Assembly (NCBI GenBank): GCA_022072165.1
Contig: JAJVIF010000004.1
Location: 2,262 to 66,261, forward strand
Source: a bacterium
Lineage (GTDB): Bacteria > JAJVIF01
Length of the DNA stretch: 64,000 bases
Direction of reading: 5' to 3'
In this document: one piece after another, positions 1 through 64,000 of the stretch
How positions within the stretch are numbered: position 1 is the stretch's first letter
How the letters are laid out: every line of letters begins with the position of its first letter
Position numbers and translations under genes: made by a program
Notes under the pieces: generated by a model
What the model saw: only the letters and a program-made list of their open reading frames with translations
Databases searched by the model: none
Told to the model about the DNA's origin: nothing

Positions 1-73
1 TACAATGAGAGAACCCGTGAGGTCAGCCAGATACACGCTGTGGCCGTCGGACAATGACCGCTCAGGTACAATG
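1..73 (+). CRISPR. End of a type II-C CRISPR array (partial)
   Basis: One full repeat is visible at about 37-72, and the last six or seven bases of the preceding repeat (tacaatg) lie at 1-7, giving a 66-bp period, that is a 36-bp repeat and a 30-bp spacer (about 7-36). The repeat ends in TACAAT, as many type II-C repeats do. Its core at 52-69 is the exact reverse complement of bases in the tracrRNA anti-repeat at 5436-5453, which identifies it as the repeat used by the neighbouring Cas9 and sets the crRNA strand as plus. The array is cut by the window edge, so its length, leader and other spacers are not visible. The visible copy is the terminal repeat and could differ from the consensus. Confidence 0.8.
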
Positions 74-110
74 CCTCAGCCCATCAGCCCAGTGTTGATC
101 GGCTGAGGCA
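72..110. terminator. Long hairpin between the array and cas2
   Basis: Bases 72-81 (tgcctcagcc) and 101-110 (ggctgaggca) are perfect inverted repeats. An inner stem (83-86 with 96-99) extends it after one mismatch. It starts where the last repeat ends and lies 13 bp before the cas2 stop. It sits where the array and the cas operon converge, so a bidirectional stop is plausible, but neither side has a clean T tract. Confidence 0.4.
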
Positions 111-122
111 GCGATTTCTCCC

Positions 123-686
123 TCAAAAAAGGACCAGTTGGGAGGGGCTATCTTCGGGTTTTTCGCGCGATTTTCCGAAAAAGATGTCCATCTTCCCGAA
201 CTGCAGATCAGTGATCGCCACCAGGCGGACCTGGCCAGCAGGCGGCAGCTCACTCCGGACCCGGCGACGATATTTCTCCGAGACTTCATCACTGGCGCAG
301 TATATCGCGTAGACCGAGAACTGCAACATCATGAAGCCTTCCGCCAGGAGGGCCTTGCGAAACTTCGTGTAGTTCCGACGATCGGTCTTGGTTTCCACCG
401 GCAGGTCAAACATTGCAAAGAGCCACATGCCACGCACCGCCGATAACGGAGGATAAGGAGGAGGTTGACGGGAACGCTTTGGGGGGCGCCCGGGCGAGCG
501 CTTCGGTGCAACAACAGGTTCATGTTCCGACATCAGCGGCAACAGGAGCTCAGCTTCGGGCGCAGCCGCTTCCATAGGCTCCGGCGCCGGTGGCGCTTCC
601 GGTGCCGGGGCAGCCGCCGACTCCGCTGGCGCACTGAAGTCCAGCAGCATGCTCCAGGGGTCCGGGGTGGTGCGTCGACGCGCCAC
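123..686 (-). CDS. cas2: Cas2 with a long N-terminal extension
   Basis: CRISPR spacer-acquisition protein Cas2, the dimer at the centre of the Cas1-Cas2 integrase. The canonical domain begins at residue 87 (MWLFAMFDLP, with Asp94 at the usual metal site), continues through TKFRKALLAEGF and ends with TDLQFGKMDIFFG. Only about 100 residues are expected, but the frame runs 187. The extra N-terminus is Ala/Pro/Glu-rich and then basic, with an AT-hook-like core GRP inside KRSPGRPPKRSR (62-73). I chose the GTG at 686 because it lies 8 bp after the cas1 stop with GGAG upstream, and the frame stays open. The internal ATG at 428 would give a normal 101-residue Cas2 and has no clear ribosome site. It is last in the cas9-cas1-cas2 operon. 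Confidence 0.9.
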   Translation of the reverse strand: MARRRTTPDPWSMLLDFSAPAESAAAPAPEAPPAPEPMEAAAPEAELLLPLMSEHEPVVAPKRSPGRPPKRSRQPPPYPPLSAVRGMWLFAMFDLPVETKTDRRNYTKFRKALLAEGFMMLQFSVYAIYCASDEVSEKYRRRVRSELPPAGQVRLVAITDLQFGKMDIFFGKSREKPEDSPSQLVLF

Positions 687-694
687 GGCTGGGG

Positions 695-1669
695 TTACTC
701 CGGCGCGATCGGCGCGTCCTGCGCTCCTTGTGCTTCCTGCTGCAGCGGCAGGGTGGGTCCTTCCAGTGGTCGCAACTGATCAAGCTCTGGCAGCAACAAG
801 GTCTTGCGCTCCCCTGCATACACCTGCGCCAGAGACGAGGCGACCCGGGCGATACAGTCAAACAGGGTCCGCCACTCCCCCTGCCAGAGATACCGCCCGG
901 TGATCTGCTCCAAAAGCCAGCGTCGGGTGGTCTGGTCCAGGGGGTCCTCCGGGTCGTGGTCTGCAATCCAGCGGGCGACCGCCAGGTCCACCAGCGGACG
1001 CCAGGGCTCCATCAGATCATCCGCCAGACAGAAGGGGTTGTAGCGGTTCTTGTGATGCAGGCCCAGCGACGGGTGCAGGCCGGCCCCGCAGATCGCCCGG
1101 GCGGTGATCCCCCGGAGGATGGCGTAGCCATAGTTCAGGTGGCGATTCTGATCCCCCGCCTGCCGGTCGCGACGAAACTGACGGTCGCCAAAGATCCGCT
1201 CCCAGTACTTGCGGGACGCCTGGGCTTCGAGGTTGGAGGGGTCGCCGCTTTTGACTCGTCCACTGAGCGTGCGGAGTCCGGCATCACTGCCGGTCTGCGC
1301 TTCCAGGGCGGCTCCCTGAGTGGCGATCTTCAGACGGATCACCTGCGCCCAGCAGCGTTTGCGGGTGGGAACTGACGCAGCGGCCTGCTGGGCAAAACGC
1401 TCGGTCTGGACAAAGTGACCCTCCAGCGGCAGGAACATGCCGCTGGGGAGGTACTTGGAGTCGCAGACGATGAGGGCCACCTGATGACTCGCCAGAGCGC
1501 TCAAGGCGGGGTGGGAGAAACTGATCTGGGGGTGGGCGGCGACAACCGCCGCGAGATCCTCCAGGGGGATGGTGAGGTCAGGCGCGTCCTGGGCCGAGAG
1601 GACCAGGAGGCTGTTGCGGGCCCCGACTTTGCAGGGGGTGTCGGAGAGGTCGAGGATGCGGTCAGGCAT
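695..1669 (-). CDS. cas1: CRISPR-associated endonuclease Cas1 (type II)
   Basis: Cas1 is the integrase that inserts new spacers, acting with Cas2. At 324 residues it is slightly long for the type II form. Conserved metal-binding positions are visible: Glu148 (NLEAQASRKYW), a His at 205-206 in LGLHHKNRYNPF, and acidic residues in LADDLMEPWRP (217-221). The start overlaps the cas9 stop by 8 bp, with an AGGAGG-type site inside the cas9 end, so translation is probably coupled. The last 35 or so residues are Gln/Pro/Ala-rich and look dispensable. No Csn2 or Cas4 gene is present, which fits subtype II-C. Confidence 0.96.
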   Translation of the reverse strand: MPDRILDLSDTPCKVGARNSLLVLSAQDAPDLTIPLEDLAAVVAAHPQISFSHPALSALASHQVALIVCDSKYLPSGMFLPLEGHFVQTERFAQQAAASVPTRKRCWAQVIRLKIATQGAALEAQTGSDAGLRTLSGRVKSGDPSNLEAQASRKYWERIFGDRQFRRDRQAGDQNRHLNYGYAILRGITARAICGAGLHPSLGLHHKNRYNPFCLADDLMEPWRPLVDLAVARWIADHDPEDPLDQTTRRWLLEQITGRYLWQGEWRTLFDCIARVASSLAQVYAGERKTLLLPELDQLRPLEGPTLPLQQEAQGAQDAPIAPE

Positions 1670-4600
1670 GTTGGCCTGCCTCCTCCTGACCCGGTAGAGA
1701 ATTCAGCAGGCCGTCAGGCGTTATCTGTACTCGTCCTGGATTGGCTGCTTTCACTGCATCCCATGAGGTCAGCCTGACTTTGGTGTCATCCCGATCCTTC
1801 TCTCGGCGCCCATCGTTTACCAGATCAAAAACTATGTCTGGCCGCTTTGGAGAGGTGAGCGAGAATTTTCTTACTCGATAGGGACGCCGCTCGCCGTTGA
1901 TCATCAGCAAGACTGTATCCCCTTTGCAGAGCTCACAGACCAGCCGGGTACCAGCAGGCCAGAGGTGTGGTTTGTTCTCCACGAAGAGCGCGGACTTGCG
2001 ACCGCGACCCTTGCGCTCATTGATGCGGGCATAGGCATCGATGACCTTCACCATGCGGCCGGTCCAGTTCCCCTTGTCGGGTCCCTCCACAATCTCGAAA
2101 ATTTCGAGGTGGTGGTTGGGGTCAGTGGCCATGTAGCGGAGGCGATGGCCCTTGCCGATCGGCTGCACCGAACCCTTCTCCAGGGTGACCACACTCTTGA
2201 TGGGGATGAGCTCCTTTGTCTTTGCAGACTCCAGCACGGGAGTCAGTGGGCCAGTCAGTTTCTGCAGCCCCTTTTTGACGGCAGCACTGTCGTCCAGTGA
2301 AATGCCAAGCCGTTCGGTGAGGACCTTTTCAATGGCTCGCCGGGTCCCCTTGTTCAGCACCTTGTCCAGCGAGTTGAGCGAGGTGACTTTGGTGCGGGAT
2401 GCGATGTAGCAGAACCGGCTCGTGTCGCTGGCTTCTGCCGCGGACCTGGGACGTCGTCCCTGGGCATCGCGGAGCGAGTAGATCGACTCCTTGTGCAGCG
2501 CCTGGCTGACGCTGCGGTCCGGCCGATGCGACACGATGACCTGTCCGATGACACTCCGCGCCTGCTCGGTGAAGTCGCCGAACTTCTCCGTGAGTGCCTG
2601 GCGGACGGCATCCCGGGCATCTTTGTCCTGTCGTGGCAGCCCGTTCAGCCTGTTGAGCAGATTCACTGTGGCCTGAGAGGTCAGGGCGATAACAATGGCA
2701 TCGACTGCATGATGCCGATGGTCCTCGCGCGTCTTCTCGTCCGACTTGCTCAGAATCGCGTTCATGTGAAGCGCATTCCGCATTTCAGCAGTGACGCCAC
2801 CCTGAAGCACACGGATGACCTTACGCCCTTTGCCGGTCGACTGGTCTGGGGGCAGATCCCCGGTGCTGCCGAGACAGCCATAGAGATGCCCGAGGTACCA
2901 GCGGGCCATGCGGGAGGCGTAGGCGGTATCGACCAGCTGGCGGTTGGTCCAGGAGTCGATGATCTCCTGCAGCTGATCCTGGGGCGTCAGGAACAATTTG
3001 ATCTTGGCCTCGAAAGCTTTGAAGCGCGGTGCATTCCGCTTGATGGTCAGCCAGCTGTTGACGCGCTGCTGCACCTGCTCCCACTCCTCGCCGGAGAAGG
3101 CTTCCGATGGTGCCAGATTTCCCTTGCGACGGTTTGCCTCGGTCGCGCAGAACACCTTGTTTCTCCACTCATTGTTGGGCCAGCGGCTGCGAGGAATGAT
3201 GTGGTCGATCTCGAACGCACTGGAGAGCGCCTCTGCGCCTTGTGCCTTGCGGCCGGTGTAGGGACAGATGAAATCCTGGTCCTCAGCCAGCAACCACTTG
3301 TCCACCAGGGCGCGATCTCTGGCGTCTTCGGGATTCAGATGCATGCCGAAGCTTTCGGCAATGGTCTGATATGCCTTTTCCCGGCGCTTCCGGGCTTCTT
3401 CATTGCGTTCCTGAGCCTGGAGCCGCTGCTTCAACGGCTGCTTCATGTCGCGGGCATACTCGATCACGATTTCCGCCGGTTTGCCGTGGCGTCGGATGAT
3501 GGCGTTGACGACTTTGCGCAATTCAGTCAGCGCTCGCTGCACCACCGGATTCCGGAGTTCCGGGGGGACGTAGTCTGGATAGGCAGGGGCGTTGGCCTGC
3601 CATTGCTCCCGCAGGGCAGGATGCGAGTCCCAGCGAGGAGGCTTGGAGGGAATTAACGGCGGGAGCAACGGAAGGATCGGGAGTCGCTCCGCACGTTCGC
3701 CGTATTCCAGTTTGATGGCAGTACTAAGGGGGACCCCAGCTTCCAGATGGGGAAGCAACCGTCTGAGGGCTTTGCGTGAGAAACTACAGAACTTGTCATC
3801 CAGGGACGTTTGAGCATACTCCTCAGCGGCCTCCTTCTTCAGACCAAACTGATCCTGAGCGAGGCGGAACAGCTCCTCATCTGAGATCTCGTCACTGATG
3901 AGGCAGTCCACGCGTTCTTCCTGCTCTTTCGAACTCAGGTCGTCCCACTTGGGGCCGCGTGCTCCGTCAAAGATGCTGCGCATCAGATTGACGGTGTCAT
4001 TGCCCTGGAGCGCTTTGGCCTCCCCCTTTCCGTCAACATCGTCACCAAAGTTGATTGTGGGGTAGGACCCTTTGCGGGCCTTGAAGTTGCTGCCCAGGAG
4101 CTGACAAACCTCGGACTTGCTCAGGCGGGCTTTCCCACCCCTGCTTTCGAGGGCATCAAGAATCCGGCGACGCTCCTCAGGCAACAGCGATCTGGATTCA
4201 AGCGGATTCAGATAGATCCGCAGGTCGTTGAGGCGCTGCAGCAGACGGAGTTGCTGAAACTCGATTGTGCCGCGTTCAACCCGCTTCTCCGATGGCTCGA
4301 GTTCGCAGCGTCCGATGAGATGCCGCTGGCTTCGGAGCGGTCGCTGGAAAAAGATGATGTGGCGGATTTCTTCCCGAAGAGTATCTGTCAGTACCGCCGG
4401 ATGAAAAGCAGTCTGAGCCGCCCAGAGAGCTTCAAACTCCTGTTGGTACATCTCACGCGCCGTGAATCGGCCGCGTATGCGGAAGGAGCGGGGCGTCGCC
4501 CCCTGCGCCGGGGCATCCCAGGCAGTCGGTGTCTGTGCAGCGAGATGCTGACCCAATGTCCGGCCTTCACCAATCTCGACCCGCAGGGTCCGGATCTGAT

Positions 4601-5387
4601 CCAGCATCCCCACCCGCTTTTCTCTCACTGGCGCGTCAGGATCAGCAGCTTTTCCTTGCCGTGGCTTCGTTGCCTCGGTCGCTTCTCCCTCCGGCTTCTG
4701 CTCGTCGGGCTTGTTAACTTTGCGATTACTCTTAAACCCACGGCGCTCGGCCAGGTGATACAGGCAGCGACCGAAGGCATAGAGGCTGACTTCATCATTC
4801 AACGCCCGCGCCCGCAGTTCATAGATCCAGCGATGCTCCAGATGATGGAAGTACTCTGTCCTCAGCCTCTCCTGTTCCGCAGGGTTGTCTGATTTTGTCC
4901 AGTCCGGCAGTTGCTCATACAACCACTGAATCAGCGTACTGCCGTGTTGGCTTTGTGAGTCGGTGCCAGTCAGTCCATCAAGCTTCTTCAGGGCTCGATC
5001 TCTGAGCACCGCATGTGACTCCTGCAAGCCGGGAGTTCCTTCCAGATGCGGGAGCAAGCCAGCAGCACTAAGCGCATCGTAAAGCTTGCGGAGCCGCAGG
5101 GCATGTCGCTTGAGTCGCCGCCTCGCGCCCCGTGCAGTCCGGCGGCTCTTTGCTTTGGAAGCCTCGGTTTTCTTGTTGTAGTTATCGACACCGGCCTCAA
5201 AGATGCGGGAGCCGGCGGCGCGGATCGCGGTCGGCACCCAGCGACCCTTCCCCCCTTCATCCAGCGGCACCGAGATGTCATTCGGATCCCAGATGGCATC
5301 CAGGACCGCCCATCCCACGGAGTTCGCACCGATATCGAGTCCCAGAATGTAGTCCCCACCCACTGGCAGCGGATTCTTGCTTGTCAT
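1662..5387 (-). CDS. cas9: Type II-C CRISPR RNA-guided endonuclease Cas9
   Basis: Cas9 cuts both strands of a DNA target chosen by crRNA paired to tracrRNA. The 1,241 residues contain RuvC-I (GLDIGANSVGWAVLD, Asp18), an Arg-rich bridge helix (about 78-100), RuvC-II (VIEYARDM, Glu643), HNH (FEIDHIIPRS, His729) and RuvC-III (HHAVDAIVIAL, His892 and Asp896). All catalytic residues are present, so it should be active. Its size and the absence of csn2 or cas4 point to II-C. A charged linker rich in Lys, Glu and Pro lies near residues 227-260. The start has AGGGGA 7 nt upstream. The divergent tracrRNA begins within about 50 bp, so promoters for the two overlap. Confidence 0.97.
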   Translation of the reverse strand: MTSKNPLPVGGDYILGLDIGANSVGWAVLDAIWDPNDISVPLDEGGKGRWVPTAIRAAGSRIFEAGVDNYNKKTEASKAKSRRTARGARRRLKRHALRLRKLYDALSAAGLLPHLEGTPGLQESHAVLRDRALKKLDGLTGTDSQSQHGSTLIQWLYEQLPDWTKSDNPAEQERLRTEYFHHLEHRWIYELRARALNDEVSLYAFGRCLYHLAERRGFKSNRKVNKPDEQKPEGEATEATKPRQGKAADPDAPVREKRVGMLDQIRTLRVEIGEGRTLGQHLAAQTPTAWDAPAQGATPRSFRIRGRFTAREMYQQEFEALWAAQTAFHPAVLTDTLREEIRHIIFFQRPLRSQRHLIGRCELEPSEKRVERGTIEFQQLRLLQRLNDLRIYLNPLESRSLLPEERRRILDALESRGGKARLSKSEVCQLLGSNFKARKGSYPTINFGDDVDGKGEAKALQGNDTVNLMRSIFDGARGPKWDDLSSKEQEERVDCLISDEISDEELFRLAQDQFGLKKEAAEEYAQTSLDDKFCSFSRKALRRLLPHLEAGVPLSTAIKLEYGERAERLPILPLLPPLIPSKPPRWDSHPALREQWQANAPAYPDYVPPELRNPVVQRALTELRKVVNAIIRRHGKPAEIVIEYARDMKQPLKQRLQAQERNEEARKRREKAYQTIAESFGMHLNPEDARDRALVDKWLLAEDQDFICPYTGRKAQGAEALSSAFEIDHIIPRSRWPNNEWRNKVFCATEANRRKGNLAPSEAFSGEEWEQVQQRVNSWLTIKRNAPRFKAFEAKIKLFLTPQDQLQEIIDSWTNRQLVDTAYASRMARWYLGHLYGCLGSTGDLPPDQSTGKGRKVIRVLQGGVTAEMRNALHMNAILSKSDEKTREDHRHHAVDAIVIALTSQATVNLLNRLNGLPRQDKDARDAVRQALTEKFGDFTEQARSVIGQVIVSHRPDRSVSQALHKESIYSLRDAQGRRPRSAAEASDTSRFCYIASRTKVTSLNSLDKVLNKGTRRAIEKVLTERLGISLDDSAAVKKGLQKLTGPLTPVLESAKTKELIPIKSVVTLEKGSVQPIGKGHRLRYMATDPNHHLEIFEIVEGPDKGNWTGRMVKVIDAYARINERKGRGRKSALFVENKPHLWPAGTRLVCELCKGDTVLLMINGERRPYRVRKFSLTSPKRPDIVFDLVNDGRREKDRDDTKVRLTSWDAVKAANPGRVQITPDGLLNSLPGQEEAGQHA

Positions 5388-5399
5388 TCGTCTGTCCCC

Positions 5400-5428
5400 T
5401 TGACACGTGTTCAGTAAGCTGGCAATCT
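5400..5428 (+). promoter_or_regulatory. Candidate tracrRNA promoter
   Basis: A consensus -35 hexamer TTGACA lies at 5400-5405, with a 17-bp spacer and a weak -10 (caatct) at 5423-5428. Transcription would start near 5435, right at the anti-repeat. The -35 sits in the cas9 leader on the opposite strand, next to its ribosome-binding site. Confidence 0.5.
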
Positions 5429-5433
5429 CTAAG

Positions 5434-5552
5434 GCGTACCTGAGCGGTCATTGCCGATGGTCACAGTAAGAACCACTGTCACCTCGACTTTGGCTCGCAG
5501 GGCAACGTCTACGGACGCCCCTTCGACCCCTCCTGAGGGGTCGCTTTTTTTT
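5434..5552 (+). ncRNA. tracrRNA for the Cas9
   Basis: The anti-repeat starts near 5434. The 18 bases gtacctgagcggtcattg (5436-5453) are perfectly complementary to the CRISPR repeat at 52-69. Pairing continues after one bulged base, with two G-U pairs, to about 5466 (repeat 39-51). Small stems follow (acagt/actgt near 5465-5481 and others near 5500-5520). It ends in a strong intrinsic terminator: stem cgacccct/aggggtcg (5524-5531 with 5536-5543) and eight T (5545-5552). The transcript would be about 119 nt, divergent from cas9. This is inferred from pairing and structure; no expression is visible. Confidence 0.85.
5524..5552 (+). terminator. Intrinsic terminator of the tracrRNA
   Basis: An 8-bp GC-rich stem (5524-5531 with 5536-5543), a cctg loop and eight consecutive T. 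The stem is likely also the last hairpin of the mature tracrRNA. The 300 bp between here and 5854 hold no ORF I would support; a TACAAT box near 5749 has no good -35. Confidence 0.85.
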
Positions 5553-5853
5553 GTCCTGCTGGCCAGGCTGACCGATCGCCGGTACGCGCTGCTGATACGG
5601 GTCCATTCTCGATGGCCCAACGCTCTCTGTTGATTCACGACAGCGTGCCCACATTGTGACATGACCTGCGGCGATGTTGAAGACCCCCAAGAACGCAAAA
5701 ATCGGCGCGGGCGAGGGTCACTGGTACCGCGCACAGGGCACCGGACCAGTACAATCCAGCTAAGGTGAGTCGCGGTGCGGCTCTCCGCCACCCTGCTCCG
5801 TCGCATCCCCACGAAGGGCATTGCTACGCCCTCCAAACGAAGGACCCGAGCGC

Positions 5854-8800
5854 ATGACTGCCACTCCGAAGTACCCCGGCATCCGTGTCACCACCAACGG
5901 CAATCAGCTGGTGGCCTACCACACCGAAGCCCGCATCTGCGATGGGGGGATCTTCTACCCCATCACCCCCTCCACCGAAATGGGGGAGAACTACCAGCTG
6001 CACTACGCCGAAGGCAAGCTCAACGTTTTTGGGGAACCGCACATCGCGATTGAGACCGAAGGGGAACATGCCGCGCAGGGGGGCGCGATCGCCTTTTCGG
6101 TCACCGGGAAGCGGTCGGTGAACTTCACCTCGGGGCAGGGGATTGTCTACGGGCTGGAGCAGTACTACCACGCGCCTGGCAAGCTCTCCTCGATGGTCCT
6201 GGAGGTCGCGGCCCGGGCGCTGACGAAGCACGCGCTGAATGTCCATTGCGGTCACGATGACATCTACAGCTGTCTCGACACCGGCTGGATTACGCTCTTC
6301 GCGATGGACTCCCAGCAGGCGGCGGACCAGGCGCTGGTGCTGCGGAAAGTCTGCGAGCTCTCCCTGACACCGGGGATCAACATCCAGGATGGGTTCCTCA
6401 CCTCGCACCTGGAACGGACCTTCTACAAGCACGAGGCGGAGCTGTTGCGTGAGTATCTCGGCCATCCCGATGACATCATCGACTGCCCGACTCCGGCGCA
6501 GCGGACCCTCTTCGGCCCGACCCGTCCGCGAGTCCCCGCCGGCATCGACCTGACAAATCCGACCCTCCTGGGACCGGTGCAGAATCAGGAGCATTACATG
6601 CAGGGCGTGGTGGCCCGTCGCAATGAATTCGCCGAACCGATCCTGGGGTTCCTGGAAGCGGCCTATCGCGAGTTTGGCGAGCTGACCGGGCGGCACTACG
6701 GCTTCTTGTCGGAGTACCAGACGACGGATGCGGAGACGGTCTTTGTGTCGCTGGGATCGTCCTACGAAAACATCATGGCGGCGGTGGATCACCTGCGGGC
6801 GACCCGGGATGCCAGGGTCGGCTGCATCCACATCAACGTCATTCGTCCCTTCCCGGAGGCGGCGGTTATTGAAGCGCTGCGCGGCAAGCAGCGGGTCATC
6901 ATCCTGGAGCGGACCGATGAAGCGCTGTCGCCGGATAACCCCCTCGCGCGGGATATCCGGACCGCCCTCACCCGGGCGCTGGAGAATCACCGGGATGGGC
7001 ATCATGAGCACAACATCCCGCCGATTGCTGAAGCCGAGATGCCCTCGCTGTTCAGCGGCACCTATGGGCTGGGCTCCCGCGACTTCCGCCCGGAGGGGAT
7101 CATCGGTGCGTGGGAGTTCGCCAATGGGCTGATCGCCCGGACCGATGGGCGCACCGCTGCTGAGGGCGAGCGCTTCATGGTGCTTGGAATCGACCATCCG
7201 TATGAGGTCAAAAGCCAGGAGCGTCCGAGCCTCCTGCCGGACAAAGCGATCGCTGTCCGGTTCCACTCCATCGGTGGCTGGGGGATGATCACCACCGGGA
7301 AAAACCTCGGCGAGATCATCGGCGAGTTCGCGGATTATGTGGCGAAGCGGGTCGATGAGAAAGACGAGTTTGGCCGGCTGCGGGAGATCATCCATGTCAG
7401 CGCGAACCCGAAGTACGGCTCCGAAAAGAAGGGTGCGCCGACCGAGTACTTCCTGGTGGCGGCTCCGGAGCGGATCCGGGTGAACTGCGACCTGCGGCAT
7501 GTGAATGTGGTGCTCTGCTGCGACCCGAAAGCGTTCACGCACACCGACCCCCTCGAGGGGATGGTGGAAGGCGGGGCCTTTGTCTGGGAAAGCGATGAGC
7601 TCCCCTCCCGGGCCTGGGAGCGGATTCCCCGCTGGGCCCGGAAGGAAATCCTGGAGAAGAAAATCCGGGTCTTCATCCTGCCGGGCTTCCAGATCGCCCG
7701 GGGCGCGACCGATCGCGCCGAGCTCCAGTTGCGGATGCAGGGGAACGCGTTTCTCGGAGCATTCTTCAAAGTCTCCCCGTTCCTGGAGGAGTTCGGCATC
7801 GACACAGAGCACTTCCGGGAGGTGGTCCACGCGCAGTATGTGAAGAAGTTCGGGCGCTTCGGTGAGGCCGTGGTGCAGTCGAACATGCAGGTGATGACTG
7901 AGGCGTTCGAAGGGGTCAAAGAGATCACCTACGGCACCCTGGATGATCTGGACCGGAGTTCCATGCGGGGGCAGACCCATAAGCCGGTCTTCACCGATGG
8001 TTGTTCGCTGCTGGGCGAGATTCCGCTCCCGCCCGGTCAGGACCCCCGGGTCCCCCTCACCCGGCTGGAGACGTTCGACAACGAGTTCCGGGCGGGGAAG
8101 GGGTACCACCAGTCCGCGACTCCCCTCTCAGCCGTCGGCATCATGGCGGCCGCCACCGGCGCGACCGCAAGCAAATATGTGGCGCGTCGTGAAACCCCCC
8201 TCTGGATTCCCGAAAACTGCACGCAGTGCATGGACTGCATCGCTGCCTGTCCCGACACCGCCCTGCCGAACACAGCTCAGGACATCACCGCCGTGCTGAA
8301 GACCGCCATGACGCACTACGTCGGCGATCCGGGACAGCGGGAGCTGCTCCACGCGGAGATTCCGGCGATGGAGTCCTGGATGCGGGACCGGATGCGGGCA
8401 GCCGTAGAAGCAAAAGCACCGGTGCCGTTCCACGAGATGGCGAGCGAGTACCTCGCCGGACTGAACAACGGCATCACGGAAGTCGCGAAGAAGCAGGTGC
8501 TGGAGATCCTCGAACAGGTGCCGGTGGCCTACAACAAGATCAACGCGATCTTCTGGAATCCCGAGAAAAAGGAAAAGGGAGCCGGAGGCGTCTTCCACAT
8601 CTTCGTCTCAGACCTCTGCAAGGGATGCGGCGAGTGCGTCACCGAGTGTGGCGAGCACGAAGCCCTGAAAATGGTCCAGGAAACGGAAGAGGTCAATGCG
8701 GAGCACGACACCGCAATGATCTTCTCCCGTCTGCTGCCCGAGACACCCCAAAAGTATCTGGGGCTCTATGACGATGAGCATCCTGAAGACTCCAGGATGG

Positions 8801-10617
8801 CGGCGCTCAAGAACCACCTGATGGTGCGTCGCAACTACGAAGCCCTGGTCTCTGGCGATGGGGCCTGCGCAGGCTGTGGGGAGAAGTCGGTGCTGCGGGC
8901 TATCGCGACGCTCACCGAGGCATACATGCGTCCGATGTTCCACCGCAAGGCAGATCGCCTCCGCGCCAAGGCCGACCGTCTCCTGGCCGAAGGCCCCGGG
9001 AAGCTCGCGATGCTCCAGCAGTCGCAGCCTGAGGAGTACGCCCTTTGGCGGCAGAGCATCCTGCATCTCTTCCTCGGACTCGGGGGCGAGGATGACCGGG
9101 ACACCAAGGGGCGTATCGCCGCCTATGAAGCGAAGCACGGCATGGTCACCGATCAGCAGCTGCTCGATGCTGTCGCGGCGGTCATGCGCCAGGAGGCGTT
9201 CAACCACAAGGACCTCCAGGCCCTGGATGGTCGCCTCGCCAACGGCATGAGTGTTATGGCGATGGGCGCTCACACCGGCTGCAATACCGTCTACGGCTCG
9301 ACCCCGCCTAATAATCCGCATCCCTATCCGTGGATGAACTCCCTCTTCCAGGATGGGGCCACCATCACCTGGATGTTCGGCGAGAGCTTCATCATGGACC
9401 ACGCGAAGCGGTCAGTCCTGCCGGAGCGACTCACCGACCGTTTGCTCGATGAAGAGCGGGGGCTCACCCCGGTCGACTACTTCGACTTCACGCACTTCAC
9501 CGATGCGCTGATGACCGAGCAGGAGATCCGGGAGCTGCCGAAGGCCTGGTGTGTCGGCGGCGATGGCGGTATGGGGGACATCGGCTATCAGAACGTGTCG
9601 AAAGTGGTCCTGCAGAACCGCCCGAACGTGAAACTGGTCCTCCTGGACACCCAGGTCTACTCCAACACCGGCGGACAGAACTCCGACTCCTCGCCCATGA
9701 TGGGCGGCTATGACATGAACCAGATGGGAGCGGCCACGCAGGGGAAGCTGGTGGAGAAGAAGGGCGTGGCGGAGAGCTTCCTGGGCGGCCACGGATCAGC
9801 GTTTATCGCGCAGGTCTCCATGGCCAACGCCCCGAAGTTCTACAAGGCGATCCTCGATGGGCTGGAGTATCGCGGCACCGCATTCTTCCAGTGCTTCACC
9901 ACCTGCCAGCCGGAGCATGGAGTCGCCGACGATGTCTCGACAGTCCAGGCGCAGCGGATCCGAGACTCCCGGGGGATGCCGGAGTTTGTCGCCAACCCGG
10001 CCCTCGGTGAGACCTACGCTGACATGCTGGACCTCAAGGGGAACCCATCGTGGCATCTGGACTGGTGGGAGAACCGCTTCAGCTCCAACAAGCAGCTGTA
10101 CAAGTACACCACCGCCCACTGGTGCGCCACCGAAAACCGCTTCCGGCGTCACCTGAAGCGGATCACCCCGGAGGAAGCCGCCGGGATGATCCACATGGAT
10201 GACATGCTGGTGCGGATCACGCAGCACGATGTCATCGAGCGCAACTTCAACGATCTGCCGCATCGGTCGTATGTGCCGGACTTTGGTGTCTACATCGAGA
10301 CCGAGGATGACAAGGGTCGGATTGTCCTGATGGCAGTGAGCCGTCAGATGGTCCTCTTCTGCGTGGAGCGTCGCAAGTCGTGGCGGCTGCTGCAGAGCAA
10401 AGCGGGGATCGAGAATCCGGAGTACAAGGCGCAGCGAGCGCTGCTGGCGAAGGTCGATAGCGGCGAGATCGCCCTGGAGGAGTTCCTCGCGAACACCCGG
10501 GCGCTCTATCTGGCGGAGATCGATGCCCTGGGAGGGACCGGACACAAGCGACCGGCTGCCGCCGCGGCGCGTCCTGCGCCCGCCGCGAAAGAAGTCGCCC
10601 CCGCTCCTGCGGAGTAG
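5854..10617 (+). CDS. nifJ: Pyruvate:ferredoxin (flavodoxin) oxidoreductase, NifJ type, extra-long
   Basis: A single-chain 2-oxoacid oxidoreductase that converts pyruvate and CoA to acetyl-CoA, CO2 and reduced ferredoxin in the cytoplasm. The N-terminal pyrimidine/substrate domain starts at ITPSTEMGE. Two ferredoxin-type motifs follow: CTQCMDCIAACP (Cys789 on) and CKGCGECVTECG (Cys922 on; Gly replaces the usual Pro). The thiamine diphosphate domain has GDGACAGCGE (about 1001), GDGGMGDIGYQN (about 1236) and VYSNTGGQNSDSS (about 1268). With 1,587 residues it is about 400 longer than typical NifJ (about 1,170-1,200). The extra length lies between the clusters, inside the TPP domain and at the C-terminus, which ends in an Ala/Pro-rich tail. 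The start at 5854 begins the recognisable protein, with aagga upstream; an upstream frame to 5821 is less likely. Confidence 0.93.
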   Translation: MTATPKYPGIRVTTNGNQLVAYHTEARICDGGIFYPITPSTEMGENYQLHYAEGKLNVFGEPHIAIETEGEHAAQGGAIAFSVTGKRSVNFTSGQGIVYGLEQYYHAPGKLSSMVLEVAARALTKHALNVHCGHDDIYSCLDTGWITLFAMDSQQAADQALVLRKVCELSLTPGINIQDGFLTSHLERTFYKHEAELLREYLGHPDDIIDCPTPAQRTLFGPTRPRVPAGIDLTNPTLLGPVQNQEHYMQGVVARRNEFAEPILGFLEAAYREFGELTGRHYGFLSEYQTTDAETVFVSLGSSYENIMAAVDHLRATRDARVGCIHINVIRPFPEAAVIEALRGKQRVIILERTDEALSPDNPLARDIRTALTRALENHRDGHHEHNIPPIAEAEMPSLFSGTYGLGSRDFRPEGIIGAWEFANGLIARTDGRTAAEGERFMVLGIDHPYEVKSQERPSLLPDKAIAVRFHSIGGWGMITTGKNLGEIIGEFADYVAKRVDEKDEFGRLREIIHVSANPKYGSEKKGAPTEYFLVAAPERIRVNCDLRHVNVVLCCDPKAFTHTDPLEGMVEGGAFVWESDELPSRAWERIPRWARKEILEKKIRVFILPGFQIARGATDRAELQLRMQGNAFLGAFFKVSPFLEEFGIDTEHFREVVHAQYVKKFGRFGEAVVQSNMQVMTEAFEGVKEITYGTLDDLDRSSMRGQTHKPVFTDGCSLLGEIPLPPGQDPRVPLTRLETFDNEFRAGKGYHQSATPLSAVGIMAAATGATASKYVARRETPLWIPENCTQCMDCIAACPDTALPNTAQDITAVLKTAMTHYVGDPGQRELLHAEIPAMESWMRDRMRAAVEAKAPVPFHEMASEYLAGLNNGITEVAKKQVLEILEQVPVAYNKINAIFWNPEKKEKGAGGVFHIFVSDLCKGCGECVTECGEHEALKMVQETEEVNAEHDTAMIFSRLLPETPQKYLGLYDDEHPEDSRMAALKNHLMVRRNYEALVSGDGACAGCGEKSVLRAIATLTEAYMRPMFHRKADRLRAKADRLLAEGPGKLAMLQQSQPEEYALWRQSILHLFLGLGGEDDRDTKGRIAAYEAKHGMVTDQQLLDAVAAVMRQEAFNHKDLQALDGRLANGMSVMAMGAHTGCNTVYGSTPPNNPHPYPWMNSLFQDGATITWMFGESFIMDHAKRSVLPERLTDRLLDEERGLTPVDYFDFTHFTDALMTEQEIRELPKAWCVGGDGGMGDIGYQNVSKVVLQNRPNVKLVLLDTQVYSNTGGQNSDSSPMMGGYDMNQMGAATQGKLVEKKGVAESFLGGHGSAFIAQVSMANAPKFYKAILDGLEYRGTAFFQCFTTCQPEHGVADDVSTVQAQRIRDSRGMPEFVANPALGETYADMLDLKGNPSWHLDWWENRFSSNKQLYKYTTAHWCATENRFRRHLKRITPEEAAGMIHMDDMLVRITQHDVIERNFNDLPHRSYVPDFGVYIETEDDKGRIVLMAVSRQMVLFCVERRKSWRLLQSKAGIENPEYKAQRALLAKVDSGEIALEEFLANTRALYLAEIDALGGTGHKRPAAAAARPAPAAKEVAPAPAE

Positions 10618-10645
10618 CGACGCGAGTGCCATGAAGAGTCTGTGT

Positions 10646-10671
10646 GAGGCGGAGGCGCAGTCCTCCGCCTC
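10646..10671 (+). terminator. Hairpin after nifJ
   Basis: A perfect 10-bp stem (gaggcggagg/cctccgcctc) 29 bp after the nifJ stop, without a T tract. It could stop or stabilise the nifJ transcript. Confidence 0.4.
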
Positions 10672-10782
10672 GGTCGTTGCAGCAGATGGGCAATTGGACG
10701 CTGCCTGCTGATGCTATGGCGTTGTACAATGCTTCTGACCTCCGACACGCATGGCTTCTGCCTGAAGTCAGGGAGGCTCCGG

Positions 10783-12711
10783 ATGAACACCTGCCTCGGC
10801 ATACGACTGCCGCTGGTTCTCGCCCTGATGCTGACGAGTGTGGTGCTGCTGGGTTGCTTCGGTACAGGGGGGCAACCCCTGGACCCCGGCGACCCACAGG
10901 TCCCCGGTGCGCCCGACCCGGATCCTGACCCGGTCACCACAACCCTGGTCATCACCACCCTCGAATTCCCCGACTGGTACACCACTCTGACGCTGGCCCC
11001 CACACTGGAGGTCGAAGGAGAGCTGGCTTCGGTCCTTTGGGACTTTGGTGCTGGTGCGATGCCGACGACTTCCACCGACCTGACACCACTCCTGACATTG
11101 CAGGACCCCGGCGACTCTGCCGGCAGCCTGGTCCTCACTGACACGGCCGGGGGGCGGCTGGAGCGGCGTTTTACTTACCGGGTCCTCGCCCCAACGCTCC
11201 CTCAGATCGAGGAGCCGGAGCCGATGGGTCTCACCGGTTGGGAAGGCGGACCGCTGCAATTTTCGGTCAGCGTTGCAGGGCCACCGGTGGTCTCCTGGGC
11301 ATGGTCCTTCGGCGATGGCGCGACCCCGGCGCAATCATCCGAGGCCCGCCCCATCGTTCGGCTGGGGCGTGTCGGCAGCTATCCGGGTCAGGTGACGGTC
11401 TGCAACGCCTTCGGATGTGTCACGCGCAGCTTTATGTTTGGGGTCCAGGAGCCGGTGCTGCAGTGGGAAGCCACGCCCTTTGCAAGTAACGGGACCAATC
11501 CCCTCCTGCGATCAGTGCCTGATGGGCGGGTGCTGCTGGTTTACGAAGAGCCTCACAAGATTCCCCGGGAAGACTGTGAGGACTGCGAGCCCCGGAATGG
11601 GACCAGCATCCGGCTGGGGTTGGGGACCTGGTCTGAGGCGGATTCCGCACTCACCTGGGAGCTGAGGGAACTGACCCCGCCAGCGCTCTCCACACCGGGG
11701 CGTGACGTGGTGCTCGATGGCGACCGGTTGATCCTGTGTGCGGCACCGGGTGGATTCACACGACCGTCGCTGGATCTCTTCATCACGCCCATCGATGGCG
11801 GAGCCATGCAGCAGGTGACGTTTGAAGGGCTGGCACTGCGGGGGAGCATCCTCCGGGATCCTCGCATGGCGATTCACGATGGCGAACTCCTCCTTGCCTG
11901 CAGCCGTCTGGACGGGAGCGACTGGCAGGCATCGCTCATGGCAGCGCCTCTCAGCGCGCTTGCAGGCGAGCTCCCGCAGCTTCAGCTTGATCTGACTACC
12001 GCAACGAAAAAATCGGTGAACGCGGTTGATCTGCAGGTCAGTGAGGGGCAGGCGTTTCTCGCCTGGACAAAAGGTGAGGGGGTCCAGATAAAGTATCCCG
12101 GGACGCTTGCGGTCGGGCGTCGAACCGCCCTGGGGGGCTGGGTCACCGCCAATCTGGATCAGTCAGCGCGTAATTGCGATCAGGTCCGTTTTGTCCCCAC
12201 GATGACCGGCCTCCATCTCCTCTACACCTCCTATCAGGCGTTGTATGTGGAGTCCAACGGCTATGGCGAGCGCTGGACCGTGCCGGGGGCACCCCGGCTG
12301 CGGGAAGCCTGGACCTCGCAACGGGACTTTCAGTCAGCAGGAGCCTGGGAGACCGGGTTTTATGGCGAGGCGGACTACCTGGTCAGTGTGCAGGCTGACC
12401 TCTTCCGGGGGATGCCGCTGATCACCGGAGCACGAGCCTTCCCCTCCTTCCGTGTCACGACCCTCGCCATTACGCAGGGTTTCGATCTGGCTGGAGGCGC
12501 GATTCCGTGGCGGACGTCGTTCCAGGCGGAGGCGCAGGCAGGCCGTGGCTGCTGGAAGATCGCGATGGCCGCAGCGCATGATGTCGCCGTCGTTGCGCTC
12601 GTGGATTACATGGATTCGTACTGGCCCTTCTGCGGTGGCCACTCCAGCGGTCCGTGCTACGAAATGCTGAATGAACCGGTCCTGAAGGTCGGAGTGCTAC
12701 GCCCACAGTAG
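10783..12711 (+). CDS. PKD-domain lipoprotein of unknown function
   Basis: A predicted exported lipoprotein of 642 residues. The signal peptide ends in a lipobox (VVLLGC) with Cys about 25 residues in, followed by a Pro/Asp-rich linker. Two PKD-like modules are visible: one around WDFGAGAMPTTSTDLTP and one around WAWSFGDGATPAQSS. The C-terminal 400 residues are beta-rich with repeated short blades and look like a surface-exposed propeller, with no catalytic motif I recognise. The start at 10783 follows GGGAGG by 6 bp and begins the signal peptide. The first module resembles one in the 37510-40158 lipoprotein. It converges with the TIR-STAND gene. Confidence 0.8.
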   Translation: MNTCLGIRLPLVLALMLTSVVLLGCFGTGGQPLDPGDPQVPGAPDPDPDPVTTTLVITTLEFPDWYTTLTLAPTLEVEGELASVLWDFGAGAMPTTSTDLTPLLTLQDPGDSAGSLVLTDTAGGRLERRFTYRVLAPTLPQIEEPEPMGLTGWEGGPLQFSVSVAGPPVVSWAWSFGDGATPAQSSEARPIVRLGRVGSYPGQVTVCNAFGCVTRSFMFGVQEPVLQWEATPFASNGTNPLLRSVPDGRVLLVYEEPHKIPREDCEDCEPRNGTSIRLGLGTWSEADSALTWELRELTPPALSTPGRDVVLDGDRLILCAAPGGFTRPSLDLFITPIDGGAMQQVTFEGLALRGSILRDPRMAIHDGELLLACSRLDGSDWQASLMAAPLSALAGELPQLQLDLTTATKKSVNAVDLQVSEGQAFLAWTKGEGVQIKYPGTLAVGRRTALGGWVTANLDQSARNCDQVRFVPTMTGLHLLYTSYQALYVESNGYGERWTVPGAPRLREAWTSQRDFQSAGAWETGFYGEADYLVSVQADLFRGMPLITGARAFPSFRVTTLAITQGFDLAGGAIPWRTSFQAEAQAGRGCWKIAMAAAHDVAVVALVDYMDSYWPFCGGHSSGPCYEMLNEPVLKVGVLRPQ

Positions 12712-12760
12712 AGGCCAGAACCGGGAGCGTTGCAGTTTTTGATGTGTGGACTGGATGCCT

Positions 12761-15736
12761 TTACACCAGCGCGGTGTCGGCGGCGTAAAGCGCCTGTACT
12801 TCCCAGTGCCCGGTCCCCAGGTGCGCGGCCAGCATCGCTAAGGAAGTGACCGGTGCGCCTGTGAGCAATTGCCGCTGGACATCCAGCAGCAGACAGAACG
12901 GATGCTGCGGGTTGAGATGTTGCTGCAGGACCGGACCCGCCCGCATCAGCTGCTTCAGGAAGCCAGCTCCATCTCCCGTCTGCAGTGCCAGCCACCCGAC
13001 CGTAGCCAGCATCTGCGCCAGTTGCCCGACCAGCGGTGGAGTCGCTTCCAGTTCTTCTTCCAGGACCAGCGCAGCTTCAAAGCCCGCGGGTGGCAGCAGG
13101 TGCTGCCAGCACGCCACCTGCGCCGTAAAGCCCCGGACTTTGCGCACCCAGGTATGCGCAGGATGCAGGGCGGTGGTGAGCCGAATCGCGAGGGCACTGA
13201 GCTCGCGGATCGCCCGGGCCTCCCCCAATAGTCCACGCAAGCGCCAGGCGTGGGCCAGGGAGTTGAGCGACCGGGAATCCTGGGGACCGAAGATCGCCGC
13301 ACGACTTCGGGCGACTTCCATGAAGAGAGTCGCGCTCGCTTCCCGGTCGCCACGCAAATACAGCAACTCGGCATGGTTGTGCGCGGTCGCCAGCGTGCTC
13401 TGGCTCTGCGGCCCCAGTTGGCGCTGACGACAGGCGAGGGCCTGTGAGGAGACCGGCAACGCCTCGTCATAGCGACCGGCAAACATCAACGCCATCGCCA
13501 GATGATGCCCGCAGTCATTAGTGGTGCTGTGCTCTGGTCCCAGTACCTTTTCTGCGATCGCCATCGCTTCTTCGAGATAGCGAATCGCCAGTGACAGGTC
13601 ATTCTCTTTGAGGGCAATGAGGCCCAGCTCCCGCAGGGGGGTCACGCTGCGGGCGGTGGCGAGTCCGGGAAGGGAAGCGCGTCGGTCCCGCACCAATTCA
13701 AACAGTGCCCGTGCCTGCCCGACTTCTCCCAGCCGGTCCACCAGGAACTTGGCCCGGAGAAACTCGATGTTGAGTGTCAACTCCGCTTCCGGACCCGCCA
13801 GCATATGAGCCCTTTCGGAAAGCGACGCCAGCCAGTCGAGGGTGCAGCGCGGCTCCCGGAACTCGAACGACGACACCGCGTATTCGTACTCGTACTCCAG
13901 CGGCAGGAGGCTGCCGTCCGGGGCTTCAGCCTGGGCCAGCTCCCAGACTTCCTGGCGGAGTGCCAGTGTCGGCTCCTTTTGCCCCAGCGCTTCCTGAAAA
14001 AAGGCGACTTCGCCGAGTACCTCAAGACGCAGGGCGAGAGGGAGGCTGGGGTAGCGTCCGACCCGCAGGACATGCGGTGCCAGCGCCAGATGCAGGCTGG
14101 CTTCATTCACCAGCGAGCAGTCGTGAGTGATCTGCAGCTGACGCAGGGCTTCTGCCAGGGGCAGCAGAGCGGCCTCGCTGGCCGGACGCGAGCGGAGGAA
14201 GTCCGCCAGAATCGGGTGCATCCGTCCATAGGCGGCATCGCTCCCCGGCATGATCCAGCCCCGCAAGCGCAAAGTCGCCCGGGCTGAGCGAGCGATTCCC
14301 TGCTCTTCCAGAATGGCGAGGAAGGGCATCGGGATGGGAGCATCCGGGAGCCAGGCCAGATGCTCCGCCAGCTTGAGCGCCGCGGGGTCGAGGGCATCAA
14401 GGCTGAGTTGGAGGGAGTCGCCAATGGCCGGGAGCGGGACCGAGGGGAGCATCTGCTGCAGCAGGTCGGCGGTCTCCGCCAGGATCGGAGTCACCGACCC
14501 CCCTTCCAGCAGCTGATGAATCTGCGCATGATCGATCGCGCCGGTGGCCAGAGCCACCTGCAACAGGTCCATCGCCAGGGGCCAGTCACCCAGACGCGCC
14601 GCGAGCTGATCCGCCAGGGGCAGCGGCAGCGCGGCTTCGGTCAGATCGCTGGTCAGGAGTTCCCGGGAGGCCCAGCGGGGGAGGGGGGGGACCGGGAGGT
14701 TGGTCACCGGCGGGGGAAGTGCAACCTGCGAGGTCAGGAGCAGCGCCGTGTTTCCCAGGTCCCCCGTGACCAGAGTGAGCGGGAGTTGCCCCGCCTGATC
14801 GGACGTCACCCCATCCAGCACTAACAGCCGTGGGAGCTCACCAGCTCGCTGAAAAGTCTGGCGCAGCAACAACCCCAGATCGGTGTCTGCTTCCAGCAGC
14901 AGGCGCAGGGCGGGGATTGCGGGGTCCAGATGCTGCAACAGCGCATGGACCTGCGGGATCCAGAGATCGGGGGTGCTGACCTGTAGCCAGTACATCCCTC
15001 CCGGGAAGTGCGTGGGGCCATAGCGCCAGACAAACTCCGCGACCAGTCGCGTTTTCCCCGTACCACCCGGTCCAGTCAGCGCTACCGCATGATGTCCCGA
15101 CGGGCTCACCAGCTGATGCAGGAGACTCCGGAGCAGCAGTTCTCGTCCGACAAACCGGCTCGGCGCGAGATGTGGCACCCCGAGGGTCCTGGCAGGATCC
15201 AGTTGATCGGCCCGGGCCGGGATAGCGGTGAGGGCCGTCGCCCGGGCTTCGAGTTGTTCGCGGGCCAGGGGCGGCAGCAGCGCAGAGAGTGGCTGGCTAT
15301 GGCCATGATCCAGCAACTGACGAATCAGCGCCACCTGACTGGACAGTTCCGGGAAGGTCGGCCAGTTGATGTCCCGCAGCTCCTGCGGGAGGTGATCCAG
15401 CAACTGGTCGTGCCGTCCTGCCGGCAGGCAAAGGACCAGGCCCCGGGCTTTGGGGGGGAGGGTCCGGAGGGCGTCCCAGCGAGCGAGCGCGATCTCAAAC
15501 TCCGCCTGGCAATAGGGCCGGGTGAAGAAGTCCGGACTCAGGAAGCAGACGAGGACCCGGGCCTCCAGGGCCGCCTGCAGGATCGCCTCGCTGATCGGCT
15601 CGCCCGGCAGCATGGCGGACTGGTCGACAAAAGCTTCGCCGGGGGCGAGGGCAGCCGCCAGGGCGGCGGCAAGCGCGCTGGCCGCGGTCCGGGAATAGGA
15701 AATGAAGACCGCAGGAACGTTCACCGGAGAGTACAT
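12761..15736 (-). CDS. TIR-STAND NTPase-TPR protein (bacterial NLR-like, probable defence sensor/effector)
   Basis: A 991-residue signalling ATPase with three parts. (1) An N-terminal TIR domain (about 7-140): VFISYSR, then LSPDFF and PYCQAEFEIAL, where Glu79 matches the catalytic Glu of NAD-cleaving TIR domains. (2) An NB-ARC/STAND module with FVGREL (195-200), Walker A GPGGTGKT (222-229), a Walker B-like RLLVLDG and a sensor stretch LLLTSQ. (3) A C-terminal helical array with kinesin-light-chain-like TPRs, such as AIRYLEEAMAIAEKVLGPEH. In characterised relatives, recognition by the C-terminus triggers oligomerisation and NAD depletion in infected cells; that role here is inference. The ATG is 2 bp after GGAGG, so an internal GTG five codons on is possible. 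It follows the unknown gene at 15789-17090 by 52 bp, likely one operon. Confidence 0.88.
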   Translation of the reverse strand: MYSPVNVPAVFISYSRTAASALAAALAAALAPGEAFVDQSAMLPGEPISEAILQAALEARVLVCFLSPDFFTRPYCQAEFEIALARWDALRTLPPKARGLVLCLPAGRHDQLLDHLPQELRDINWPTFPELSSQVALIRQLLDHGHSQPLSALLPPLAREQLEARATALTAIPARADQLDPARTLGVPHLAPSRFVGRELLLRSLLHQLVSPSGHHAVALTGPGGTGKTRLVAEFVWRYGPTHFPGGMYWLQVSTPDLWIPQVHALLQHLDPAIPALRLLLEADTDLGLLLRQTFQRAGELPRLLVLDGVTSDQAGQLPLTLVTGDLGNTALLLTSQVALPPPVTNLPVPPLPRWASRELLTSDLTEAALPLPLADQLAARLGDWPLAMDLLQVALATGAIDHAQIHQLLEGGSVTPILAETADLLQQMLPSVPLPAIGDSLQLSLDALDPAALKLAEHLAWLPDAPIPMPFLAILEEQGIARSARATLRLRGWIMPGSDAAYGRMHPILADFLRSRPASEAALLPLAEALRQLQITHDCSLVNEASLHLALAPHVLRVGRYPSLPLALRLEVLGEVAFFQEALGQKEPTLALRQEVWELAQAEAPDGSLLPLEYEYEYAVSSFEFREPRCTLDWLASLSERAHMLAGPEAELTLNIEFLRAKFLVDRLGEVGQARALFELVRDRRASLPGLATARSVTPLRELGLIALKENDLSLAIRYLEEAMAIAEKVLGPEHSTTNDCGHHLAMALMFAGRYDEALPVSSQALACRQRQLGPQSQSTLATAHNHAELLYLRGDREASATLFMEVARSRAAIFGPQDSRSLNSLAHAWRLRGLLGEARAIRELSALAIRLTTALHPAHTWVRKVRGFTAQVACWQHLLPPAGFEAALVLEEELEATPPLVGQLAQMLATVGWLALQTGDGAGFLKQLMRAGPVLQQHLNPQHPFCLLLDVQRQLLTGAPVTSLAMLAAHLGTGHWEVQALYAADTALV

Positions 15737-15788
15737 AGCCTCCAGGCAGAGAGACGATGACTTAGTAAGTGGACCCGGACCCTGCAGG

Positions 15789-17090
15789 TTAAGCGCTGTC
15801 GGGGGCGGGCCGTACCCAGCGGACGATCAACTCGGCTTCCCCGCTGGCGGCTCCCTGGATGACTTCGGTGCGGAGCAGCATGGTGCCGTTCCGCGCCAGG
15901 GTTACCTCGTGATAGCGCCCGATGTTGGTGCCTGAGGGCACAGCGAGATCACCTGTTTCACCCGCCGTAGGGGGATCGCCGACCCCAGGGCAGGGATAAG
16001 GATCCTCGCCGGGCGCGGCGTCGAGGGTCCAGAGGCGTTCGTAGTGCTGCACCTGGGTCCCAGAACTGTTGAGGGTGGTTGCGAGTTCCACCATCCGGGA
16101 GCCGAAGGGGGACTCCCAGACCAGTGTGGACTGGAGCGCCTGCATGGGATTAGCAAGCTGGGGGGGACAGCTGGCACTTTGCCAGGTCCCAGCCTCAGCC
16201 GCGGTCCGGGAACTTGCGGTATAGCAGACCGAGACTTCACCATTGCCACGGGGGTCATCCGCTCGCCGGATATAGGCCCAGTGGTTATTGAAACTGTTTA
16301 CGCTAAATTCAATGCCGAAATAATTCATAAAATACTTACCGCCCAGGCTGAGCGAGCCTCTGCCCAATTGCCCATCAGAGCTACGCTGATTAAAGTACTT
16401 CACTTTTGTGTCCCCTGGCTCGGCATCCAGCCAGCCTGTATACCAGATATTGCTTTCCTCAAAATCATCCGAGTCGCTCCTGAAAAGTGGGCCAACCGCA
16501 GCTTTAATTTCCATGTCTTCCAGGTGCAATTGCACATCTGGCAGGTGGCTCTGGTTCTGTGCGCTCCAGCCCACCAGGATGGGATACTCGCTTCCGACCA
16601 TTTGAGTCCATTGCACCCGGTTGAGGGGTCCCAGATGTGTCGGGACCTGCACCTGGACATCTGTGAACTGGCTGTTCCATTCATCGAGAGGTGTCAGGTG
16701 AATGACATCCCCCGCCTGAGTGATCTCCGCGAGGAGGGCTGTGACCGGCGCGGCAAACGCATTGTGAAACCAGGCTTGTGGCAACGCTGCGGCCTGATGA
16801 GGCAATTGCGCCAACTTGCGCGCGGCGATCAGGTCGCGGACTGTGACTTTGGGAGCCAGCGCAGGGCTCGCAGGCTGCAGACGCATTAGCAGCAAGCTGG
16901 TGGTGACCAAAGGATTACTCGTATCCAGACGGGCCAGGAGTAAAACCTCGCCGGTCGCGCTGCTTTCAAACAGCTCCGTACGGTGGAGCTGCGAAAGCAG
17001 GACCCCGCAATGCGACGTTCCCACCTCCACTTCTCCCTGAGTCATCGCTGAACCACGATCTAAGAGAGAAAAGCCGTTATCGACCGCCAT
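15789..17090 (-). CDS. Protein of unknown function upstream of the TIR-STAND gene
   Basis: I recognise no domain in these 433 residues. The protein is beta-rich, with many Trp, Tyr and Asn in the middle (near WNSQFTDVQVQV, NIWYTGWLDAEPG and MNYFGIEFSVNSFNNHWAY). It has no signal peptide or membrane segment, so it should be cytoplasmic. The ATG at 17090 is chosen because AGGGAGG stands 9 bp upstream; a TTG at 17114 lies before that site. The stretch 16270-16500 is more AT-rich than its neighbours, a possible sign of transfer. A promoter lies upstream and the TIR-STAND gene follows after 52 bp, so it may be that system's partner, for example a sensor or regulator. That role rests on position only. 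Confidence 0.7.
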   Translation of the reverse strand: MAVDNGFSLLDRGSAMTQGEVEVGTSHCGVLLSQLHRTELFESSATGEVLLLARLDTSNPLVTTSLLLMRLQPASPALAPKVTVRDLIAARKLAQLPHQAAALPQAWFHNAFAAPVTALLAEITQAGDVIHLTPLDEWNSQFTDVQVQVPTHLGPLNRVQWTQMVGSEYPILVGWSAQNQSHLPDVQLHLEDMEIKAAVGPLFRSDSDDFEESNIWYTGWLDAEPGDTKVKYFNQRSSDGQLGRGSLSLGGKYFMNYFGIEFSVNSFNNHWAYIRRADDPRGNGEVSVCYTASSRTAAEAGTWQSASCPPQLANPMQALQSTLVWESPFGSRMVELATTLNSSGTQVQHYERLWTLDAAPGEDPYPCPGVGDPPTAGETGDLAVPSGTNIGRYHEVTLARNGTMLLRTEVIQGAASGEAELIVRWVRPAPDSA

Positions 17091-17143
17091 GATGCGGATC
17101 CTCCCTGGATTCAAGACTCCACTGGCCTCTCACGAACCCCCGT

Positions 17144-17171
17144 AATATACCAGAAAATACAGCAGTACCAA
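17144..17171 (-). promoter_or_regulatory. Promoter of the TIR-STAND operon
   Basis: On the minus strand, TTGGTA (17166-17171), a 16-bp spacer and TATATT (17144-17149) form a good sigma-70-type promoter. Transcription would begin near 17137, leaving a leader of about 47 nt with a strong ribosome site. The whole region is AT-rich. Confidence 0.6.
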
Positions 17172-17250
17172 GGTCCAATTATCACCGTTGGGTAACGAGT
17201 CACTGTAGAGGGCTGAAAGCGCCGTTCCAGCCTCTGCTACGCTCTCGCCG

Positions 17251-18318
17251 ATGGCACCCAGGCTGCCCGTGACAGCCCTGCTGGATGGGCGACCCGGCCA
17301 CGAATCCCAGGTCCGGGGGCTCCTCGCTTGCCTGCCGGAGCCCGGTGATGTGCAGTTTATGACGCTCCCCCTCGACCCCCTGCCAGGAGAACGACAGCTG
17401 GCAGTCTGGGCGCTGGCGGTCCGTCATCTCTCCGCGAAGCCACCGATCGGACTCCTCCAGGAACTCCTCGGCGCGGACTACGACATCATCGCGCGCCACG
17501 GACCCCGCCTGATCATCGCCGCCGGGTCGCGGGCCGGACTCTACTCCTACTGCCTGGCACGGATCCTCTGGGCCTCTACGGTCCAGGCCATGACCCACGG
17601 ACTTCTCAAGACCGCTTTCACCCTCAATGTCGTCCCGGCCCATGACCATCCCACGCCTGGTCCACAGGTGGTGGTGGTCAGTACTGCACCAAACCCGTAT
17701 CTGCCGTCGATCGCCGCGGAAGCTGCGAGGACCTTCGCGACATCGGAAGGGCTCGACCCGCGGGCCACCTGGTGGAGTCTGCTTGTGGGAGGACCCCCTG
17801 CTGGCGCAGGGGCAGCGGCGGTCGATGACGCGCTGGTTGTGGCGGAAGTGCTGGAACTCTGCCGACGTGCCACCGAGGCGTCTGCGGAGTTGCTGATCAG
17901 CACGTCGCGACGCACCCCCCCTGCGCTCACCGATGCCCTGATGCAGGAAGTCGCATCGCAGTCCGTGGTCCGATTCTTTCAGGATTTTCGCAAGGATGAT
18001 CGCCGCACCGCCGGAGCGCTGCTTGGCCTGGGGCGTCAGGTTTTTCTGACCCCCGACAGCATCAGCATGGTGTCGGAAGCGCTTTGGGCCGGACGTGGCG
18101 TTACGTTGCTGCCGCTGCTCCGATCGCCCCAAGGGACACCGCTGTTGCCTCCCGGGAAACATGCCCGCTTTTTGACACCATTGCTGGATGCCGGTGACAT
18201 CCGGTGGGTCACCCCCAGTTGGGCCCCCCCCTTGTCACGCACCGACCCTGCATACCGCCACCCCGATTTCCTCGCGATCCAGACCGCCCTGCGCCGCCTC
18301 GTGACCGATCTGAGCTGA
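17251..18318 (+). CDS. ELM1-family (DUF1022-like) protein, putative glycosyltransferase fold
   Basis: A 355-residue protein resembling the ELM1 family, which in bacteria groups with GT-B-like proteins of unknown substrate. Seen: the N-terminal LLDGRPGHESQVRGL signature, an AGSRAG turn near residue 92, a VGGPPAGAG glycine-rich loop near residue 181, and a C-terminal TPDSISMVSEAL stretch typical of the nucleotide-sugar side. No signal peptide or transmembrane helix. The ATG has no ribosome-binding site; a TACGCT box at 17238-17243 lies 7 bp upstream, so the mRNA is probably leaderless. It runs toward the methyltransferase gene about 100 bp later. Family call fairly sure, function unknown. Confidence 0.75.
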   Translation: MAPRLPVTALLDGRPGHESQVRGLLACLPEPGDVQFMTLPLDPLPGERQLAVWALAVRHLSAKPPIGLLQELLGADYDIIARHGPRLIIAAGSRAGLYSYCLARILWASTVQAMTHGLLKTAFTLNVVPAHDHPTPGPQVVVVSTAPNPYLPSIAAEAARTFATSEGLDPRATWWSLLVGGPPAGAGAAAVDDALVVAEVLELCRRATEASAELLISTSRRTPPALTDALMQEVASQSVVRFFQDFRKDDRRTAGALLGLGRQVFLTPDSISMVSEALWAGRGVTLLPLLRSPQGTPLLPPGKHARFLTPLLDAGDIRWVTPSWAPPLSRTDPAYRHPDFLAIQTALRRLVTDLS

Positions 18319-18420
18319 ACTGCGCTGGAGAGCACAGCATCGGTCGAGGCTCATCGGGAGTACGCTATGGCGCTGGGCAGACTGCCCGCCGAGACTGCAG
18401 ACCACCAGGAGCCCTGACTG

Positions 18421-19644
18421 ATGCCCCGAAGCACCCGCCCCATCAAGAGCAGTCCCGATGGTCCCAAGCCGGGTCGCAAAGGCGTCGGCGCGAAGCCCGC
18501 CGGGAGCCGTCCGGGAGCGCCACCCAAGAAGGGCCAGACCCGACAACGGCTCGCCGAAAAGGGGGGGCCCAAGGGGACACCCATCCGGTCGACGGTCGAG
18601 GGCGTTGAGCCCGTACGGGGCGTGGCCAGCAAAAAGACCCGGTCCCGCAAAGCGCTTGCCCAGGGAGTCCCACAGTATGTTCCGGAGAAGAAGCGGAAGC
18701 CCGGGGAGAGTCGCCATGCCATCAGTCCGGGTGGTCCGAGTGTCGACAGTGTGGCGAAGGGGTCGCGCCGCAAGCCCGCCCCAGCAGGTGGCCCTGCGCC
18801 CCGGGGTCCCCGGAGTGTGACCCCGCGGGCGGATGCCGGGAAGCCGACTGAGCCGCGACCGGTCCGAACCGCGGTGCGAAGCGAGAAACCATCGCAGCAG
18901 GAGCGACTGGCGTATGGCCGGCATCCCGTGTCGGAACTGCTGGGCCAGGGGCAGGTCGAGCGGCTGTTTCTGCAGGAGGGTCTCCAGGGAGACCGTTTCA
19001 TGGTGGGCCTCGAGCGGGAAGCCCGCGCGAGGAATATTGGGGTGAACTGGGTTAATGAGGGGTACTTTGCATCCCGCATCGGTGAGAATCCGCATCAGGG
19101 AGTTTTGGCACAGGTGCGACCCTACCCGTACGCCACCCTCGATGAAATTCTGACGCAGGCGCGGGAATTGAAAGATTTGGGGCAGATCGGACGCGCCACG
19201 ATATTGCTGCTGGATGGGCTGGAGGATCCGGGGAATCTGGGAGGGATTTTGCGGACCGCCGCCGGTTTGGGAATCGCGGGGGTGGTGCTGCCAGGACGTC
19301 GGGCGGCCGGTGTGACCGCGGCGGTGTACAAGACCAGCGCCGGGACCGTGGGGCGCATTCCCCTGGCCCGGGTGGCGAATCTGCGCTATGCCCTGGAAGA
19401 ACTCAAAGCGGCAGGCTGGTGGAGTGTCGCCGCGACCGCTCAGGGAGATCGACTCCCGGCGGCCTTGCCGTCTGATGTTCCCCTGGTGCTGGTGATGGGG
19501 GCGGAGCACAGCGGCATCAGTCCGCAGCTGGAGAAGGAGTGCGATTTTCGGGTCGCGATTCCCCTGCAGCATGGAGTCGAAAGTCTGAATGTCAGTGCGG
19601 CGACCGCGATTTTGCTGGCGGGCATGGTGGGCATATATCGGTAG
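18421..19644 (+). CDS. rlmB: RlmB/TrmH-type rRNA 2'-O-methyltransferase with a long basic N-terminal tail
   Basis: A SPOUT-class RNA methyltransferase, probably acting on 23S rRNA guanosine with S-adenosylmethionine. The catalytic core covers about residues 160-407: a substrate-binding domain starting YGRHPVSELL, then motif 1 (DGLEDPGNLGGILRTA), motif 2 (LVMGAEHSGIS) and motif 3 (IPLQHGVESLNVSAATAILL), which form the knotted SAM site. The first 155 residues are an Arg/Lys/Pro/Gly-rich disordered tail absent from ordinary RlmB (about 245 residues), presumably RNA-binding. CAGGAG lies 9 bp before the ATG. TrmH relatives can modify tRNA instead, so the exact substrate is uncertain. Confidence 0.88.
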   Translation: MPRSTRPIKSSPDGPKPGRKGVGAKPAGSRPGAPPKKGQTRQRLAEKGGPKGTPIRSTVEGVEPVRGVASKKTRSRKALAQGVPQYVPEKKRKPGESRHAISPGGPSVDSVAKGSRRKPAPAGGPAPRGPRSVTPRADAGKPTEPRPVRTAVRSEKPSQQERLAYGRHPVSELLGQGQVERLFLQEGLQGDRFMVGLEREARARNIGVNWVNEGYFASRIGENPHQGVLAQVRPYPYATLDEILTQARELKDLGQIGRATILLLDGLEDPGNLGGILRTAAGLGIAGVVLPGRRAAGVTAAVYKTSAGTVGRIPLARVANLRYALEELKAAGWWSVAATAQGDRLPAALPSDVPLVLVMGAEHSGISPQLEKECDFRVAIPLQHGVESLNVSAATAILLAGMVGIYR

Positions 19645-19674
19645 CGGTACAGGGCGGCGCGCTTCCGGGGTTCA

Positions 19675-19885
19675 ACCGCCGGGACGGGGCGTCCCGGCAC
19701 CCACCGACGAGGGCGTCGGGGCACCGGGCGACCGGGGGTCGCCCCTCCGAACAATGTTATGTGACAGGACCCCCTGTCCAAAGCGCTGGTGGGTCGACCT
19801 CAAGGTCGATACAGGCGTGTCAGGCTCTTAGCCCGGCAACGCCGCACAGAAATAAACGGAAACGGCGACGCAAGCGCCGCCGTCA
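19675..19885. other. Cluster of short GC-rich hairpins between convergent genes
   Basis: In the gap between rlmB and the next gene on the other strand, several inverted repeats follow each other: ccgggac/gtcccgg, cgacg/cgtcg, gggcgacc/ggtcgccc (8 bp with a three-base loop), gacagg/cctgtc, tcgacc/ggtcga and cggcg/cgccg. No T tract and no ORF I would trust. They may end transcription from both sides or form a structured RNA. Confidence 0.4.
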
Positions 19886-19909
19886 GAACGCAGTGGATGG
19901 CGCACCCGG

Positions 19910-21085
19910 TTACTGCACCGCCAGCTGCGCCAGGAGTTGCGCGCGGTCGGCATCGAACGGCACGATGCCGTTCATCAGGCCCTTGTTCGCGATGTGGGCA
20001 AAACTCCCGGCGACATCGTCCACCGACTCCTTCGGCACGCCGGCCGACACGAGGGTGTGCAGCATCCCGAAGGAATGGAGCCACTTGCGGAACTGCAGGA
20101 TCCCCTTGTGCGCGGCTTCTTCCATGGTGGGAGACATGATGGGAAAGCCGAAGAGGCGATGACCCAGGCGGGCATAGGGCTCCGGATTGTCCTGGTAGGT
20201 CGCGAGCATGAAGGCGGGCAGCATGGTGGCGTAGGTCCGGCCGGTGGAGAGGCCATACGCGCCCGAAAGATGCATGGCGGCGCGGGTCAGAGGCATGTTG
20301 CCACCCTTGCCAGCCAGCACGAACCCGGATGCCGCCATCACGCCGGTCCAGAGCAGATTCGCCCGGGAGGTGTAGTTCGCCGGATTGGACTGGATGACCG
20401 GAAGGTTCTCCATAATGGTCTCCAGGAGATTCTCGATGAGGCGATCCTGGATGGGAGCGTTCTCCGCGCCGTTGAAGTACCCATCAAGCAGCCAGCCGAT
20501 GAGCGTGCACATCGTGTCGATGGTCTCTTCCTTCGGCTGGGCGTAGGTGATTTCCGGGTCGGCGATGCAGACCTTCGGGACCAGGCTTTCATGGGAGAAG
20601 AGGACCCGCTCTTTGGTCTCCTGATTGGTCAGGGCACCGCCCCCCCAGTTGGGGATACCCACCGGGGCCTGCAGGGGAATCTGGATGAGGGGGACTGTCC
20701 GCTCCGGGGCTTTGTCACTGTCGACTTTCGGCAGCTGGTCCCAGAGGCGATCTGGATCAAAAAGGCTGAAGGTGGTGATGCGTCCGAGGTCCATGGTGGC
20801 GGTATCGCCCAGGGCGATCACCACGGCGGCCTGGGCATCCCGACCTGCTTTGCCCGCCTTCTGCGCCTCCGCGAGGGTGGCGGTGGTGCCTTCGACGGTA
20901 TGGACCGCGGCCTTCACCCCGGCTTCCCCAAGAATGGCAGTGAGCTTCTGGACCGCATCGCCGGCCTGGGGGCTGGCGAGGAGGAGGGCATTCTTGCCCC
21001 AGGCGGCAGTTTCGGCTCCGGCACGGGCCAGCGTGCCGCGTCCGAAGTGGATTTTGGTGGGATTCTGAAGCGCGAAGTTCTCCAT
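19910..21085 (-). CDS. Iron-containing alcohol dehydrogenase-like protein, apparently without metal ligands
   Basis: A 391-residue protein that opens like the YqhD/BDH branch of group III alcohol dehydrogenases (MENFALQNPTKIHFGRGTL) and keeps fold landmarks such as IQDRLIENLLETI and ATMLPAFML. Aligned by eye to YqhD on those landmarks, the four ligands (Asp194, His198, His267, His281) fall on Thr, Trp, Met and Thr, and the coenzyme-binding GGGS is replaced by ALGDTATMD. It is therefore probably not a normal metal-dependent dehydrogenase. It may be a pseudoenzyme or bind something else. The start has AAGGAG 10 bp upstream. A TTGCAG-18-TAGGAT promoter candidate lies near 21250 on the minus strand. 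Confidence 0.75.
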   Translation of the reverse strand: MENFALQNPTKIHFGRGTLARAGAETAAWGKNALLLASPQAGDAVQKLTAILGEAGVKAAVHTVEGTTATLAEAQKAGKAGRDAQAAVVIALGDTATMDLGRITTFSLFDPDRLWDQLPKVDSDKAPERTVPLIQIPLQAPVGIPNWGGGALTNQETKERVLFSHESLVPKVCIADPEITYAQPKEETIDTMCTLIGWLLDGYFNGAENAPIQDRLIENLLETIMENLPVIQSNPANYTSRANLLWTGVMAASGFVLAGKGGNMPLTRAAMHLSGAYGLSTGRTYATMLPAFMLATYQDNPEPYARLGHRLFGFPIMSPTMEEAAHKGILQFRKWLHSFGMLHTLVSAGVPKESVDDVAGSFAHIANKGLMNGIVPFDADRAQLLAQLAVQ

Positions 21086-21300
21086 GGCGCGAGGTCTCCT
21101 TGAGCGAGCGACATCCTGCCGGCGAACTCTCGCCGGGGGCTGAGCGTACGGGGAACGGCGTCGCGCGACGCCTCTGTCTCGATGGGAGAGGGGGGTCGCG
21201 CGGGGTGGGCACTCCGCAAAGGGGCTCCGTAGCCACCGCGCTCAGGCAGCATCCTACTCACAAGTGGCATAAGACTGCAAGGGGTCCACGGACTTTCGGC

Positions 21301-21330
21301 ATGACAGCATCCTAAAGACAGGGGTACACT
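21301..21330 (+). promoter_or_regulatory. Candidate lgt promoter
   Basis: ATGACA (21301-21306), 18 bp, TACACT (21325-21330). The leader of about 115 nt carries a perfect 7-bp hairpin (ctccccg/cggggag, 21350-21367). The rest of the 365-bp gap (21086-21450) holds no gene I can support. Confidence 0.45.
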
Positions 21331-21450
21331 ACCCTGTTGCCGCCTGTGACTCCCCGGCAGCGGGGAGGCTGACAGGTTTCACGTCCGACCTACGACTTAT
21401 CCCGTCCCCGGCAGGCTGCTGTTGGGGGCAGCGGCAGGACCATCGTCACC

Positions 21451-22635
21451 ATGCTTCGTGAACTGCTCGGCCCCTGGAGCTTCGAAACCAATCCCCTCTG
21501 GATTGCCCTGGTCATCGGAGCCCTGGTCTTTTACTCCATGGCCATCTCCTATGCGCAGAGCCGGGGGAAGGATGGGACACAGACACTGGGACTCGGGCTG
21601 ATCTTCATCCTGGTCGGCGATGCCATCCTCTTCGCGCTCTGGAATGCCATGGGCTGGCCCCAGACCCACCAGTTCCAGAACGTCGCGATTTACAGCTACG
21701 GCTTCATGCTGATGATTGCGTTCATCGCCTCCACGATCCTGCTGGTGAACCGGGGTAAGCGCGAAGACTGGGCGATCCCCTCAGACACCGTCCTCGACCT
21801 GATGACCTTCATCATCATCGGCGGCATTGTCGGAGCCCGGGTGCTCTATGTGGCGCTGGAATGGGACACCCAGTATGGTCCGAACGCGTCGGGGGTGGAC
21901 TACGCCACTACTGCGGAAGCCTGGAAAGCCGCGCTGCTGAATGTCGCGAAGATCAACGAGGGGGGCCTGTCGTTCCACGGCGGCATCCTGGGGGCGCTCC
22001 TCTTCGGCTTTTTCTACACTGCCGCCCGCAAGCTCAACTTCCTGAAGATGGTGGACTTTGTCGCGCCAGCCGTGCCGATTGGTGGGTTCTTCGGACGCCT
22101 CGGCTGTTTCCTGAATGGTTGCTGCTATGGCATCGCCACCGGCACCATGCCGGGCATCGAGATGAAAGTCCTGGGCGATGGCATCGCCCGGCATCCGGCG
22201 CAGCTCTATGAGGCCGGTGGCCATCTGCTGATTTTTGCGTGGCTCGCGGCGACCGAGAAGAGCGCGAAGTTCCCCGGACATCTCTTCCTGCGCTTCATCG
22301 TGGGGTACTCCTGGGTCCGGTTCGTCGTGGAGTGGTTCCGCTTCGATGAGACGGCCGAGAAGCTCGCCGAACTGCCCGGCCTCGGCTGGATCACGGTGGC
22401 GCAGGCCGCCTCGCTGGTGGTCATCATTCTCGGGTCGCTGCTCATCTGGTTTATGACCCGCATGGCGGAGCCGGGCGAGGATGAAGGCGAAGGGGGTATC
22501 AAGGGCGATGTCATCGCGCCGGGCAAGCTCATCGCCCGGGACCCGAACGCCATCGCTGCCGCCTCCAAGCCTGCCGCAGCGCCTAAGATCGAGGAGCCCG
22601 CGGGACCCTCCCCGGCACCGACACCGCAGGGCTAG
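21451..22635 (+). CDS. lgt: Prolipoprotein diacylglyceryl transferase
   Basis: An inner-membrane enzyme that moves a diacylglyceryl group from phosphatidylglycerol to the lipobox Cys of prolipoproteins, the first step in maturing the lipoproteins in this window. About seven membrane helices. Family signatures: SFHGGILGALLFG (the conserved His), GGFFGRLGCFLNGCCYG (the Lgt signature with its essential Arg) and HPAQLYEAGGH. It has 394 residues against a usual 260-300; the excess is a C-terminal hydrophilic tail of about 65 residues rich in Glu, Ala and Pro. The ribosome site is weak (AGGA at 12 bp). It leads toward a lipoprotein gene 100 bp downstream. Confidence 0.95.
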   Translation: MLRELLGPWSFETNPLWIALVIGALVFYSMAISYAQSRGKDGTQTLGLGLIFILVGDAILFALWNAMGWPQTHQFQNVAIYSYGFMLMIAFIASTILLVNRGKREDWAIPSDTVLDLMTFIIIGGIVGARVLYVALEWDTQYGPNASGVDYATTAEAWKAALLNVAKINEGGLSFHGGILGALLFGFFYTAARKLNFLKMVDFVAPAVPIGGFFGRLGCFLNGCCYGIATGTMPGIEMKVLGDGIARHPAQLYEAGGHLLIFAWLAATEKSAKFPGHLFLRFIVGYSWVRFVVEWFRFDETAEKLAELPGLGWITVAQAASLVVIILGSLLIWFMTRMAEPGEDEGEGGIKGDVIAPGKLIARDPNAIAAASKPAAAPKIEEPAGPSPAPTPQG

Positions 22636-22736
22636 CGCGCTGCCGACATCCTCCGGACACCGAGTCTGGGACAATACCGGGACCCTGTCGCAAGGCAGGG
22701 TCCGCTTCGTTCCTGCGTCCCCACTGGAGGCTCCCT

Positions 22737-25700
22737 GTGTCAGCTCTCGCCCGTCCCTACCTCTCCAGCATCTGGCCCACCCTGGGTCTCTCTCTGTTGC
22801 TGACACTTGTCGGATGTCAGTCGCAGCGGGGATCTGTGACTGGTGCGCCGGCGATGGGGGCGACGGCCACGCCGATGCTGTCGCTCCTGGAGGGTGGTGG
22901 CGTCGAACTGGTGCCGGCGCTGTTCGATGTGACGGTTGACCAGACGTCGATGACTGCTGCCGTGACGCCCCGACGTCTGGGAGCGAATTTCCAGGGGAAC
23001 CTCTACGACCTCGACATCCGGGTGTTCCAGAACGCCGAGTCCTTTCGCATTACCGGGGTCCGGTCGGACCCGGATGGCAATCCCATCATCGATTACCAGC
23101 ACGCGCATCCCTTCGGTCCGCCAGACCTGTCGAAGCCGGTGAGTGCCGCCAATCGGGCGGACCTGGGGTACACCGGACGGCTCCTGTTTGTCGGCGAGGT
23201 CCCCAGTGCCCAGCGTCCGGGATCGACCTTTTTCTCAGGGCTCCTGGTGAATGTGGGACTCGTGGCGAATGCAGATGGCTACCTGGAGGTCGGGGACCTT
23301 TTGACCCAGGGACAGGGCTTTGCGACCCGGGCGTTTCCCTACCGGCTGATCGTGGATGAGGTGCGCAACAACCGCGTGGGACAACCCAACAGCGGGGTCT
23401 ATTCCGGCAACTACGATGCCGCATCAGGAGGCTGGCAGCGGAGCAATCTTGGGAGCAACAACACTGGCTGGATTGGTTATGACTATCTGCATCAGGGGCA
23501 AATCGCCCGGAGTTTTGTCACGCTCCGCAAAGAAGCCTTTCAGAGCGGCACCGCGACCTTTACGGTCGCCATCCTGATTCGTTATAGCGATCCGAGGGGG
23601 ACCAAAGACAAAGCGAATCGCCTGCCACAACAGCCGGTGGATGTTCTGAAGTTCGCGTACCGGCTGCCCTACGCCGCGCTGGACTGCAGCAAGATCACGG
23701 TCGGTGGCGCTACAGTCGACACCACCATCGGCTCCAGCGCCAGCGTGACCCTGCGGGTTCGGGACTGGGATGCCCGGGCGGCGGAAACCACCCAGACCGA
23801 TCTCGGCAAAGACTCCAACGTCGCGCTGGTGCAGCAGCGGGGGGCCGGCAGCCCGACCGTCACTATCAGTGTGCCGTCGTTACGGGATACGCTGATCACC
23901 GCCACGGAAGACGCACCGCAGCGGAGCGGTCAGCCCGGCGATGAGATCCGCTTCACTGCCACGATTGCGAACCAGAAGGGAATCGCGACCGCCGGGACCA
24001 TCTGGGCACTGGCGCGGATGGTCGACCCGGAGGAGAACGACCCCGGACGTCCGGCCTATGCCTTCGGAGTCGACCCCGACACGCTGTCAGGTGCCACGAG
24101 TCGGGCGCTCCCGGTGGTCACCTATCAGGTGATTCCGGTGACGGTCACCGCCCCCGCCGGGAGTGGGCCGCAGTGCGGCAGCGCGGGGATTAATGGGAGC
24201 GGCACCATCGCGCCGGGGGGGACCTTCTCGACCAATCTCAGCACGATCACGGATCCGGACTCCTCCTTTATCACCTTCCAGTTTCACTACAACGGCCCCT
24301 CGGAGAGCTTCTCCAGTACGCTGCCGATCAGTGTGGCGGGACTGGTGCTGGAGAGCGCGTTTAATCCTTTCACCGACAGCCGTCTCACCACCCCTCTCTT
24401 CCCCCCGACAATCCCTGGGACCTATGACTTCGACATCCGCCTCTCAGATGGGGCAAGCCCTCAGGTGATCTGCGGGCCGTATCTTTTTACGGTCCAGGCG
24501 GATCAGCCGCCGCAATGTGGCAGCGGGGTGGTGCTTTCCCGGACCCGGTTCCGAGATACCGAGACCGTACAGTTCACCGCCAATCTGAGCACCATCACTG
24601 ATCCTGGCAATCCCGGACCGGTCGCGCTCTCTTTTGCTTACACCGGACCGGAAGCCGATACCTCGAGCGTCACTCAGCGTTCGTTCCCGTTGCCGGCGAA
24701 CTTCAATCCCTTCACCGATGGCGGACTGGCCAAACCCCTGGTGGCTCCTTCTGCGCCGGGCAGTTACAGCTTCAAAGCGGTGGTGGACGATGGCGTGAAT
24801 TCTCCGGTGGAGTGCAGCGCGCCCTTCGAGATTCGTCCGTGTGGCAGTGCGATGACCGATCCGGACATCACAGGGGCTCCAACCTTCGATGCGGCGTTCA
24901 ACCTCAATAGCGCTCCTCTCACCTGGTACAACTTCTACACGACCCAGGATTACGCCGCCTTCGCGGATGCCACGACCGGGTATGTCTGCCAGCGGTATGA
25001 CCCGGCGGATGATCCGGGGAACGGCACAGTGGAAAACTACGATCTCTGGCGTTTTGTCACCCCCGGCAACGCGGCGACTGCGATCCGGATGACGACCTAC
25101 TTCACTGCGGGCGATCAGGTGGCGCAGCTGGAGATCGATCAGAATCGGCGTGTGCTCTATACGTTCCGTCCATTTGATGATGCCTGGGATGTCGGTTCCA
25201 ACTACGACAACCCCAAGACGACGGTCGGCTGGTTCGATTACTCCGGCGCGCAGGTCACCGCCGCCGGGGGGAGCTTCCAGCTGCCGGTCCCACCAGTGGC
25301 CCTGACTCTTGATGTCGAGGATGGCCTCTGGGTGATCGACACTTCCAACATCCTTGAGCACTATCGCAAGCTGCCGGGAACCGCCGGGTATCAGCGGGTC
25401 CCGGCCGACCTGATCAATCTCGGAGCGGTCCTGGGGATCGGCAGCAGTCGCGTGATCTGCGACTTCGTGCAGAACTTCCACAACGGGGCGTTTTACATCC
25501 TCACCAACAGTGGTCCCTCACGCAACGGGCGGGTCTATCGGGTGGAATGCGATGGGACCCTCTGGGCGGGCGGGACCAATCCCCGGGAGGTGGCGCTGAG
25601 TACGGGGAGTCAGTTCCCGGGTGTCCCCGATGGCGGAGATATCGCGATCGATCAGTGGGGGGCGGGTGGGGTCCGCCTCGATGGCCCCCAGGACGCGCAG

Positions 25701-25916
25701 ATTGTGGTCTTCCACGCGGTGGGAACCGGCGGGATGTATGTGCTGAATGCCGAGCTGGAAGTGACCGCGACATCGACCGGGGGCACGCTGTCCGGTGCTC
25801 GGGGGACACTGGTCGCGGTGGAGAACTACGCCATCAGCAACGAGTTCGGGGATCAGACGACCGGGGAACCCTGGGCCTGGCAGGATCGCTGGCTCCTGCC
25901 CTCAGGCTGGCAGTAG
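22737..25916 (+). CDS. Large exported lipoprotein, GWQ-ending family, copy 1
   Basis: A 1,059-residue lipoprotein of unknown function. The signal peptide ends in LLLTLVGC. An N-terminal domain (about 50-430) follows, with the family motif HPFGPPDLSKPVSAANRADLG and the segment YDYLHQGQIARS. Next come two Ig/cadherin-like repeats (about 475-700), each starting with PQCGS and carrying NLSTITDP. A C-terminal domain of about 350 residues with a beta-propeller look ends in LLPSGWQ. Two paralogues lie at 31388-34258 and 34413-37343. The GTG start follows GGAGG by 7 bp. A GACAAT box near 22670 may be the -10. I see no enzyme motif; a surface or secreted structural role is a guess. Confidence 0.82.
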   Translation: MSALARPYLSSIWPTLGLSLLLTLVGCQSQRGSVTGAPAMGATATPMLSLLEGGGVELVPALFDVTVDQTSMTAAVTPRRLGANFQGNLYDLDIRVFQNAESFRITGVRSDPDGNPIIDYQHAHPFGPPDLSKPVSAANRADLGYTGRLLFVGEVPSAQRPGSTFFSGLLVNVGLVANADGYLEVGDLLTQGQGFATRAFPYRLIVDEVRNNRVGQPNSGVYSGNYDAASGGWQRSNLGSNNTGWIGYDYLHQGQIARSFVTLRKEAFQSGTATFTVAILIRYSDPRGTKDKANRLPQQPVDVLKFAYRLPYAALDCSKITVGGATVDTTIGSSASVTLRVRDWDARAAETTQTDLGKDSNVALVQQRGAGSPTVTISVPSLRDTLITATEDAPQRSGQPGDEIRFTATIANQKGIATAGTIWALARMVDPEENDPGRPAYAFGVDPDTLSGATSRALPVVTYQVIPVTVTAPAGSGPQCGSAGINGSGTIAPGGTFSTNLSTITDPDSSFITFQFHYNGPSESFSSTLPISVAGLVLESAFNPFTDSRLTTPLFPPTIPGTYDFDIRLSDGASPQVICGPYLFTVQADQPPQCGSGVVLSRTRFRDTETVQFTANLSTITDPGNPGPVALSFAYTGPEADTSSVTQRSFPLPANFNPFTDGGLAKPLVAPSAPGSYSFKAVVDDGVNSPVECSAPFEIRPCGSAMTDPDITGAPTFDAAFNLNSAPLTWYNFYTTQDYAAFADATTGYVCQRYDPADDPGNGTVENYDLWRFVTPGNAATAIRMTTYFTAGDQVAQLEIDQNRRVLYTFRPFDDAWDVGSNYDNPKTTVGWFDYSGAQVTAAGGSFQLPVPPVALTLDVEDGLWVIDTSNILEHYRKLPGTAGYQRVPADLINLGAVLGIGSSRVICDFVQNFHNGAFYILTNSGPSRNGRVYRVECDGTLWAGGTNPREVALSTGSQFPGVPDGGDIAIDQWGAGGVRLDGPQDAQIVVFHAVGTGGMYVLNAELEVTATSTGGTLSGARGTLVAVENYAISNEFGDQTTGEPWAWQDRWLLPSGWQ

Positions 25917-26093
25917 CCCTCGGATGCCTGCATGTCTGTTTTTTGCACATTCCTTCAGAATTCCTGTGGCGAGGGCTGGACAGGCTACATGACCTGTGGT
26001 CTAATGCCTTGCAGCGGAAGGTATCGGCTTCCGACGCGCAACGACCAAGGGGATCCCCACCTGCCAGGTGGAACGCTCAGGAGGAGACTGCAC

Positions 26094-26315
26094 ATGGCAT
26101 TTAGTCTGTCCTTTCTGAATCCCGGTGCGGGAAAAGCCGCCAAAGGCAAAACCCCCGCCGGACCTCGTCCCTGGACAGCTTCGGATGTCCGGGAGTTGAA
26201 GACCCTCTTCTCCAGGGGGACCCCTATCCGGGCGATCTCCCTGAAGCTCGGGCGGTCCGAGGGGGCGATTCAGGCCAAGATCAAAGAAGAAGGCCTCGCC
26301 GCCGGCAGCGCGTAA
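26094..26315 (+). CDS. Small SANT/Myb-like DNA-binding protein
   Basis: A 73-residue protein with a basic Gly/Pro-rich N-terminus and a helical C-terminal half: PWTASDVRELKTLFSRGTPIRAISLKLGRSEGAIQAKIKEEG. The spacing of Trp, Leu and the second helix GRSEGAIQAK matches the SANT/Myb or Swi3-like three-helix fold used by small DNA-binding proteins. AGGAGG stands 9 bp before the ATG and a strong terminator follows, so it is a compact single-gene unit. The regulatory target is unknown. Confidence 0.7.
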   Translation: MAFSLSFLNPGAGKAAKGKTPAGPRPWTASDVRELKTLFSRGTPIRAISLKLGRSEGAIQAKIKEEGLAAGSA

Positions 26316-26364
26316 GTCGCCCTGCCACGCAAAGCTACTGCTTGCGCCTGCTGTGTGAAGTAGG

Positions 26365-26398
26365 GAGCCTCCGGGACGCCGGGGGCTCTTTCTTTTTT
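26365..26398 (+). terminator. Intrinsic terminator of the SANT-like gene
   Basis: A 10-bp stem (26365-26374 with 26379-26388, one T-G pair), loop gacg and a T-rich tract to 26398. Confidence 0.85.
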
Positions 26399-26454
26399 CC
26401 AGCCAGGGTGGTTGCCGGATCTTGGGGCGAACGCGCGGTCCGTCGCAGCAGCGA

Positions 26455-26736
26455 TCAGCTGATCATTTGAGCGCGGCCATCGAAGCCGCGAAAGCCGATG
26501 TGCGCCGCGACCCCATGCAGCCGGTGTGTCAGGAGCATGAAGACCCAGGTGGGGGCGCACCCCTTGAGTAGCACTGTCGCGCCCCGCAGGGTCTCGAAGT
26601 CGATGCCCGCGACCTTCTCAGCGACCGACTCCTCGGTCACTTTTCCGTCCCGATTCGCCAGGAGCTGGGTATCGATGAGATACCCCTCGGGGGTCTGCGC
26701 GATGAGGACATGCTGTGTGATTTCGGGGCGGGGCAT
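26455..26736 (-). CDS. Csx3-like protein (possible ring nuclease family)
   Basis: A 93-residue protein. Its C-terminal half fits the Csx3 pattern: GATVLLKGCAPTWVFMLL (the family has G.gP.W before the helix), then THRLH (conserved His), and a later FDGRAQMI where Csx3 has an Asp-Pro-Arg turn. Csx3 proteins are linked to type III CRISPR systems and some degrade cyclic tetra-adenylate. None of the type III genes is here and the local CRISPR is II-C, so a separate role is likely. AGGAGGTG precedes the ATG by 5 bp. It lies downstream of the IscA gene with a terminator hairpin in between. Family assignment is by eye and needs a profile search. Confidence 0.5.
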   Translation of the reverse strand: MPRPEITQHVLIAQTPEGYLIDTQLLANRDGKVTEESVAEKVAGIDFETLRGATVLLKGCAPTWVFMLLTHRLHGVAAHIGFRGFDGRAQMIS

Positions 26737-26760
26737 ACGGCACCTCCTGACAGCGCCGGG

Positions 26761-26798
26761 AGAGAAACAACGCGACCCCAAGGGGTCCCGGGGTCGCG
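26761..26798 (-). terminator. Hairpin between the iscA-like and csx3-like genes
   Basis: A 9-bp stem (cgcgacccc/ggggtcgcg, 26771-26779 with 26790-26798) followed on the minus strand by ttgtttctct. It ends only 24 bp before the csx3-like start codon, so it would either stop the upstream transcript or act as an attenuator. Confidence 0.6.
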
Positions 26799-26831
26799 CG
26801 GATGGCAGTGTTGGCAGCGCGAAGTTCGGGC

Positions 26832-27209
26832 TTAGGTAAAGAACGAATGTCCGCAGCCGCAGCTGCCGGTGGACATCGGATTCTTCACAGAGAACCCAGC
26901 GCCGGTGAAGTCCTCGACGTAGTGGATGGTCGAGCCCTGCATGTACATGATGCTGGTGGGGTCAATGACCACCCGGACATCGTCCTGCGTGATGACCAGG
27001 TCGCCATCGCGCTCCTGATCAAAGACGAAGCCGTACTGGAGGCCGGAGCAGCCGCCCGCCTCAACATAGACCCGGAAGGTCTGCTTCGCGGCATCGGCCT
27101 GCTTGGCGGCGAAGTACCGAATTTTCTCCAGGGCTTCCGGTGTCAGGTTGACCGGCGACTGGTCCTGGGCGGGGGCGTCAGTGGACGTGGTATGCAGCGT
27201 CGTGCTCAC
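26832..27209 (-). CDS. A-type iron-sulfur cluster carrier (IscA/ErpA/HesB family)
   Basis: A 125-residue protein of the A-type carrier family that helps put Fe-S clusters into apo-proteins such as the NifJ and IspG found here. It starts NLTPEALEKIRYFAAKQ, has the first Cys in the GGCSGLQYGF motif, and ends in the CGCGHSFF pair. All three Cys are present. I chose the GTG at 27209 because AAGGAG lies 8 bp upstream; a longer frame to 27275 reads into non-coding sequence. Which partner it serves (IscU, SufB or others) cannot be told from this window. Confidence 0.88.
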   Translation of the reverse strand: MSTTLHTTSTDAPAQDQSPVNLTPEALEKIRYFAAKQADAAKQTFRVYVEAGGCSGLQYGFVFDQERDGDLVITQDDVRVVIDPTSIMYMQGSTIHYVEDFTGAGFSVKNPMSTGSCGCGHSFFT

Positions 27210-27689
27210 AGTGGGCGCTCCTTGGCGTCGCAGAAATCGCCGGGATCCGGGCGCATGAGGCCACAGTCCTGGCAACGCTTCAAGTATAGAGACTGCGACG
27301 CGCTGGCGGAATAGGGAAGAGGAGGCAAAGGGCCATTAGCAGGGGAATCTGAGGAAACCAGCGGGCTGTCGGGATTCACCCCATCGCGACCAAACTGCTG
27401 ATGCGGGCACTTTTCCGGGATGTTTGGGTGTCACCACTACGTAAAAAGTTGTACCCAATGGCGGAAAAACTGGGGAAATAGTGTGGACAAACAGTGGACA
27501 ACACCCCCAAGGACTCCTATTATGTCCGTCAACCCACCGGAAGACAGGGAGGTCATCCGGTAGGGTCCGCAGAAATCTGCCACTCGCACCCCTTGGCAAA
27601 CGGCGGTCGATCCTCCATCGGCCGCCATCTTTTTTGCCCCCACATCGGCCCCACATGCGCAAGGCAGGCACCCACTAGAATGCCGTGCT
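27210..27689. other. 480-bp gap with two DnaA-box-like repeats
   Basis: No supported ORF. Two copies of GTGGACAA (inside tgtggacaa at 27482-27490 and agtggacaa at 27493-27501) stand 11 bp apart, one helical turn, in the same orientation. The first is the reverse complement of TTGTCCACA, the DnaA-box form known in high-GC bacteria. The 27430-27485 stretch is AT-richer. No dnaA or dnaN is near, so an origin is not claimed. Confidence 0.35.
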
Positions 27690-28856
27690 ATGTCCACGAC
27701 CCTCCCCACTTCGCTGATCTCTCCCTGGCGCGACCTCTTTCCGGTCGTCACCGATACCGACCGGATCTATCTAAATGGGGCCGGGGAAGGCCCGATCCCC
27801 ACCTTCGCGGAAGCGGAGCTCCTGGGGTATCTGGAGGACAAGCGTTTTCCGCAGCGCAAGGATCTGAGTCGGGCGTTCTGGGTGCCGGCGAAGCTCCGGG
27901 AGCTGGGGGCCTGGATCCTGGGAGGCAGCCCCAGTGGTGCAGGCGTGGTGACCTCGACCAACTTCGGGATGAACATCCTCGCCAATGGCTTCCCCTGGGA
28001 ATCCGGCGACCGGGTGCTGCTCTTTGCCGGGGAGTTCCCCGCCTGTGTCTATCCCTTTCTGGCGCTGCAGCGTCAGGGGATTGCTGTGGACTTCTGTCCA
28101 TTGGATGCATGTGGGCTTCCGCAATACGACCAGCTCGAACAGTTGATCACTCCCCACACCCGCCTGGTGGTCGCCAGCTGGGTCCAGTTCTTCAACGGCT
28201 TCACCCACGATCTGAGCCGGTTGCAGCACGCGGCGGCAGAGGTGGGGGCATTGCTGGCCATCGATGCCACGCAGGGGATCGGATTCGCGCCACTGGATGC
28301 CGAAGCGCGGGGCATCGATGCGGTGACCTTTAGTGGGCACAAGACCCTTTGTGCGCCGGTGGGGTCCGGCATTTTCTGGCTGGCGGAGCGCTGGCGGGAA
28401 CGTATCCCGGAAACCTATCCGGGCTGGGTCTCGCAGATGCCGGGACGGGACTTCAACTCGCTGGTGGACTATGCCCTGTTGCCGGACCTGGATGGTCGAC
28501 GCTTTGAACTCGGCTCGGACATCCAGGTGGTCTGGCGACCCTTTCTCGCGCTGCTGGAGTGGTGGCAGGCGACCGGCATCGCCCCGATCCAGCAGCACAT
28601 CACCGCGCTGGTCGATGCCCTCGCCGCGGGCCTGGCGGCGCGTCAGTGCCCCACGCAGCCCCCCCCAGGTTCGCGCATCAGCATTCTGGTCTTTCGGGCT
28701 CCTGGTGCGGGCGACACCGCCGCGCTGTTCAAACGACTCTGGGATGCCGGCGTGGTCTGCAGCCTCCGGGAGGGCTGGATCCGGATCAGTCCGCATGTCT
28801 TTAACGATGGCAGCGACATCGCGCGCTTCTTTGCGACGCTGGATCAGGTACTCTGA
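27690..28856 (+). CDS. Class V aminotransferase (PLP enzyme, cysteine-desulfurase-like)
   Basis: A fold-type I PLP enzyme of 388 residues. Seen: STNFGMNI (phosphate loop region), DATQGIG (the Asp that contacts the pyridine N), and SGHKTLC with Lys219, the Schiff-base residue. The class V signature region is intact. The closest families are kynureninase-like, isopenicillin-epimerase-like and SufS/IscS proteins. There is no Cys-containing active-site loop I can point to, so a true desulfurase is not certain. The start lacks a ribosome site; TAGAAT ends 8 bp upstream (27676-27681), so the mRNA is probably leaderless. Confidence 0.85.
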   Translation: MSTTLPTSLISPWRDLFPVVTDTDRIYLNGAGEGPIPTFAEAELLGYLEDKRFPQRKDLSRAFWVPAKLRELGAWILGGSPSGAGVVTSTNFGMNILANGFPWESGDRVLLFAGEFPACVYPFLALQRQGIAVDFCPLDACGLPQYDQLEQLITPHTRLVVASWVQFFNGFTHDLSRLQHAAAEVGALLAIDATQGIGFAPLDAEARGIDAVTFSGHKTLCAPVGSGIFWLAERWRERIPETYPGWVSQMPGRDFNSLVDYALLPDLDGRRFELGSDIQVVWRPFLALLEWWQATGIAPIQQHITALVDALAAGLAARQCPTQPPPGSRISILVFRAPGAGDTAALFKRLWDAGVVCSLREGWIRISPHVFNDGSDIARFFATLDQVL

Positions 28857-28868
28857 CGTGCGCCCGCG

Positions 28869-31289
28869 TTAGCTGACTTTGGTCAGTGGCGCCTTGGATT
28901 CTGAGAGCATCTTGAGCCCGACACCCGGGAACTGGATCGAGAGGAAGTAATCACTGCCGGCGGGGGTGATGCTGATGATTTCCCCGACCCCAAAGGTGCT
29001 GTGTTCCACCTGCTCGCCGATGGTGTAGTGACTCGGATCCGCAGGTGCGCTCTCTTGGGCGGCCGCTCGTGTTCCGCTGAAGGGGCGATCCAGACTGAGC
29101 GACCGGGGCGTGCGTCGCTCCCTTAGGGGATCGCCAGGGAGGTCCTCCGCAATCTCCCAGGGCTCGCGCTCCACCGCACGGTTCCCCCAGGATGGGCGTC
29201 GGCCGCCGTAGCTGTCATCGGTGTACTGCTCCGCCGCCATGTGACGTCGCCAGCCGACACCGGAGCCACTCTCCTGCGACCAGCCACTCCCGCCCAGTTC
29301 GCTGGTCAACAGCAGCAGATGGAGTTCCTGGCCGGCGAGGTCGTCGGGTGTCAGAGAGCGCAGGAAACGTGAGGGGGCCTGCTGTTGCAGATTCCCCTGG
29401 AAGCGTCGGACCTGCGCCGCCGACAGGAACAGTTGCGCTTTGGCCCGGGTACAGCCGACATAGGCCAGCCGGAGTTCTTCTGCATCGGAGCCTTCATCGA
29501 GGGACCGGAAGTGCGGCAGGATTCCTTCTTCCAGTCCGGGCAAAAAGACCACGGGAAACTCCAGCCCCTTGGCGGCATGGAGGGTCATCAGCGTGACCGC
29601 ATCGGCTTCCGGGTCGTACTTGTCGACATCGGCCACCAGGGCCTGCTCCGCCAGCCATTCATTGAGCCCCTGGTCGGGGTAGCTCTCCGCCCAGTCGGCG
29701 ATGGCTCCTTTGAGTTCATCGATGTTGTCGAGGCGGGCCAGGTCCTCGATCGCTTTCGACTGCTGCAGTGCCAGCGTGTAGCCGGTCTCTTCCAGCACGG
29801 CATCCAGGAGCACCTTCAGGTCGCCCCGCGCAGCGACCGCGTGGAGACGCGAAAGGAGCTCCACGAGTCCGCCGATAGCGAGACGGGCCCGGTTCGGGAA
29901 CTCGTGCAGGAGCAACGGATCTTCGGTCAGGGCCAACAGTCCGATCTGCCGCTCCTCCAGGAGGTGTGTCAGCTGCTCGAGGGTCTTCTGCCCGATGCCA
30001 CGCGGCGGGGACTGCACGGCCCGCTGCAGCGCTGCCAGGTCCCGGTCGTTGTTCAGCAGGCGCATCCAGGAGACCACATCGCGAATCTCCTGGCGCGCGT
30101 AGAAGCGCTGGCCGCCAATCACCTGATGCGGCAGGCCCAGGCGGGCGAAGACTTCCTCCAGGGTACGGGACTGGGCATTCTGCCGGTAAAGGACGGCGCA
30201 ATCGCGATAGCGCCAGGCGGTGGAGCGGATGAGGGTCTCGATCTGCTCCGCGATGGTCATGGCCTCTTCAACATCGCTGGAGGTGTACCAGGCGGTGGGG
30301 CGGGGGCCCTCGCCGGCCATGGCCCGCAGGGTCTTCACCGGACCCCAGTCTTTCTTCGCAATAATCCTGTTCGCGACCCGGAGGATGGCATCGGTGGAGC
30401 GGTAGTTGTCCTCCAGCAGGATCACCCGGGGGTGATAGGTCTGCTGGAAATCGTCGAGGAAGCCGGCATGCGCGCCCCGAAAGCCGTAGATCGACTGATC
30501 GTCATCCCCCACGGCGAAGAGATGGGCATGGGGGGTCTCCTGCGGGGTCCCGGCGAGCGCTTTGATGAGGTCCCACTGCGCCTGGTTGATGTCCTGAAAT
30601 TCATCGACAAACACATAGCGAAACTGGGACCGGAGGCGGTCATGCACCTGCTGGACATCCCGCAGCAGGCGGGTCCCTTCCAGGATCAGATCATCGAAAT
30701 CAAACGCCCGGTTGTGTCGCAGGGTCTGCTGATAGCGGGGAAAGATTTTCGCCACGACTTCATCGAGCCAGTCGATGGTCCGGTCGCTGATGTCCTGCTG
30801 CCAGGCCTCCAGGGTCAGTCCCCGGCTCTTGATCTGGGAGATGCGTCCAAGGATGGACCGGGGCTGCCAGACTTTGGGGTCGATGTCGAGGGCCTTCATC
30901 GCCTGCTTCACGATGGCCAGCTGTTCATCGGTGTCATAGATGGCGAATGTCGCGCCGTAGGGATGACAACCGGCGAAGTCGCGGAGGAACCGGGTGCAGA
31001 TGCGGTGGAAGGTGCCGAGGGTGAGATACCGGGCGCGACCAGCGGTGAGATGGCTGATCCGCTCGATCATTTCGGAGGCGGCTTTGTTCGTGAAGGTCGC
31101 GGCGAGGATGCTGGCCGGGTGGACCTGTTCGGCTGCGATGAGATGGGCGATGCGATGGGTCAGCACCCGGGTTTTGCCGGTCCCCGCACCGGCGATCACC
31201 AGCAGGGCTTCATCCTGGGCCACGACCACATCCCGCTGAGTGGGATTCAGTCCTTCCAGGAGCTGGGCAGCGGCGGTCGTGGCAGTCAT
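28869..31289 (-). CDS. UvrD/PcrA-type superfamily 1 DNA helicase
   Basis: A 3'-5' DNA helicase of 806 residues involved in repair and replication restart. Motif I (IAGAGTGKTRVL), motif II (FVDEFQDIN), motif III (GDDDQSIYGFRGA), motif V (LMTLHAAKGLEFPVVFLPG) and motif VI (RLAYVGCTRAKAQL) are intact. The C-terminus ends in a Tudor-like PcrA tail (VEHSTFGVGEIISI). The start has no ribosome site but a TAGATT box (31296-31301) 6 bp upstream, so leaderless translation is likely. PcrA and UvrD are hard to separate by eye; no gene symbol is given for that reason. Confidence 0.93.
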   Translation of the reverse strand: MTATTAAAQLLEGLNPTQRDVVVAQDEALLVIAGAGTGKTRVLTHRIAHLIAAEQVHPASILAATFTNKAASEMIERISHLTAGRARYLTLGTFHRICTRFLRDFAGCHPYGATFAIYDTDEQLAIVKQAMKALDIDPKVWQPRSILGRISQIKSRGLTLEAWQQDISDRTIDWLDEVVAKIFPRYQQTLRHNRAFDFDDLILEGTRLLRDVQQVHDRLRSQFRYVFVDEFQDINQAQWDLIKALAGTPQETPHAHLFAVGDDDQSIYGFRGAHAGFLDDFQQTYHPRVILLEDNYRSTDAILRVANRIIAKKDWGPVKTLRAMAGEGPRPTAWYTSSDVEEAMTIAEQIETLIRSTAWRYRDCAVLYRQNAQSRTLEEVFARLGLPHQVIGGQRFYARQEIRDVVSWMRLLNNDRDLAALQRAVQSPPRGIGQKTLEQLTHLLEERQIGLLALTEDPLLLHEFPNRARLAIGGLVELLSRLHAVAARGDLKVLLDAVLEETGYTLALQQSKAIEDLARLDNIDELKGAIADWAESYPDQGLNEWLAEQALVADVDKYDPEADAVTLMTLHAAKGLEFPVVFLPGLEEGILPHFRSLDEGSDAEELRLAYVGCTRAKAQLFLSAAQVRRFQGNLQQQAPSRFLRSLTPDDLAGQELHLLLLTSELGGSGWSQESGSGVGWRRHMAAEQYTDDSYGGRRPSWGNRAVEREPWEIAEDLPGDPLRERRTPRSLSLDRPFSGTRAAAQESAPADPSHYTIGEQVEHSTFGVGEIISITPAGSDYFLSIQFPGVGLKMLSESKAPLTKVS

Positions 31290-31322
31290 GTGGGCAATCT
31301 ACGCATCAGTGGAGAGAAACGC

Positions 31323-31350
31323 AAACGCCCTCCGGGATCACCGGAGGGCG
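31323..31350 (-). terminator. Terminator hairpin downstream of the GWQ lipoprotein copy 2
   Basis: A 10-bp stem cgccctccgg/ccggagggcg (31326-31335 with 31341-31350), loop gatca, followed on the minus strand by tttgcgtttc, a weak T tract. Confidence 0.6.
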
Positions 31351-31387
31351 GAAAAGACTTTACGTCCGGACTGAACGATCGGAGCTC

Positions 31388-34033
31388 CTACTGCCAGCCT
31401 GACGGTGGTGTGAAGTTCATGCCAATGGCGCTGGGACCGTAGTAGTCATCCTTGCCGAGCAGCACATCGTTGACGATGGCGATTTTGCCGAAGCTGTCCG
31501 TCCCGGCGATATCCCAGGTGGCGGTGTTCACCAGATCGCTGATGAAAATCCGGAACCCCGGACCATCCGTCCCGGCCGTGAGGACCGCGTTGGCGATGAC
31601 CATCTGGACATCGGCTTCCGGGGTCAGGGTTCCGCCGGTGGTCCACTGATCGATGTAGATGTCATGCCCACCGTTGGTGTAGTACCCGACAAACGTCACG
31701 GGGTTCGTGGAGTTCGTGGAGGTATACATGGTGCCGTCGCACTCGATGCGGGTGATCCGCGGGTCGACCGCGCTGCTGGTGTTCGTCGCCAGGATGAAGA
31801 ACGCCTGGTTGTGGAAGTTGATGCCGAAGTCGTTGACCCGCCAGGTGGCTGTGGGTCCGATGTTATACGGCGCGGCCTTCAGGTCGATGGGGAAGGGGCT
31901 CGTGAAATCTTCGGCGTAGTTGGAGGTCTTGACCAGCTTGTGCAGGATGCTCTGCACATCGATGTAGTACAGGTTATCGGACTGGTCGACCGTCAGGGCC
32001 ACCACGCGCTCTGTCGTGTTGATCGTGTTAATGGTGGTGGCTTCGGTGCTCCCGTCGTAATCAAACCAGTAGATGTTGGTTTGGGCCTGGGACGTGGCTG
32101 AAGTGCCGTAGATCTCGTTGGGGTCTCCATCGCTGGAGTTCGCACCGCGGGTCGCTACCAGCACGCGATTGGTGCTGTCGGTTTCAATCTGATGCGCCAG
32201 CCTCCCGCTGAAGAAGGCTCCGAAGTTGGAAATCCGGGTGGCGGTGATGGTCGCGGTGGGTGTGAGGCGATAGAAGTCCCAGATGGTCTGGGTGTTGGCG
32301 TAGCGCTGGACGACGAACTCATTGAGGGTCGCTGAATGGAACGCCCCGAAATCATTCCCGGCATACGTTGTCGTGGCACCGTAGAGGGTCGCCCAGGAGG
32401 TGTATACCGCCGTCGTCCCCCAGGCTCCGCGGTTAGTCCCCGCAAACGCTGCACCGCAGACCGGCGCGCTGGAGAGCACCACGAAGGTCTTCGTGGGGGT
32501 GAGCTGGACCTCGCTGAAGCCATCGCTGATCCGGACCGGGACCGAGCGGGTGTCGGGGTCCGGACCGACCCAGGTGTAGGTAATGGGGGAGGTCAGTGGC
32601 ACGCTGGCCGGATAGGGGGCATTGACTGTCGTGGCGAAGGTGTACGTGCCATCGTTGTCCCAGTCCACCAGGATGTCGAGGGGGTCCGATTCCACATCCA
32701 CCAGCGAGTTGACGCTGATGCTGCAACTGTTGCCCGTGACGACATTGGGGGTCGTGACGACATAGTTCCCTGTGGGGGGAGTGCTGGCCGGAGCGAGGGT
32801 GACTGTAAATGCCTGGAAGGCGGCATTCGCAGGCGGATTGGTGGCAGGGGTGAGATCAGGAGCCAGCGCGAAGCGCCAGCCTGCGGAAACCGAGGCGGTT
32901 TCGACATCGCGGACCCAGACCATGCCGGTCACGGTGCCCGCGGTCTGCCCGCTGGTCTGCGAGTTGGTCAGAGTCCGGGTGTAGTACAGGGCGTCGCCGG
33001 GCTCCCCGAGATCCAGACCCGGGTCGCCCCCGAAGGCGGAGTCGTCATCCTGCAGATCGGTCCCCGGGTCGAATTGCACGCTGGTCCCACCCTGAATCGC
33101 CGGGATATTGACGAAGAGGTCGGGGACCCCGCGCTCGCCGACAGCGACACTGGTTACGATCGGGTCCAGGGCGAGATCGCTTTCGCTGGTCTCGGCGGAC
33201 CGGGCATCCCAGTCGACCACCCCAAAATTGAGGGTCGAGGAAGAAATGGTGTTCGCTAAAAAGCCGCTGCCGGTTTCGCCATAGAACGTGACCTGCTCCA
33301 CATCGAGCGCTCCATGCGGCATCCGATAGGCGAACTGCGAGGGGTCCGGCGGATTCTTCGGCAGCCGATTCGCCCGCTTCTGTGAGGCATTGATCCCCTG
33401 CCGGGGATCGTTGTATTTGGCGAGGATCACGCTCTCCAGCGACACCGGGCCAGTCAGTGCATTGAGATTCAGCGAGAGGATCCGGCGGCTGCTCTGGCCC
33501 TGATGCAGGACCCCGTAGCCGGTCCAGGCGTCGTTAGCGGGTCCGATGTTCGCCTGCTGCCAGCCGCCAATGCCCGCGTTGTAGTTCCCGGTGGGCACTC
33601 CGCCGTTGCTGATGCCGACCCGGGTGCCGTCAGCGCCCGCTTCATTTACCAACGTGAGATAGGGGAAGGTATCCGCGATGAGGTTGAGCCCCGGCAGGAG
33701 GCCCGCTGGCTGGAAGTAGCCATCAGCATCGGCGATGGTCCCGGTGTTCGCGACCACCGGTGCGACATCGCTCAGATAGGTGTTCCCGGCCGGAGTCGGG
33801 ACATCGAGGAGAAAGAGGACCCGTCCGGCAATCCCCAGGTCCGCGCGATTGGCGGCGGTGGCGGGACCGGCCAGATTCGTCGGAGCCGCAAAGGGATGGG
33901 TGATGTCGTAGGTGATGTCGAGCGTCGTGGCGGTGCGTTCAATGCGACGAACCGTGAAGGTGTCTCGCTTCGTGAAGTTCGCGATCGAGAGATCGTAGAC
34001 ATCATCGTTTGCGGCCAGGGACCGGACCGTCAC
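31388..34033 (-). CDS. GWQ-ending lipoprotein family, copy 2 (5' end cut off by a stop codon)
   Basis: Second member of the exported lipoprotein family. The reading frame continues without interruption up to 34246, but codon 4 of the expected start (ATG at 34258) is TAA. From 34033 (GTG) the ORF encodes 881 residues: the N-terminal domain with DITHPFAAP and TAANRADLGIAGRVLFLLD, the ESVILAKYNDPRQGINAS stretch, a PKD/Ig-like section around residue 440-520, and a C-terminal propeller-like domain ending in FTPPSGWQ. The GTG at 34033 is the first usual start, but without the signal peptide the product would stay in the cytoplasm. Either the gene is dead, recoded, or the stop is a sequencing error. 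Confidence 0.75.
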   Translation of the reverse strand: MTVRSLAANDDVYDLSIANFTKRDTFTVRRIERTATTLDITYDITHPFAAPTNLAGPATAANRADLGIAGRVLFLLDVPTPAGNTYLSDVAPVVANTGTIADADGYFQPAGLLPGLNLIADTFPYLTLVNEAGADGTRVGISNGGVPTGNYNAGIGGWQQANIGPANDAWTGYGVLHQGQSSRRILSLNLNALTGPVSLESVILAKYNDPRQGINASQKRANRLPKNPPDPSQFAYRMPHGALDVEQVTFYGETGSGFLANTISSSTLNFGVVDWDARSAETSESDLALDPIVTSVAVGERGVPDLFVNIPAIQGGTSVQFDPGTDLQDDDSAFGGDPGLDLGEPGDALYYTRTLTNSQTSGQTAGTVTGMVWVRDVETASVSAGWRFALAPDLTPATNPPANAAFQAFTVTLAPASTPPTGNYVVTTPNVVTGNSCSISVNSLVDVESDPLDILVDWDNDGTYTFATTVNAPYPASVPLTSPITYTWVGPDPDTRSVPVRISDGFSEVQLTPTKTFVVLSSAPVCGAAFAGTNRGAWGTTAVYTSWATLYGATTTYAGNDFGAFHSATLNEFVVQRYANTQTIWDFYRLTPTATITATRISNFGAFFSGRLAHQIETDSTNRVLVATRGANSSDGDPNEIYGTSATSQAQTNIYWFDYDGSTEATTINTINTTERVVALTVDQSDNLYYIDVQSILHKLVKTSNYAEDFTSPFPIDLKAAPYNIGPTATWRVNDFGINFHNQAFFILATNTSSAVDPRITRIECDGTMYTSTNSTNPVTFVGYYTNGGHDIYIDQWTTGGTLTPEADVQMVIANAVLTAGTDGPGFRIFISDLVNTATWDIAGTDSFGKIAIVNDVLLGKDDYYGPSAIGMNFTPPSGWQ

Positions 34034-34258
34034 CGGGGTCGCGGTTGCAGTGAGAGCGGCGGGGTCGATGTCGAGGCGGAAGCGTCCCGCCTGGGTCTCG
34101 ATGAGCGAGGTCGCGGCGGCGGCTCCGGGCCAGAAGTCGGCAGGCGGAGCGAGGGCGGCTGGGGAAGTGGGAGCCGAAGGAGTGGCCGGTCCGGAACCGG
34201 TGCAGCCGACAAGGGCCAGCGCCGTGAGTGCGGCCAGAGCGGACAGTTAGTGACGCAT
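34034..34258 (-). pseudogene. Detached signal-peptide region of copy 2 (TAA at codon 4)
   Basis: Nearly identical to the start of copy 3 (37119-37343). ATG CGT CAC is followed by TAA here and by TCA there, a single C-to-A change at 34247-34249. The frame after it still encodes [14 protein letters not shown] with the lipobox Cys and linker, with no other stop. GGAGG lies before the ATG as in copy 3. Confidence 0.8.
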
Positions 34259-34347
34259 CGATGCCTCCAGAGCGGTCGCGTAATCTGCGACAGGTGCTGA
34301 CAAGTGAGCGAGAACTGCAGATCGCTATTGTCCCACGTTCAACGCTG

Positions 34348-34380
34348 AAAAAAAGCCGCCCTCCGGGGTTCCCGGAGGGC
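34348..34380 (-). terminator. Intrinsic terminator after GWQ lipoprotein copy 3
   Basis: A 9-bp stem gccctccgg/ccggagggc (34358-34366 with 34372-34380), five-base loop, then a seven-T tract on the minus strand (34348-34354). Confidence 0.9.
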
Positions 34381-34412
34381 AGTAGACCCGCTGTTTGGCT
34401 GGTCGACTAAAG

Positions 34413-37343
34413 CTACTGCCAGCCCGCAGGTGGATTGGGATACACGCGGTGCGTGGCGACAGCACTGCCGGCCCGGGCGACGATCCAGTTGCGCTGGATA
34501 TCGAGGGTCCCCAGATAGGTCCCAATGCCGAAGGTGGAACCGCCGGAGCGAATCAGCTGCGAAGTAAAGAAGTGCGCTTCGTTGCTGCTTGTCCCGGAGA
34601 AGCCGAGCACCACCATCTGCACATCGGCAGCGTCCGGCAGGAGTCCGCCCGTGGTGTCGTAGTTGTCCACTGTCAGCTGGAAGGGGCGTCCCTGGGTGAC
34701 GAAGTCCGTCAGCTCGGTCGAAAGCGGATTGGCTCCGCCGCCGCCCGAGACCGGATTCTGGAACGTGCCATCGCACTCGATGCGATACAGACGTTCGATG
34801 CCCCCGGTGGTTTCCGACACGATGAATAGCGCCTGATTGTGGAAGTTGAGATCGAGGTCGCTGATGTCCTGAGTCAGGTCGAGGCTGACAGGAGGGGCAG
34901 TCAGATTCAGCGGGAAGGGCGCAGAGGTGTCCTCGGTGTAGCCTGAGGTTTTGAGCCACTTGCGGAGCACATGCTGATTGTCGATGGTCAGGACGTTGTC
35001 ATTCTGATCAACACACAGCGCGATGACGGGATGAGGAGTGGCGACGGTGGTGATGTCGGCATCCAGCGCCAGGGTCGCGCCGCCATCGCTGTTGAAGTAC
35101 CGGAAGCTGGCCTCACCGCTGGTATAGATCAGATCGCGGGTAGCGAGGGAGGTGCTGTTGGTACCGGGTGTTCGGGTGGCGAAGATGACCCGTCCGGTGC
35201 TGTCGACATCGATGGCATGGACCTGCCGGGAGTTGGTGGTGTCGCTGCCCAGGATGCCTGGTGCATTGGTGAGCGGAATGACCCCGACTCCATCGGTTGA
35301 ATTCGGGCCGAGCATATAGGCGCGGTAGATATGTTGCGAAAAAGTCGGGGTGGTGATCCGCTGCTGATAGACCCAGCCGGCATGGGTGTTTGCTGCCGGA
35401 TGATTCAGCGTGGGCACCCGATAAGCACCATAGGCCCAGTTGACGCCCGAGACCCCGCTCGCTGCGGTGCTGAAGGTGACTGGCGTGGACCAGCCGGCCG
35501 TAAAGGGTGTGATGCTGCTAAATGGCGCCCCACAGGTGCCCGAGGGGATGACGTTGAAGGTCAGCACCGGACTGATCGCGGCCGGTGGATTCGCTCCGTC
35601 GGTGATGTCCCCTGGAACCTGGCGGGTATCCGTTCCGCCACCATAGGTGTAGCTGATGGGGCTGGTGAAGTTCACCGGTGGGCCACCTGCTCCCGGAAGA
35701 GTCAAGCCAGTTTCCCCCGGATCGTTGAAATCCCCATCGTTGTTCCAGTCGAGGCGCACCTGGATGGTGTCGCCCTCAGGATCGCTGTATCCCGACGCCT
35801 GGACCGTACAACTGCCGCCGCTCACGACATTCGGCGTGAGCATCGTGAAGGTCGCCGTCGGTGGGGCACTCAGTGGGAAGAGCTCGACCTCGAACGCCTG
35901 CAGCACATGGTTCTGCACCACCGTAGAGAGGGGGGTCAGATCCGGGCGGAGCTGGAAGTGCCACCCAGCTGTAGCGGCTGTCGTCTCGGTATCCAGCGCG
36001 AGGACCATGCCGGTTTTGGTGCCGGCGGATTGCCCCGACGTCGTGTTGTGTGTCAGTGATTTCGTGAAGTACAGAGCATCCCCAGGCTCCCCGCTGTCCT
36101 GATCCGGATCGCCCCCAAAGGCGGAATCGTCATCTGCCAGATCCGTGGTGGGATCCAGGACAGCCGAGGCGGACCCCAGGATGTCGGGGATGCTGACATA
36201 TAGCGTCGGCGGGCCACTCTCGCCAGCTGCGACATTTGTCACGACCGGGTCGAGGGCGAGGTCGCTTTCCGCGGTCTCAAACGCCCGGGCATCCCAGTCC
36301 ACAACACGGAAATTGAGGGTCGCGGCCGAGATGGTGTTCACCAGGAAGTTCGAGTCGGTGGTCCCCAGGAAAGCCAGCGATTCCACATCCAGGGCCCCAT
36401 GCGGCATCCGGTAGGCGAACTGCGAGGGGTCCGGCGGATTCTTCGGCAGCCGATTCGCCCGCTTCTGTGAGGCATTGATCCCCTGCCGGGGGTCGTTGTA
36501 TTTGGCGAGGATGACACTCTCCAACGACAGGGGACCACTCAGGGCGCTCAGGCGAATCGACAGCGTGTTCCGGGCGCTCTGCCCCTGATGCAGGACTCCG
36601 TAGCCAGTCCAGGCATCGTTGCTGGGGCCGATGTTCGCCTGCTGCCAGCCCCCGATACCGGCATTGTAGTTGCCGGTAGGCAGCCCGCCGTTGCTGATGC
36701 CGTTGCGTGCTCCGTCCGGACCCGATTCATCGACCAGAAGCTTGAAAGGAAACGTATCCGCGATCAGGGAGACGTCCGGCAGCAACTCACCTGGTTTGTA
36801 GAAGCCATCGGCGTTGGCGATAGTCGCGGTGTTGGCGATGGCTGGAAAGACCCCGGTGAGATAGCTGTTGCCCGTGGCTGTCGGGACATCCAGCAGGAAG
36901 AGAACCCGTCCGGCAATCCCCAGATCGGCGCGATTGGCGGCGGTGGCGGGTCCGGCCAGATTCGTCGGAGCCGCAAAGGGATGGGTGATGTCGTAGGTGA
37001 TGTCGAGCGTCGTGGCGGTGCGTTCAATGCGACGAACCGTGAAGGTGTCCCGCTTCGTGAAGTTCGCGATCGAGAGATCGTAGACATCATCGTTTGCGGC
37101 CAGGGACCGGACCGCCACCGGGGTCGCGGTTGCAGTGAGAGCGGCGGGATCGATGTCCAGGCGGAAGCGGCCCGCCTGGGTCTCGATGAGCGAGGTCGCG
37201 GCGGCGGCTCCGGGCCAGAAGTCGGCAGGCGGAGCCAGGGCGGCTGGGGAAGTTGTGGGCGAAGGAGTGGCCGGTCCGGAACCGGTGCAGCCGACAAGGG
37301 CCAGCGCCGTGAGTGCGGCCAGAGCGGACAGTGAGTGACGCAT
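34413..37343 (-). CDS. GWQ-ending lipoprotein family, copy 3
   Basis: Third and intact tandem member, 976 residues. The signal peptide ends in ALALVGC; the mature protein starts with a Ser/Thr/Pro linker. The N-terminal domain (about 45-430) is close to copy 2 over long stretches, with the same AANRADLGIAGRVLF and MPHGALDVE motifs. The middle carries one Ca-binding-like Ig/PKD segment (around DWNNDGDFNDPGETG), then a C-terminal domain with a propeller look ending in PNPPAGWQ. The start at 37343 has GGAGG 5 bp upstream. About 190 bp of the 5' region, including the leader, is nearly identical to copy 2, which marks a recent duplication. Function unknown; exported and anchored to a membrane. Confidence 0.85.
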   Translation of the reverse strand: MRHSLSALAALTALALVGCTGSGPATPSPTTSPAALAPPADFWPGAAAATSLIETQAGRFRLDIDPAALTATATPVAVRSLAANDDVYDLSIANFTKRDTFTVRRIERTATTLDITYDITHPFAAPTNLAGPATAANRADLGIAGRVLFLLDVPTATGNSYLTGVFPAIANTATIANADGFYKPGELLPDVSLIADTFPFKLLVDESGPDGARNGISNGGLPTGNYNAGIGGWQQANIGPSNDAWTGYGVLHQGQSARNTLSIRLSALSGPLSLESVILAKYNDPRQGINASQKRANRLPKNPPDPSQFAYRMPHGALDVESLAFLGTTDSNFLVNTISAATLNFRVVDWDARAFETAESDLALDPVVTNVAAGESGPPTLYVSIPDILGSASAVLDPTTDLADDDSAFGGDPDQDSGEPGDALYFTKSLTHNTTSGQSAGTKTGMVLALDTETTAATAGWHFQLRPDLTPLSTVVQNHVLQAFEVELFPLSAPPTATFTMLTPNVVSGGSCTVQASGYSDPEGDTIQVRLDWNNDGDFNDPGETGLTLPGAGGPPVNFTSPISYTYGGGTDTRQVPGDITDGANPPAAISPVLTFNVIPSGTCGAPFSSITPFTAGWSTPVTFSTAASGVSGVNWAYGAYRVPTLNHPAANTHAGWVYQQRITTPTFSQHIYRAYMLGPNSTDGVGVIPLTNAPGILGSDTTNSRQVHAIDVDSTGRVIFATRTPGTNSTSLATRDLIYTSGEASFRYFNSDGGATLALDADITTVATPHPVIALCVDQNDNVLTIDNQHVLRKWLKTSGYTEDTSAPFPLNLTAPPVSLDLTQDISDLDLNFHNQALFIVSETTGGIERLYRIECDGTFQNPVSGGGGANPLSTELTDFVTQGRPFQLTVDNYDTTGGLLPDAADVQMVVLGFSGTSSNEAHFFTSQLIRSGGSTFGIGTYLGTLDIQRNWIVARAGSAVATHRVYPNPPAGWQ

Positions 37344-37434
37344 CGATGCCTCCAGAGCGGTCGCGTAATCTGCGACAGGTGCTGACAAGTGTGCGAGAAC
37401 TGCAGATCGTTATTGTCGCACGTTCAACTATGAA

Positions 37435-37467
37435 TAAAAGCCGCCCTCCGAAGGTGCCGGAGGGCGG
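37435..37467 (-). terminator. Intrinsic terminator after the propeller lipoprotein
   Basis: A 10-bp stem ccgccctccg/cggagggcgg (37441-37450 with 37458-37467), then cttttatt on the minus strand. Confidence 0.8.
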
Positions 37468-37509
37468 AGGGGAACTTCGTCAAGGCAGACTCAGGTGGAC
37501 GGCAGCGGG

Positions 37510-40158
37510 CTATGGGCGATACCAGTCGCCAAAGTAGTTATGACGGGTAACCCAGCCGTCGGTACTGCCAACCACCGTGCGGTTCTCTGTGAAAGAGGTG
37601 CTGGGATCGAGATCGACGGACCCCCGGAACGTACCGGCGAGATACACGTTGCCCAACGAGATGGGCTGGGTCGCAATGGCCCGGACCGCGTCTGTGCTGC
37701 TCCCGCCATATTGTTGTGGTTTCAGGACTGCGCCTTCGCTGTTTTGGATGTAGCTGATGAAGCCATCCTGCCCATCAGCGTACAGGTTGGTCAGTCCCGA
37801 GCCTGGGTACGAACTGCTAAAGCGCGCCTGCCCGTTGAAGTGGCCGACAACCGCGACGGCACCAAAGTCTGACACGAAGGCCAGGTCATGCACCGTTTCC
37901 GATCCATCTGAGCCAACCCAGGCATGCCACTGCCACACGCGCTGATCCGTGAGGGCCACGACGACCGCATCGCTTCCGCCATACGCGCCCCGGGCCTGGA
38001 AACCTGGTCCGGGATCGAAATCCACGATGCTGCCAAAGATGCCGGCGATGCGGGGATAGCCGTTGTTGTCAGTTACGACATTGAAGGCGCGGTCTGCCCC
38101 AGCAGCGCCGTACTGATACAACCAGGAGGGCAGGTAGGTGAAGCGGTTGAGTTTGACGCAGAACGCATCGTCGCTCCCGGCGCTCGTGGCGGACAGCACC
38201 GCCGCTGAGGGGTCGAAGCCTGTGGTTCCCGCGAACGCGCCGACGACATACAGGGCGTTGTTACTGAATGCCAGATCGTAGCCCCGGTCGCTGTCCGTGC
38301 CACCCCAGACCGTGAGGTTGTTCATATCGCCGGTCGTGTTGAAGAGGTTTAGCACGAAAGCGTCGTAGCCTCCAGCGGATGTCTTGTTTAGAACACCAGC
38401 CCCCGGATCCATGTCAACCGTTTGCTGAAAGTAGCCAGTGAGAGTGGGGTACCCATTGGCATCGAGCACGACAGCTTCTGCGCTGTCGAATCCAGCGCCA
38501 CCCCAAGTGAGCGCCAGATAGTTATCCACCCCGCTGATGTTCCGGACGAGAAAGGCGTCGGACTGCCCGTTACTGGTTCGGTTGGCGGTGGCGGAGCCGG
38601 GAGCAAAGTCCAGCGTGCCGTAGTAGAAGCCAGCCACCCAGGGATGCCCCTGGGCATCAAGGACGATATCCATCGGCAGACAAATGCCGCTCCCCTCCGC
38701 AATGTTGACCGCCGTGCCGATATCGCCAGCGGGATTCAGCCTGATGAGAAAACCGTTCTGACTCCCCTGGGAGTTGAGGGCGAGGGTGGGATTCTGGACG
38801 GTCACATTGACGCTGCTCCCGACAAAGGAGCCGGTGATCCAGACATCCCCCGCAGGTGAGACGGCAATGGCGTTGGGCGTGACTGTCGAGGTCGCGGCGG
38901 GGGCCAACTGGCCGAAAGTCTGGCCCCAGGAGCACTCCACGAAGTAGATGAAGGTCTTCGTCGTTTGTGCGCCACAGGCACTGGTGAGCTTGACCGTCCC
39001 GTACTGCAGCCCCTTGACATCGTTGAGTGTCACAGAAGGCTGAAGTGCGGTCGAAGTGGACGGTTTGGCACCAGGGCCAAAGCTCCACTCGGCTGACACG
39101 GGGGCCGCCCCACTGGTCTGGGCGACAAACGTGCCACTGGTGCCCGGACAACGATCGTTCCCTTCATTGGGCGTGAACGCCACCGTGCCAATCTGGACTG
39201 TCTCGCAGGGCGTGATGGTGTACTGGGAGTAGAACAGGTTGGACCCGAACGATTTCGTCACCGGAGTCCCGACCAGCTGGATGTAATAGGTCCCGGTGGT
39301 GGGAATCGACGGCGTGGTGAGATTCCCCCCGGCCCAGCCGGTGGGGAGCGTGATGGTGGAGCCCACCTGTGTCCCGGCGCTGTTGAAGAGCTTCAGGGTA
39401 TACCCCCAGGTCCCATAGCGGGGGTTGAAACTGGTGAATTTGTAGCGGTAGATCCGCCCGGCCTGCAGTGTGGTGGAGAACCAGTCTTCCAGGTCTTTGG
39501 TGGTGCTGTCGTACTGAAAGAACGAGCGGGTCGCCGAGAGGCCGACACCGAGATTCTTCGCCAGGGTCCGGTCGGTGACGGTCGCGGCGTTCTCATCATC
39601 ATTGGGCTCTGAGGAATCTTCGACCGCCCGGGTTTCGTAGGAGTAGTTGAAGAAGGCCGCCTGGGCATTGATCGGCGTGTTGTAGCTCTCCGAGTTATAG
39701 ACCCGAAGCGACAAGCCTTCGCTGGCGGTCACATAGAGCGCCTTGTACTGGCTCACATCGTTCGCCGGGATGTTCATGGCGGAGTAGGCGGTCCCACCCG
39801 TGCCTCGCATGTTGGTATGAAGGGTCGGCGTGGAACTGTCGGACATCCGGGCCCGGATGCGGAGCAATACCAGTTCACCGGCCGTGGCTGGCTGCGAGAC
39901 GCTCGTGGGGGTTCCGGTGTAGCCCGGATCGGTGACCACGGTGCCATCGAGACTCAGGTCGCCAGTGAGTAGTGCGGTGAGGCCGCGGTACCCCTCGTCG
40001 GAGACATCCGGCAACGGATCAGCAGACACCAGCGGTGGCATGGCTTCCGGGTCAGCGCTGTCAGCGGGATCAGGGATGGCGGGAGACTGCTGTTGACAGC
40101 CTGCCAGGAGGCTGAGCAGGACACAGCCCAGGGCGAAAGTGCGTGGGAGAGAGTTCAT
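37510..40158 (-). CDS. Lipoprotein with SBBP-like beta-propeller repeats
   Basis: An 882-residue exported lipoprotein. The signal peptide ends in LLSLLAGC at Cys 21. An N-terminal pre-peptidase-like beta domain holds a segment ending in FYSQYTITPC. Then comes a PKD-like module (WSFGPGAKPSTSTALQP). About eight repeats of the type 'DxxGxPxxxGxFxGxVDFDPG...SDAFV' fill residues 440-880 and resemble SBBP seven-bladed propellers. The start at 40158 begins the signal peptide; an upstream ATG at 40191 is possible but unlikely. No ribosome site is clear. The DFDPG repeats recur in the partial gene at the right edge of the window. Likely a surface protein; ligand unknown. Confidence 0.82.
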   Translation of the reverse strand: MNSLPRTFALGCVLLSLLAGCQQQSPAIPDPADSADPEAMPPLVSADPLPDVSDEGYRGLTALLTGDLSLDGTVVTDPGYTGTPTSVSQPATAGELVLLRIRARMSDSSTPTLHTNMRGTGGTAYSAMNIPANDVSQYKALYVTASEGLSLRVYNSESYNTPINAQAAFFNYSYETRAVEDSSEPNDDENAATVTDRTLAKNLGVGLSATRSFFQYDSTTKDLEDWFSTTLQAGRIYRYKFTSFNPRYGTWGYTLKLFNSAGTQVGSTITLPTGWAGGNLTTPSIPTTGTYYIQLVGTPVTKSFGSNLFYSQYTITPCETVQIGTVAFTPNEGNDRCPGTSGTFVAQTSGAAPVSAEWSFGPGAKPSTSTALQPSVTLNDVKGLQYGTVKLTSACGAQTTKTFIYFVECSWGQTFGQLAPAATSTVTPNAIAVSPAGDVWITGSFVGSSVNVTVQNPTLALNSQGSQNGFLIRLNPAGDIGTAVNIAEGSGICLPMDIVLDAQGHPWVAGFYYGTLDFAPGSATANRTSNGQSDAFLVRNISGVDNYLALTWGGAGFDSAEAVVLDANGYPTLTGYFQQTVDMDPGAGVLNKTSAGGYDAFVLNLFNTTGDMNNLTVWGGTDSDRGYDLAFSNNALYVVGAFAGTTGFDPSAAVLSATSAGSDDAFCVKLNRFTYLPSWLYQYGAAGADRAFNVVTDNNGYPRIAGIFGSIVDFDPGPGFQARGAYGGSDAVVVALTDQRVWQWHAWVGSDGSETVHDLAFVSDFGAVAVVGHFNGQARFSSSYPGSGLTNLYADGQDGFISYIQNSEGAVLKPQQYGGSSTDAVRAIATQPISLGNVYLAGTFRGSVDLDPSTSFTENRTVVGSTDGWVTRHNYFGDWYRP

Positions 40159-40274
40159 ACGAGGGGTCCGACACATGCGTGATGCCAGCACGCCAGAGGC
40201 GATTCAGGTGAGGGCCGAAATTGTAGGGCTGCGTCTGTGTCATTACTGCAAACCGGGATGTGAATCGCGTAACA

Positions 40275-40303
40275 AAGCGACCCCCCCTGACGGGGGGTCG
40301 CTT
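40275..40303. other. Perfect 12-bp inverted repeat
   Basis: aagcgacccccc (40275-40286) and ggggggtcgctt (40292-40303) with a five-base loop, in the gap between hppA and the propeller lipoprotein. It lacks a clear T tract on either strand. The GCGACCCC half is also seen in the hairpins at 5524 and 26771. Confidence 0.6.
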
Positions 40304-40330
40304 GAACGCTGGCTGATTTTGGTCGGGTCT

Positions 40331-40366
40331 AGAAAGCAAAGCGGGAGCCGCCAGGCAGCTCCCGCT
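40331..40366 (-). terminator. Terminator of hppA
   Basis: Stem agcgggagc/gctcccgct (40340-40348 with 40358-40366), then ttgctttct on the minus strand, 25 bp after the hppA stop. Confidence 0.75.
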
Positions 40367-40390
40367 GGGAAGATCGACAAGTGCGACCGC

Positions 40391-42502
40391 TTACTTCGCC
40401 AGCAGCGGCGCGATGACCACCGAGACGACCGCCATGAGCTTGATCAGGATGTTCAGCGCCGGACCGGCGGTGTCCTTGAAGGGGTCGCCGACCGTGTCGC
40501 CGACCACCGCGGCCTTGTGGGCATCGGAGCCCTTCCCACCGTGATGTCCCGCCTCAATGGACTTCTTCGCGTTGTCCCAGGCCCCACCGGCGTTGGACAT
40601 GAAGAGTGCCATGCTGACACCGGAAACCGTGACACCGGCGAGGAGTCCGCCGAGAACTTCCTTGCCGAGGCCGAAGCCAATCACCACCGGGACCAGGACG
40701 GCGAGGAGCCCTGGGGCGACCATTTTCTTGATTGACGCAGCGGTCGAGATGGCAACACAGCTGGCGTAGTCGGCCTTCGCGCCTTCCGCGCCCTCTTTGA
40801 GGCCGGGGATTTCGGCAAACTGGCGCCGGACTTCCAGGATCATTTCCTGGGCGGCATCGCCGACCGCCTTCATGGCCAGGGAGGAAAAGACGAAGGGGAT
40901 CATCGCGCCGACAATCAACCCCGCCATCACAGGCGCATCGAGGACATTGAGGGCGTCGAGCTTGGCCTGCTGCTGGAACGCGGAGAAAAGGGCGAGGGCC
41001 GTCAGGGCCGCCGACCCGATGGCGAAGCCCTTCCCAATGGCGGCGGTGGTGTTACCGACACTGTCGAGCTTGTCGGTCCGTTCGCGGACTTCCTTCGGCA
41101 GGTGGCTCATCTCAGCGATACCACCAGCGTTGTCAGCGATGGGGCCGTAGGCATCGACCGCCAGCTGGATGCCGACTGTCGCGAGCATCCCGAGACCTGC
41201 GATGGCGATGCCGTAGAGCTCACCAAAGTGATACGCCAGGAGGACCGCTGCGGCGATGAGGATCATCGGGATCGCGGTCGACTGCATCCCGACCCCGAGG
41301 CCGCTGATGATGTTGGTCGCGGATCCGGTCGTGGAGGCGGTGGCAATGGACATGACCGGGGCCTTTTCGCCCGCGGTGTAATACTCCGTCGCCAGCGCAA
41401 TGAGGGTTCCGGCTACGAGGCCGATCACCATCGTGATGAAGAGACCGGTGCCCACCGCCCCGCCGACCATGCTGTTGATGATGAACCAGCTGGCGACAGT
41501 CATAATGCCGACCGCGCCGAAGATGCCGAGATTGAGGGCCTGCTGCGGATTGCCCCCCTCTTTGGTCTTCACCAGGAAGGTGGAGGCGATCGACACGATG
41601 ATGCCCACCCCCGCCAGCATGAGTGGGAGGGTCACGAAATCCCCCCAGTCCGCTTCCACCGCCTGCCCTTTGCTGGCTGCGAAGGGAATCGCGAGGATCA
41701 TGGCGGAGATGATGGCGCCGACATAAGACTCGAAGAGGTCTGCGCCCATCCCGGCGACATCCCCCACGTTGTCGCCGACCGCATCGGCGATGACTGCCGG
41801 ATTGCGGGGATCATCTTCCGGAATCCCGGCTTCCACTTTTCCCACGAGGTCCGCACCGACATCGGCTGCTTTGGTGTAGATGCCGCCACCGACACGGGCG
41901 AAGAGGGCGATGGAACTCGCCCCCATGCTGAAGCCGGAGAGGATCACCAGAATCTTGTTGGCGAGAATGTCTTCGGTCTGTCCAAACATAGTGACGTAGA
42001 GCAGAAAGAGGACCGCGAGTCCGAGGAGCCCCAGGCCCACGACACTCATCCCCATCACGGAGCCGCCCTTGAAGGCGACATCCAGCGCTTGCACGATGGA
42101 CGTTCGCGCTGCCGCCGTGGTGCGGAAGTTCGCCATGGTGGCGACTTTCATCCCGAAGAATCCTGCCAGGGCCGAACAGAAGGCCCCGACTATGAAGCTC
42201 AGGGCGATCAGGACCGTGCCCGCTGCCATGTTGGCCGCTCCCAAAAGCACCGCCACCACGACAACAAAGACCCCCAGGACCTGATACTCCTTCTGCAGGA
42301 AGGCCATGGCCCCCTCGGCGATGTAGCCGCCGATTTCCTGCATCCGCTCGGTCCCCGGATCCCGGCGGGCAAGCTGCTGGGTGGTGATGAAGGCGTAGAG
42401 CAGCGCCAGGAGGGCAGCGCCGATGGAGATGTAGACCGGTGTCATGTTGATGCCAGTGGTGGCGGCAGCGAGGACCAGCCAGGGGGTGGGCGGAATGACC
42501 AT
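40391..42502 (-). CDS. hppA: Membrane-bound K+-dependent pyrophosphatase
   Basis: An ion-pumping pyrophosphatase of about 703 residues and 16 membrane helices that couples PPi hydrolysis to pumping of H+ (or Na+) across the cytoplasmic membrane. Substrate motifs are present: [19 protein letters not shown], then [16 protein letters not shown]. The stretch [18 protein letters not shown] has Ala where the K+-independent type has Lys, so it should need K+. Whether it pumps H+ or Na+ cannot be settled here. I chose the ATG at 42502 (GGGAG 12 bp upstream); the ATG at 42445 just before the first helix is an alternative. A longer frame to 42910 is antisense to the next gene and rejected. Confidence 0.93.
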
Positions 42503-42613
42503 GTGAACAGCGAGCTCCCGGCGTCGAAAGATGGAGACCAAATGTGGGAGTGTGCCAAAGGGACCCCCCGGGTGCAACCGCCCATCGGCCGGCAGGTGTC
42601 CTAGAATCGCCCA

Positions 42614-43390
42614 ATGCCCCCGCGCCCCTCCGCCTTCCCCGAAGATGCCCACTTCCGCGAGATCCTTGCGGCGGCGATCAAGGGGCATCCGTTCAGCGTC
42701 TCGCCCTATTTCACTGATTTTCTGGCGCCCTGGGAGCAGGCCTTGGTGCACTCGACCCTGCAGGGCCTCGGCCAGCCGTTTCATGTCACAGCCTGGGGGG
42801 GCTACACCGTCGCCCGGAGCGCGATGCTCGGCCTCCATCCCCTCCATCCGGTGCCGGAAGCGCGATTTCCCTTCGCCTGGTTTCGAGCCGACCCGCAGGA
42901 GACCTGGCATCAGTTGTCGCGGGAAGCGGTGCTGAGTGCCCTGGAGTTTCCTGGTACTGACCGGGCCGGGTGGTCAGGCCGACAAATCGGCGATGTCAAC
43001 GCCACCGACACCGGCTGGTGCGGCGTGTTGCGCTCCACGACCGGACCACCGGATGGCGAGTGGGCCGGGATCCGTTTTACGCCCGCCGATCAGGGGGTGC
43101 TGGAGCAATACACCGGCCGACGGGTGGTGATTCGGGAGGGGGGGAGTGTTGCGGCCCTGCGACTCGATGCCATCGCGGCCCTGGCGCATAAGCCCGGACG
43201 CTCCCAGTTCAAGCAGCTCATCGAAAATGGCGGGGCGATGCTCAACTACAAACCAGTCACCAAAGGATCAGCCGCCGTCACCCGCGGCGACATCATCAGT
43301 CTGCGTGGGTTCCTGAGTGTGGTGGTGACAGAGATCGGTCAGCCGAATAAAAAGGGACGCCTGTGGGTCCGGGTGGAGTCGCTGGACTAG
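42614..43390 (+). CDS. YlmH-like S4-domain RNA-binding protein
   Basis: A 258-residue protein. The S4 domain lies near the C-terminus: [34 protein letters not shown] followed by ISLRG, matching the alpha-L RNA-binding fold of YlmH and chloroplast S4 proteins. The N-terminal two-thirds carry the family's DPQETW and VIREGGS stretches. In Gram-positives YlmH sits in the division cluster and helps rescue stalled ribosomes; here it stands alone. No ribosome site, and TAGAAT (42602-42607) is 6 bp upstream, so translation should be leaderless. Its 3' end overlaps the next gene (opposite strand) by 4 bp. Confidence 0.8.
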
Positions 43391-43722
43391 ACATCGATGT
43401 CGAGGGTCCGCCCCTTCCCCTCGGGGGTTTCATCGGCATGGTGGGGGAGTTCAGATTCCGTAGCGGCGTTATGTAAGTCGGGAGCCAAAGCGGACTCCGG
43501 GGCGTGCTGCTTCCGTCCGTCGCTCGCCTCATCGCCTTCCTGATGCCCCTGGACTTCCCGCTCTTTCGCCACCTGTTGCAGCTTCTTCAGGGCATCGCTC
43601 TGCTGCTGTTCGAGACCCTGGGCGGTTCTGACACGATCCGTGGCGGATTCTCCCAGCTTCTGTTGCGCCTGCTGGGCCTGATTCAAAATGTTCTGCGCGA
43701 GTTCCAGGGGACGCAGGCTCAT
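43387..43722 (-). CDS. Small Gln-rich helical protein, function unknown
   Basis: A 111-residue protein that matches nothing I recognise. Residues 5-55 form a Gln/Ala-rich amphipathic helix with coiled-coil heptads; the rest is acidic, His-rich and probably disordered. GGAGG stands 6 bp before the ATG and a TACTAT box lies farther up. It is 60 bp downstream of the sigma factor gene on the same strand. No membrane segment or signal peptide. It could be a partner (an anti-sigma or chaperone-like role), but nothing in the sequence shows that. Confidence 0.6.
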   Translation of the reverse strand: MSLRPLELAQNILNQAQQAQQKLGESATDRVRTAQGLEQQQSDALKKLQQVAKEREVQGHQEGDEASDGRKQHAPESALAPDLHNAATESELPHHADETPEGKGRTLDIDV

Positions 43723-43781
43723 GGCGGGCCTCCGTGATAACTACAGCATAGTATCGTCCATCTGACCGCGAAATGAGCCCG

Positions 43782-44615
43782 TCAGGAGGGGGCCTGGCCA
43801 CCGAAGCCCTTTTCGATGAGCAGCTTTTGTCGCAGCTGATGAATTGCCTCGCCTCGCAGCTGACAGACCCGTGACTCGGAGACCGCCAGCACCTGACCGA
43901 TTTCCTTGAGGGTCAGCTCCTCCTGGTAGTAGAGCCCCAGGACCTGCCGGAGCCTGGCAGGAAGGCTGGCGATGGCCTCGGTGAGCAACTGGAGCAGCTC
44001 GGCCTGCTCCACGAGTTCCCAGGGTCCCAGGTCCAGCGCACTGGTAAGGGTGTCCCGGAGGGTCCGGGCCCCTTCCTCGTCGTGATATCCCAGCTCCTGG
44101 TCCAGCGACACCATGTAACCGGTGGTGACCCGCCAGAGGAGGTCCTGGACGTCATCGAGGGTGGTCCCGGTTTCCGCCGCGAGTTCTTCTGGTGTCGGTG
44201 CCCGGTGGAGGCGTTGTCGCAATTGCTCAGCCGCCGCCTCCAGCTCAATGGCCTTGCGTCGCAGTGGACGTGGCAGCACATCCTGCTTGCGGAGGTAATC
44301 GAGGATCGCGCCCCGGAGGCGATAAGTGGCGTAGGTCTCAAAGCGGGTGTTCTGGGCAGGATCGAAGTGATCGATCGCCCGCAGGAGCCCGAGGATCGCG
44401 ACTCCCTCGAGGTCGCCGGTCTCTACATGCGGTGGCAGATTAATGGCGGCCCGGGCGGCGAGGTAATGCACCAGCGGGAGGTAGGCCAGCGCGAGGGCTT
44501 CCCGGGCGGCAGGGTCCTGATGCTGCAAAAAGCGATGCCACAGGGATTGCAGTTCGGCGTCCGACGCCGTCGGATGCGGGCTCCGGCGGGGGCGATGTGT
44601 CAGCCGCTCAGCCAT
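43782..44615 (-). CDS. FliA/WhiG-type alternative sigma factor (group 3 sigma-70)
   Basis: A 277-residue sigma factor. Region 2 spans roughly 25-110 (LVHYLAARAAINLP, then DLEGVAILGLLRAIDHFDPAQNTRFETYATYRLRGAI), with region 3 after it (HRAPTPEELAAETG) and region 4 with its helix-turn-helix (EELTLKEIGQVLAVSESRVCQL). These match the sigma-28 branch rather than the housekeeping sigma factor. No flagellar or chemotaxis gene is in the window, so its regulon is unknown. I chose the ATG at 44615: a perfect TATAAT (44623-44628) ends 7 bp upstream, so the mRNA would begin at the start codon. It follows the ROK kinase gene on the same strand. Confidence 0.88.
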   Translation of the reverse strand: MAERLTHRPRRSPHPTASDAELQSLWHRFLQHQDPAAREALALAYLPLVHYLAARAAINLPPHVETGDLEGVAILGLLRAIDHFDPAQNTRFETYATYRLRGAILDYLRKQDVLPRPLRRKAIELEAAAEQLRQRLHRAPTPEELAAETGTTLDDVQDLLWRVTTGYMVSLDQELGYHDEEGARTLRDTLTSALDLGPWELVEQAELLQLLTEAIASLPARLRQVLGLYYQEELTLKEIGQVLAVSESRVCQLRGEAIHQLRQKLLIEKGFGGQAPS

Positions 44616-44622
44616 GAAGGCC

Positions 44623-44628
44623 ATTATA
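44623..44628 (-). promoter_or_regulatory. Consensus -10 box of the sigma factor gene (leaderless)
   Basis: TATAAT on the minus strand, 7 bp before the ATG. No recognisable -35 at the usual distance. Confidence 0.6.
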
Positions 44629-44676
44629 GGGGGGCCATGTGATGCGACCGCTTCTGGCAGCAGCGATGACGAAGAT

Positions 44677-45591
44677 TCAGGTCGACCGCGCGGCGTAGAG
44701 CGCGGCCCCGATCGCGCCGGCATGGCGTCCCAGTTGGGCTTGCCGGACTGTCACCTGCCGTTCCTCCGGCCGACTGATGCCCGCGCTCATGGCAGCCATC
44801 AGTGCAGGATGAATCCAGTCGAAGGCCGGAGCGAGCCCCCCACCGAGGATCACCAATGGCAAGTCGAGCAGCGTAATCACGCCCGCCAGTGTTGTGCCGA
44901 GATAGTGACCATAGCGCTCCCAGGCCGCGATGGCGGCAGGATCGCCCAGGCCCGCGCGTTCGATGATGGATGCGCCATTTGTGATCGCTGTTCGGGGATC
45001 AGTGAGGCTGGCGTTGTAGTCCTGTACAAGCGCGGCTTCGCGAATGTACGCCTCCAGACAGCCCGCGAGGCCGCAGAGGCAGGGGGGACCTGCGGGATCG
45101 AGGGGGATGTGGCCGAGTTCGCCGGGCCAGCCATGCGCGCCCAGATAGAGCTGCTTATCGAGGATGAGTCCGCTGCCAATGCCGGTGCCGAGGGTGACTC
45201 CGAGACAATGTGCGGCTTCCTGACCAGCGCCGACCGACCACTCGCCATACACAAACGCTTTGGCGTCATTCAGGAGCGCGACCGGTTTCAGACAGAGTGC
45301 CTGCAACTGGTCCCGGTAGCCCCACCCCTCGAGGCCCCGGGCATTGGGCGCATGGACCATCGTGCCGCGTTGCTGATCGATGAGTCCGCAGATGGCGACT
45401 CCCACGGCGAGCACCGGTGCATCCAGCCAGTCGCGCAGCTGGGCAGTACACCAGGCGGCGGCATCGCCACCAGCGGGGGGGAGCGACGGCCATTGGGCTT
45501 CTCCCAGTACCTCACCGGCCGTGGTGCAGCAGACCGCCTTCGTGGTGGTGCCGCCGATGTCGAGGCCCAGGCAGAGGGGATCGGGGGTCAT
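44677..45591 (-). CDS. ROK-family sugar kinase (glucokinase-like)
   Basis: A cytoplasmic ATP-dependent hexokinase of the ROK family, 304 residues. ATP-binding DIGGTTTKAV near the start, catalytic Asp in LLNDAKAFVYGE, GTLGTGIGSGL-type phosphate loop (GVTLGTGIGSGLI), then GELGHI and the zinc motif CLCGLAGCLEAYI. Everything needed for activity is present. ROK proteins act on glucose, fructose, N-acetylglucosamine or N-acetylmannosamine, and the sequence alone does not decide. There is no helix-turn-helix N-terminus, so it is not a ROK repressor. CACAAT (45598-45603) lies 6 bp upstream of the ATG with no ribosome site, so likely leaderless. Confidence 0.87.
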   Translation of the reverse strand: MTPDPLCLGLDIGGTTTKAVCCTTAGEVLGEAQWPSLPPAGGDAAAWCTAQLRDWLDAPVLAVGVAICGLIDQQRGTMVHAPNARGLEGWGYRDQLQALCLKPVALLNDAKAFVYGEWSVGAGQEAAHCLGVTLGTGIGSGLILDKQLYLGAHGWPGELGHIPLDPAGPPCLCGLAGCLEAYIREAALVQDYNASLTDPRTAITNGASIIERAGLGDPAAIAAWERYGHYLGTTLAGVITLLDLPLVILGGGLAPAFDWIHPALMAAMSAGISRPEERQVTVRQAQLGRHAGAIGAALYAARST

Positions 45592-45652
45592 AGCGGTATT
45601 GTGCCGCGTCGCGCAGGCGGAGGCAGGCGTGGTGGGATACGGCCGGTCCCGG

Positions 45653-46933
45653 CTACTGAGTCTGCTGGACCACCGGCGCGCTTTCCAGCGTCACCCTGAT
45701 CTGGATCACCTTGTTATCGCGCAGGATGTCCAGGGTCACGACCTGCCCCGCTTCCATGCGTCGGATCAGCTGCAGCACCTGGTCCGCCCGGGTGATGCGG
45801 ATGCCATCCACCGCGAGAATGACATCGCCGCCCGTGACGAGGTAGTCGCCGTTGCCCAGGCCGATAGTGTCGGAGCCGCCCCTCAGGCCAGCCTTCGCGC
45901 CAGGCGATCCCGGCACGACTTCCTGCACCAGCGCTCCGTAGTCCACAGTGAGGCGCAGGAGACGGGCGAGGCGTGGCCCCATCGGGATCAGCCCCCGGAC
46001 ACCCAGCCAGGGACGTCGCACCTGTCCGAACTTGATGAGGTCATCGACAATCCGCATCGCGGCATTGATCGGGATCGCGAAGCCGATCCCCTGACTGCCG
46101 CCGGACTGACTGTAGATCACGGTGTTGATGCCAATGACCTGGCCCAAGGAATTGAGCATCGGCCCGCCGGAGTTCCCCGGGTTCACCGCCGCATCCGTCT
46201 GAATCATCCCCTCGAAGCGCTGCTGCTCGGTCTGGATGGTCCGGTTCAGAGCGGAGACCACCCCAACGGACACCGATGAGTCGAAGCCGTAGGGATTACC
46301 GATAACGATGGCGCGCTGACCGACCTTTAGCTTCTCGGAGTTCCCAATCTGTGCCACCGGGAGATCCGCCGGCGGGTCCGTGAGCTTGATCACCGCGAGA
46401 TCGGTATCGACATCAATCCCCTTAAACGTGGCATCGTACTCCCGGCCATCCTGGGTCTTGACCCGCAATTGGGTCTGTCCGCCCGCCCCCTGCACCACGT
46501 GGGTATTGGTCAGTATGTACCCCTCGCGATTGATGATGACGCCCGACCCGCTCCCACGGGCGGTCTGATTGCCGCCAAAGAACGTGGGAATGTAGCTCGT
46601 GGTCTGGATATGCACCACCGCCGGAGCCGATTTGGCATAGACGGTCGTGATGATCCGCTCTTCCGGGTCCGCCCCTTCAGTCGGGGGGCTCGCGACCGCG
46701 CCGATGTTGCTTCCAGCCAGCGCTTCTTCCACCTGCTGCGGGATATGCGCCGGTCGGGCTTTGGCGGACGTGGGGTCGGTGGATGCCAGATGCTCTGGCA
46801 GGGCCGGGACTGCAGCAGCGTTCGTCACGGGAGTGGTGAACTGCTGCTGCCAGGCATACCACCCCCCGAGGCTGGTGGCTCCGCCCATGAACGCGCTCAG
46901 AAAGATGATCAGAACCAGCCGGCCTGTGGACAT
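45653..46933 (-). CDS. HtrA/DegP-type membrane-anchored serine protease
   Basis: A periplasmic or cell-surface quality-control protease, 426 residues. An N-terminal membrane anchor (about 6-28) is followed by a Gln/Ala/Pro linker, the trypsin-like domain with the triad His (LTNTHVV), Asp (DTDLAVIKL) and Ser (NPGNSGGPM), and one C-terminal PDZ domain (VTGGDVILAVDGIRIT). One PDZ places it with HtrA/DegS-type rather than DegP-type. I chose the ATG at 46933, which has AGGGGA 8 bp upstream; the ATG at 46993, 8 bp after a GACAAT box, would add 20 residues and be leaderless. Confidence 0.9.
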   Translation of the reverse strand: MSTGRLVLIIFLSAFMGGATSLGGWYAWQQQFTTPVTNAAAVPALPEHLASTDPTSAKARPAHIPQQVEEALAGSNIGAVASPPTEGADPEERIITTVYAKSAPAVVHIQTTSYIPTFFGGNQTARGSGSGVIINREGYILTNTHVVQGAGGQTQLRVKTQDGREYDATFKGIDVDTDLAVIKLTDPPADLPVAQIGNSEKLKVGQRAIVIGNPYGFDSSVSVGVVSALNRTIQTEQQRFEGMIQTDAAVNPGNSGGPMLNSLGQVIGINTVIYSQSGGSQGIGFAIPINAAMRIVDDLIKFGQVRRPWLGVRGLIPMGPRLARLLRLTVDYGALVQEVVPGSPGAKAGLRGGSDTIGLGNGDYLVTGGDVILAVDGIRITRADQVLQLIRRMEAGQVVTLDILRDNKVIQIRVTLESAPVVQQTQ

Positions 46934-47027
46934 AGCGACGATCCCCTGGAAGAGAGTGCGACGCGGCGTGGGTACCACGCCGTCGTTCCGCATACCAGAT
47001 GATTGTCGCACTCCCGAGGTTCAGCAG

Positions 47028-47567
47028 TTACCAGTCAGGATCAATCTCTGCGGGGAGGCCGGTCTGATACTCCTGCACGACTCGTCGATACTTCTGCGCC
47101 CAGTACTTGTTCTTGTGTGCCTCGTCTGGCGTCAGTTCCCGTCGAATCTTGGCCGGCGTTCCGATCACCAGGCTGTAGGGTGGAATCACCATCCCCTCGG
47201 TCACCAGCGACCCGGCGGCGATGATGCTCCAGTCCCCAATCCGGGCGTAATTGAGAATGATGGCTCCCATCCCGACCAGGACATAGTTGCCGACCGTACA
47301 GCCATGAATGGTGGCGCGATGGCCCACCGTGCAGTACTCCCCGATATGGCAGGGGCCGTCATCCGCCACATGACAGACGGTCATGTCCTGCAGATTGGTC
47401 ATCCGCCCGATGGTGATGGCGTGGATATCGGCTCGGACGATGGTCCCGGGCCAGAGACTGACATGCGGTCCAAGCGTCGCCTGGCCGATGACCTGGGATC
47501 CGGGGGCCAGATAGCAGGTAGGGTCGATTTGCGGGGTGTGCTGGAGGTAGGAGAAGACCTGGCTCAT
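47028..47567 (-). CDS. Gamma-carbonic-anhydrase-like hexapeptide-repeat protein
   Basis: A left-handed beta-helix protein of 179 residues, forming trimers with metal ions between subunits. The repeats run from PGSQVIGQATLGPHV to YSLVIGTPAK. Three metal-binding His are in place (CHVADDG, GHRATIHGC). It resembles YrdA/PaaY-type proteins, some of which are active carbonic anhydrases after metal loading. No signal peptide. TATCCT (47575-47580 on the minus strand) stands 7 bp upstream of the ATG with no ribosome site. Substrate not decided by sequence. Confidence 0.87.
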   Translation of the reverse strand: MSQVFSYLQHTPQIDPTCYLAPGSQVIGQATLGPHVSLWPGTIVRADIHAITIGRMTNLQDMTVCHVADDGPCHIGEYCTVGHRATIHGCTVGNYVLVGMGAIILNYARIGDWSIIAAGSLVTEGMVIPPYSLVIGTPAKIRRELTPDEAHKNKYWAQKYRRVVQEYQTGLPAEIDPDW

Positions 47568-47603
47568 GGCAGGCAGGATACGTCACCTCCGCAGTCCATC
47601 AGC

Positions 47604-47637
47604 AAGGAAAAGCGCTCCTCTGAAACAGAGGAGCGCT
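47604..47637 (-). terminator. Intrinsic terminator of the FN3 lipoprotein
   Basis: A perfect 12-bp stem agcgctcctctg/cagaggagcgct (47611-47622 with 47626-47637), loop aaa, then tttcctt on the minus strand. Confidence 0.88.
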
Positions 47638-47663
47638 GCGAACGTCTTTCTCAGCGCGGACTG

Positions 47664-49508
47664 TTAAGAGCAGCCGGAGCCAGGAACCAGGTTGATCGGG
47701 ATATCCTGGGTCGTCAGATTGCCGGACGTGTCCTGTGCCGCGACACGGAGGGTCACTGGGGTCGTGCCGCTGACGCAAGCGATGCCGTTGATCTGGACCG
47801 TCGGCGAGACACTGGAGGTCGGCTGGGTCTGGGCTGGCAGGATCTGATAGAAGTAGATCAGCGCATCGCTTTCCGGATCGGTCGTACCCGTGAAGTCGAT
47901 GATGACCGGATTCTCGCTCGTACCTGTCCTGACCTCGTTGGTCCCTTCCGGGAAGACCGTCGTGCTGCCTTGTCGGACCTGCACCACCAGGGTCGGTGCC
48001 TGGTTGAGCGGCGGACCGGGGGTGAACGTGAAGCCACTGGAAGGCGGCCCTTCGCGTCCCGCCCGATCAACAGCGAAGAGCGAATACGTGTAGGGACGTC
48101 CGCGGAGGATTTCCGGCTTCTTGCCATCGGAGAATCCGAGGAGTTCCCTCAGGTCGCCAGTCGCTACATTGTCGTAGATCAGGTTGTTGCCGCCATTGGC
48201 CGACAGCAGGAAGACGACCGTGACATCGGTGGGGATATTGAGAAGGGGCCCGCGACGGATCACGCCGTAGTCCACGATGTCGGAGCCCATCGGGAACCGC
48301 AGGCGATTCCAGGTGACCTGCGGCAGGACCGGCGACGAGTTGCGGTCGTCGGGATCCCAGCCCTCATTCGGGACAGGGATGACGTTCAGGGCCGGGATGC
48401 GCTCCGGGATGTCGTCCACCACGCGTCCGAAAGCGTAGTCAGCGGTGGAGACGGTGCCATCGCGGAAGATGCCGCTGATTTCGACACCGAAGCCGATGCG
48501 GTCCAGACCATCGAGCACATCCTGGTTCGCCTGGAGGCCACCGGAGGAACTGAGGCTCAGTCCGAGGGCATCGAGGCTGTAGCGGTACTCGTTCTGGAGC
48601 GCTGCCAGGAAGGCCGATCCGCTCAGTCCGCTGGCGTTAATGATCGTGAAGAGGACGTTATTGTTGCGCGGAAGCTGCAGCACCGCTTCCGTACGGGTCA
48701 GGCCGCCGGTGATGGGAGTGGCGGTACGAATCACCGACATCGCAGGATCGTCATAGCGCCCGAAGTTGGTGTCCTGCAGGTTGGCGAACTCGCCGGGGGC
48801 CTGAATTTGCTCCCGGAAGTAAATGAGATTGCTGGTGCCGGTGGTCGGGAAGTCGAGGGACCCGGTGATGGTCGTGGCCGCGATGAAGTACCGGATACGG
48901 AAAGCCACCAGATTGGGGTCGATCTCGTGCTCCCAGCTGTAGAGGAGCCGGCGGTCATTCGGCGCGGTGGGGGTCGCGACCGGCTTGTTGCCGTTGCTCC
49001 AGGTCGTGATCTGGGAGATGACATCCCGGGCGAGAGGCGCGGGACCCACCGGCTCGGCGGTCGGCACAATCGGCTGGGCGGTCGGCGAGCCACCGGCATA
49101 GGCGGTGTTGCTTTCGCGGGATCCGAAGACCGCCGAGACGCCGACAAAGTAGACGCGATTGTTCACCAGCCCCGTGAGCAGAATGCTGGTCGCGGAGTAG
49201 GGGGAGTTCGAGTTGAACCGGACAAACGTGGAGCCGTCTTCAGAGAGATAGACGTTGTAGCCTGAGGCTCCCGCGACCCGGTCGAAAGTCACCCGAATCT
49301 GGGAGTTCAGCCCCTGTCCGGCGACACCACGGGGCGAGGCGACTACGCCCGCGCCACCTCCACCGCCGCCCCCCCCAGGTCCACTGGGGTTAAAGGGATC
49401 CGATGGATCAGTGGGGACGCCGGGAGCGCCACCGCCGCCGCAGCCCCACATCATGAGTGTCAGCAGGGCCAGAAGCCCTAGTAGCCAGCGCCAGTGCGTT
49501 CGCACCAT
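47664..49508 (-). CDS. Fibronectin type III lipoprotein, function unknown
   Basis: A 614-residue exported lipoprotein. The signal peptide ends in LMMWGC, followed by a Gly/Pro/Ser-rich stretch. An FN3 domain (about 55-145) has IRVTFDRVAGASGYNVYLS, then a linker and a domain of about 300 residues with a beta-rich profile. The C-terminal 90 residues look like another Ig/PKD repeat (PTLVVQVRQGSTTVFPEG, TTDPESDALIYFYQ). The frame extends upstream over recF on the other strand, but the signal peptide gives the start at 49508, with GGGGAGG 12 bp before. No enzyme motif seen. Strong terminator after. Confidence 0.78.
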   Translation of the reverse strand: MVRTHWRWLLGLLALLTLMMWGCGGGGAPGVPTDPSDPFNPSGPGGGGGGGGAGVVASPRGVAGQGLNSQIRVTFDRVAGASGYNVYLSEDGSTFVRFNSNSPYSATSILLTGLVNNRVYFVGVSAVFGSRESNTAYAGGSPTAQPIVPTAEPVGPAPLARDVISQITTWSNGNKPVATPTAPNDRRLLYSWEHEIDPNLVAFRIRYFIAATTITGSLDFPTTGTSNLIYFREQIQAPGEFANLQDTNFGRYDDPAMSVIRTATPITGGLTRTEAVLQLPRNNNVLFTIINASGLSGSAFLAALQNEYRYSLDALGLSLSSSGGLQANQDVLDGLDRIGFGVEISGIFRDGTVSTADYAFGRVVDDIPERIPALNVIPVPNEGWDPDDRNSSPVLPQVTWNRLRFPMGSDIVDYGVIRRGPLLNIPTDVTVVFLLSANGGNNLIYDNVATGDLRELLGFSDGKKPEILRGRPYTYSLFAVDRAGREGPPSSGFTFTPGPPLNQAPTLVVQVRQGSTTVFPEGTNEVRTGTSENPVIIDFTGTTDPESDALIYFYQILPAQTQPTSSVSPTVQINGIACVSGTTPVTLRVAAQDTSGNLTTQDIPINLVPGSGCS

Positions 49509-49750
49509 GCCTGTGTTCAACCTCCCCCAAACAAGGGGCTGGGGTGTCCCTGGTAGCAGGAACTTACCATACGTTACGCCGGTACAGGCATCATGCACCG
49601 TACCATTTTGCAGCGACGTTCTCGGGCTGCCGGTGAAAGGCAGGACAAGACGCCGCCACAGGGGCGTTATACGGACTGCGGAGCATAGCATTTTTGCGCC
49701 CCCGATGCCTCGTCTCCTTGGGGATGTCCGGCCTCGGCCAGACCCCCCTC

Positions 49751-49756
49751 TACAAT
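49751..49756 (+). promoter_or_regulatory. -10 box of recF
   Basis: TACAAT, 10 bp before the recF ATG. With initiation 6-8 bp after the box, the leader would be about 2-4 nt. Confidence 0.5.
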
Positions 49757-49766
49757 CGCGGGCCGT

Positions 49767-50903
49767 ATGCAGCTGGAAGCGCTCACCATCCGGGCTTTTC
49801 GGAATCTGACACCGGTCGCCCTCGCATTTGGTCCTGGGGTCCACCTTTTCTATGGTGCGAACGGCCAGGGGAAGACCAATCTGCTGGAAGCCGCCTGTCT
49901 GGTGGTGAACGGGACCTCCCCCCGGACCTCCAGTCTCGCCGAGACCATCCCCTGGGAGGGCGAACGCTCCGAGCTCGGCGGATGTCAGGAAGCGTTTGGG
50001 GTCCGGTATCGGGTGGATCTCTCCATCGCACCGAAGAGCAAGTCCCTCCAGGTCGATGGGATCGCCCGCCGGAGCCTGCCGGGGATCGCCAAAGGCTGTC
50101 TTGCCCTGACCTTCCTGCCCGAAGACCTCGTGATCCTGACCGGCGAGCCGAGTCTGCGCCGGGACTTCCTCGATCGGACCCTGACGCTCTGGGATACCGC
50201 CCATGTAGCGGACCTCCGGGCCTACAGCGGAGCGCTGGTGGCCCGGACCCGGGTCCTGCGGGATCTCGCGGCGACGGGCCAGCCTTTGGGGGCACGAGGA
50301 ATCGCGCTGTTACAACCTTACGAGCAGATCCTGCTGCAGAGGGGGCAGGCGATCGTGCAGCGACGAGCCACCCTGGTACGGGACCTCGCGACTCAGATGC
50401 AGCTGACCGCAGAGGCTTTCGACATTCCGCTCCAGATCACAGGCACCTATCTGCCGCATGTGCCGGAATTGCTGGGAGAGGGGGCAGCGGCCTTGCGGGC
50501 TGCCGAGCAACGCCTCATTGAGCGACGGCAGGTCGATCTGATCCAGAAGCGGACCACCGTGGGGCCGCATCGGGATGATCTGCAAGTCGACTGTAAAGGG
50601 GCCGGGGTCCGGCATTTTGCCAGTCGCGGCGAGACCCGGCTGGCGATGGTGCTGCTGCTGATCGCGAAGCTCCAGGTGGTGATGGATCGCCTGCAGTTCA
50701 CGCCCCTCATCATCCTGGATGACATCTTCAGTGAGCTGGATCGGGAGCGCCGGCGACTGGTCGTCCAGGCCCTCCCCCGGGAAGCGCAGGTCCTCTGCTC
50801 GGCGGTCGAGCAGGATCTGGAAGCAGCCTGGCTTGGCGAACGGGAAGCGGTGACCTCCTGGCAGGTCCAGCGGGGTGTCATTACGCCTCAGAGGGGGCAG
50901 TAG
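49767..50903 (+). CDS. recF: DNA replication and repair protein RecF
   Basis: An SMC-like ATPase of 378 residues that loads RecA at gaps during repair. Walker A (YGANGQGKTNLLEA), a D-loop/Walker B stretch near LIILDDIFSELDRERRRLV and the signature area (ASRGETRLAMVLLLIAKLQV) are intact. RecF opens MQLEALTIRAFRNLTP, as usual. The ATG has no ribosome site and is 10 bp after a TACAAT box. recF normally follows dnaA-dnaN; neither is here, but the downstream DciA-like gene is a familiar neighbour. Confidence 0.95.
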   Translation: MQLEALTIRAFRNLTPVALAFGPGVHLFYGANGQGKTNLLEAACLVVNGTSPRTSSLAETIPWEGERSELGGCQEAFGVRYRVDLSIAPKSKSLQVDGIARRSLPGIAKGCLALTFLPEDLVILTGEPSLRRDFLDRTLTLWDTAHVADLRAYSGALVARTRVLRDLAATGQPLGARGIALLQPYEQILLQRGQAIVQRRATLVRDLATQMQLTAEAFDIPLQITGTYLPHVPELLGEGAAALRAAEQRLIERRQVDLIQKRTTVGPHRDDLQVDCKGAGVRHFASRGETRLAMVLLLIAKLQVVMDRLQFTPLIILDDIFSELDRERRRLVVQALPREAQVLCSAVEQDLEAAWLGEREAVTSWQVQRGVITPQRGQ

Positions 50904-50943
50904 GCAGTCCGCAGAAAAAACGCGACGCGGTACCATCGGTGGC

Positions 50944-51243
50944 ATGGCCCGGCACTCACTGCAGCAGCTCCTGAAAGAGATCACGAAGGACCTGGGGTGC
51001 GACCAGCCTGCGGTCGCGCAGTCCGACGATGCACTGGTTCGGTCCGCGCTGGAGTCCCTGCGTCCCGACCTCCTCCACTTTTTCCGAAAAGTGAGTCGCG
51101 ACAAGAGCACCCTCACCCTCGAGTTCGGTCATGTAGCGGCAGCGCAGGAATGTCAGCTGGAGAGTGGACGCCTGCTGGTGGCGTTGGAGCGTCTGGCAGG
51201 AGGCAGCATCGCCCGGACGTTGCGCTGCCGGGGACCCCGCTAG
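50944..51243 (+). CDS. DciA-like (DUF721) protein
   Basis: A 99-residue protein that resembles the DUF721/DciA family, which helps load the replicative helicase in bacteria lacking DnaC. The N-terminal ISLQQLLKEI-type helix and the central LTLEFGHVAAAQECQ stretch, followed by a final ARTLRCRG strand, fit the KH-like fold. It follows recF by 40 bp, the order seen in many genomes (recF, DUF721, gyrB). TACCAT (50931-50936) ends 7 bp before the ATG and no ribosome site is present. It overlaps the opposite-strand gene by 4 bp. Confidence 0.72.
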   Translation: MARHSLQQLLKEITKDLGCDQPAVAQSDDALVRSALESLRPDLLHFFRKVSRDKSTLTLEFGHVAAAQECQLESGRLLVALERLAGGSIARTLRCRGPR

Positions 51244-51518
51244 CCTGGTCCTCCCGGGCCGAGCAGGGACTGATTGACGAGGAAGATGCCGACAATGATG
51301 AGAAACACCACCAGCCAGCCAAGCATGATCGCAATCAGCAGTCCCTTGGGTTTGTCCTCTTCGCGCTCTGCTTTGTCTGCCAGGGCGGCATCGAAGCGTT
51401 CCAGATCGTCCTGGGTTGCCCCTTCGAAGCCTGGTTGCGCCAGCCCGCAGACATAGCAGACAGGAGCGGCGGGCTTCAGGTCGATGCCACACCCGGGGCA
51501 CTTCTTGTACTTCGCCAT
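51240..51518 (-). CDS. Zinc-ribbon membrane protein, small
   Basis: A 92-residue protein. A zinc ribbon occupies residues 7-25 (CPGC and CYVC pairs), followed by an acidic/charged middle and one C-terminal membrane helix (about 60-85). GGGGAG stands 6-7 bp before the ATG. No named family. Such small proteins occur widely as DUF-type envelope or ribosome-linked proteins; no role is shown. Confidence 0.7.
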   Translation of the reverse strand: MAKYKKCPGCGIDLKPAAPVCYVCGLAQPGFEGATQDDLERFDAALADKAEREEDKPKGLLIAIMLGWLVVFLIIVGIFLVNQSLLGPGGPG

Positions 51519-51607
51519 GGGACGCTCCCCTTTCGGTCGGGCATGGTACAGAGATTCCGTCGGGGGTGTGCGGTGCCTTCCCGGCGAACCGGGTATCCTC
51601 CGTGACG

Positions 51608-52117
51608 ATGACACCGGCGGAACTGGTCGATGCTGGCCCCGACTACGAAGGGGGAGAGTCACTGGCGGAGACGCCAGCGGCGCGTGCGTTTGGCCGGGGA
51701 CTCCTCATCGGGAGTCTGCTGCTCCTCGCGTTCTTCGTTTACTTCAACCTCATCCTGCCCCGGCAGCTTTTTTCAGGGGCCGCACTGACCATCGGTGAGG
51801 CCGAAGCGCTGCAGAACAGCGTGGGGATCATCGACAAGGCGATGAAAATCGAGGAGCGCAAAGGGCACACGGTGATCCGTGAAGCGGTGCCCAATCCCCC
51901 TCTGCCGGACCCCTTTGAACAGACCGTCACCCTGACGGTCCAGCGAACGTCGGGGGACAACGCGGTCTACCGGTTTCGGTATGCCCTGGAAGCGATCCCC
52001 TCCATCGAGGCGGGAGACCGGATGGTCCGGATCTATCCGCTCAACCGGGCCGGGGAGGTACTCCTCCGCAGCCTGGAGTTGAGCTACGTCGCCCCGGACT
52101 CGCCTTTGCCCGAATAG
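51608..52117 (+). CDS. Single-pass membrane protein of unknown function
   Basis: A 169-residue protein with a short cytoplasmic head and one membrane helix (about 30-50), followed by an exported beta-rich domain (IDKAMKIEERKGHTV to the end). I recognise no family. TATCCT (51594-51599) lies 8 bp before the ATG with no ribosome site, so leaderless is likely. The 52160 gene follows within 43 bp, probably an operon of two envelope proteins. Confidence 0.65.
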   Translation: MTPAELVDAGPDYEGGESLAETPAARAFGRGLLIGSLLLLAFFVYFNLILPRQLFSGAALTIGEAEALQNSVGIIDKAMKIEERKGHTVIREAVPNPPLPDPFEQTVTLTVQRTSGDNAVYRFRYALEAIPSIEAGDRMVRIYPLNRAGEVLLRSLELSYVAPDSPLPE

Positions 52118-52159
52118 CCCCGTTCTTTGCCTTACTCTCGCGAACAGTGGTCCGTGAAC

Positions 52160-53089
52160 ATGCCGCTCTTGCTGGTCCTGCTGGTCCTCTTACAGGCGCC
52201 GACCCGGTCTGCGACGCAGGAAAAGCGTCTGCAGGACGAAGGGGCGCGGGAGCTGGCGCGCCGGATGCAGACCGATGAGAACTTCAAGCGGGGACGGCTG
52301 CTGGCGCAGGCGGTGGCGCATTACCGGATCGCGGTGGCGGATCACATCCGGGAGACCGGGCGAGAGCCTGATGCTGCTGACATCATTCGTAATGGGTACC
52401 TCCTGACATGGGCGTCTGCAGGGACCCGGGGGATGCCGATTCAGCCCAAGTCGCAGGACACCCGGACCTTCCGGCTCCTGCAGGATGGTCCCCTGCCGGA
52501 CTTCGCGTATCTCTCCTACGGCCTGGAGCATCCACAGGGTGAGGGGACCTGGGAGACAAGCTGGAAATGGGTGCCGACCAACATCCAGCGGGTCATTGAT
52601 ACGGTCCGGAGCGACCGGTCGGCCTTTACAGATCGTCGCCGGGGTATCGAGATCCAGCTGGCCGCTCCGCTCGAACTGCACTTTGTCTTTACGCGGGAAT
52701 TGCCGTCCACCTATGCCCAGGCCTGCACCGTGACGCGCATGGTGCCGCTCAATACCACTGCCACGCAGCCTTGCGTGGAGGGGCTGTCGCTTTGGGTTCT
52801 GCCGCAGGGAAATCGCTATGCGACGGTCTGGGACGAGGCAAGTGGCGAGCAGACCGTCACGGTCTATGGTTATCCCAAGGACAGCATCGATGCCCGGAAA
52901 GTGGATGACAAGTTGACGCCGGAGTTTGTGCAGGTCTGGCCCCCGGCGGAGGGGACTCCCGCCATCCTCACCGTCGGAGCCGACAGCCTGATTGGGGACT
53001 TCGCCGTAACGCTGCCCAAAAATGAAGGGGAGCCCGGGAAGATCGACATCACGCCGATTCCCCTGCCTCCCCTGCCGAAAGTCGATTAG
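52160..53089 (+). CDS. Secreted protein of unknown function
   Basis: A 309-residue exported protein; the leader peptide (residues 1-18, Leu/Val-rich, MPLLLVLLVLLQAPT) has no lipobox. The mature part begins with a charged helix and continues as a beta-rich domain with the pair Cys near QACTVT and TQPCVEG. The ATG at 52160 starts the signal peptide; the TTG at 52127 is rejected. No domain I can name. It probably shares an operon with the preceding single-pass membrane protein. Confidence 0.65.
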   Translation: MPLLLVLLVLLQAPTRSATQEKRLQDEGARELARRMQTDENFKRGRLLAQAVAHYRIAVADHIRETGREPDAADIIRNGYLLTWASAGTRGMPIQPKSQDTRTFRLLQDGPLPDFAYLSYGLEHPQGEGTWETSWKWVPTNIQRVIDTVRSDRSAFTDRRRGIEIQLAAPLELHFVFTRELPSTYAQACTVTRMVPLNTTATQPCVEGLSLWVLPQGNRYATVWDEASGEQTVTVYGYPKDSIDARKVDDKLTPEFVQVWPPAEGTPAILTVGADSLIGDFAVTLPKNEGEPGKIDITPIPLPPLPKVD

Positions 53090-53101
53090 TCCGCGACCGG
53101 G

Positions 53102-53779
53102 CTAGCTGGCCGCAGAGGCGATGGTCTCCTGGAGCTTCAGCATCCGGGCGCCCCGCTGGTACTTGGACTCGCGCAGCGGCTCGAGGGGATAGCGATCCAG
53201 CAAATAGCGTCCGATGTCCTCGAGGACTGGGACCGGGAGTCCGTGGGACTCCACTTCCATGATCAGCTCGCTGGTGTGCTCATAGGTCGCTTCGTTGATG
53301 TAGTGGACTTTGTCGAAGGAGACATGGAGGGAGAGATCCCGTTCCCCCAGCTGCGCCTCTTCGCTCAATTCCTCAATCGCCAGACGGCTCTCCAGCGGTT
53401 CCCCAGCAGTGACCGTTCCCAGCTGTCCCAGGAAGTCAGAGACCTGGGCGAGGTCCCAGCCCTTGAGATTGAGCTTGAACTCGTTTCGAATGGTGGCGAG
53501 GGTGACTTTCTCGTGATCGGGATGGGGAGTCTTCAGAGTAAATCGCCCCTCGCTTTCCGGACCCGTGGTGAAGCGACGCTCCCGCACCCGGAAGGAGATG
53601 CTCTGCTCCAGGAACCGGAACGAGGGGGTGTCAAAGTAGCGGTCCACGACCCGGACCGGGCGGAGATCCTTCAGGGTCACCGGCAGGCTGAAGGAGTTGG
53701 AGAGATCCTCAACAACCTTGCGGTAGTAGAGGTCCTGTGCGCTGACTTTGACCAGGAAGATGACTTCAGCTTCGATCAC
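53102..53779 (-). CDS. CYTH-domain (triphosphate tunnel) protein
   Basis: A 225-residue protein with the tunnel-forming pattern of the CYTH family: EAEVIFLVK at the N-terminus, a DRYFDTP strand, FRVRER, RFTLKTP, then later EELSEEAQ and LIMEVESHG. Members hydrolyse triphosphates or cyclise ATP in the presence of metals. No partner domain (such as CHAD) is attached. The GTG start has GGGAG 9 bp upstream. Substrate unknown. Confidence 0.78.
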   Translation of the reverse strand: MIEAEVIFLVKVSAQDLYYRKVVEDLSNSFSLPVTLKDLRPVRVVDRYFDTPSFRFLEQSISFRVRERRFTTGPESEGRFTLKTPHPDHEKVTLATIRNEFKLNLKGWDLAQVSDFLGQLGTVTAGEPLESRLAIEELSEEAQLGERDLSLHVSFDKVHYINEATYEHTSELIMEVESHGLPVPVLEDIGRYLLDRYPLEPLRESKYQRGARMLKLQETIASAAS

Positions 53780-53831
53780 GGCGATGGGACTCCCTGTGAG
53801 CGTATGGCGTGCAAATCGAGGATAACACGCA

Positions 53832-53853
53832 CGCCCGGCCTGGAAGCCGGGCG
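53832..53853. terminator. Hairpin between the CYTH gene and the PpiC-like lipoprotein
   Basis: A perfect 8-bp stem cgcccggc/gccgggcg (53832-53839 with 53846-53853) with a short T-rich tract on the plus side. Confidence 0.4.
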
Positions 53854-53917
53854 CGGTTGTTTTCAGGGGGAGGTGCGTGGAGCCAGTCGATCTGCTCCTC
53901 GCAATGTTGCTGGCGAC

Positions 53918-54580
53918 TTACTGGCCGCCATCAGCCGCCGGGGTGGCGACACCGCCCGGACCCATGGCCGCTTCCTTGGTGGCCCAGATGTAGCCGACCT
54001 TCACCGTAGTGTCGGTCTCGGCCATTTTGCGGATGACGCCATAGCCGCCGTTCCACTCAAAGACCTTGCTGGTCTGACCCACTTCGAGGCTGGTCACCAG
54101 CGCCTGGGCCGCCTCGGGAACGTTCGCCTTGTCGAGTTCGATGATGTTGGCCGTGACATCGAAGCCCTTGGCCTTCAGGGACTTGATGACCTCGCCAGCG
54201 ACCGACATCGCCTGCTTTTCGCGCTCGGCCACTTCCGCCGCGAGGGCACCACCGAGCTTCTCCATGGCAGCAGCTTCAGCAGTCTGCATCTCGGCAGCCA
54301 TCGCGATGTCCTGCTGAGCAGCCTCCGCAAGACTGCCCAGGGCATTCTTGAAGGCTTCGTCGTGCTGGGCGATGTCCGCGGCCATGTCGTGCTGACCGGA
54401 GGCATCTGCCGTGGTGTCTGCCGGAGTGTCCGCCGGGGTGTCAGCCGGCGGAGTCGCCTGGGCGGCCGGCGCACCGCCGCCGCCGTCGGTGTTGACCGGA
54501 ATCGGTTTGTCGTTGGAGGGGCCGCAGCCCAGAACGAACAGCATCGCCAGGATGCTCAGGGCGAGTGGAAGGGGGCGCAT
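53918..54580 (-). CDS. Lipoprotein with a PpiC-like C-terminal half
   Basis: A 220-residue lipoprotein. The signal peptide ends in LFVLGC and is followed by an Ala/Asp/Pro/Thr-rich linker with ADTPADTPADTT repeats. A long Ala-rich helix region (about 60-135) comes next, and then ALVTSLEVGQTSKVFEWNGGYGVIRKM, which resembles the end of a parvulin domain (slxxGxxs.vvxxxxGyhIi). The catalytic first half of a parvulin is not recognisable, so isomerase activity is doubtful. GAGGAG precedes the ATG by 8 bp, and a strong 8-bp hairpin sits in the leader (54601-54621). Confidence 0.62.
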   Translation of the reverse strand: MRPLPLALSILAMLFVLGCGPSNDKPIPVNTDGGGGAPAAQATPPADTPADTPADTTADASGQHDMAADIAQHDEAFKNALGSLAEAAQQDIAMAAEMQTAEAAAMEKLGGALAAEVAEREKQAMSVAGEVIKSLKAKGFDVTANIIELDKANVPEAAQALVTSLEVGQTSKVFEWNGGYGVIRKMAETDTTVKVGYIWATKEAAMGPGGVATPAADGGQ

Positions 54581-54766
54581 ACCGGGCACTCCTCTATCAC
54601 CCCGCCGGGGCAACCGGCGGGTGGATGGTGAAGTCGTCGCTAAAGTGGAGATTGAATCATTGCAGTGCAGGGGAGTCAATCAGTCTTAATGCGCCTGATT
54701 GCCGGTCCATCGCCGGGGGCATGGGATACTCCGGGCGACTCCCGACCCCTCTGCCACAGGCCGCGC

Positions 54767-55465
54767 ATGTCAGCACCACTCCTTGCCGCTACCGACCTCA
54801 GGATCGCCCCCTCGCCCGGAGCGTCCGTGCCGCCACTGGTCCAGCTGCCAGCGCTGGAGGTGGTGGCCGGTGAGCGGATAGCGCTGACCGGCCCGTCGGG
54901 AGTGGGGAAGTCGACCCTGCTACGGGGGCTGGTCCGGCTGCAGCCCTGCGAGGCCGCGAGCTTTACGGTTCGGGGGGAGGAGGCGACTGGCTGGTCAGTA
55001 CGCCAGCTTCGTCAGCAACTGGTTTATCTCCCACAAGTGCCGCAATCTCTGTCGGAGTCCGTCTGGGAAGACTGCCGTCTGACCCTGTCATTTCAGGGAA
55101 GGGTGCCAGCAGACTGGAAGGCACAGGCCGCCGCAGCGCTACGTCAGGCTGGTCTGGCAGAAGAGCATTGGGAGACCGATGCGGGTCGCCTGAGCGTGGG
55201 GCAGCGGATGCGGCTCGCCCTCGCCCGGGCGATGCTGATGAGTCCGGCGCTGCTGCTCCTGGATGAGACCTTCGCGCCGCTGGACCCGGTATCGCAGGTG
55301 GCAGTCCAGGCCGTCCTGCGGGAGTGGCTGGAGCAGGGGGATCGGGCGCTGATTTTTGTCGCGCACGATGTCGCGCTGACACAGACCTTCGCTACGGTCC
55401 GCTGGGAGCTGACTGACTCCCGGACCCTGCATCGGAGTGCAGTCTCTGCGGAGGCGACAGCATGA
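54767..55465 (+). CDS. fetA: ABC transporter ATPase, FetA/YbbL type
   Basis: The ATP-binding subunit of a FetAB-type transporter, 232 residues. Walker A GPSGVGKST, signature LSVGQRMRLALARA, Walker B ALLLLDETFAPLD and the switch His in VAHD are intact. The partner permease overlaps its stop by 4 bp (ATGA). E. coli FetAB exports iron and protects against peroxide; the same role here is inference from the permease type. The ATG has only CAGG upstream. Confidence 0.88.
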   Translation: MSAPLLAATDLRIAPSPGASVPPLVQLPALEVVAGERIALTGPSGVGKSTLLRGLVRLQPCEAASFTVRGEEATGWSVRQLRQQLVYLPQVPQSLSESVWEDCRLTLSFQGRVPADWKAQAAAALRQAGLAEEHWETDAGRLSVGQRMRLALARAMLMSPALLLLDETFAPLDPVSQVAVQAVLREWLEQGDRALIFVAHDVALTQTFATVRWELTDSRTLHRSAVSAEATA

Positions 55466-56292
55466 ACCTGTGGCTGGTCATAGCCCGGGGGCCGCAACTG
55501 ATCGAGCCGTCCTGGCTCCAGGTCGGGGCCATGGCTCTGGTGGTGTTGCTGTTTGTCGGGGTTTCCCGACGCTTGCGACTGGGGCTGGAGACGCCCCTGC
55601 TTATGGGGGTGTCGCGCACAGCGTTGCAGCTGGGGTTGCTGGGGCTCCTTCTGCATCAAATCTTCGCGATGTCATCCTGGTTACTGATCCTGGGGATGCT
55701 CGGGGTGATGGGGACCATCGCCAGCTTCACCGCGCTCCGGCTGCAGAAAGTGAAGCTGCGACGGCTGATCCCGCTGATCGGACTGACGCTGGCGATCGCC
55801 GCAGGCGGGATCGTGACCCTGTTAACCCAGGGCGTGCTGGGCATCGACCCGTGGTATGACCCGTACTATCTGATCCCCTTCGGCGGGATGATGCTGGGGA
55901 ACGGGATGCATGTCCTGGCACTCGCTCTGGATCGCCTGAGTGGTGAACTGACAACTCGTCGCGAGCAGGTGGAAACAGCGCTGGCCCTGGGCGCGGACCC
56001 CTCCCAGGCGGCTGCGCCTGCCCTGCGAGCGGCGATCCGGGCGGCGACTCTGCCGCTGGTGCTGGAGCTCAGTACGGTCGGGCTGGTACAGATTCCGGGA
56101 ACGATGAGTGGGCAATTGCTCGGGGGAGTCGCGCCGGCAGTGGCGGTGAAGTACCAGATGCTGGTGATGTATGCGTGGGTGGCGACCGGTCTGATCGCGG
56201 TATTGCTGGGGACTCGTCTGGCGCTGAGGGAGTACTTCACCTCTGACTGGTCCTATGGCGCCTGGGCTGCCGAGCCGAGGGATTTGCGCTGA
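55462..56292 (+). CDS. fetB: ABC transporter permease, FetB/YbbM type
   Basis: The membrane partner of FetA, 276 residues with about seven helices. The UPF0014 pattern is clear: ETPLLMGVSRTALQLGLLG near residues 37-55, then MMLGNGMHVLALALDRL, EQVETALALGADP and LVQIPGTMSGQLLGG. Its first codon overlaps the fetA stop by 4 bp, so translation is coupled. Likely exports iron or another cation. Confidence 0.88.
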   Translation: MNLWLVIARGPQLIEPSWLQVGAMALVVLLFVGVSRRLRLGLETPLLMGVSRTALQLGLLGLLLHQIFAMSSWLLILGMLGVMGTIASFTALRLQKVKLRRLIPLIGLTLAIAAGGIVTLLTQGVLGIDPWYDPYYLIPFGGMMLGNGMHVLALALDRLSGELTTRREQVETALALGADPSQAAAPALRAAIRAATLPLVLELSTVGLVQIPGTMSGQLLGGVAPAVAVKYQMLVMYAWVATGLIAVLLGTRLALREYFTSDWSYGAWAAEPRDLR

Positions 56293-56374
56293 GACCCTGC
56301 CATGGTCCCGCATTGGAGTACTATGGCCCGCCTCACTCTCACTTTTCTACTTCCCCAGGAAGGAAATCCTCCCA

Positions 56375-57022
56375 ATGCGCAACCACTGCTTCTGGCTGTT
56401 GCTCTGCCTGTTCGTCATCTCAGCGCCAGCGATCGCCAAGGATGAGAAAGACGCGGCTGAGGATGTCGGCCAGATCATCATCCTCCCCTCCCCGGCAGGC
56501 TGTCCCCTGGCGATTGCGAAACTCGAAATGGAGTACCGCGAGACTTCCAAGGAAGTGAGTCAGGAGCGGGGAGGCGGGCTGTTCGAGAAGAAATCGATCA
56601 ACACCTTTCAGCGTCCGCGGGGGCTGGACAACAGATTCTGGATCACCAACAGCGGCTCCCAGGCGATGATTGGCACCGAGTTTGTCGGCATTTACTTCGA
56701 TGCGTTCGGTGGGTATCTCAACACGGTCTCGTTCTACAGCCGGAAATTGATCGAACCAACCGGGAAGCAACGGGAGGTCAAGGGGGCCTTTGACTTTCCC
56801 GGCGCCGGCTATACCAGCCGGGTGGTGCTCTTCCCGTATCGCATTGCCTTTGCGGATGGCAGCACCTGGCGCTGCGACCTCGTGCAGATGCAGACGCTGG
56901 CCGAGATGCAGGCCGGGGTCACCCTGACATTGGAACAGATGGAACCGGCGTTTAGGAACAAGCCGCAGGGAACCGATCCGGTCCGGAACTATCTGCAGGA
57001 GCCGGTGATGCTGGCGGAGTAG
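56375..57022 (+). CDS. Secreted protein of unknown function
   Basis: A 215-residue exported protein with a cleavable signal peptide (CLFVISAPAIA, cut before KDEKD). The mature part is beta-rich with two Cys (AGCPLAI, WRCDLVQ). No domain I recognise. aggaagga stands 10 bp before the ATG. A TACTAT box (56319-56324) is the likely -10, giving a leader of about 45 nt. Confidence 0.65.
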   Translation: MRNHCFWLLLCLFVISAPAIAKDEKDAAEDVGQIIILPSPAGCPLAIAKLEMEYRETSKEVSQERGGGLFEKKSINTFQRPRGLDNRFWITNSGSQAMIGTEFVGIYFDAFGGYLNTVSFYSRKLIEPTGKQREVKGAFDFPGAGYTSRVVLFPYRIAFADGSTWRCDLVQMQTLAEMQAGVTLTLEQMEPAFRNKPQGTDPVRNYLQEPVMLAE

Positions 57023-57170
57023 GCCGGTCTGGCTGCGGGGCTGGATTCGCCAGGTGCCAGACGAATCTGTCAGTAGCTGGCCCCGGTCCGGGGCCAGCGT
57101 TCAATTGTGGGGTGTGCCGTACGCAGCCAGCTTTGGCATCGGCATGTCATCCGGTGACGGTCCGCATCAC

Positions 57171-57199
57171 TTGACAAACTTCGGGGACGCTGGGATACT
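57171..57199 (+). promoter_or_regulatory. Strong promoter of the Cys-rich protein gene
   Basis: Consensus TTGACA (57171-57176), 17 bp, GATACT (57194-57199). Transcription would start near 57206, inside the first of the tandem decamers that follow. Confidence 0.7.
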
Positions 57200-57200
57200 A

Positions 57201-57247
57201 CCCGCTGTTACCCGCTGTTACCCGCTGTTACCCGCTGTTACCCGCTG
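57201..57247 (+). repeat. Tandem decamer repeats in the leader
   Basis: Four exact copies of cccgctgtta (57201-57240) plus a partial fifth, cccgctg (57241-57247), starting one base after the -10. They lie in the 5' leader of the next gene. The number may vary between strains by slippage and change expression. Confidence 0.9.
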
Positions 57248-57292
57248 AAGGGGTACCTGACGGAGACTGACTGCGAGTCTGGGAGGTTGATG

Positions 57293-57769
57293 ATGACATC
57301 GGCCCGTAGTGAATACGCTTTGCGCTTTCCCGTGGCGTGGCTGCTGAGTGTGCTGCTGCTGATTACGGCTCTTGGAATCCAGCCAGCAGAGGCGGTACCC
57401 TGTGACTTCTGCTGTGAATACGTCATCTCAAGTCCCATGCTGGTCAGCAGAGCAATTGTCTGTCCAGAGCCTTGTCCGTCAGAAGTGGAAGGGACCTGCT
57501 GGGTTGACGTAAGGATTGAAGAAATGAAGGTGACCAACTGTCCCGAAGCCATATGTAGCCTGCTGACCCCGAATGAGGCCATCTGCTGTGGGGATGAGTA
57601 CTGTCAGTTTGTCGTGGTTGCTATCCACACCTACCCGTATGACTGCACCTGCCCGGAATGCGAGGACTGGGTCAACGAATTGATTCAGTCTGGTCAGTTC
57701 TTCGAGTGGTGCTTTGGAGACGGGCGAGTATCCTGCGAACGGGAGTCCGAGCAATGCTGCCCAGATTAG
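57293..57769 (+). CDS. Secreted cysteine-rich protein, function unknown
   Basis: A 158-residue precursor. The signal peptide (34 residues) should be cut after AEA, leaving about 124 residues with 18 Cys, many in CC, CxC and CxxC pairs (PCDFCC, CPEPC, ICCGDEYC, CTCPEC, QCCPD). It is acidic, and multiple disulfides or metal binding are likely. GGGAGG stands 6 bp before the chosen ATG at 57293; an ATG one codon earlier is too close. No named family. The following lipoprotein is on the same strand, 74 bp on. Confidence 0.7.
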   Translation: MTSARSEYALRFPVAWLLSVLLLITALGIQPAEAVPCDFCCEYVISSPMLVSRAIVCPEPCPSEVEGTCWVDVRIEEMKVTNCPEAICSLLTPNEAICCGDEYCQFVVVAIHTYPYDCTCPECEDWVNELIQSGQFFEWCFGDGRVSCERESEQCCPD

Positions 57770-57843
57770 CAACATCCCGTTTCAGGGAGATCGCTCAGGG
57801 GGAAGTTCACTGTAAACTGCTGTGCTGTAAGGAGAAACGCCTC

Positions 57844-58905
57844 ATGAAACGAACGACTCTTTCATGGCTTGCCGCAGTACTAATCGGCGGATCGTTGTGC
57901 GGTCTGTTGGCAGGTTGCGGGGATTCACCAACTCCTGCTCCGGATAAAGCGCAGCATCAAACTGCCGCTGCACCCGAGGCACCGGCCGGGCAGACGCTGC
58001 CGGAATCCCTGACCAGTTTCCCAGCCCTGGTCAGGGGTCCCCTCGCGCCCTCGCCGGATGCGACACCGGTGAACATTGAAGCACTCCAGCAGCGGGTGAT
58101 CAGCGGTTCCCTGAAGAGTGCACGGGATGCCTGCCTCCTGGCGAGTGGGGTTCATGGATACTCGCCTGAGCGATTAGCGCCCTTTATGTTCTGCTGGCCG
58201 GTGGATGGCGGGGTGCCTGTCCCAATGACGAGCGTACAGGAGGATGCACAAGATACTTGGATGATCTCGTGGGGAAGTGCCCAGGAGCCAGCGCGTGTGG
58301 TTGCTGGTCTTTCCTCCAGACAATTGCGAGCGAGTCTGGAGCCGAAAGTTGCCAGTTCGGCAGCACTAACATCCAGCATATATGCGTCAGGCGAGGATGA
58401 CTTTTCCGTCTACCGGCGGTGGAGTGCAGCCTGGCGGGAAGGACCCGCCCGATTTGAAGAGCCCATGGCACAGCGGCTGACCCTGATTGGGCAAGTGGCG
58501 GGCATGCTGCACAGTCTGCTGCAGGAGACTGGCACGTTTCCGCAGAGCAATGCGGAGTTAGCTCAATTGGGAATTGGTTTTATAAACATGGTGCCCGTCG
58601 CAGATCCCTCCGATGCCGACTTCGTGCTTGAGTGGGACGGTGTGCAGGCCTATGGTCTTAGTGTGCGGTTGAATGCCACTGAGCGATTTGCCGCAGTGCT
58701 CTATGTTGAGAGTATCGGGCTCGACGGTACCGAGGAGCCAGCCATGAGTTTCGGAGAGACCGGAGCGAGCACAGTCAATTTAGGACAGAGCCGCCTGGTC
58801 CCAAGGTTCCTGTTCGACCGGCATGCCGGACGGTCCATGACACTGATCGGAGCCTGGAACCTGGTTCCGGCGGAGCAGGCCACGCTGCCTCTTGCCGGAG
58901 ATTAG
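57844..58905 (+). CDS. Lipoprotein of unknown function
   Basis: A 353-residue lipoprotein. The lipobox is LLAGC (Cys at about 25), followed by a Pro/Ala/Gln-rich linker, then a mixed alpha/beta domain with LASGVHGYSPERLAPFMF near residues 99-116 and GQVAGMLHSLLQETGTFPQSNAELAQLG near 217-244. I do not recognise a family. The ATG has AAGGAG 9 bp upstream. A long frame to 57658 reads over the previous gene and is rejected. Confidence 0.68.
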   Translation: MKRTTLSWLAAVLIGGSLCGLLAGCGDSPTPAPDKAQHQTAAAPEAPAGQTLPESLTSFPALVRGPLAPSPDATPVNIEALQQRVISGSLKSARDACLLASGVHGYSPERLAPFMFCWPVDGGVPVPMTSVQEDAQDTWMISWGSAQEPARVVAGLSSRQLRASLEPKVASSAALTSSIYASGEDDFSVYRRWSAAWREGPARFEEPMAQRLTLIGQVAGMLHSLLQETGTFPQSNAELAQLGIGFINMVPVADPSDADFVLEWDGVQAYGLSVRLNATERFAAVLYVESIGLDGTEEPAMSFGETGASTVNLGQSRLVPRFLFDRHAGRSMTLIGAWNLVPAEQATLPLAGD

Positions 58906-58971
58906 CAGACTCGCAAATGTGCGCAGAAAAAGGGTAGACAGACTCCGGGGGGAGGCGCACACTCCCGCACC

Positions 58972-60717
58972 ATGGGCCTCCCTCCTGCCTCTGCCCCGAC
59001 TCCGCCTGTCGATGGACGCACCACGTTTATGCAGGCCCTCCTGCCGCAGGAGCGTCCGGTGCCCCACGGCCCGGCGCTCTGGATGTGGCGGCATCTCTAT
59101 CCGGCCGCCCTGGTGCCGGACCTGCTGGCCGGACTGACCGTCGGGCTGGTCGCGATTCCCCTGGCGCTCGCCTTCGCGATTTCTTCGGGGATGCAGCCGG
59201 CGGAGGGACTCTACACCGCGATCCTCGCCGGGATCATCGTGAGTGCCCTGGGCGGGACTCGTCATCAGGTGGCCGGTCCCACCGGGGCGTTTGTGGTGGT
59301 GGTGGCCGATGTGATTGCCCGCCATGGTGTCAGCGGACTCCTGACCGCGACCTTTCTCGCGGGGGTCATGCTGATTCTGCTGGGCCTGAGCCGGCTGGGG
59401 ACCATCATCAAGTTCATTCCCTATCCTGTCGTGACCGGATTCACCGCCGGGATTGCGATCATCATCTTTACCGGCCAGATCAAGGATGTCCTGGGGCTGA
59501 CAGTCCCGCATGACCATGCGGAGTTTGTGCCGAAGCTCATCGCTATCGTACAGGCCTTGCCGACCATCGATGGCGGCACCCTGGTACTGAGCGCCATCGG
59601 CCTGCTGCTCCTCCTCCTCTGGCCCCGCATTACGACCAAGATTCCCAGCCCGATTGTGGTGCTGGTGGTGCTGAGCATTCTGAACCAGTGGATCGGAGCC
59701 GAAACGATCGGCGACCGGTTCGGCGCATTGCCTACGACGCTCCCGACCTGGCAGCTGCCTGAATTCTCCGTGCGGCTCATTGCCGATGTCTTTCCCAGCG
59801 CCATTGCGATCGCGCTGCTGAGCGGCATCGAGAGTCTGCTGTCGGCGGTGGTGGCGGATGGCGCGGCGGATACGCAGCACGATGCGAATCAGGAGCTGAT
59901 CGCGCAGGGGCTGGCGAACTGTGTCACGCCGCTGGTGCACGGACTCCCCTGCACCGGGGCGATTGCCCGGACCATGACCAACATCCGCTCCGGGGCGCAG
60001 GGCCCGGTGAGTGGGATCGTGCATGGCCTGGTGGTGCTCCTGGCGGTTCTGGTCGGGATGCCCCTGATCGCGCAGGTCCCCCTGGCGGCCCTCGGCGCGA
60101 TTCTGGTGATTGTCGCGTGGAACATGAGCGAGATTCGGCACATCCAGGGCTTGCTCCATGGACCGCGCGGCGATGTGCTGGTGCTGTTCCTCACGATGGG
60201 ACTCACCGTGTTTGTGGACCTCATCGTGGCGGTGGAGGTCGGGGTCATCCTCGCCAGCCTGCTCTTTATCAAGCGGCTGACGGAGCTGGTGACGGTCGAG
60301 GAAGTCACCGAGGGCACGGCGCCGACCGGCTTTCATGGCGGTGTCATTCCTCGTGGAATGCAGGTCTACACCATCGGAGGTCCGTTCTTCTTCGGGGTGC
60401 TGGAACGCTTCGAGCGGACCCTGAGCATTACGGCACCGGACACGCATACGGTCATCATCCGAATGAAGATGGTGCCGGCGATTGATGCGACCGCGTTGCA
60501 TGGCCTGGAGCGCATCGTGACCAAGCTGCATCAGCAAGGGAAGCGGGTCTATCTCACGGGACTCAAAGAACAACCCCGCCGGGTATTACACCAGGCGGGG
60601 CTGATTGCGCTCATTGGTGGTGACGACCACTGCTTCCCGCGCCTGGGGGATGCCATCCGGCATCTGGGGGGGAGCTGGCCCGGCGGCGACTCGCCAGTTC
60701 CGCAGGCTCAGGAGTAG
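58972..60717 (+). CDS. SulP-family anion transporter with STAS domain
   Basis: A membrane transporter of 581 residues with about 12-14 helices in the N-terminal 420 residues (signature LTVGLVAIPLALAFAISSGMQP; GTRHQVAGPTGAF) and a C-terminal STAS domain (about 450-565, with IIRMKMVPAIDATALHGLE). SulP proteins move sulfate, bicarbonate or dicarboxylates. The substrate is not determined by sequence. GGGGGAGG lies 16 bp before the first ATG, which is far, so the start may be a later one such as 59029. Confidence 0.87.
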   Translation: MGLPPASAPTPPVDGRTTFMQALLPQERPVPHGPALWMWRHLYPAALVPDLLAGLTVGLVAIPLALAFAISSGMQPAEGLYTAILAGIIVSALGGTRHQVAGPTGAFVVVVADVIARHGVSGLLTATFLAGVMLILLGLSRLGTIIKFIPYPVVTGFTAGIAIIIFTGQIKDVLGLTVPHDHAEFVPKLIAIVQALPTIDGGTLVLSAIGLLLLLLWPRITTKIPSPIVVLVVLSILNQWIGAETIGDRFGALPTTLPTWQLPEFSVRLIADVFPSAIAIALLSGIESLLSAVVADGAADTQHDANQELIAQGLANCVTPLVHGLPCTGAIARTMTNIRSGAQGPVSGIVHGLVVLLAVLVGMPLIAQVPLAALGAILVIVAWNMSEIRHIQGLLHGPRGDVLVLFLTMGLTVFVDLIVAVEVGVILASLLFIKRLTELVTVEEVTEGTAPTGFHGGVIPRGMQVYTIGGPFFFGVLERFERTLSITAPDTHTVIIRMKMVPAIDATALHGLERIVTKLHQQGKRVYLTGLKEQPRRVLHQAGLIALIGGDDHCFPRLGDAIRHLGGSWPGGDSPVPQAQE

Positions 60718-60755
60718 CTGCAGCACAGACGAGTCTCTGGGCTGCGATCGCTCGC

Positions 60756-61298
60756 TTACTTCTTTTTGGGTTCCGGATCGGGACCGTGACGGTTGGAACG
60801 GGTGCTGTTGTGATTGGTAGCCCGATTCTGGCCCCCTTCGGCGGCGGACTCCCAGTCCCTGGCGATGGCCGCGACATCTTTCGCGATGTCGGAGTCGGCC
60901 CCGCGACCCCTGGTCATGGCCGCATGGAGGGCATGCCAGCGTGACGCCATCGCGCTGAAGGCCTCGGCGAGGTCGTCCGGGGACCAGCGCTTTTCGATCT
61001 GCGCCGCAGTCCCGGCGATCGCCGCAAAGTAGGTGTCGTCGTGGGCCCGCTCTTTGGGAGTCAGCTGCAGGGTCATCCCGGCGAAGGGGGCTTCCTTCTG
61101 CAGCTTCTTCAGGTCGTTGAGGGCGGCGACACCATCCGGGGAGAGATTTTTGGGCAGCAAGGTCACGACCATGGTCCCCTCATCGTGCAGTTGCACGGCC
61201 ATCTCGATGGTGTCGCGGTTGATGTCCGCAGCGTAGAGAGTGACCGGTGCCAGGATGGTGGCGAGACAGAGGGTAGTGAGCAGCAGGAGGGTACGCAT
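60756..61298 (-). CDS. Secreted protein of unknown function, Lys-tailed
   Basis: A 180-residue exported protein. The signal peptide ends in PVTLYAA. The mature part is mostly helical (DLKKLQKEAPFAGM, DDLAEAFSAMASRWHALHAAM) and ends in a disordered basic tail (HGPDPEPKKK). CGGAG precedes the ATG at 61298 by 8 bp. No family I recognise. The next gene upstream on the same strand is another small exported helical protein; they may be related or work together. Confidence 0.62.
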   Translation of the reverse strand: MRTLLLLTTLCLATILAPVTLYAADINRDTIEMAVQLHDEGTMVVTLLPKNLSPDGVAALNDLKKLQKEAPFAGMTLQLTPKERAHDDTYFAAIAGTAAQIEKRWSPDDLAEAFSAMASRWHALHAAMTRGRGADSDIAKDVAAIARDWESAAEGGQNRATNHNSTRSNRHGPDPEPKKK

Positions 61299-61409
61299 GA
61301 CGGGGACTCCGTAGGTGGTGGAAATGACAGCAAGCTGGGTGCTGCTGAGGGGAGAGTACATGCACTGTGCCATGGGGATCTGACAGGGCTCCCGGACCGG
61401 CAGGGGCGA

Positions 61410-61952
61410 TTACTTGATGTTCTGGGTGATCTCTTCCTGGGTATCGGCGACTTTCTTCAGCAGATTGCTGATGGTGGTCATCATCCTGGACATGCGGTCC
61501 AGGGTTATTTGCAGCCGCAGGGCGTCCATTTCGTTGTTGCGCGAGACCGAGTCCAGCTTTTTCTTCAGAGAGCCCTGGATATCCTCCAGGGTGTCAAGGC
61601 TCATATCTCCCCAGTCGAGGACCTCCTGCATGGGGAGCCGCTCCGCCCGGCTGATCTTCCCGAAGTCCGGTGCCTCCTTCTTCCGTTGTCGCGCACTTTC
61701 CCGGGCATCGCCGACCACGAGCAATTTGGCGGCGATCTCGCCCCTGAGTAACCCGCTCAGCTGCTTCTGCTGTGCTTTGGTGAGGTCGGGGAGCTGCAGC
61801 CACTCCTCGATGCCCAGCCGCAGTTCGGTCGCGATGTCGCCGCTCGACTCCATCAGGGTGGGAGGCATCAGGACTGGCTCTCGCTCTTTGGCGAGGGCCG
61901 CAGGCGACAGGCTAAGCAGACAGGTCAGGAGCAGACACCAACGCAGGAACAT
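61410..61952 (-). CDS. Secreted helical protein of unknown function
   Basis: A 180-residue exported protein with a clean signal peptide (LLSLSPAALA, cut before KEREP). The mature part is all helical with long amphipathic stretches and heptads: EEWLQLPDLTKAQQKQLSGLL, LDTLEDIQGSLKKKLDSVSRNNE. No family recognised. GGAGG stands 9 bp before the ATG at 61952; a longer frame to 62099 is rejected. A TATACT box lies about 40 bp upstream. Confidence 0.65.
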   Translation of the reverse strand: MFLRWCLLLTCLLSLSPAALAKEREPVLMPPTLMESSGDIATELRLGIEEWLQLPDLTKAQQKQLSGLLRGEIAAKLLVVGDARESARQRKKEAPDFGKISRAERLPMQEVLDWGDMSLDTLEDIQGSLKKKLDSVSRNNEMDALRLQITLDRMSRMMTTISNLLKKVADTQEEITQNIK

Positions 61953-62120
61953 GCGGGCGACCTCCGGGGTCGGTTGAGATGCGGGGAGTATAGGAGCTAT
62001 GCGGTCAGGGAGGGCGGCTGTTCGCTGGAGTGCCCAGCGATTTGCCGAGTCGGCTATGGGGTTCCTGGCAAGCGCTGCAGCGCCAGTTTTTCTTTGCATC
62101 CATGGAGCAGCGCGAGAGTC

Positions 62121-63446
62121 CTACTGCCCCAGGCTGTACGTCATCGCCTGGGCGTCTTTCAATCCCTGTTCCGGACGCCCCGCCGCTTCCCACTCGTCCT
62201 TCATCCGCTGGATCTCCTCCACCAGCGAATCGACCATCTGCGCTTCGTTCATCCGCGCCACCTGGTCACCCCCGCGGTAGATCATCCCGATGTTCTTGCC
62301 CCCAAAGAGGGCGACATCGGCCTCCGCCGCTTCGCCCGGGCCGTTCACCACACAGCCCATGATCGAGACCTTGAGGGGGAAGTCCAGGGTCCCGACCCGG
62401 GCCTCCACTTCGGCGGCGATTTTCTCGACATCGATTTCAATACGTCCGCAGGTGGGACAACTGATGATGGTGACGCCGGGCTTGCGGAGGCCCAGGGACC
62501 GCAGGATCTCGATGCCGACCCGGACCTCTTCCTGGGGCTTGGTAGTGGTGAGGCTCACCCGGATGGTGTCGCCGATCCCTTCCGCCAGGAGGGCCGCCAT
62601 ACCGGCGGTGGAGCGGATGGTACCGACCCAGGGGGTCCCGGACTCGGTGACCCCCAGGTGGAGCGGGTAGTCGGTGGCATCGGCCATGGCGCGATAGGCG
62701 CGGATCATGGTCGGAACATCCGAGGCCTTCACCGCCACGATGATGTTGCGGAAGCTCTCGTCTTCCAGCAGGCCAATGTGACGCCGTGCGCCTTCGATCA
62801 TGGCGGGGATGCGATGGCCGTTGTACTTCTCCAGCAGGTCCTTGGGGATGGAGCCCGAATTGATGCCGACCCTCATGGCGATGCCCGCTTCCCGGGCTTC
62901 CCGGGCGATCTGCCGCACATACTCCGGCTTTTCGATATTGCCAGGATTGATCCGGAGCTTGTCGACCCCGGCTTCGATGGCCTTCAGGGCGATGCGATGG
63001 GCGAAGTGGACATCGGCAATAAAGGGGACCGTCATGCCGTTGCTTTTGAGGAACGGCACGAGGTCCACCGACCATTCGAACGGCAGCGACACGCGGATGA
63101 GGTCGACCCCGGCTTCCTGCATGGCGAGGACTTCGCGCAGGGTCCCCGCCTTGTCCGCCGGATCGCTCTTGGTCATGGTCTGGACACTGATCGGTGCGCC
63201 GCCCCCCACGGGGACCTGGCCCACCATCACCTGCCGGGTCTGCCGACGGGGGTCCTTGTACTCCTCGGAGCCCTGGATGCAGTCGAAGGTCAGCGGCGGG
63301 AAGGCGTACTGCGGTGGGGGGCCCCCTTCATCGGCGGGACGTCCGGTGGCGGCGTTGAAGCCCCCCGGATGGTCTCCCACTTCATTGCCCAACAGGTCGC
63401 GTTTGACGACTGGCGGGGTGTCGCCGTTGGCGAGGGGATCGGACAT
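62121..63446 (-). CDS. ispG: 4-hydroxy-3-methylbut-2-enyl diphosphate synthase (flavodoxin/ferredoxin)
   Basis: An MEP-pathway enzyme that reduces MEcPP to HMBPP with a 4Fe-4S cluster and electrons from ferredoxin or flavodoxin. It has 441 residues, close to the longer bacterial type. The TIM-barrel start VMVGQVPVGGGAPISVQTMTKSDP, then INPGNI, and the cluster ligands ISCPTCGRIE and MGCVVNGPGEA are visible. I chose the ATG at 63446; the upstream TTG at 63494 touches a TATACT box and is rejected. The N-terminal 70 residues before the barrel are longer than usual. Confidence 0.95.
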   Translation of the reverse strand: MSDPLANGDTPPVVKRDLLGNEVGDHPGGFNAATGRPADEGGPPPQYAFPPLTFDCIQGSEEYKDPRRQTRQVMVGQVPVGGGAPISVQTMTKSDPADKAGTLREVLAMQEAGVDLIRVSLPFEWSVDLVPFLKSNGMTVPFIADVHFAHRIALKAIEAGVDKLRINPGNIEKPEYVRQIAREAREAGIAMRVGINSGSIPKDLLEKYNGHRIPAMIEGARRHIGLLEDESFRNIIVAVKASDVPTMIRAYRAMADATDYPLHLGVTESGTPWVGTIRSTAGMAALLAEGIGDTIRVSLTTTKPQEEVRVGIEILRSLGLRKPGVTIISCPTCGRIEIDVEKIAAEVEARVGTLDFPLKVSIMGCVVNGPGEAAEADVALFGGKNIGMIYRGGDQVARMNEAQMVDSLVEEIQRMKDEWEAAGRPEQGLKDAQAMTYSLGQ

Positions 63447-63546
63447 GACGAGTACAGCCTGCTTTCCGCTGGCGATCGTGCGTGCTGGGACCAAGTATAG
63501 CCAGCCGCAGCGTGGTGCTGGTGCTGTCCTGCATTAGCGGGGCTGC

Positions 63547-63577
63547 AAAAAAGTGCGGCCCCCTGCTGGGAGCCGCA
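63547..63577 (-). terminator. Intrinsic terminator of the edge gene
   Basis: Imperfect stem at 63554-63577 (one mismatch), loop tgct, followed on the minus strand by six T (63547-63552). Confidence 0.75.
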
Positions 63578-63612
63578 TGTTGAACATTGTGCCGGGCGGT
63601 TGTCTATCCGCC

Positions 63613-64000
63613 CTAGAAGGCCAGGGTGCCGCCGTTGAGCCGGACCGCGTAGGCGGTGAAGCTCCCGACCCCAGGGCGCGACTGTGTGCCGGGTCCGGGG
63701 TCGTAGTCGACCGTCCCTTGAGTCACGCCGCCGAGTACCGGATCGCACTCACCGGCGAGGGTCACCGCATAGGCGATGTCGGAGGTCGTCCCGCCGATCC
63801 GCCCCGCGCCCTGGAAGATGCCGTAGCGTGACTCAAAGCTCGCGACAAAGGCATCCATCGCGCCGGCGGCCGACATCAGGAAGGTGCCGGGTCCGGGATC
63901 GAAGTCGACATTCGAGTCGCCGAACTGCCCGCTCCAGAAGACGGTGTTGTGATTCGCCACGACATCCCGGCCCCCATCCACATTGGGGTTGATGTCGTTG
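63613..64000 (-). CDS. DFDPG-repeat (SBBP-like) protein, 3' part only
   Basis: The reading frame is open to the window edge, so only the C-terminal 128 residues are seen. They hold two copies of the same repeat as in the 37510-40158 lipoprotein: a VDFDPGPG box, then a DAFVASF stretch, and a VDYDPGPG box. It starts mid-protein (NDINPNVDGG), so the N-terminus, signal peptide and start are outside. Probably another surface propeller protein. Confidence 0.75.
   Translation of the reverse strand, partial: NDINPNVDGGRDVVANHNTVFWSGQFGDSNVDFDPGPGTFLMSAAGAMDAFVASFESRYGIFQGAGRIGGTTSDIAYAVTLAGECDPVLGGVTQGTVDYDPGPGTQSRPGVGSFTAYAVRLNGGTLAF

Follow-up and report, generated by a model that had tools for sequence, protein, structure and literature searches.

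A type II-C Cas2 with a probable N-terminal extension confined to one lineage, next to a leader palindrome shared across its clade

Introduction

Type II Cas2 proteins (TIGR01573/PF09827), including those solved from E. faecalis (5XVN-5XVP) and S. thermophilus (8PK1/8Q2N), share a ferredoxin-like domain, which the Cas2 described here has in both sequence and fold; in the solved chains only a few residues precede this domain, whereas the present protein has about 80 more. The type II-C Cas2 proteins of Planctomycetota, Acidobacteriota, Zixibacteria and other MAGs (our loci L039-L118) show about 53-67% identity to it over the domain, and their loci have the same gene order and, where an array was found, a similar interval of about 50 bp between cas2 and the array. 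Unlike the present protein, they carry a short, often basic N-terminus without a Pro/Ala tail. An added segment is also found in fusions of Cas2, for example Cas2-DEDDh (PDB 8FY9), but there it is a folded enzyme, whereas here it is an unfolded tail that matches no domain.

By a review definition, an AT-hook has GRP at its centre and K/R, often accompanied by P, on its flanks (PMC11354804). The tail has GRP and flanking basic and proline residues in common with the HMGA-type hook (TPKRPRGRPKK; PMC11354804), but differs from it in having a PGRP core in a single, unconserved copy and no A/T-rich target in sight. In type II-C systems new spacers are inserted beside cas2, as described for R. anatipestifer (PMC6008519) and likewise in PMC12080349. 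A literature search for Cas2 with an N-terminal extension, disorder or an AT-hook returned nothing relevant.

The CRISPR-Cas locus and its cas2 gene

The window, by which we mean the whole 64,000-nucleotide stretch of bacterial DNA analysed, contains a complete type II-C-like CRISPR-Cas locus, so assigned because its operon holds cas9, a type II cas1 and cas2 only, without csn2 or cas4 (Table 1). The gene order is cas9-cas1-cas2-array, with a tracrRNA anti-repeat beside cas9 as in type II-C systems. The cas9 and cas1 genes overlap by 8 nt, another 8 nt lie between the cas1 stop and GTG686, and cas2 is the final gene of this compact operon, followed by the array. The array is made of identical 36-nt repeats and continues below the window to the contig edge; on its other side the locus is bordered by the anti-repeat and then by a long plus-strand ORF. 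The strand of the anti-repeat implies that the array reads towards cas2. About 36 near-identical repeats are present in L002 (1-2333, G000:C4), where a gap of 10 N and the edge of the contig truncate the array. Its far end lies outside the assembly.

Table 1. Positions of the features discussed, numbered along the window
Feature	Position	Strand	Basis or remark
CRISPR repeat nearest cas2, 36 nt	37..72	+	
50-bp interval from cas2 stop to repeat	73..122	.	palindrome at 73-109
cas2, 187 aa, GTG686 start	123..686	-	ORF list, profile matches
Residues 87-187, ferredoxin-like Cas2 domain with its C-terminal tail	126..428	-	profile and structure matches
Alternative start ATG (M87)	426..428	-	
Putative N-terminal extension, residues 1-86 (extra part about 1-80)	429..686	-	ORF; missing from relatives
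LSAVR, residues 81-85, counterpart of the LS(E/G/A)YR that the family conserves before strand 1	432..446	-	alignment
Alternative start GTG (V84)	435..437	-	
AT-hook-like string KRSPGRPPKRSR, residues 62-73	468..503	-	sequence
cas1, type II family	695..1669	-	ORF list and profile match
cas9, 1241 aa	1662..5387	-	ORF list and profile match
tracrRNA anti-repeat adjoining cas9 start	5436..5466	+	score 50 vs <=28 for shuffled repeats

The genome has a single cas2 gene. Its product exceeded the curated cut-offs of both Cas2 families, matching Pfam PF09827 over residues 87-166 (E 9.9e-15; 54.9 bits, cut-off 23.8) and NCBIfam TIGR01573 over residues 87-177 (E 1.9e-16; 60.1 bits, cut-off 24.5). An AlphaFold2 model built with 46 aligned sequences reached a pLDDT of 88-97 over residues 91-170, where it predicts the ferredoxin-like fold of the Cas1-Cas2 integrase, and the closest structures to the modelled domain were type II Cas2 chains within Cas1-Cas2 integrase complexes. 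The first-pass annotation had let the Cas2 domain begin at residue 87. The profile matches indeed begin there, but homology within the family reaches further towards the N-terminus: in 46 aligned sequences of the clade R85 is conserved and S82 never varies, so that only about residues 1-80 are extra.

The N-terminal tail and its absence from relatives

Proline and alanine make up 42% of residues 1-86; of the 371 ORFs sampled from the genome, 8 have a stretch this rich in the two residues, cas2 among them. The tail starts with a basic MARRR, continues with an acidic, Pro/Ala-rich stretch (residues 13-58, net -9) and ends in a basic one (residues 59-78, net +6) that contains KRSPGRPPKRSR; the first-pass description of a Pro/Ala-rich stretch of 86 residues with a GRP core and basic flanks at 62-73 is thus borne out. 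AlphaFold2 predicted no secondary structure over residues 1-86 (block pLDDT 56-73). A Pfam search of the tail gave nothing at E up to 10, a null to be read with the caveat that HMMER filters may discard motifs as short as an AT-hook. The tail was rejected as a copy from elsewhere in the genome, since protein and DNA searches matched only the tail itself, and also as a tracrRNA or other RNA element, the anti-repeat lying beside cas9.

Relatives were collected by whole-genome searches and a contig scan, which gave 108 loci that include cas1 and a further ten; they come mostly from planctomycete, acidobacterial and zixibacterial MAGs, and a few loci represent the same genome in two collections. 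Alignment of these homologues spoke against conservation of the tail: none of the approximately 118 Cas2 relatives (33-67% identity) has a comparable one, and they keep the short form of about 105-120 aa, which is largely the outcome that the first-pass annotation had named as refuting its proposal. Because the compared relatives lack it, the front end of about 80 residues is probably, to judge from these sequences, a recent lineage-specific addition and not a general DNA-binding module. Among the four genomes searched from the phylum, cas2 was detectable only in the source genome, and one of the others (G002) has cas9 only, broken at a contig end. A contig scan with Cas9 as bait and a viral contig scan with Cas2 as bait gave no match.

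The relatives usually start with M-P-R-R or M-K-G, followed by LS(E/G/A)YR. A short start could be scored in 99 of them: it lies 4-26 residues ahead of the R85 equivalent, falls within -20 to +30 nt of the cas1 stop in 77, and is followed in 37 by at least two K/R among residues 2-6, often as the MPRR that the MARRR at GTG686 resembles. Basic N-terminal tails of 19-26 residues are found in relatives such as L113 and L109. In L015/L040, L017, L025, L073, L103 and L108, which have no tail, 160-570 nt separate the end of cas1 from the beginning of cas2. L004 and L084 have no ATG, GTG or TTG 4-30 residues upstream, their sole near option being a GTG at the 87 equivalent; in L084, just before 6501, no such codon exists from the upstream stop to the residue-87 equivalent, which points to an unusual start or a sequence error.

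Where translation begins

The explanation that we favour, at somewhat better than even, is that this is an ordinary type II-C Cas2 whose N-terminus was extended by about 70-80 disordered residues in one lineage, a weighting that takes in the proposed nature of the tail besides the start site. GC-rich DNA added at the cas1-cas2 junction would have turned coding and come to separate the conserved LSxYR from an ancestral basic start (MxRR beside the cas1 stop). The Cas2 domain would retain its role as the dimeric bridge in the Cas1-Cas2 integrase, and the tail would be a flexible appendage. The extension is probably real but a singleton, and a disordered Cas2 tail seen in one case is, taken alone, a minor variant; should the cell translate and use it, this would be an unusual Cas2 with its own DNA-contacting arm.

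We infer from the sequence that translation is likely to begin at GTG686, with V84 or M87 an unlikely start and M52 an improbable one. Earlier support for the GTG start had come from operon spacing and the ribosome site. The spacing of 8 nt from cas1 holds, but the ribosome site of GTG686 is mediocre and, at -6.1 kcal/mol (10 nt), does not surpass that of ATG428 (-6.3 kcal/mol). GTG686 would be the best start for its position, better than that of ATG428, for its family-like MARRR and for taking in LSAVR. V84 has no ribosome site, and residues 53-83 offer no in-frame start. By eye, the other frames have no ATG or TTG just upstream of the domain, and on this ground a frameshift masking a short start was rejected.

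The strongest competitor, though we consider it unlikely, is that 429-686 is an untranslated cas1-cas2 spacer, open by chance, with a short Cas2 made from ATG428 or GTG437. The codon statistics of the tail lie between those of coding and off-frame DNA and closer to the latter, with 1.7% of true 86-codon stretches scoring this low, 15% of open off-frames scoring this high and the poorest values at residues 59-86, but the test is weak for this tail because Pro/Ala-rich proteins have an unusual codon make-up in any case. In DNA as GC-rich as this, a stop-free frame of 86 codons is not rare, 13% of off-frame stretches of that length in the window's genes being open; seven relatives have an untranslated cas1-cas2 gap of more than 150 nt, L004 and L084 have their GTG at the 87 equivalent, and type II-A Cas2 requires few residues ahead of the short-form start. 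Against an untranslated spacer, the clade-conserved LSxYR would be lost or truncated (an M87 start would remove LSAVR altogether), and the N-terminus lies at least 4 residues before R85 in nearly all relatives; this reading would further need 250 nt of untranslated DNA within a tight operon, and a suitably positioned in-frame GTG where that gap begins.

Initiation at the internal ATG of M52 would give a Cas2 of about 136 aa with a basic tail of 35 residues, retaining both the basic patch and LSxYR and recalling the tails of L113 and L109, but this codon lacks a ribosome site (-1.9 kcal/mol) and lies 153 nt beyond the coupled-start position, and we regard the reading as improbable.

The AT-hook-like motif

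The first-pass annotation had further proposed that the tail acts as a DNA hook at the leader. Flanked at either end by prolines and basic residues, the GRP core at residues 62-73 agrees with a loose definition of an AT-hook (PMC11354804), and shuffling produced GRP with basic flanks in 0.6% of cases from the whole tail and 3.6% from its basic part. In the 371-ORF genome sample, 6 further proteins contain the loose string. The HMGA-type RGRP is lacking, however, Pro replacing its first Arg, Pfam gave no match, and no relative has GRP with close basic residues on both sides in its N-terminus, the nearest being MKGRPPSAYR in L070. At the acquisition end, A+T accounts for 38% of the interval, and its A/T runs do not exceed 4, so it offers no A/T-rich minor-groove target; the nearest longer run, A6 at 125-130, lies inside the end of cas2. 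On these grounds an AT-hook acting specifically on the leader is unlikely, and AT-hook function is not supported. That the tail is a working AT-hook gripping the minor groove of an A/T-rich leader and aiding spacer integration strikes us as very improbable. In our preferred reading of a flexible extension, the basic patch at residues 59-78, near the domain, would provide at most extra, non-sequence-specific contacts with DNA or a partner, and such DNA contact is possible.

The interval between cas2 and the array

The distance from the cas2 stop to the first repeat was 48-53 bp in 68 of 77 placeable loci (65 of 74 distinct sequences, window included); seven added loci had intervals of 49-51 bp, three of them repeating sequences already seen. 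Most intervals contain an inverted repeat, with a mean stem score of 10.1 vs 4.3 after shuffling and a score above all 30 shuffles in 66% of them. Across 56 non-redundant intervals we counted 148 two-sided pair-cell changes vs 83.8 in shuffled data (0 of 500 shuffles reached 148), and sliding the palindrome partners lowered the count to 66-97. Two bases are near-invariant, A(-34) in 59 of 65 and T(-13) in 60 of 65 intervals. The interval of about 50 bp and its covarying palindrome are found at the acquisition end in a II-C clade spanning many phyla (alignment A3, L003-L117). No paper on a leader palindrome between cas2 and the array was found in a literature search. The palindrome may be a leader signal for Cas1-Cas2 or an insulator. 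We give it greater weight than the tail: it bears on how II-C integrases without Csn2 or Cas4 choose the leader-repeat junction, a question that is apparently open, and a covarying palindrome at a fixed distance, with two near-invariant bases, is a directly testable signal.

The window keeps the 50-bp length and has a 9+4-bp palindrome directly against the repeat, centred at about -19 vs -23 in the clade and hence about 4 bp closer to the repeat. It lacks both A(-34) and T(-13), apparently as the sole case among the 65 distinct intervals. It is a long shot that the tail offsets this altered leader, with its missing bases and shifted palindrome, by giving another leader contact; if true, it would represent a leader-recognition arm borne by Cas2 where neither Csn2 nor Cas4 is present.

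An RNA hairpin formed on one strand was rejected as an identity for the palindrome: flanked mismatches comprised 7 G.T vs 11 A.C, and without an excess of G.T over A.C there is no strand preference. The palindrome is also distinct from the published II-C hairpins, which sit at the opposite, oldest-spacer end of the array (PMC12080349).

Follow-up and report, generated by a model that had tools for sequence, protein, structure and literature searches.

Does the TIR gene at this locus operate with the gene that precedes it, or does its product act alone? The 64,000-nucleotide stretch of bacterial DNA analyzed here (the window) encodes on its reverse strand, at 12761-15736, a 991-residue protein that consists of TIR, STAND (AP-ATPase/NB-ARC) and TPR domains, as identified from Pfam, motif, NCBIfam and TIR fold searches. 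Immediately upstream on the same strand lies an ORF of 433 codons (15789-17090) that belongs to no family, and the first-pass annotation had suggested that the two could form an undescribed two-gene anti-phage system. We propose instead, with a probability of roughly two in three, that the TIR-STAND-TPR protein is a stand-alone sensor and NADase effector, probably defensive, and that it lies beside a neighbor whose partnership is unproven.

The domain assignment is confirmed. The TIR_2 family (PF13676) matches residues 10-87 with 47.5 bits against a cut-off of 28, and Glu79, located within a YCQAEF motif, occupies the TIR catalytic position and aligns with the Glu of relatives. Modeled with AlphaFold2 from six sequences at moderate confidence (mean pLDDT 64), the TIR region resembles NADase TIRs in Foldseek, where the best matches are all TIR domains, with SARM1 first and RUN1, AbTir, BtTir and PdTIR among them. 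The TIR domain is followed by a P-loop NTPase with a Walker A motif (GPGGTGKT, residues 222-229) and a Walker B-like LLVLDG at residue 304. Its Pfam match to AAA_16 (residues 194-318) exceeds the cut-off (37.5 versus 32.6 bits), and that to NB-ARC is weak (residues 202-267, E 0.016, 14.9 versus 23.5 bits). Together with the downstream sensor repeats, these features place the protein among the STAND/AP-ATPases. The repeats, at residues of about 700-860, are TPRs of the kinesin-light-chain type, with TPR_12 and TPR_10 above cut-off. Thus, the TIR domain with its catalytic Glu, the Walker A-containing STAND and the TPR array that the first-pass annotation had read from this gene are borne out, as is its NLR-like effector-STAND-TPR layout. 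The architecture is of a kind already described, and the gene is an ordinary TIR-STAND-TPR immune-type gene, a relative of plant-type immune receptors.

Avs and bNACHT are bacterial NLR-like antiphage STAND proteins with a tripartite effector-STAND-sensor layout. The 991-residue protein shares this layout but differs in its TPR sensor and in its STAND, which is NB-ARC/AP-ATPase-like and not of the NACHT or Avs type, and it matches no PADLOC-DB 2.0.0 model above noise (best E 0.043, P-loop only). Thoeris systems have a TIR protein and a distinct effector protein. The resemblance to the Thoeris proteins ThsB/ThcB is confined to the TIR domain, over which ThcB4 scores 29.6 bits against a cut-off of 220, whereas no separate effector gene was found beside the present TIR gene.

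The literature describes proteins that combine TIR, AP-ATPase and TPR regions, mainly from multicellular prokaryotes, as effectors in conflict systems, some of them encoded downstream of FxSxx peptide-processing genes, a radical-SAM maturation module (Kaur et al. 2020, PMC7159879). Could the present gene belong to a peptide system of this FxSxx-COOH type? It shares with the VMAP/FxSxx effectors an N-terminal TIR, an AP-ATPase STAND and C-terminal TPRs in one protein, and the gene layout would follow the published one (PMC7159879). FxSxx_TPR (NF040586) is the best NCBIfam match of both the protein and its homologs, one of which, from the same-class genome G001, scores 418 bits, above cut-off. 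However, the match of the 991-residue protein itself reaches 128.8 bits against a cut-off of 300, and no FxsB maturase exceeds its cut-off in three class relatives or in this genome, where the search returned a weak radical-SAM match alone (20.4 versus 370 bits). Moreover, no radical-SAM gene occurs among the scanned window neighbors. A peptide-maturation context is therefore very unlikely and largely refuted. Our analysis adds TIR-AP-ATPase-TPR proteins from an isolated bacterial lineage to those already described.

This 3.3-Mb genome contains three TIR-TPR genes. The closest homolog of the 991-residue protein is a paralog on contig C1 (L035 7245-10026, reverse strand; about 1.861-1.864 Mb), which shares about 30-35% identity with it across the TIR, STAND and TPRs. 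The TIR (L035 9754-10026) and STAND (7245-9764) parts of the paralog do not share a reading frame; the shift between them falls at or close to a stretch of five C and could stem from a sequencing error, from decay or from a slippery site. The third gene, on contig C3 (L036 6234-8462, reverse strand), encodes a TIR-TPR protein that lacks a STAND and has Ile at the catalytic Glu position, so its TIR is probably inactive. It is flanked by apparent glyS and sugar nucleotidyltransferase genes. G001 encodes a 945-residue TIR-STAND-TPR protein (L068 490-3327, reverse strand), and the TIR genes of a second class relative (G002) and of contig C3 have other architectures and other neighbors. No close relative of the TIR gene was found in genome contigs, and on plasmids it has matches in the TPR range alone, to Streptomyces and others.

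These homologs bear directly on the pairing. A tandem upstream neighbor is usual for them, yet it is different each time. About 44 bp separate the C1 paralog from an upstream gene for a PKD/SBBP-type surface protein (SBBP labeled by eye), and the G001 gene starts 45 bp downstream of the gene for an SppA signal peptide peptidase (TIGR00706, 232 bits; pair at L068 490-4461, reverse strand). Within a poor sampling of near relatives, the orphan and the TIR gene were found side by side in this genome only; the orphan is absent near the paralog and near the TIR genes of class relatives. Accordingly, the two-gene anti-phage system is not supported, given a partner without a homolog and TIR homologs, in this genome and in the class, that have other upstream neighbors. 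Under the refuting condition set by the first-pass annotation itself, TIR homologs that are never near the partner, the pairing fails, although the neighbor comparison covers few loci. The few relatives found have no common partner. As a separate observation, the PKD/SBBP-type gene (L035 10071-13675, reverse strand) comprises two overlapping frames, 10071-11696 and 11576-13675, and possibly carries a second frameshift.

What would the TIR-STAND-TPR protein do by itself? By analogy with NLR/STAND proteins in general, the TPRs would sense a trigger, probably phage-derived; ATP-driven oligomerization of the STAND may then gather the TIR domains, and the gathered TIRs would cleave NAD+ via Glu79, which could lead to abortive infection or to a signal nucleotide. 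The protein most likely acts alone in this scheme. The C1 paralog retains the catalytic Glu, as do the TIRs of G001 and G002, whereas the STAND-less C3 copy has lost it, a distribution that supports an active NADase in TIR-STAND-TPR proteins; the present TIR is a probable NADase. A role in defense is plausible on indirect grounds. Against it, the genes that flank the locus have metabolic or surface functions and do not form a defense island, although a type II CRISPR-Cas locus is found about 7 kb off. Such a neighborhood would also suit a regulatory STAND or another non-defense signaling protein in which the TIR serves as a scaffold, and the G001 homolog shows a weak, sub-cut-off AfsR-type match over its TPRs. 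However, Pfam reveals no DNA-binding domain in the 991-residue protein and the catalytic Glu is kept, and we regard a non-defense function of this kind as quite unlikely.

Is the upstream ORF a gene at all? Its likely start is the ATG at 17090, which lies behind a plausible ribosome-binding site (GGGAGGA) and 24 nt downstream of the TTG listed as the start. ORFs of at least 433 codons arose in none of 1000 first-order simulations of the region, and the orphan frame alone scores positive for codon use, with a low value of 0.055 bits per codon, compared with 0.14-0.55 in the other genes of the window that were scored. The ORF is therefore likely a gene rather than a chance frame. The 433-residue product shows no evident signal peptide, TM segment or hydrophobic N-terminus. 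It has no match in Pfam, and the earlier description of a partner of no known family stands. Likewise, it matches nothing in PADLOC, PHROGs or the PDB, and nothing in NCBIfam comes near cut-off. No match was found on plasmids, in viral contigs or, by peptide patterns, in GTDB genome contigs; no homolog was accepted from a tblastn search of 385 whole genomes, and its own genome holds no second copy. Pieces in 18 other genomes, with E values of 0.009-0.1 per genome across the 385, were rejected as noise, being about 40-125 residues long and in many cases interrupted by internal stops. BLASTP revealed no homology between the orphan and SppA, the PKD lipoprotein at 10711-12711 or the surface protein encoded upstream of the paralog, and a single-sequence structure (mean pLDDT 31) was meaningless and gave no basis for a fold search.

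The missing homologs are weak evidence either way, since the lineage is so isolated. The relatives searched include only three same-class genomes, and near relatives are poorly sampled. Neighboring genes are themselves diverged or unmatched: the ELM1-family neighbor has 31-33% identity in two of the three class relatives and no match in the third, and same-class genomes likewise yield no match to the PKD protein at 10711-12711. Orphan status is thus expected for any fast-evolving protein of this lineage. We consider the orphan to be specific to the lineage and possibly cotranscribed with the TIR gene.

The arrangement of the two genes speaks for a genuine module, in which a lineage-specific, fast-evolving orphan would serve the TIR-STAND-TPR protein as its sensor, bait or inhibitor, a kind not described before. 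The genes share a strand and are separated by 52 bp (15737-15788), as the first-pass annotation had noted; this gap contains no terminator match and has a GGAGG shortly before the TIR ATG, which suggests possible cotranscription. The gene beyond the orphan is divergent, and the orphan is preceded by a promoter-like site of its own (17144-17171, reverse strand; TTGGTA-16-TATATT with a TG before the -10, 9/12 match). The promoter reported earlier therefore exists as a site, but calling it clear was an overstatement: two such sites occur in the region against 0.8 ± 0.9 expected per shuffle. Furthermore, conflict-system components typically diversify fast (PMC7159879), as the orphan would have done. 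On the other side, the orphan has no homolog and is missing beside the other TIR genes, its GC3 (0.67) is lower than that of the TIR gene (0.77), and the 52-bp gap is only weakly telling because same-strand window neighbors with no evident functional link (nifJ/PKD, ELM1/rRNA methylase and lgt/next gene) are 93-102 bp apart, somewhat wider. A dedicated two-gene module is therefore unlikely, although the poor sampling of the lineage leaves it some probability. Were the orphan a true partner, it would bring a novel mode of control to receptors of this type.

In the wider neighborhood, a search for mobile-element boundaries around the two genes returned just imperfect short repeats. The window also contains five large ORFs of 846-1059 residues without a Pfam match (22737-25916, 31388-34033, 34413-37388, 37510-40191 and 47664-50204). 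A type II CRISPR-Cas locus encoding Cas9 (1241 residues), Cas1 and Cas2 (123-5387, reverse strand) is located about 7 kb from the TIR gene, with nifJ and the PKD lipoprotein gene in between. Its array (contig C4:25-2240, L072) lies just before the window and occupies the extreme end of the contig. It consists of a 36-nt repeat, GCTGTGGCCGTCGGACAATGACCGCTCAGGTACAAT, that occurs about 35 times at a spacing of 65-66 nt.
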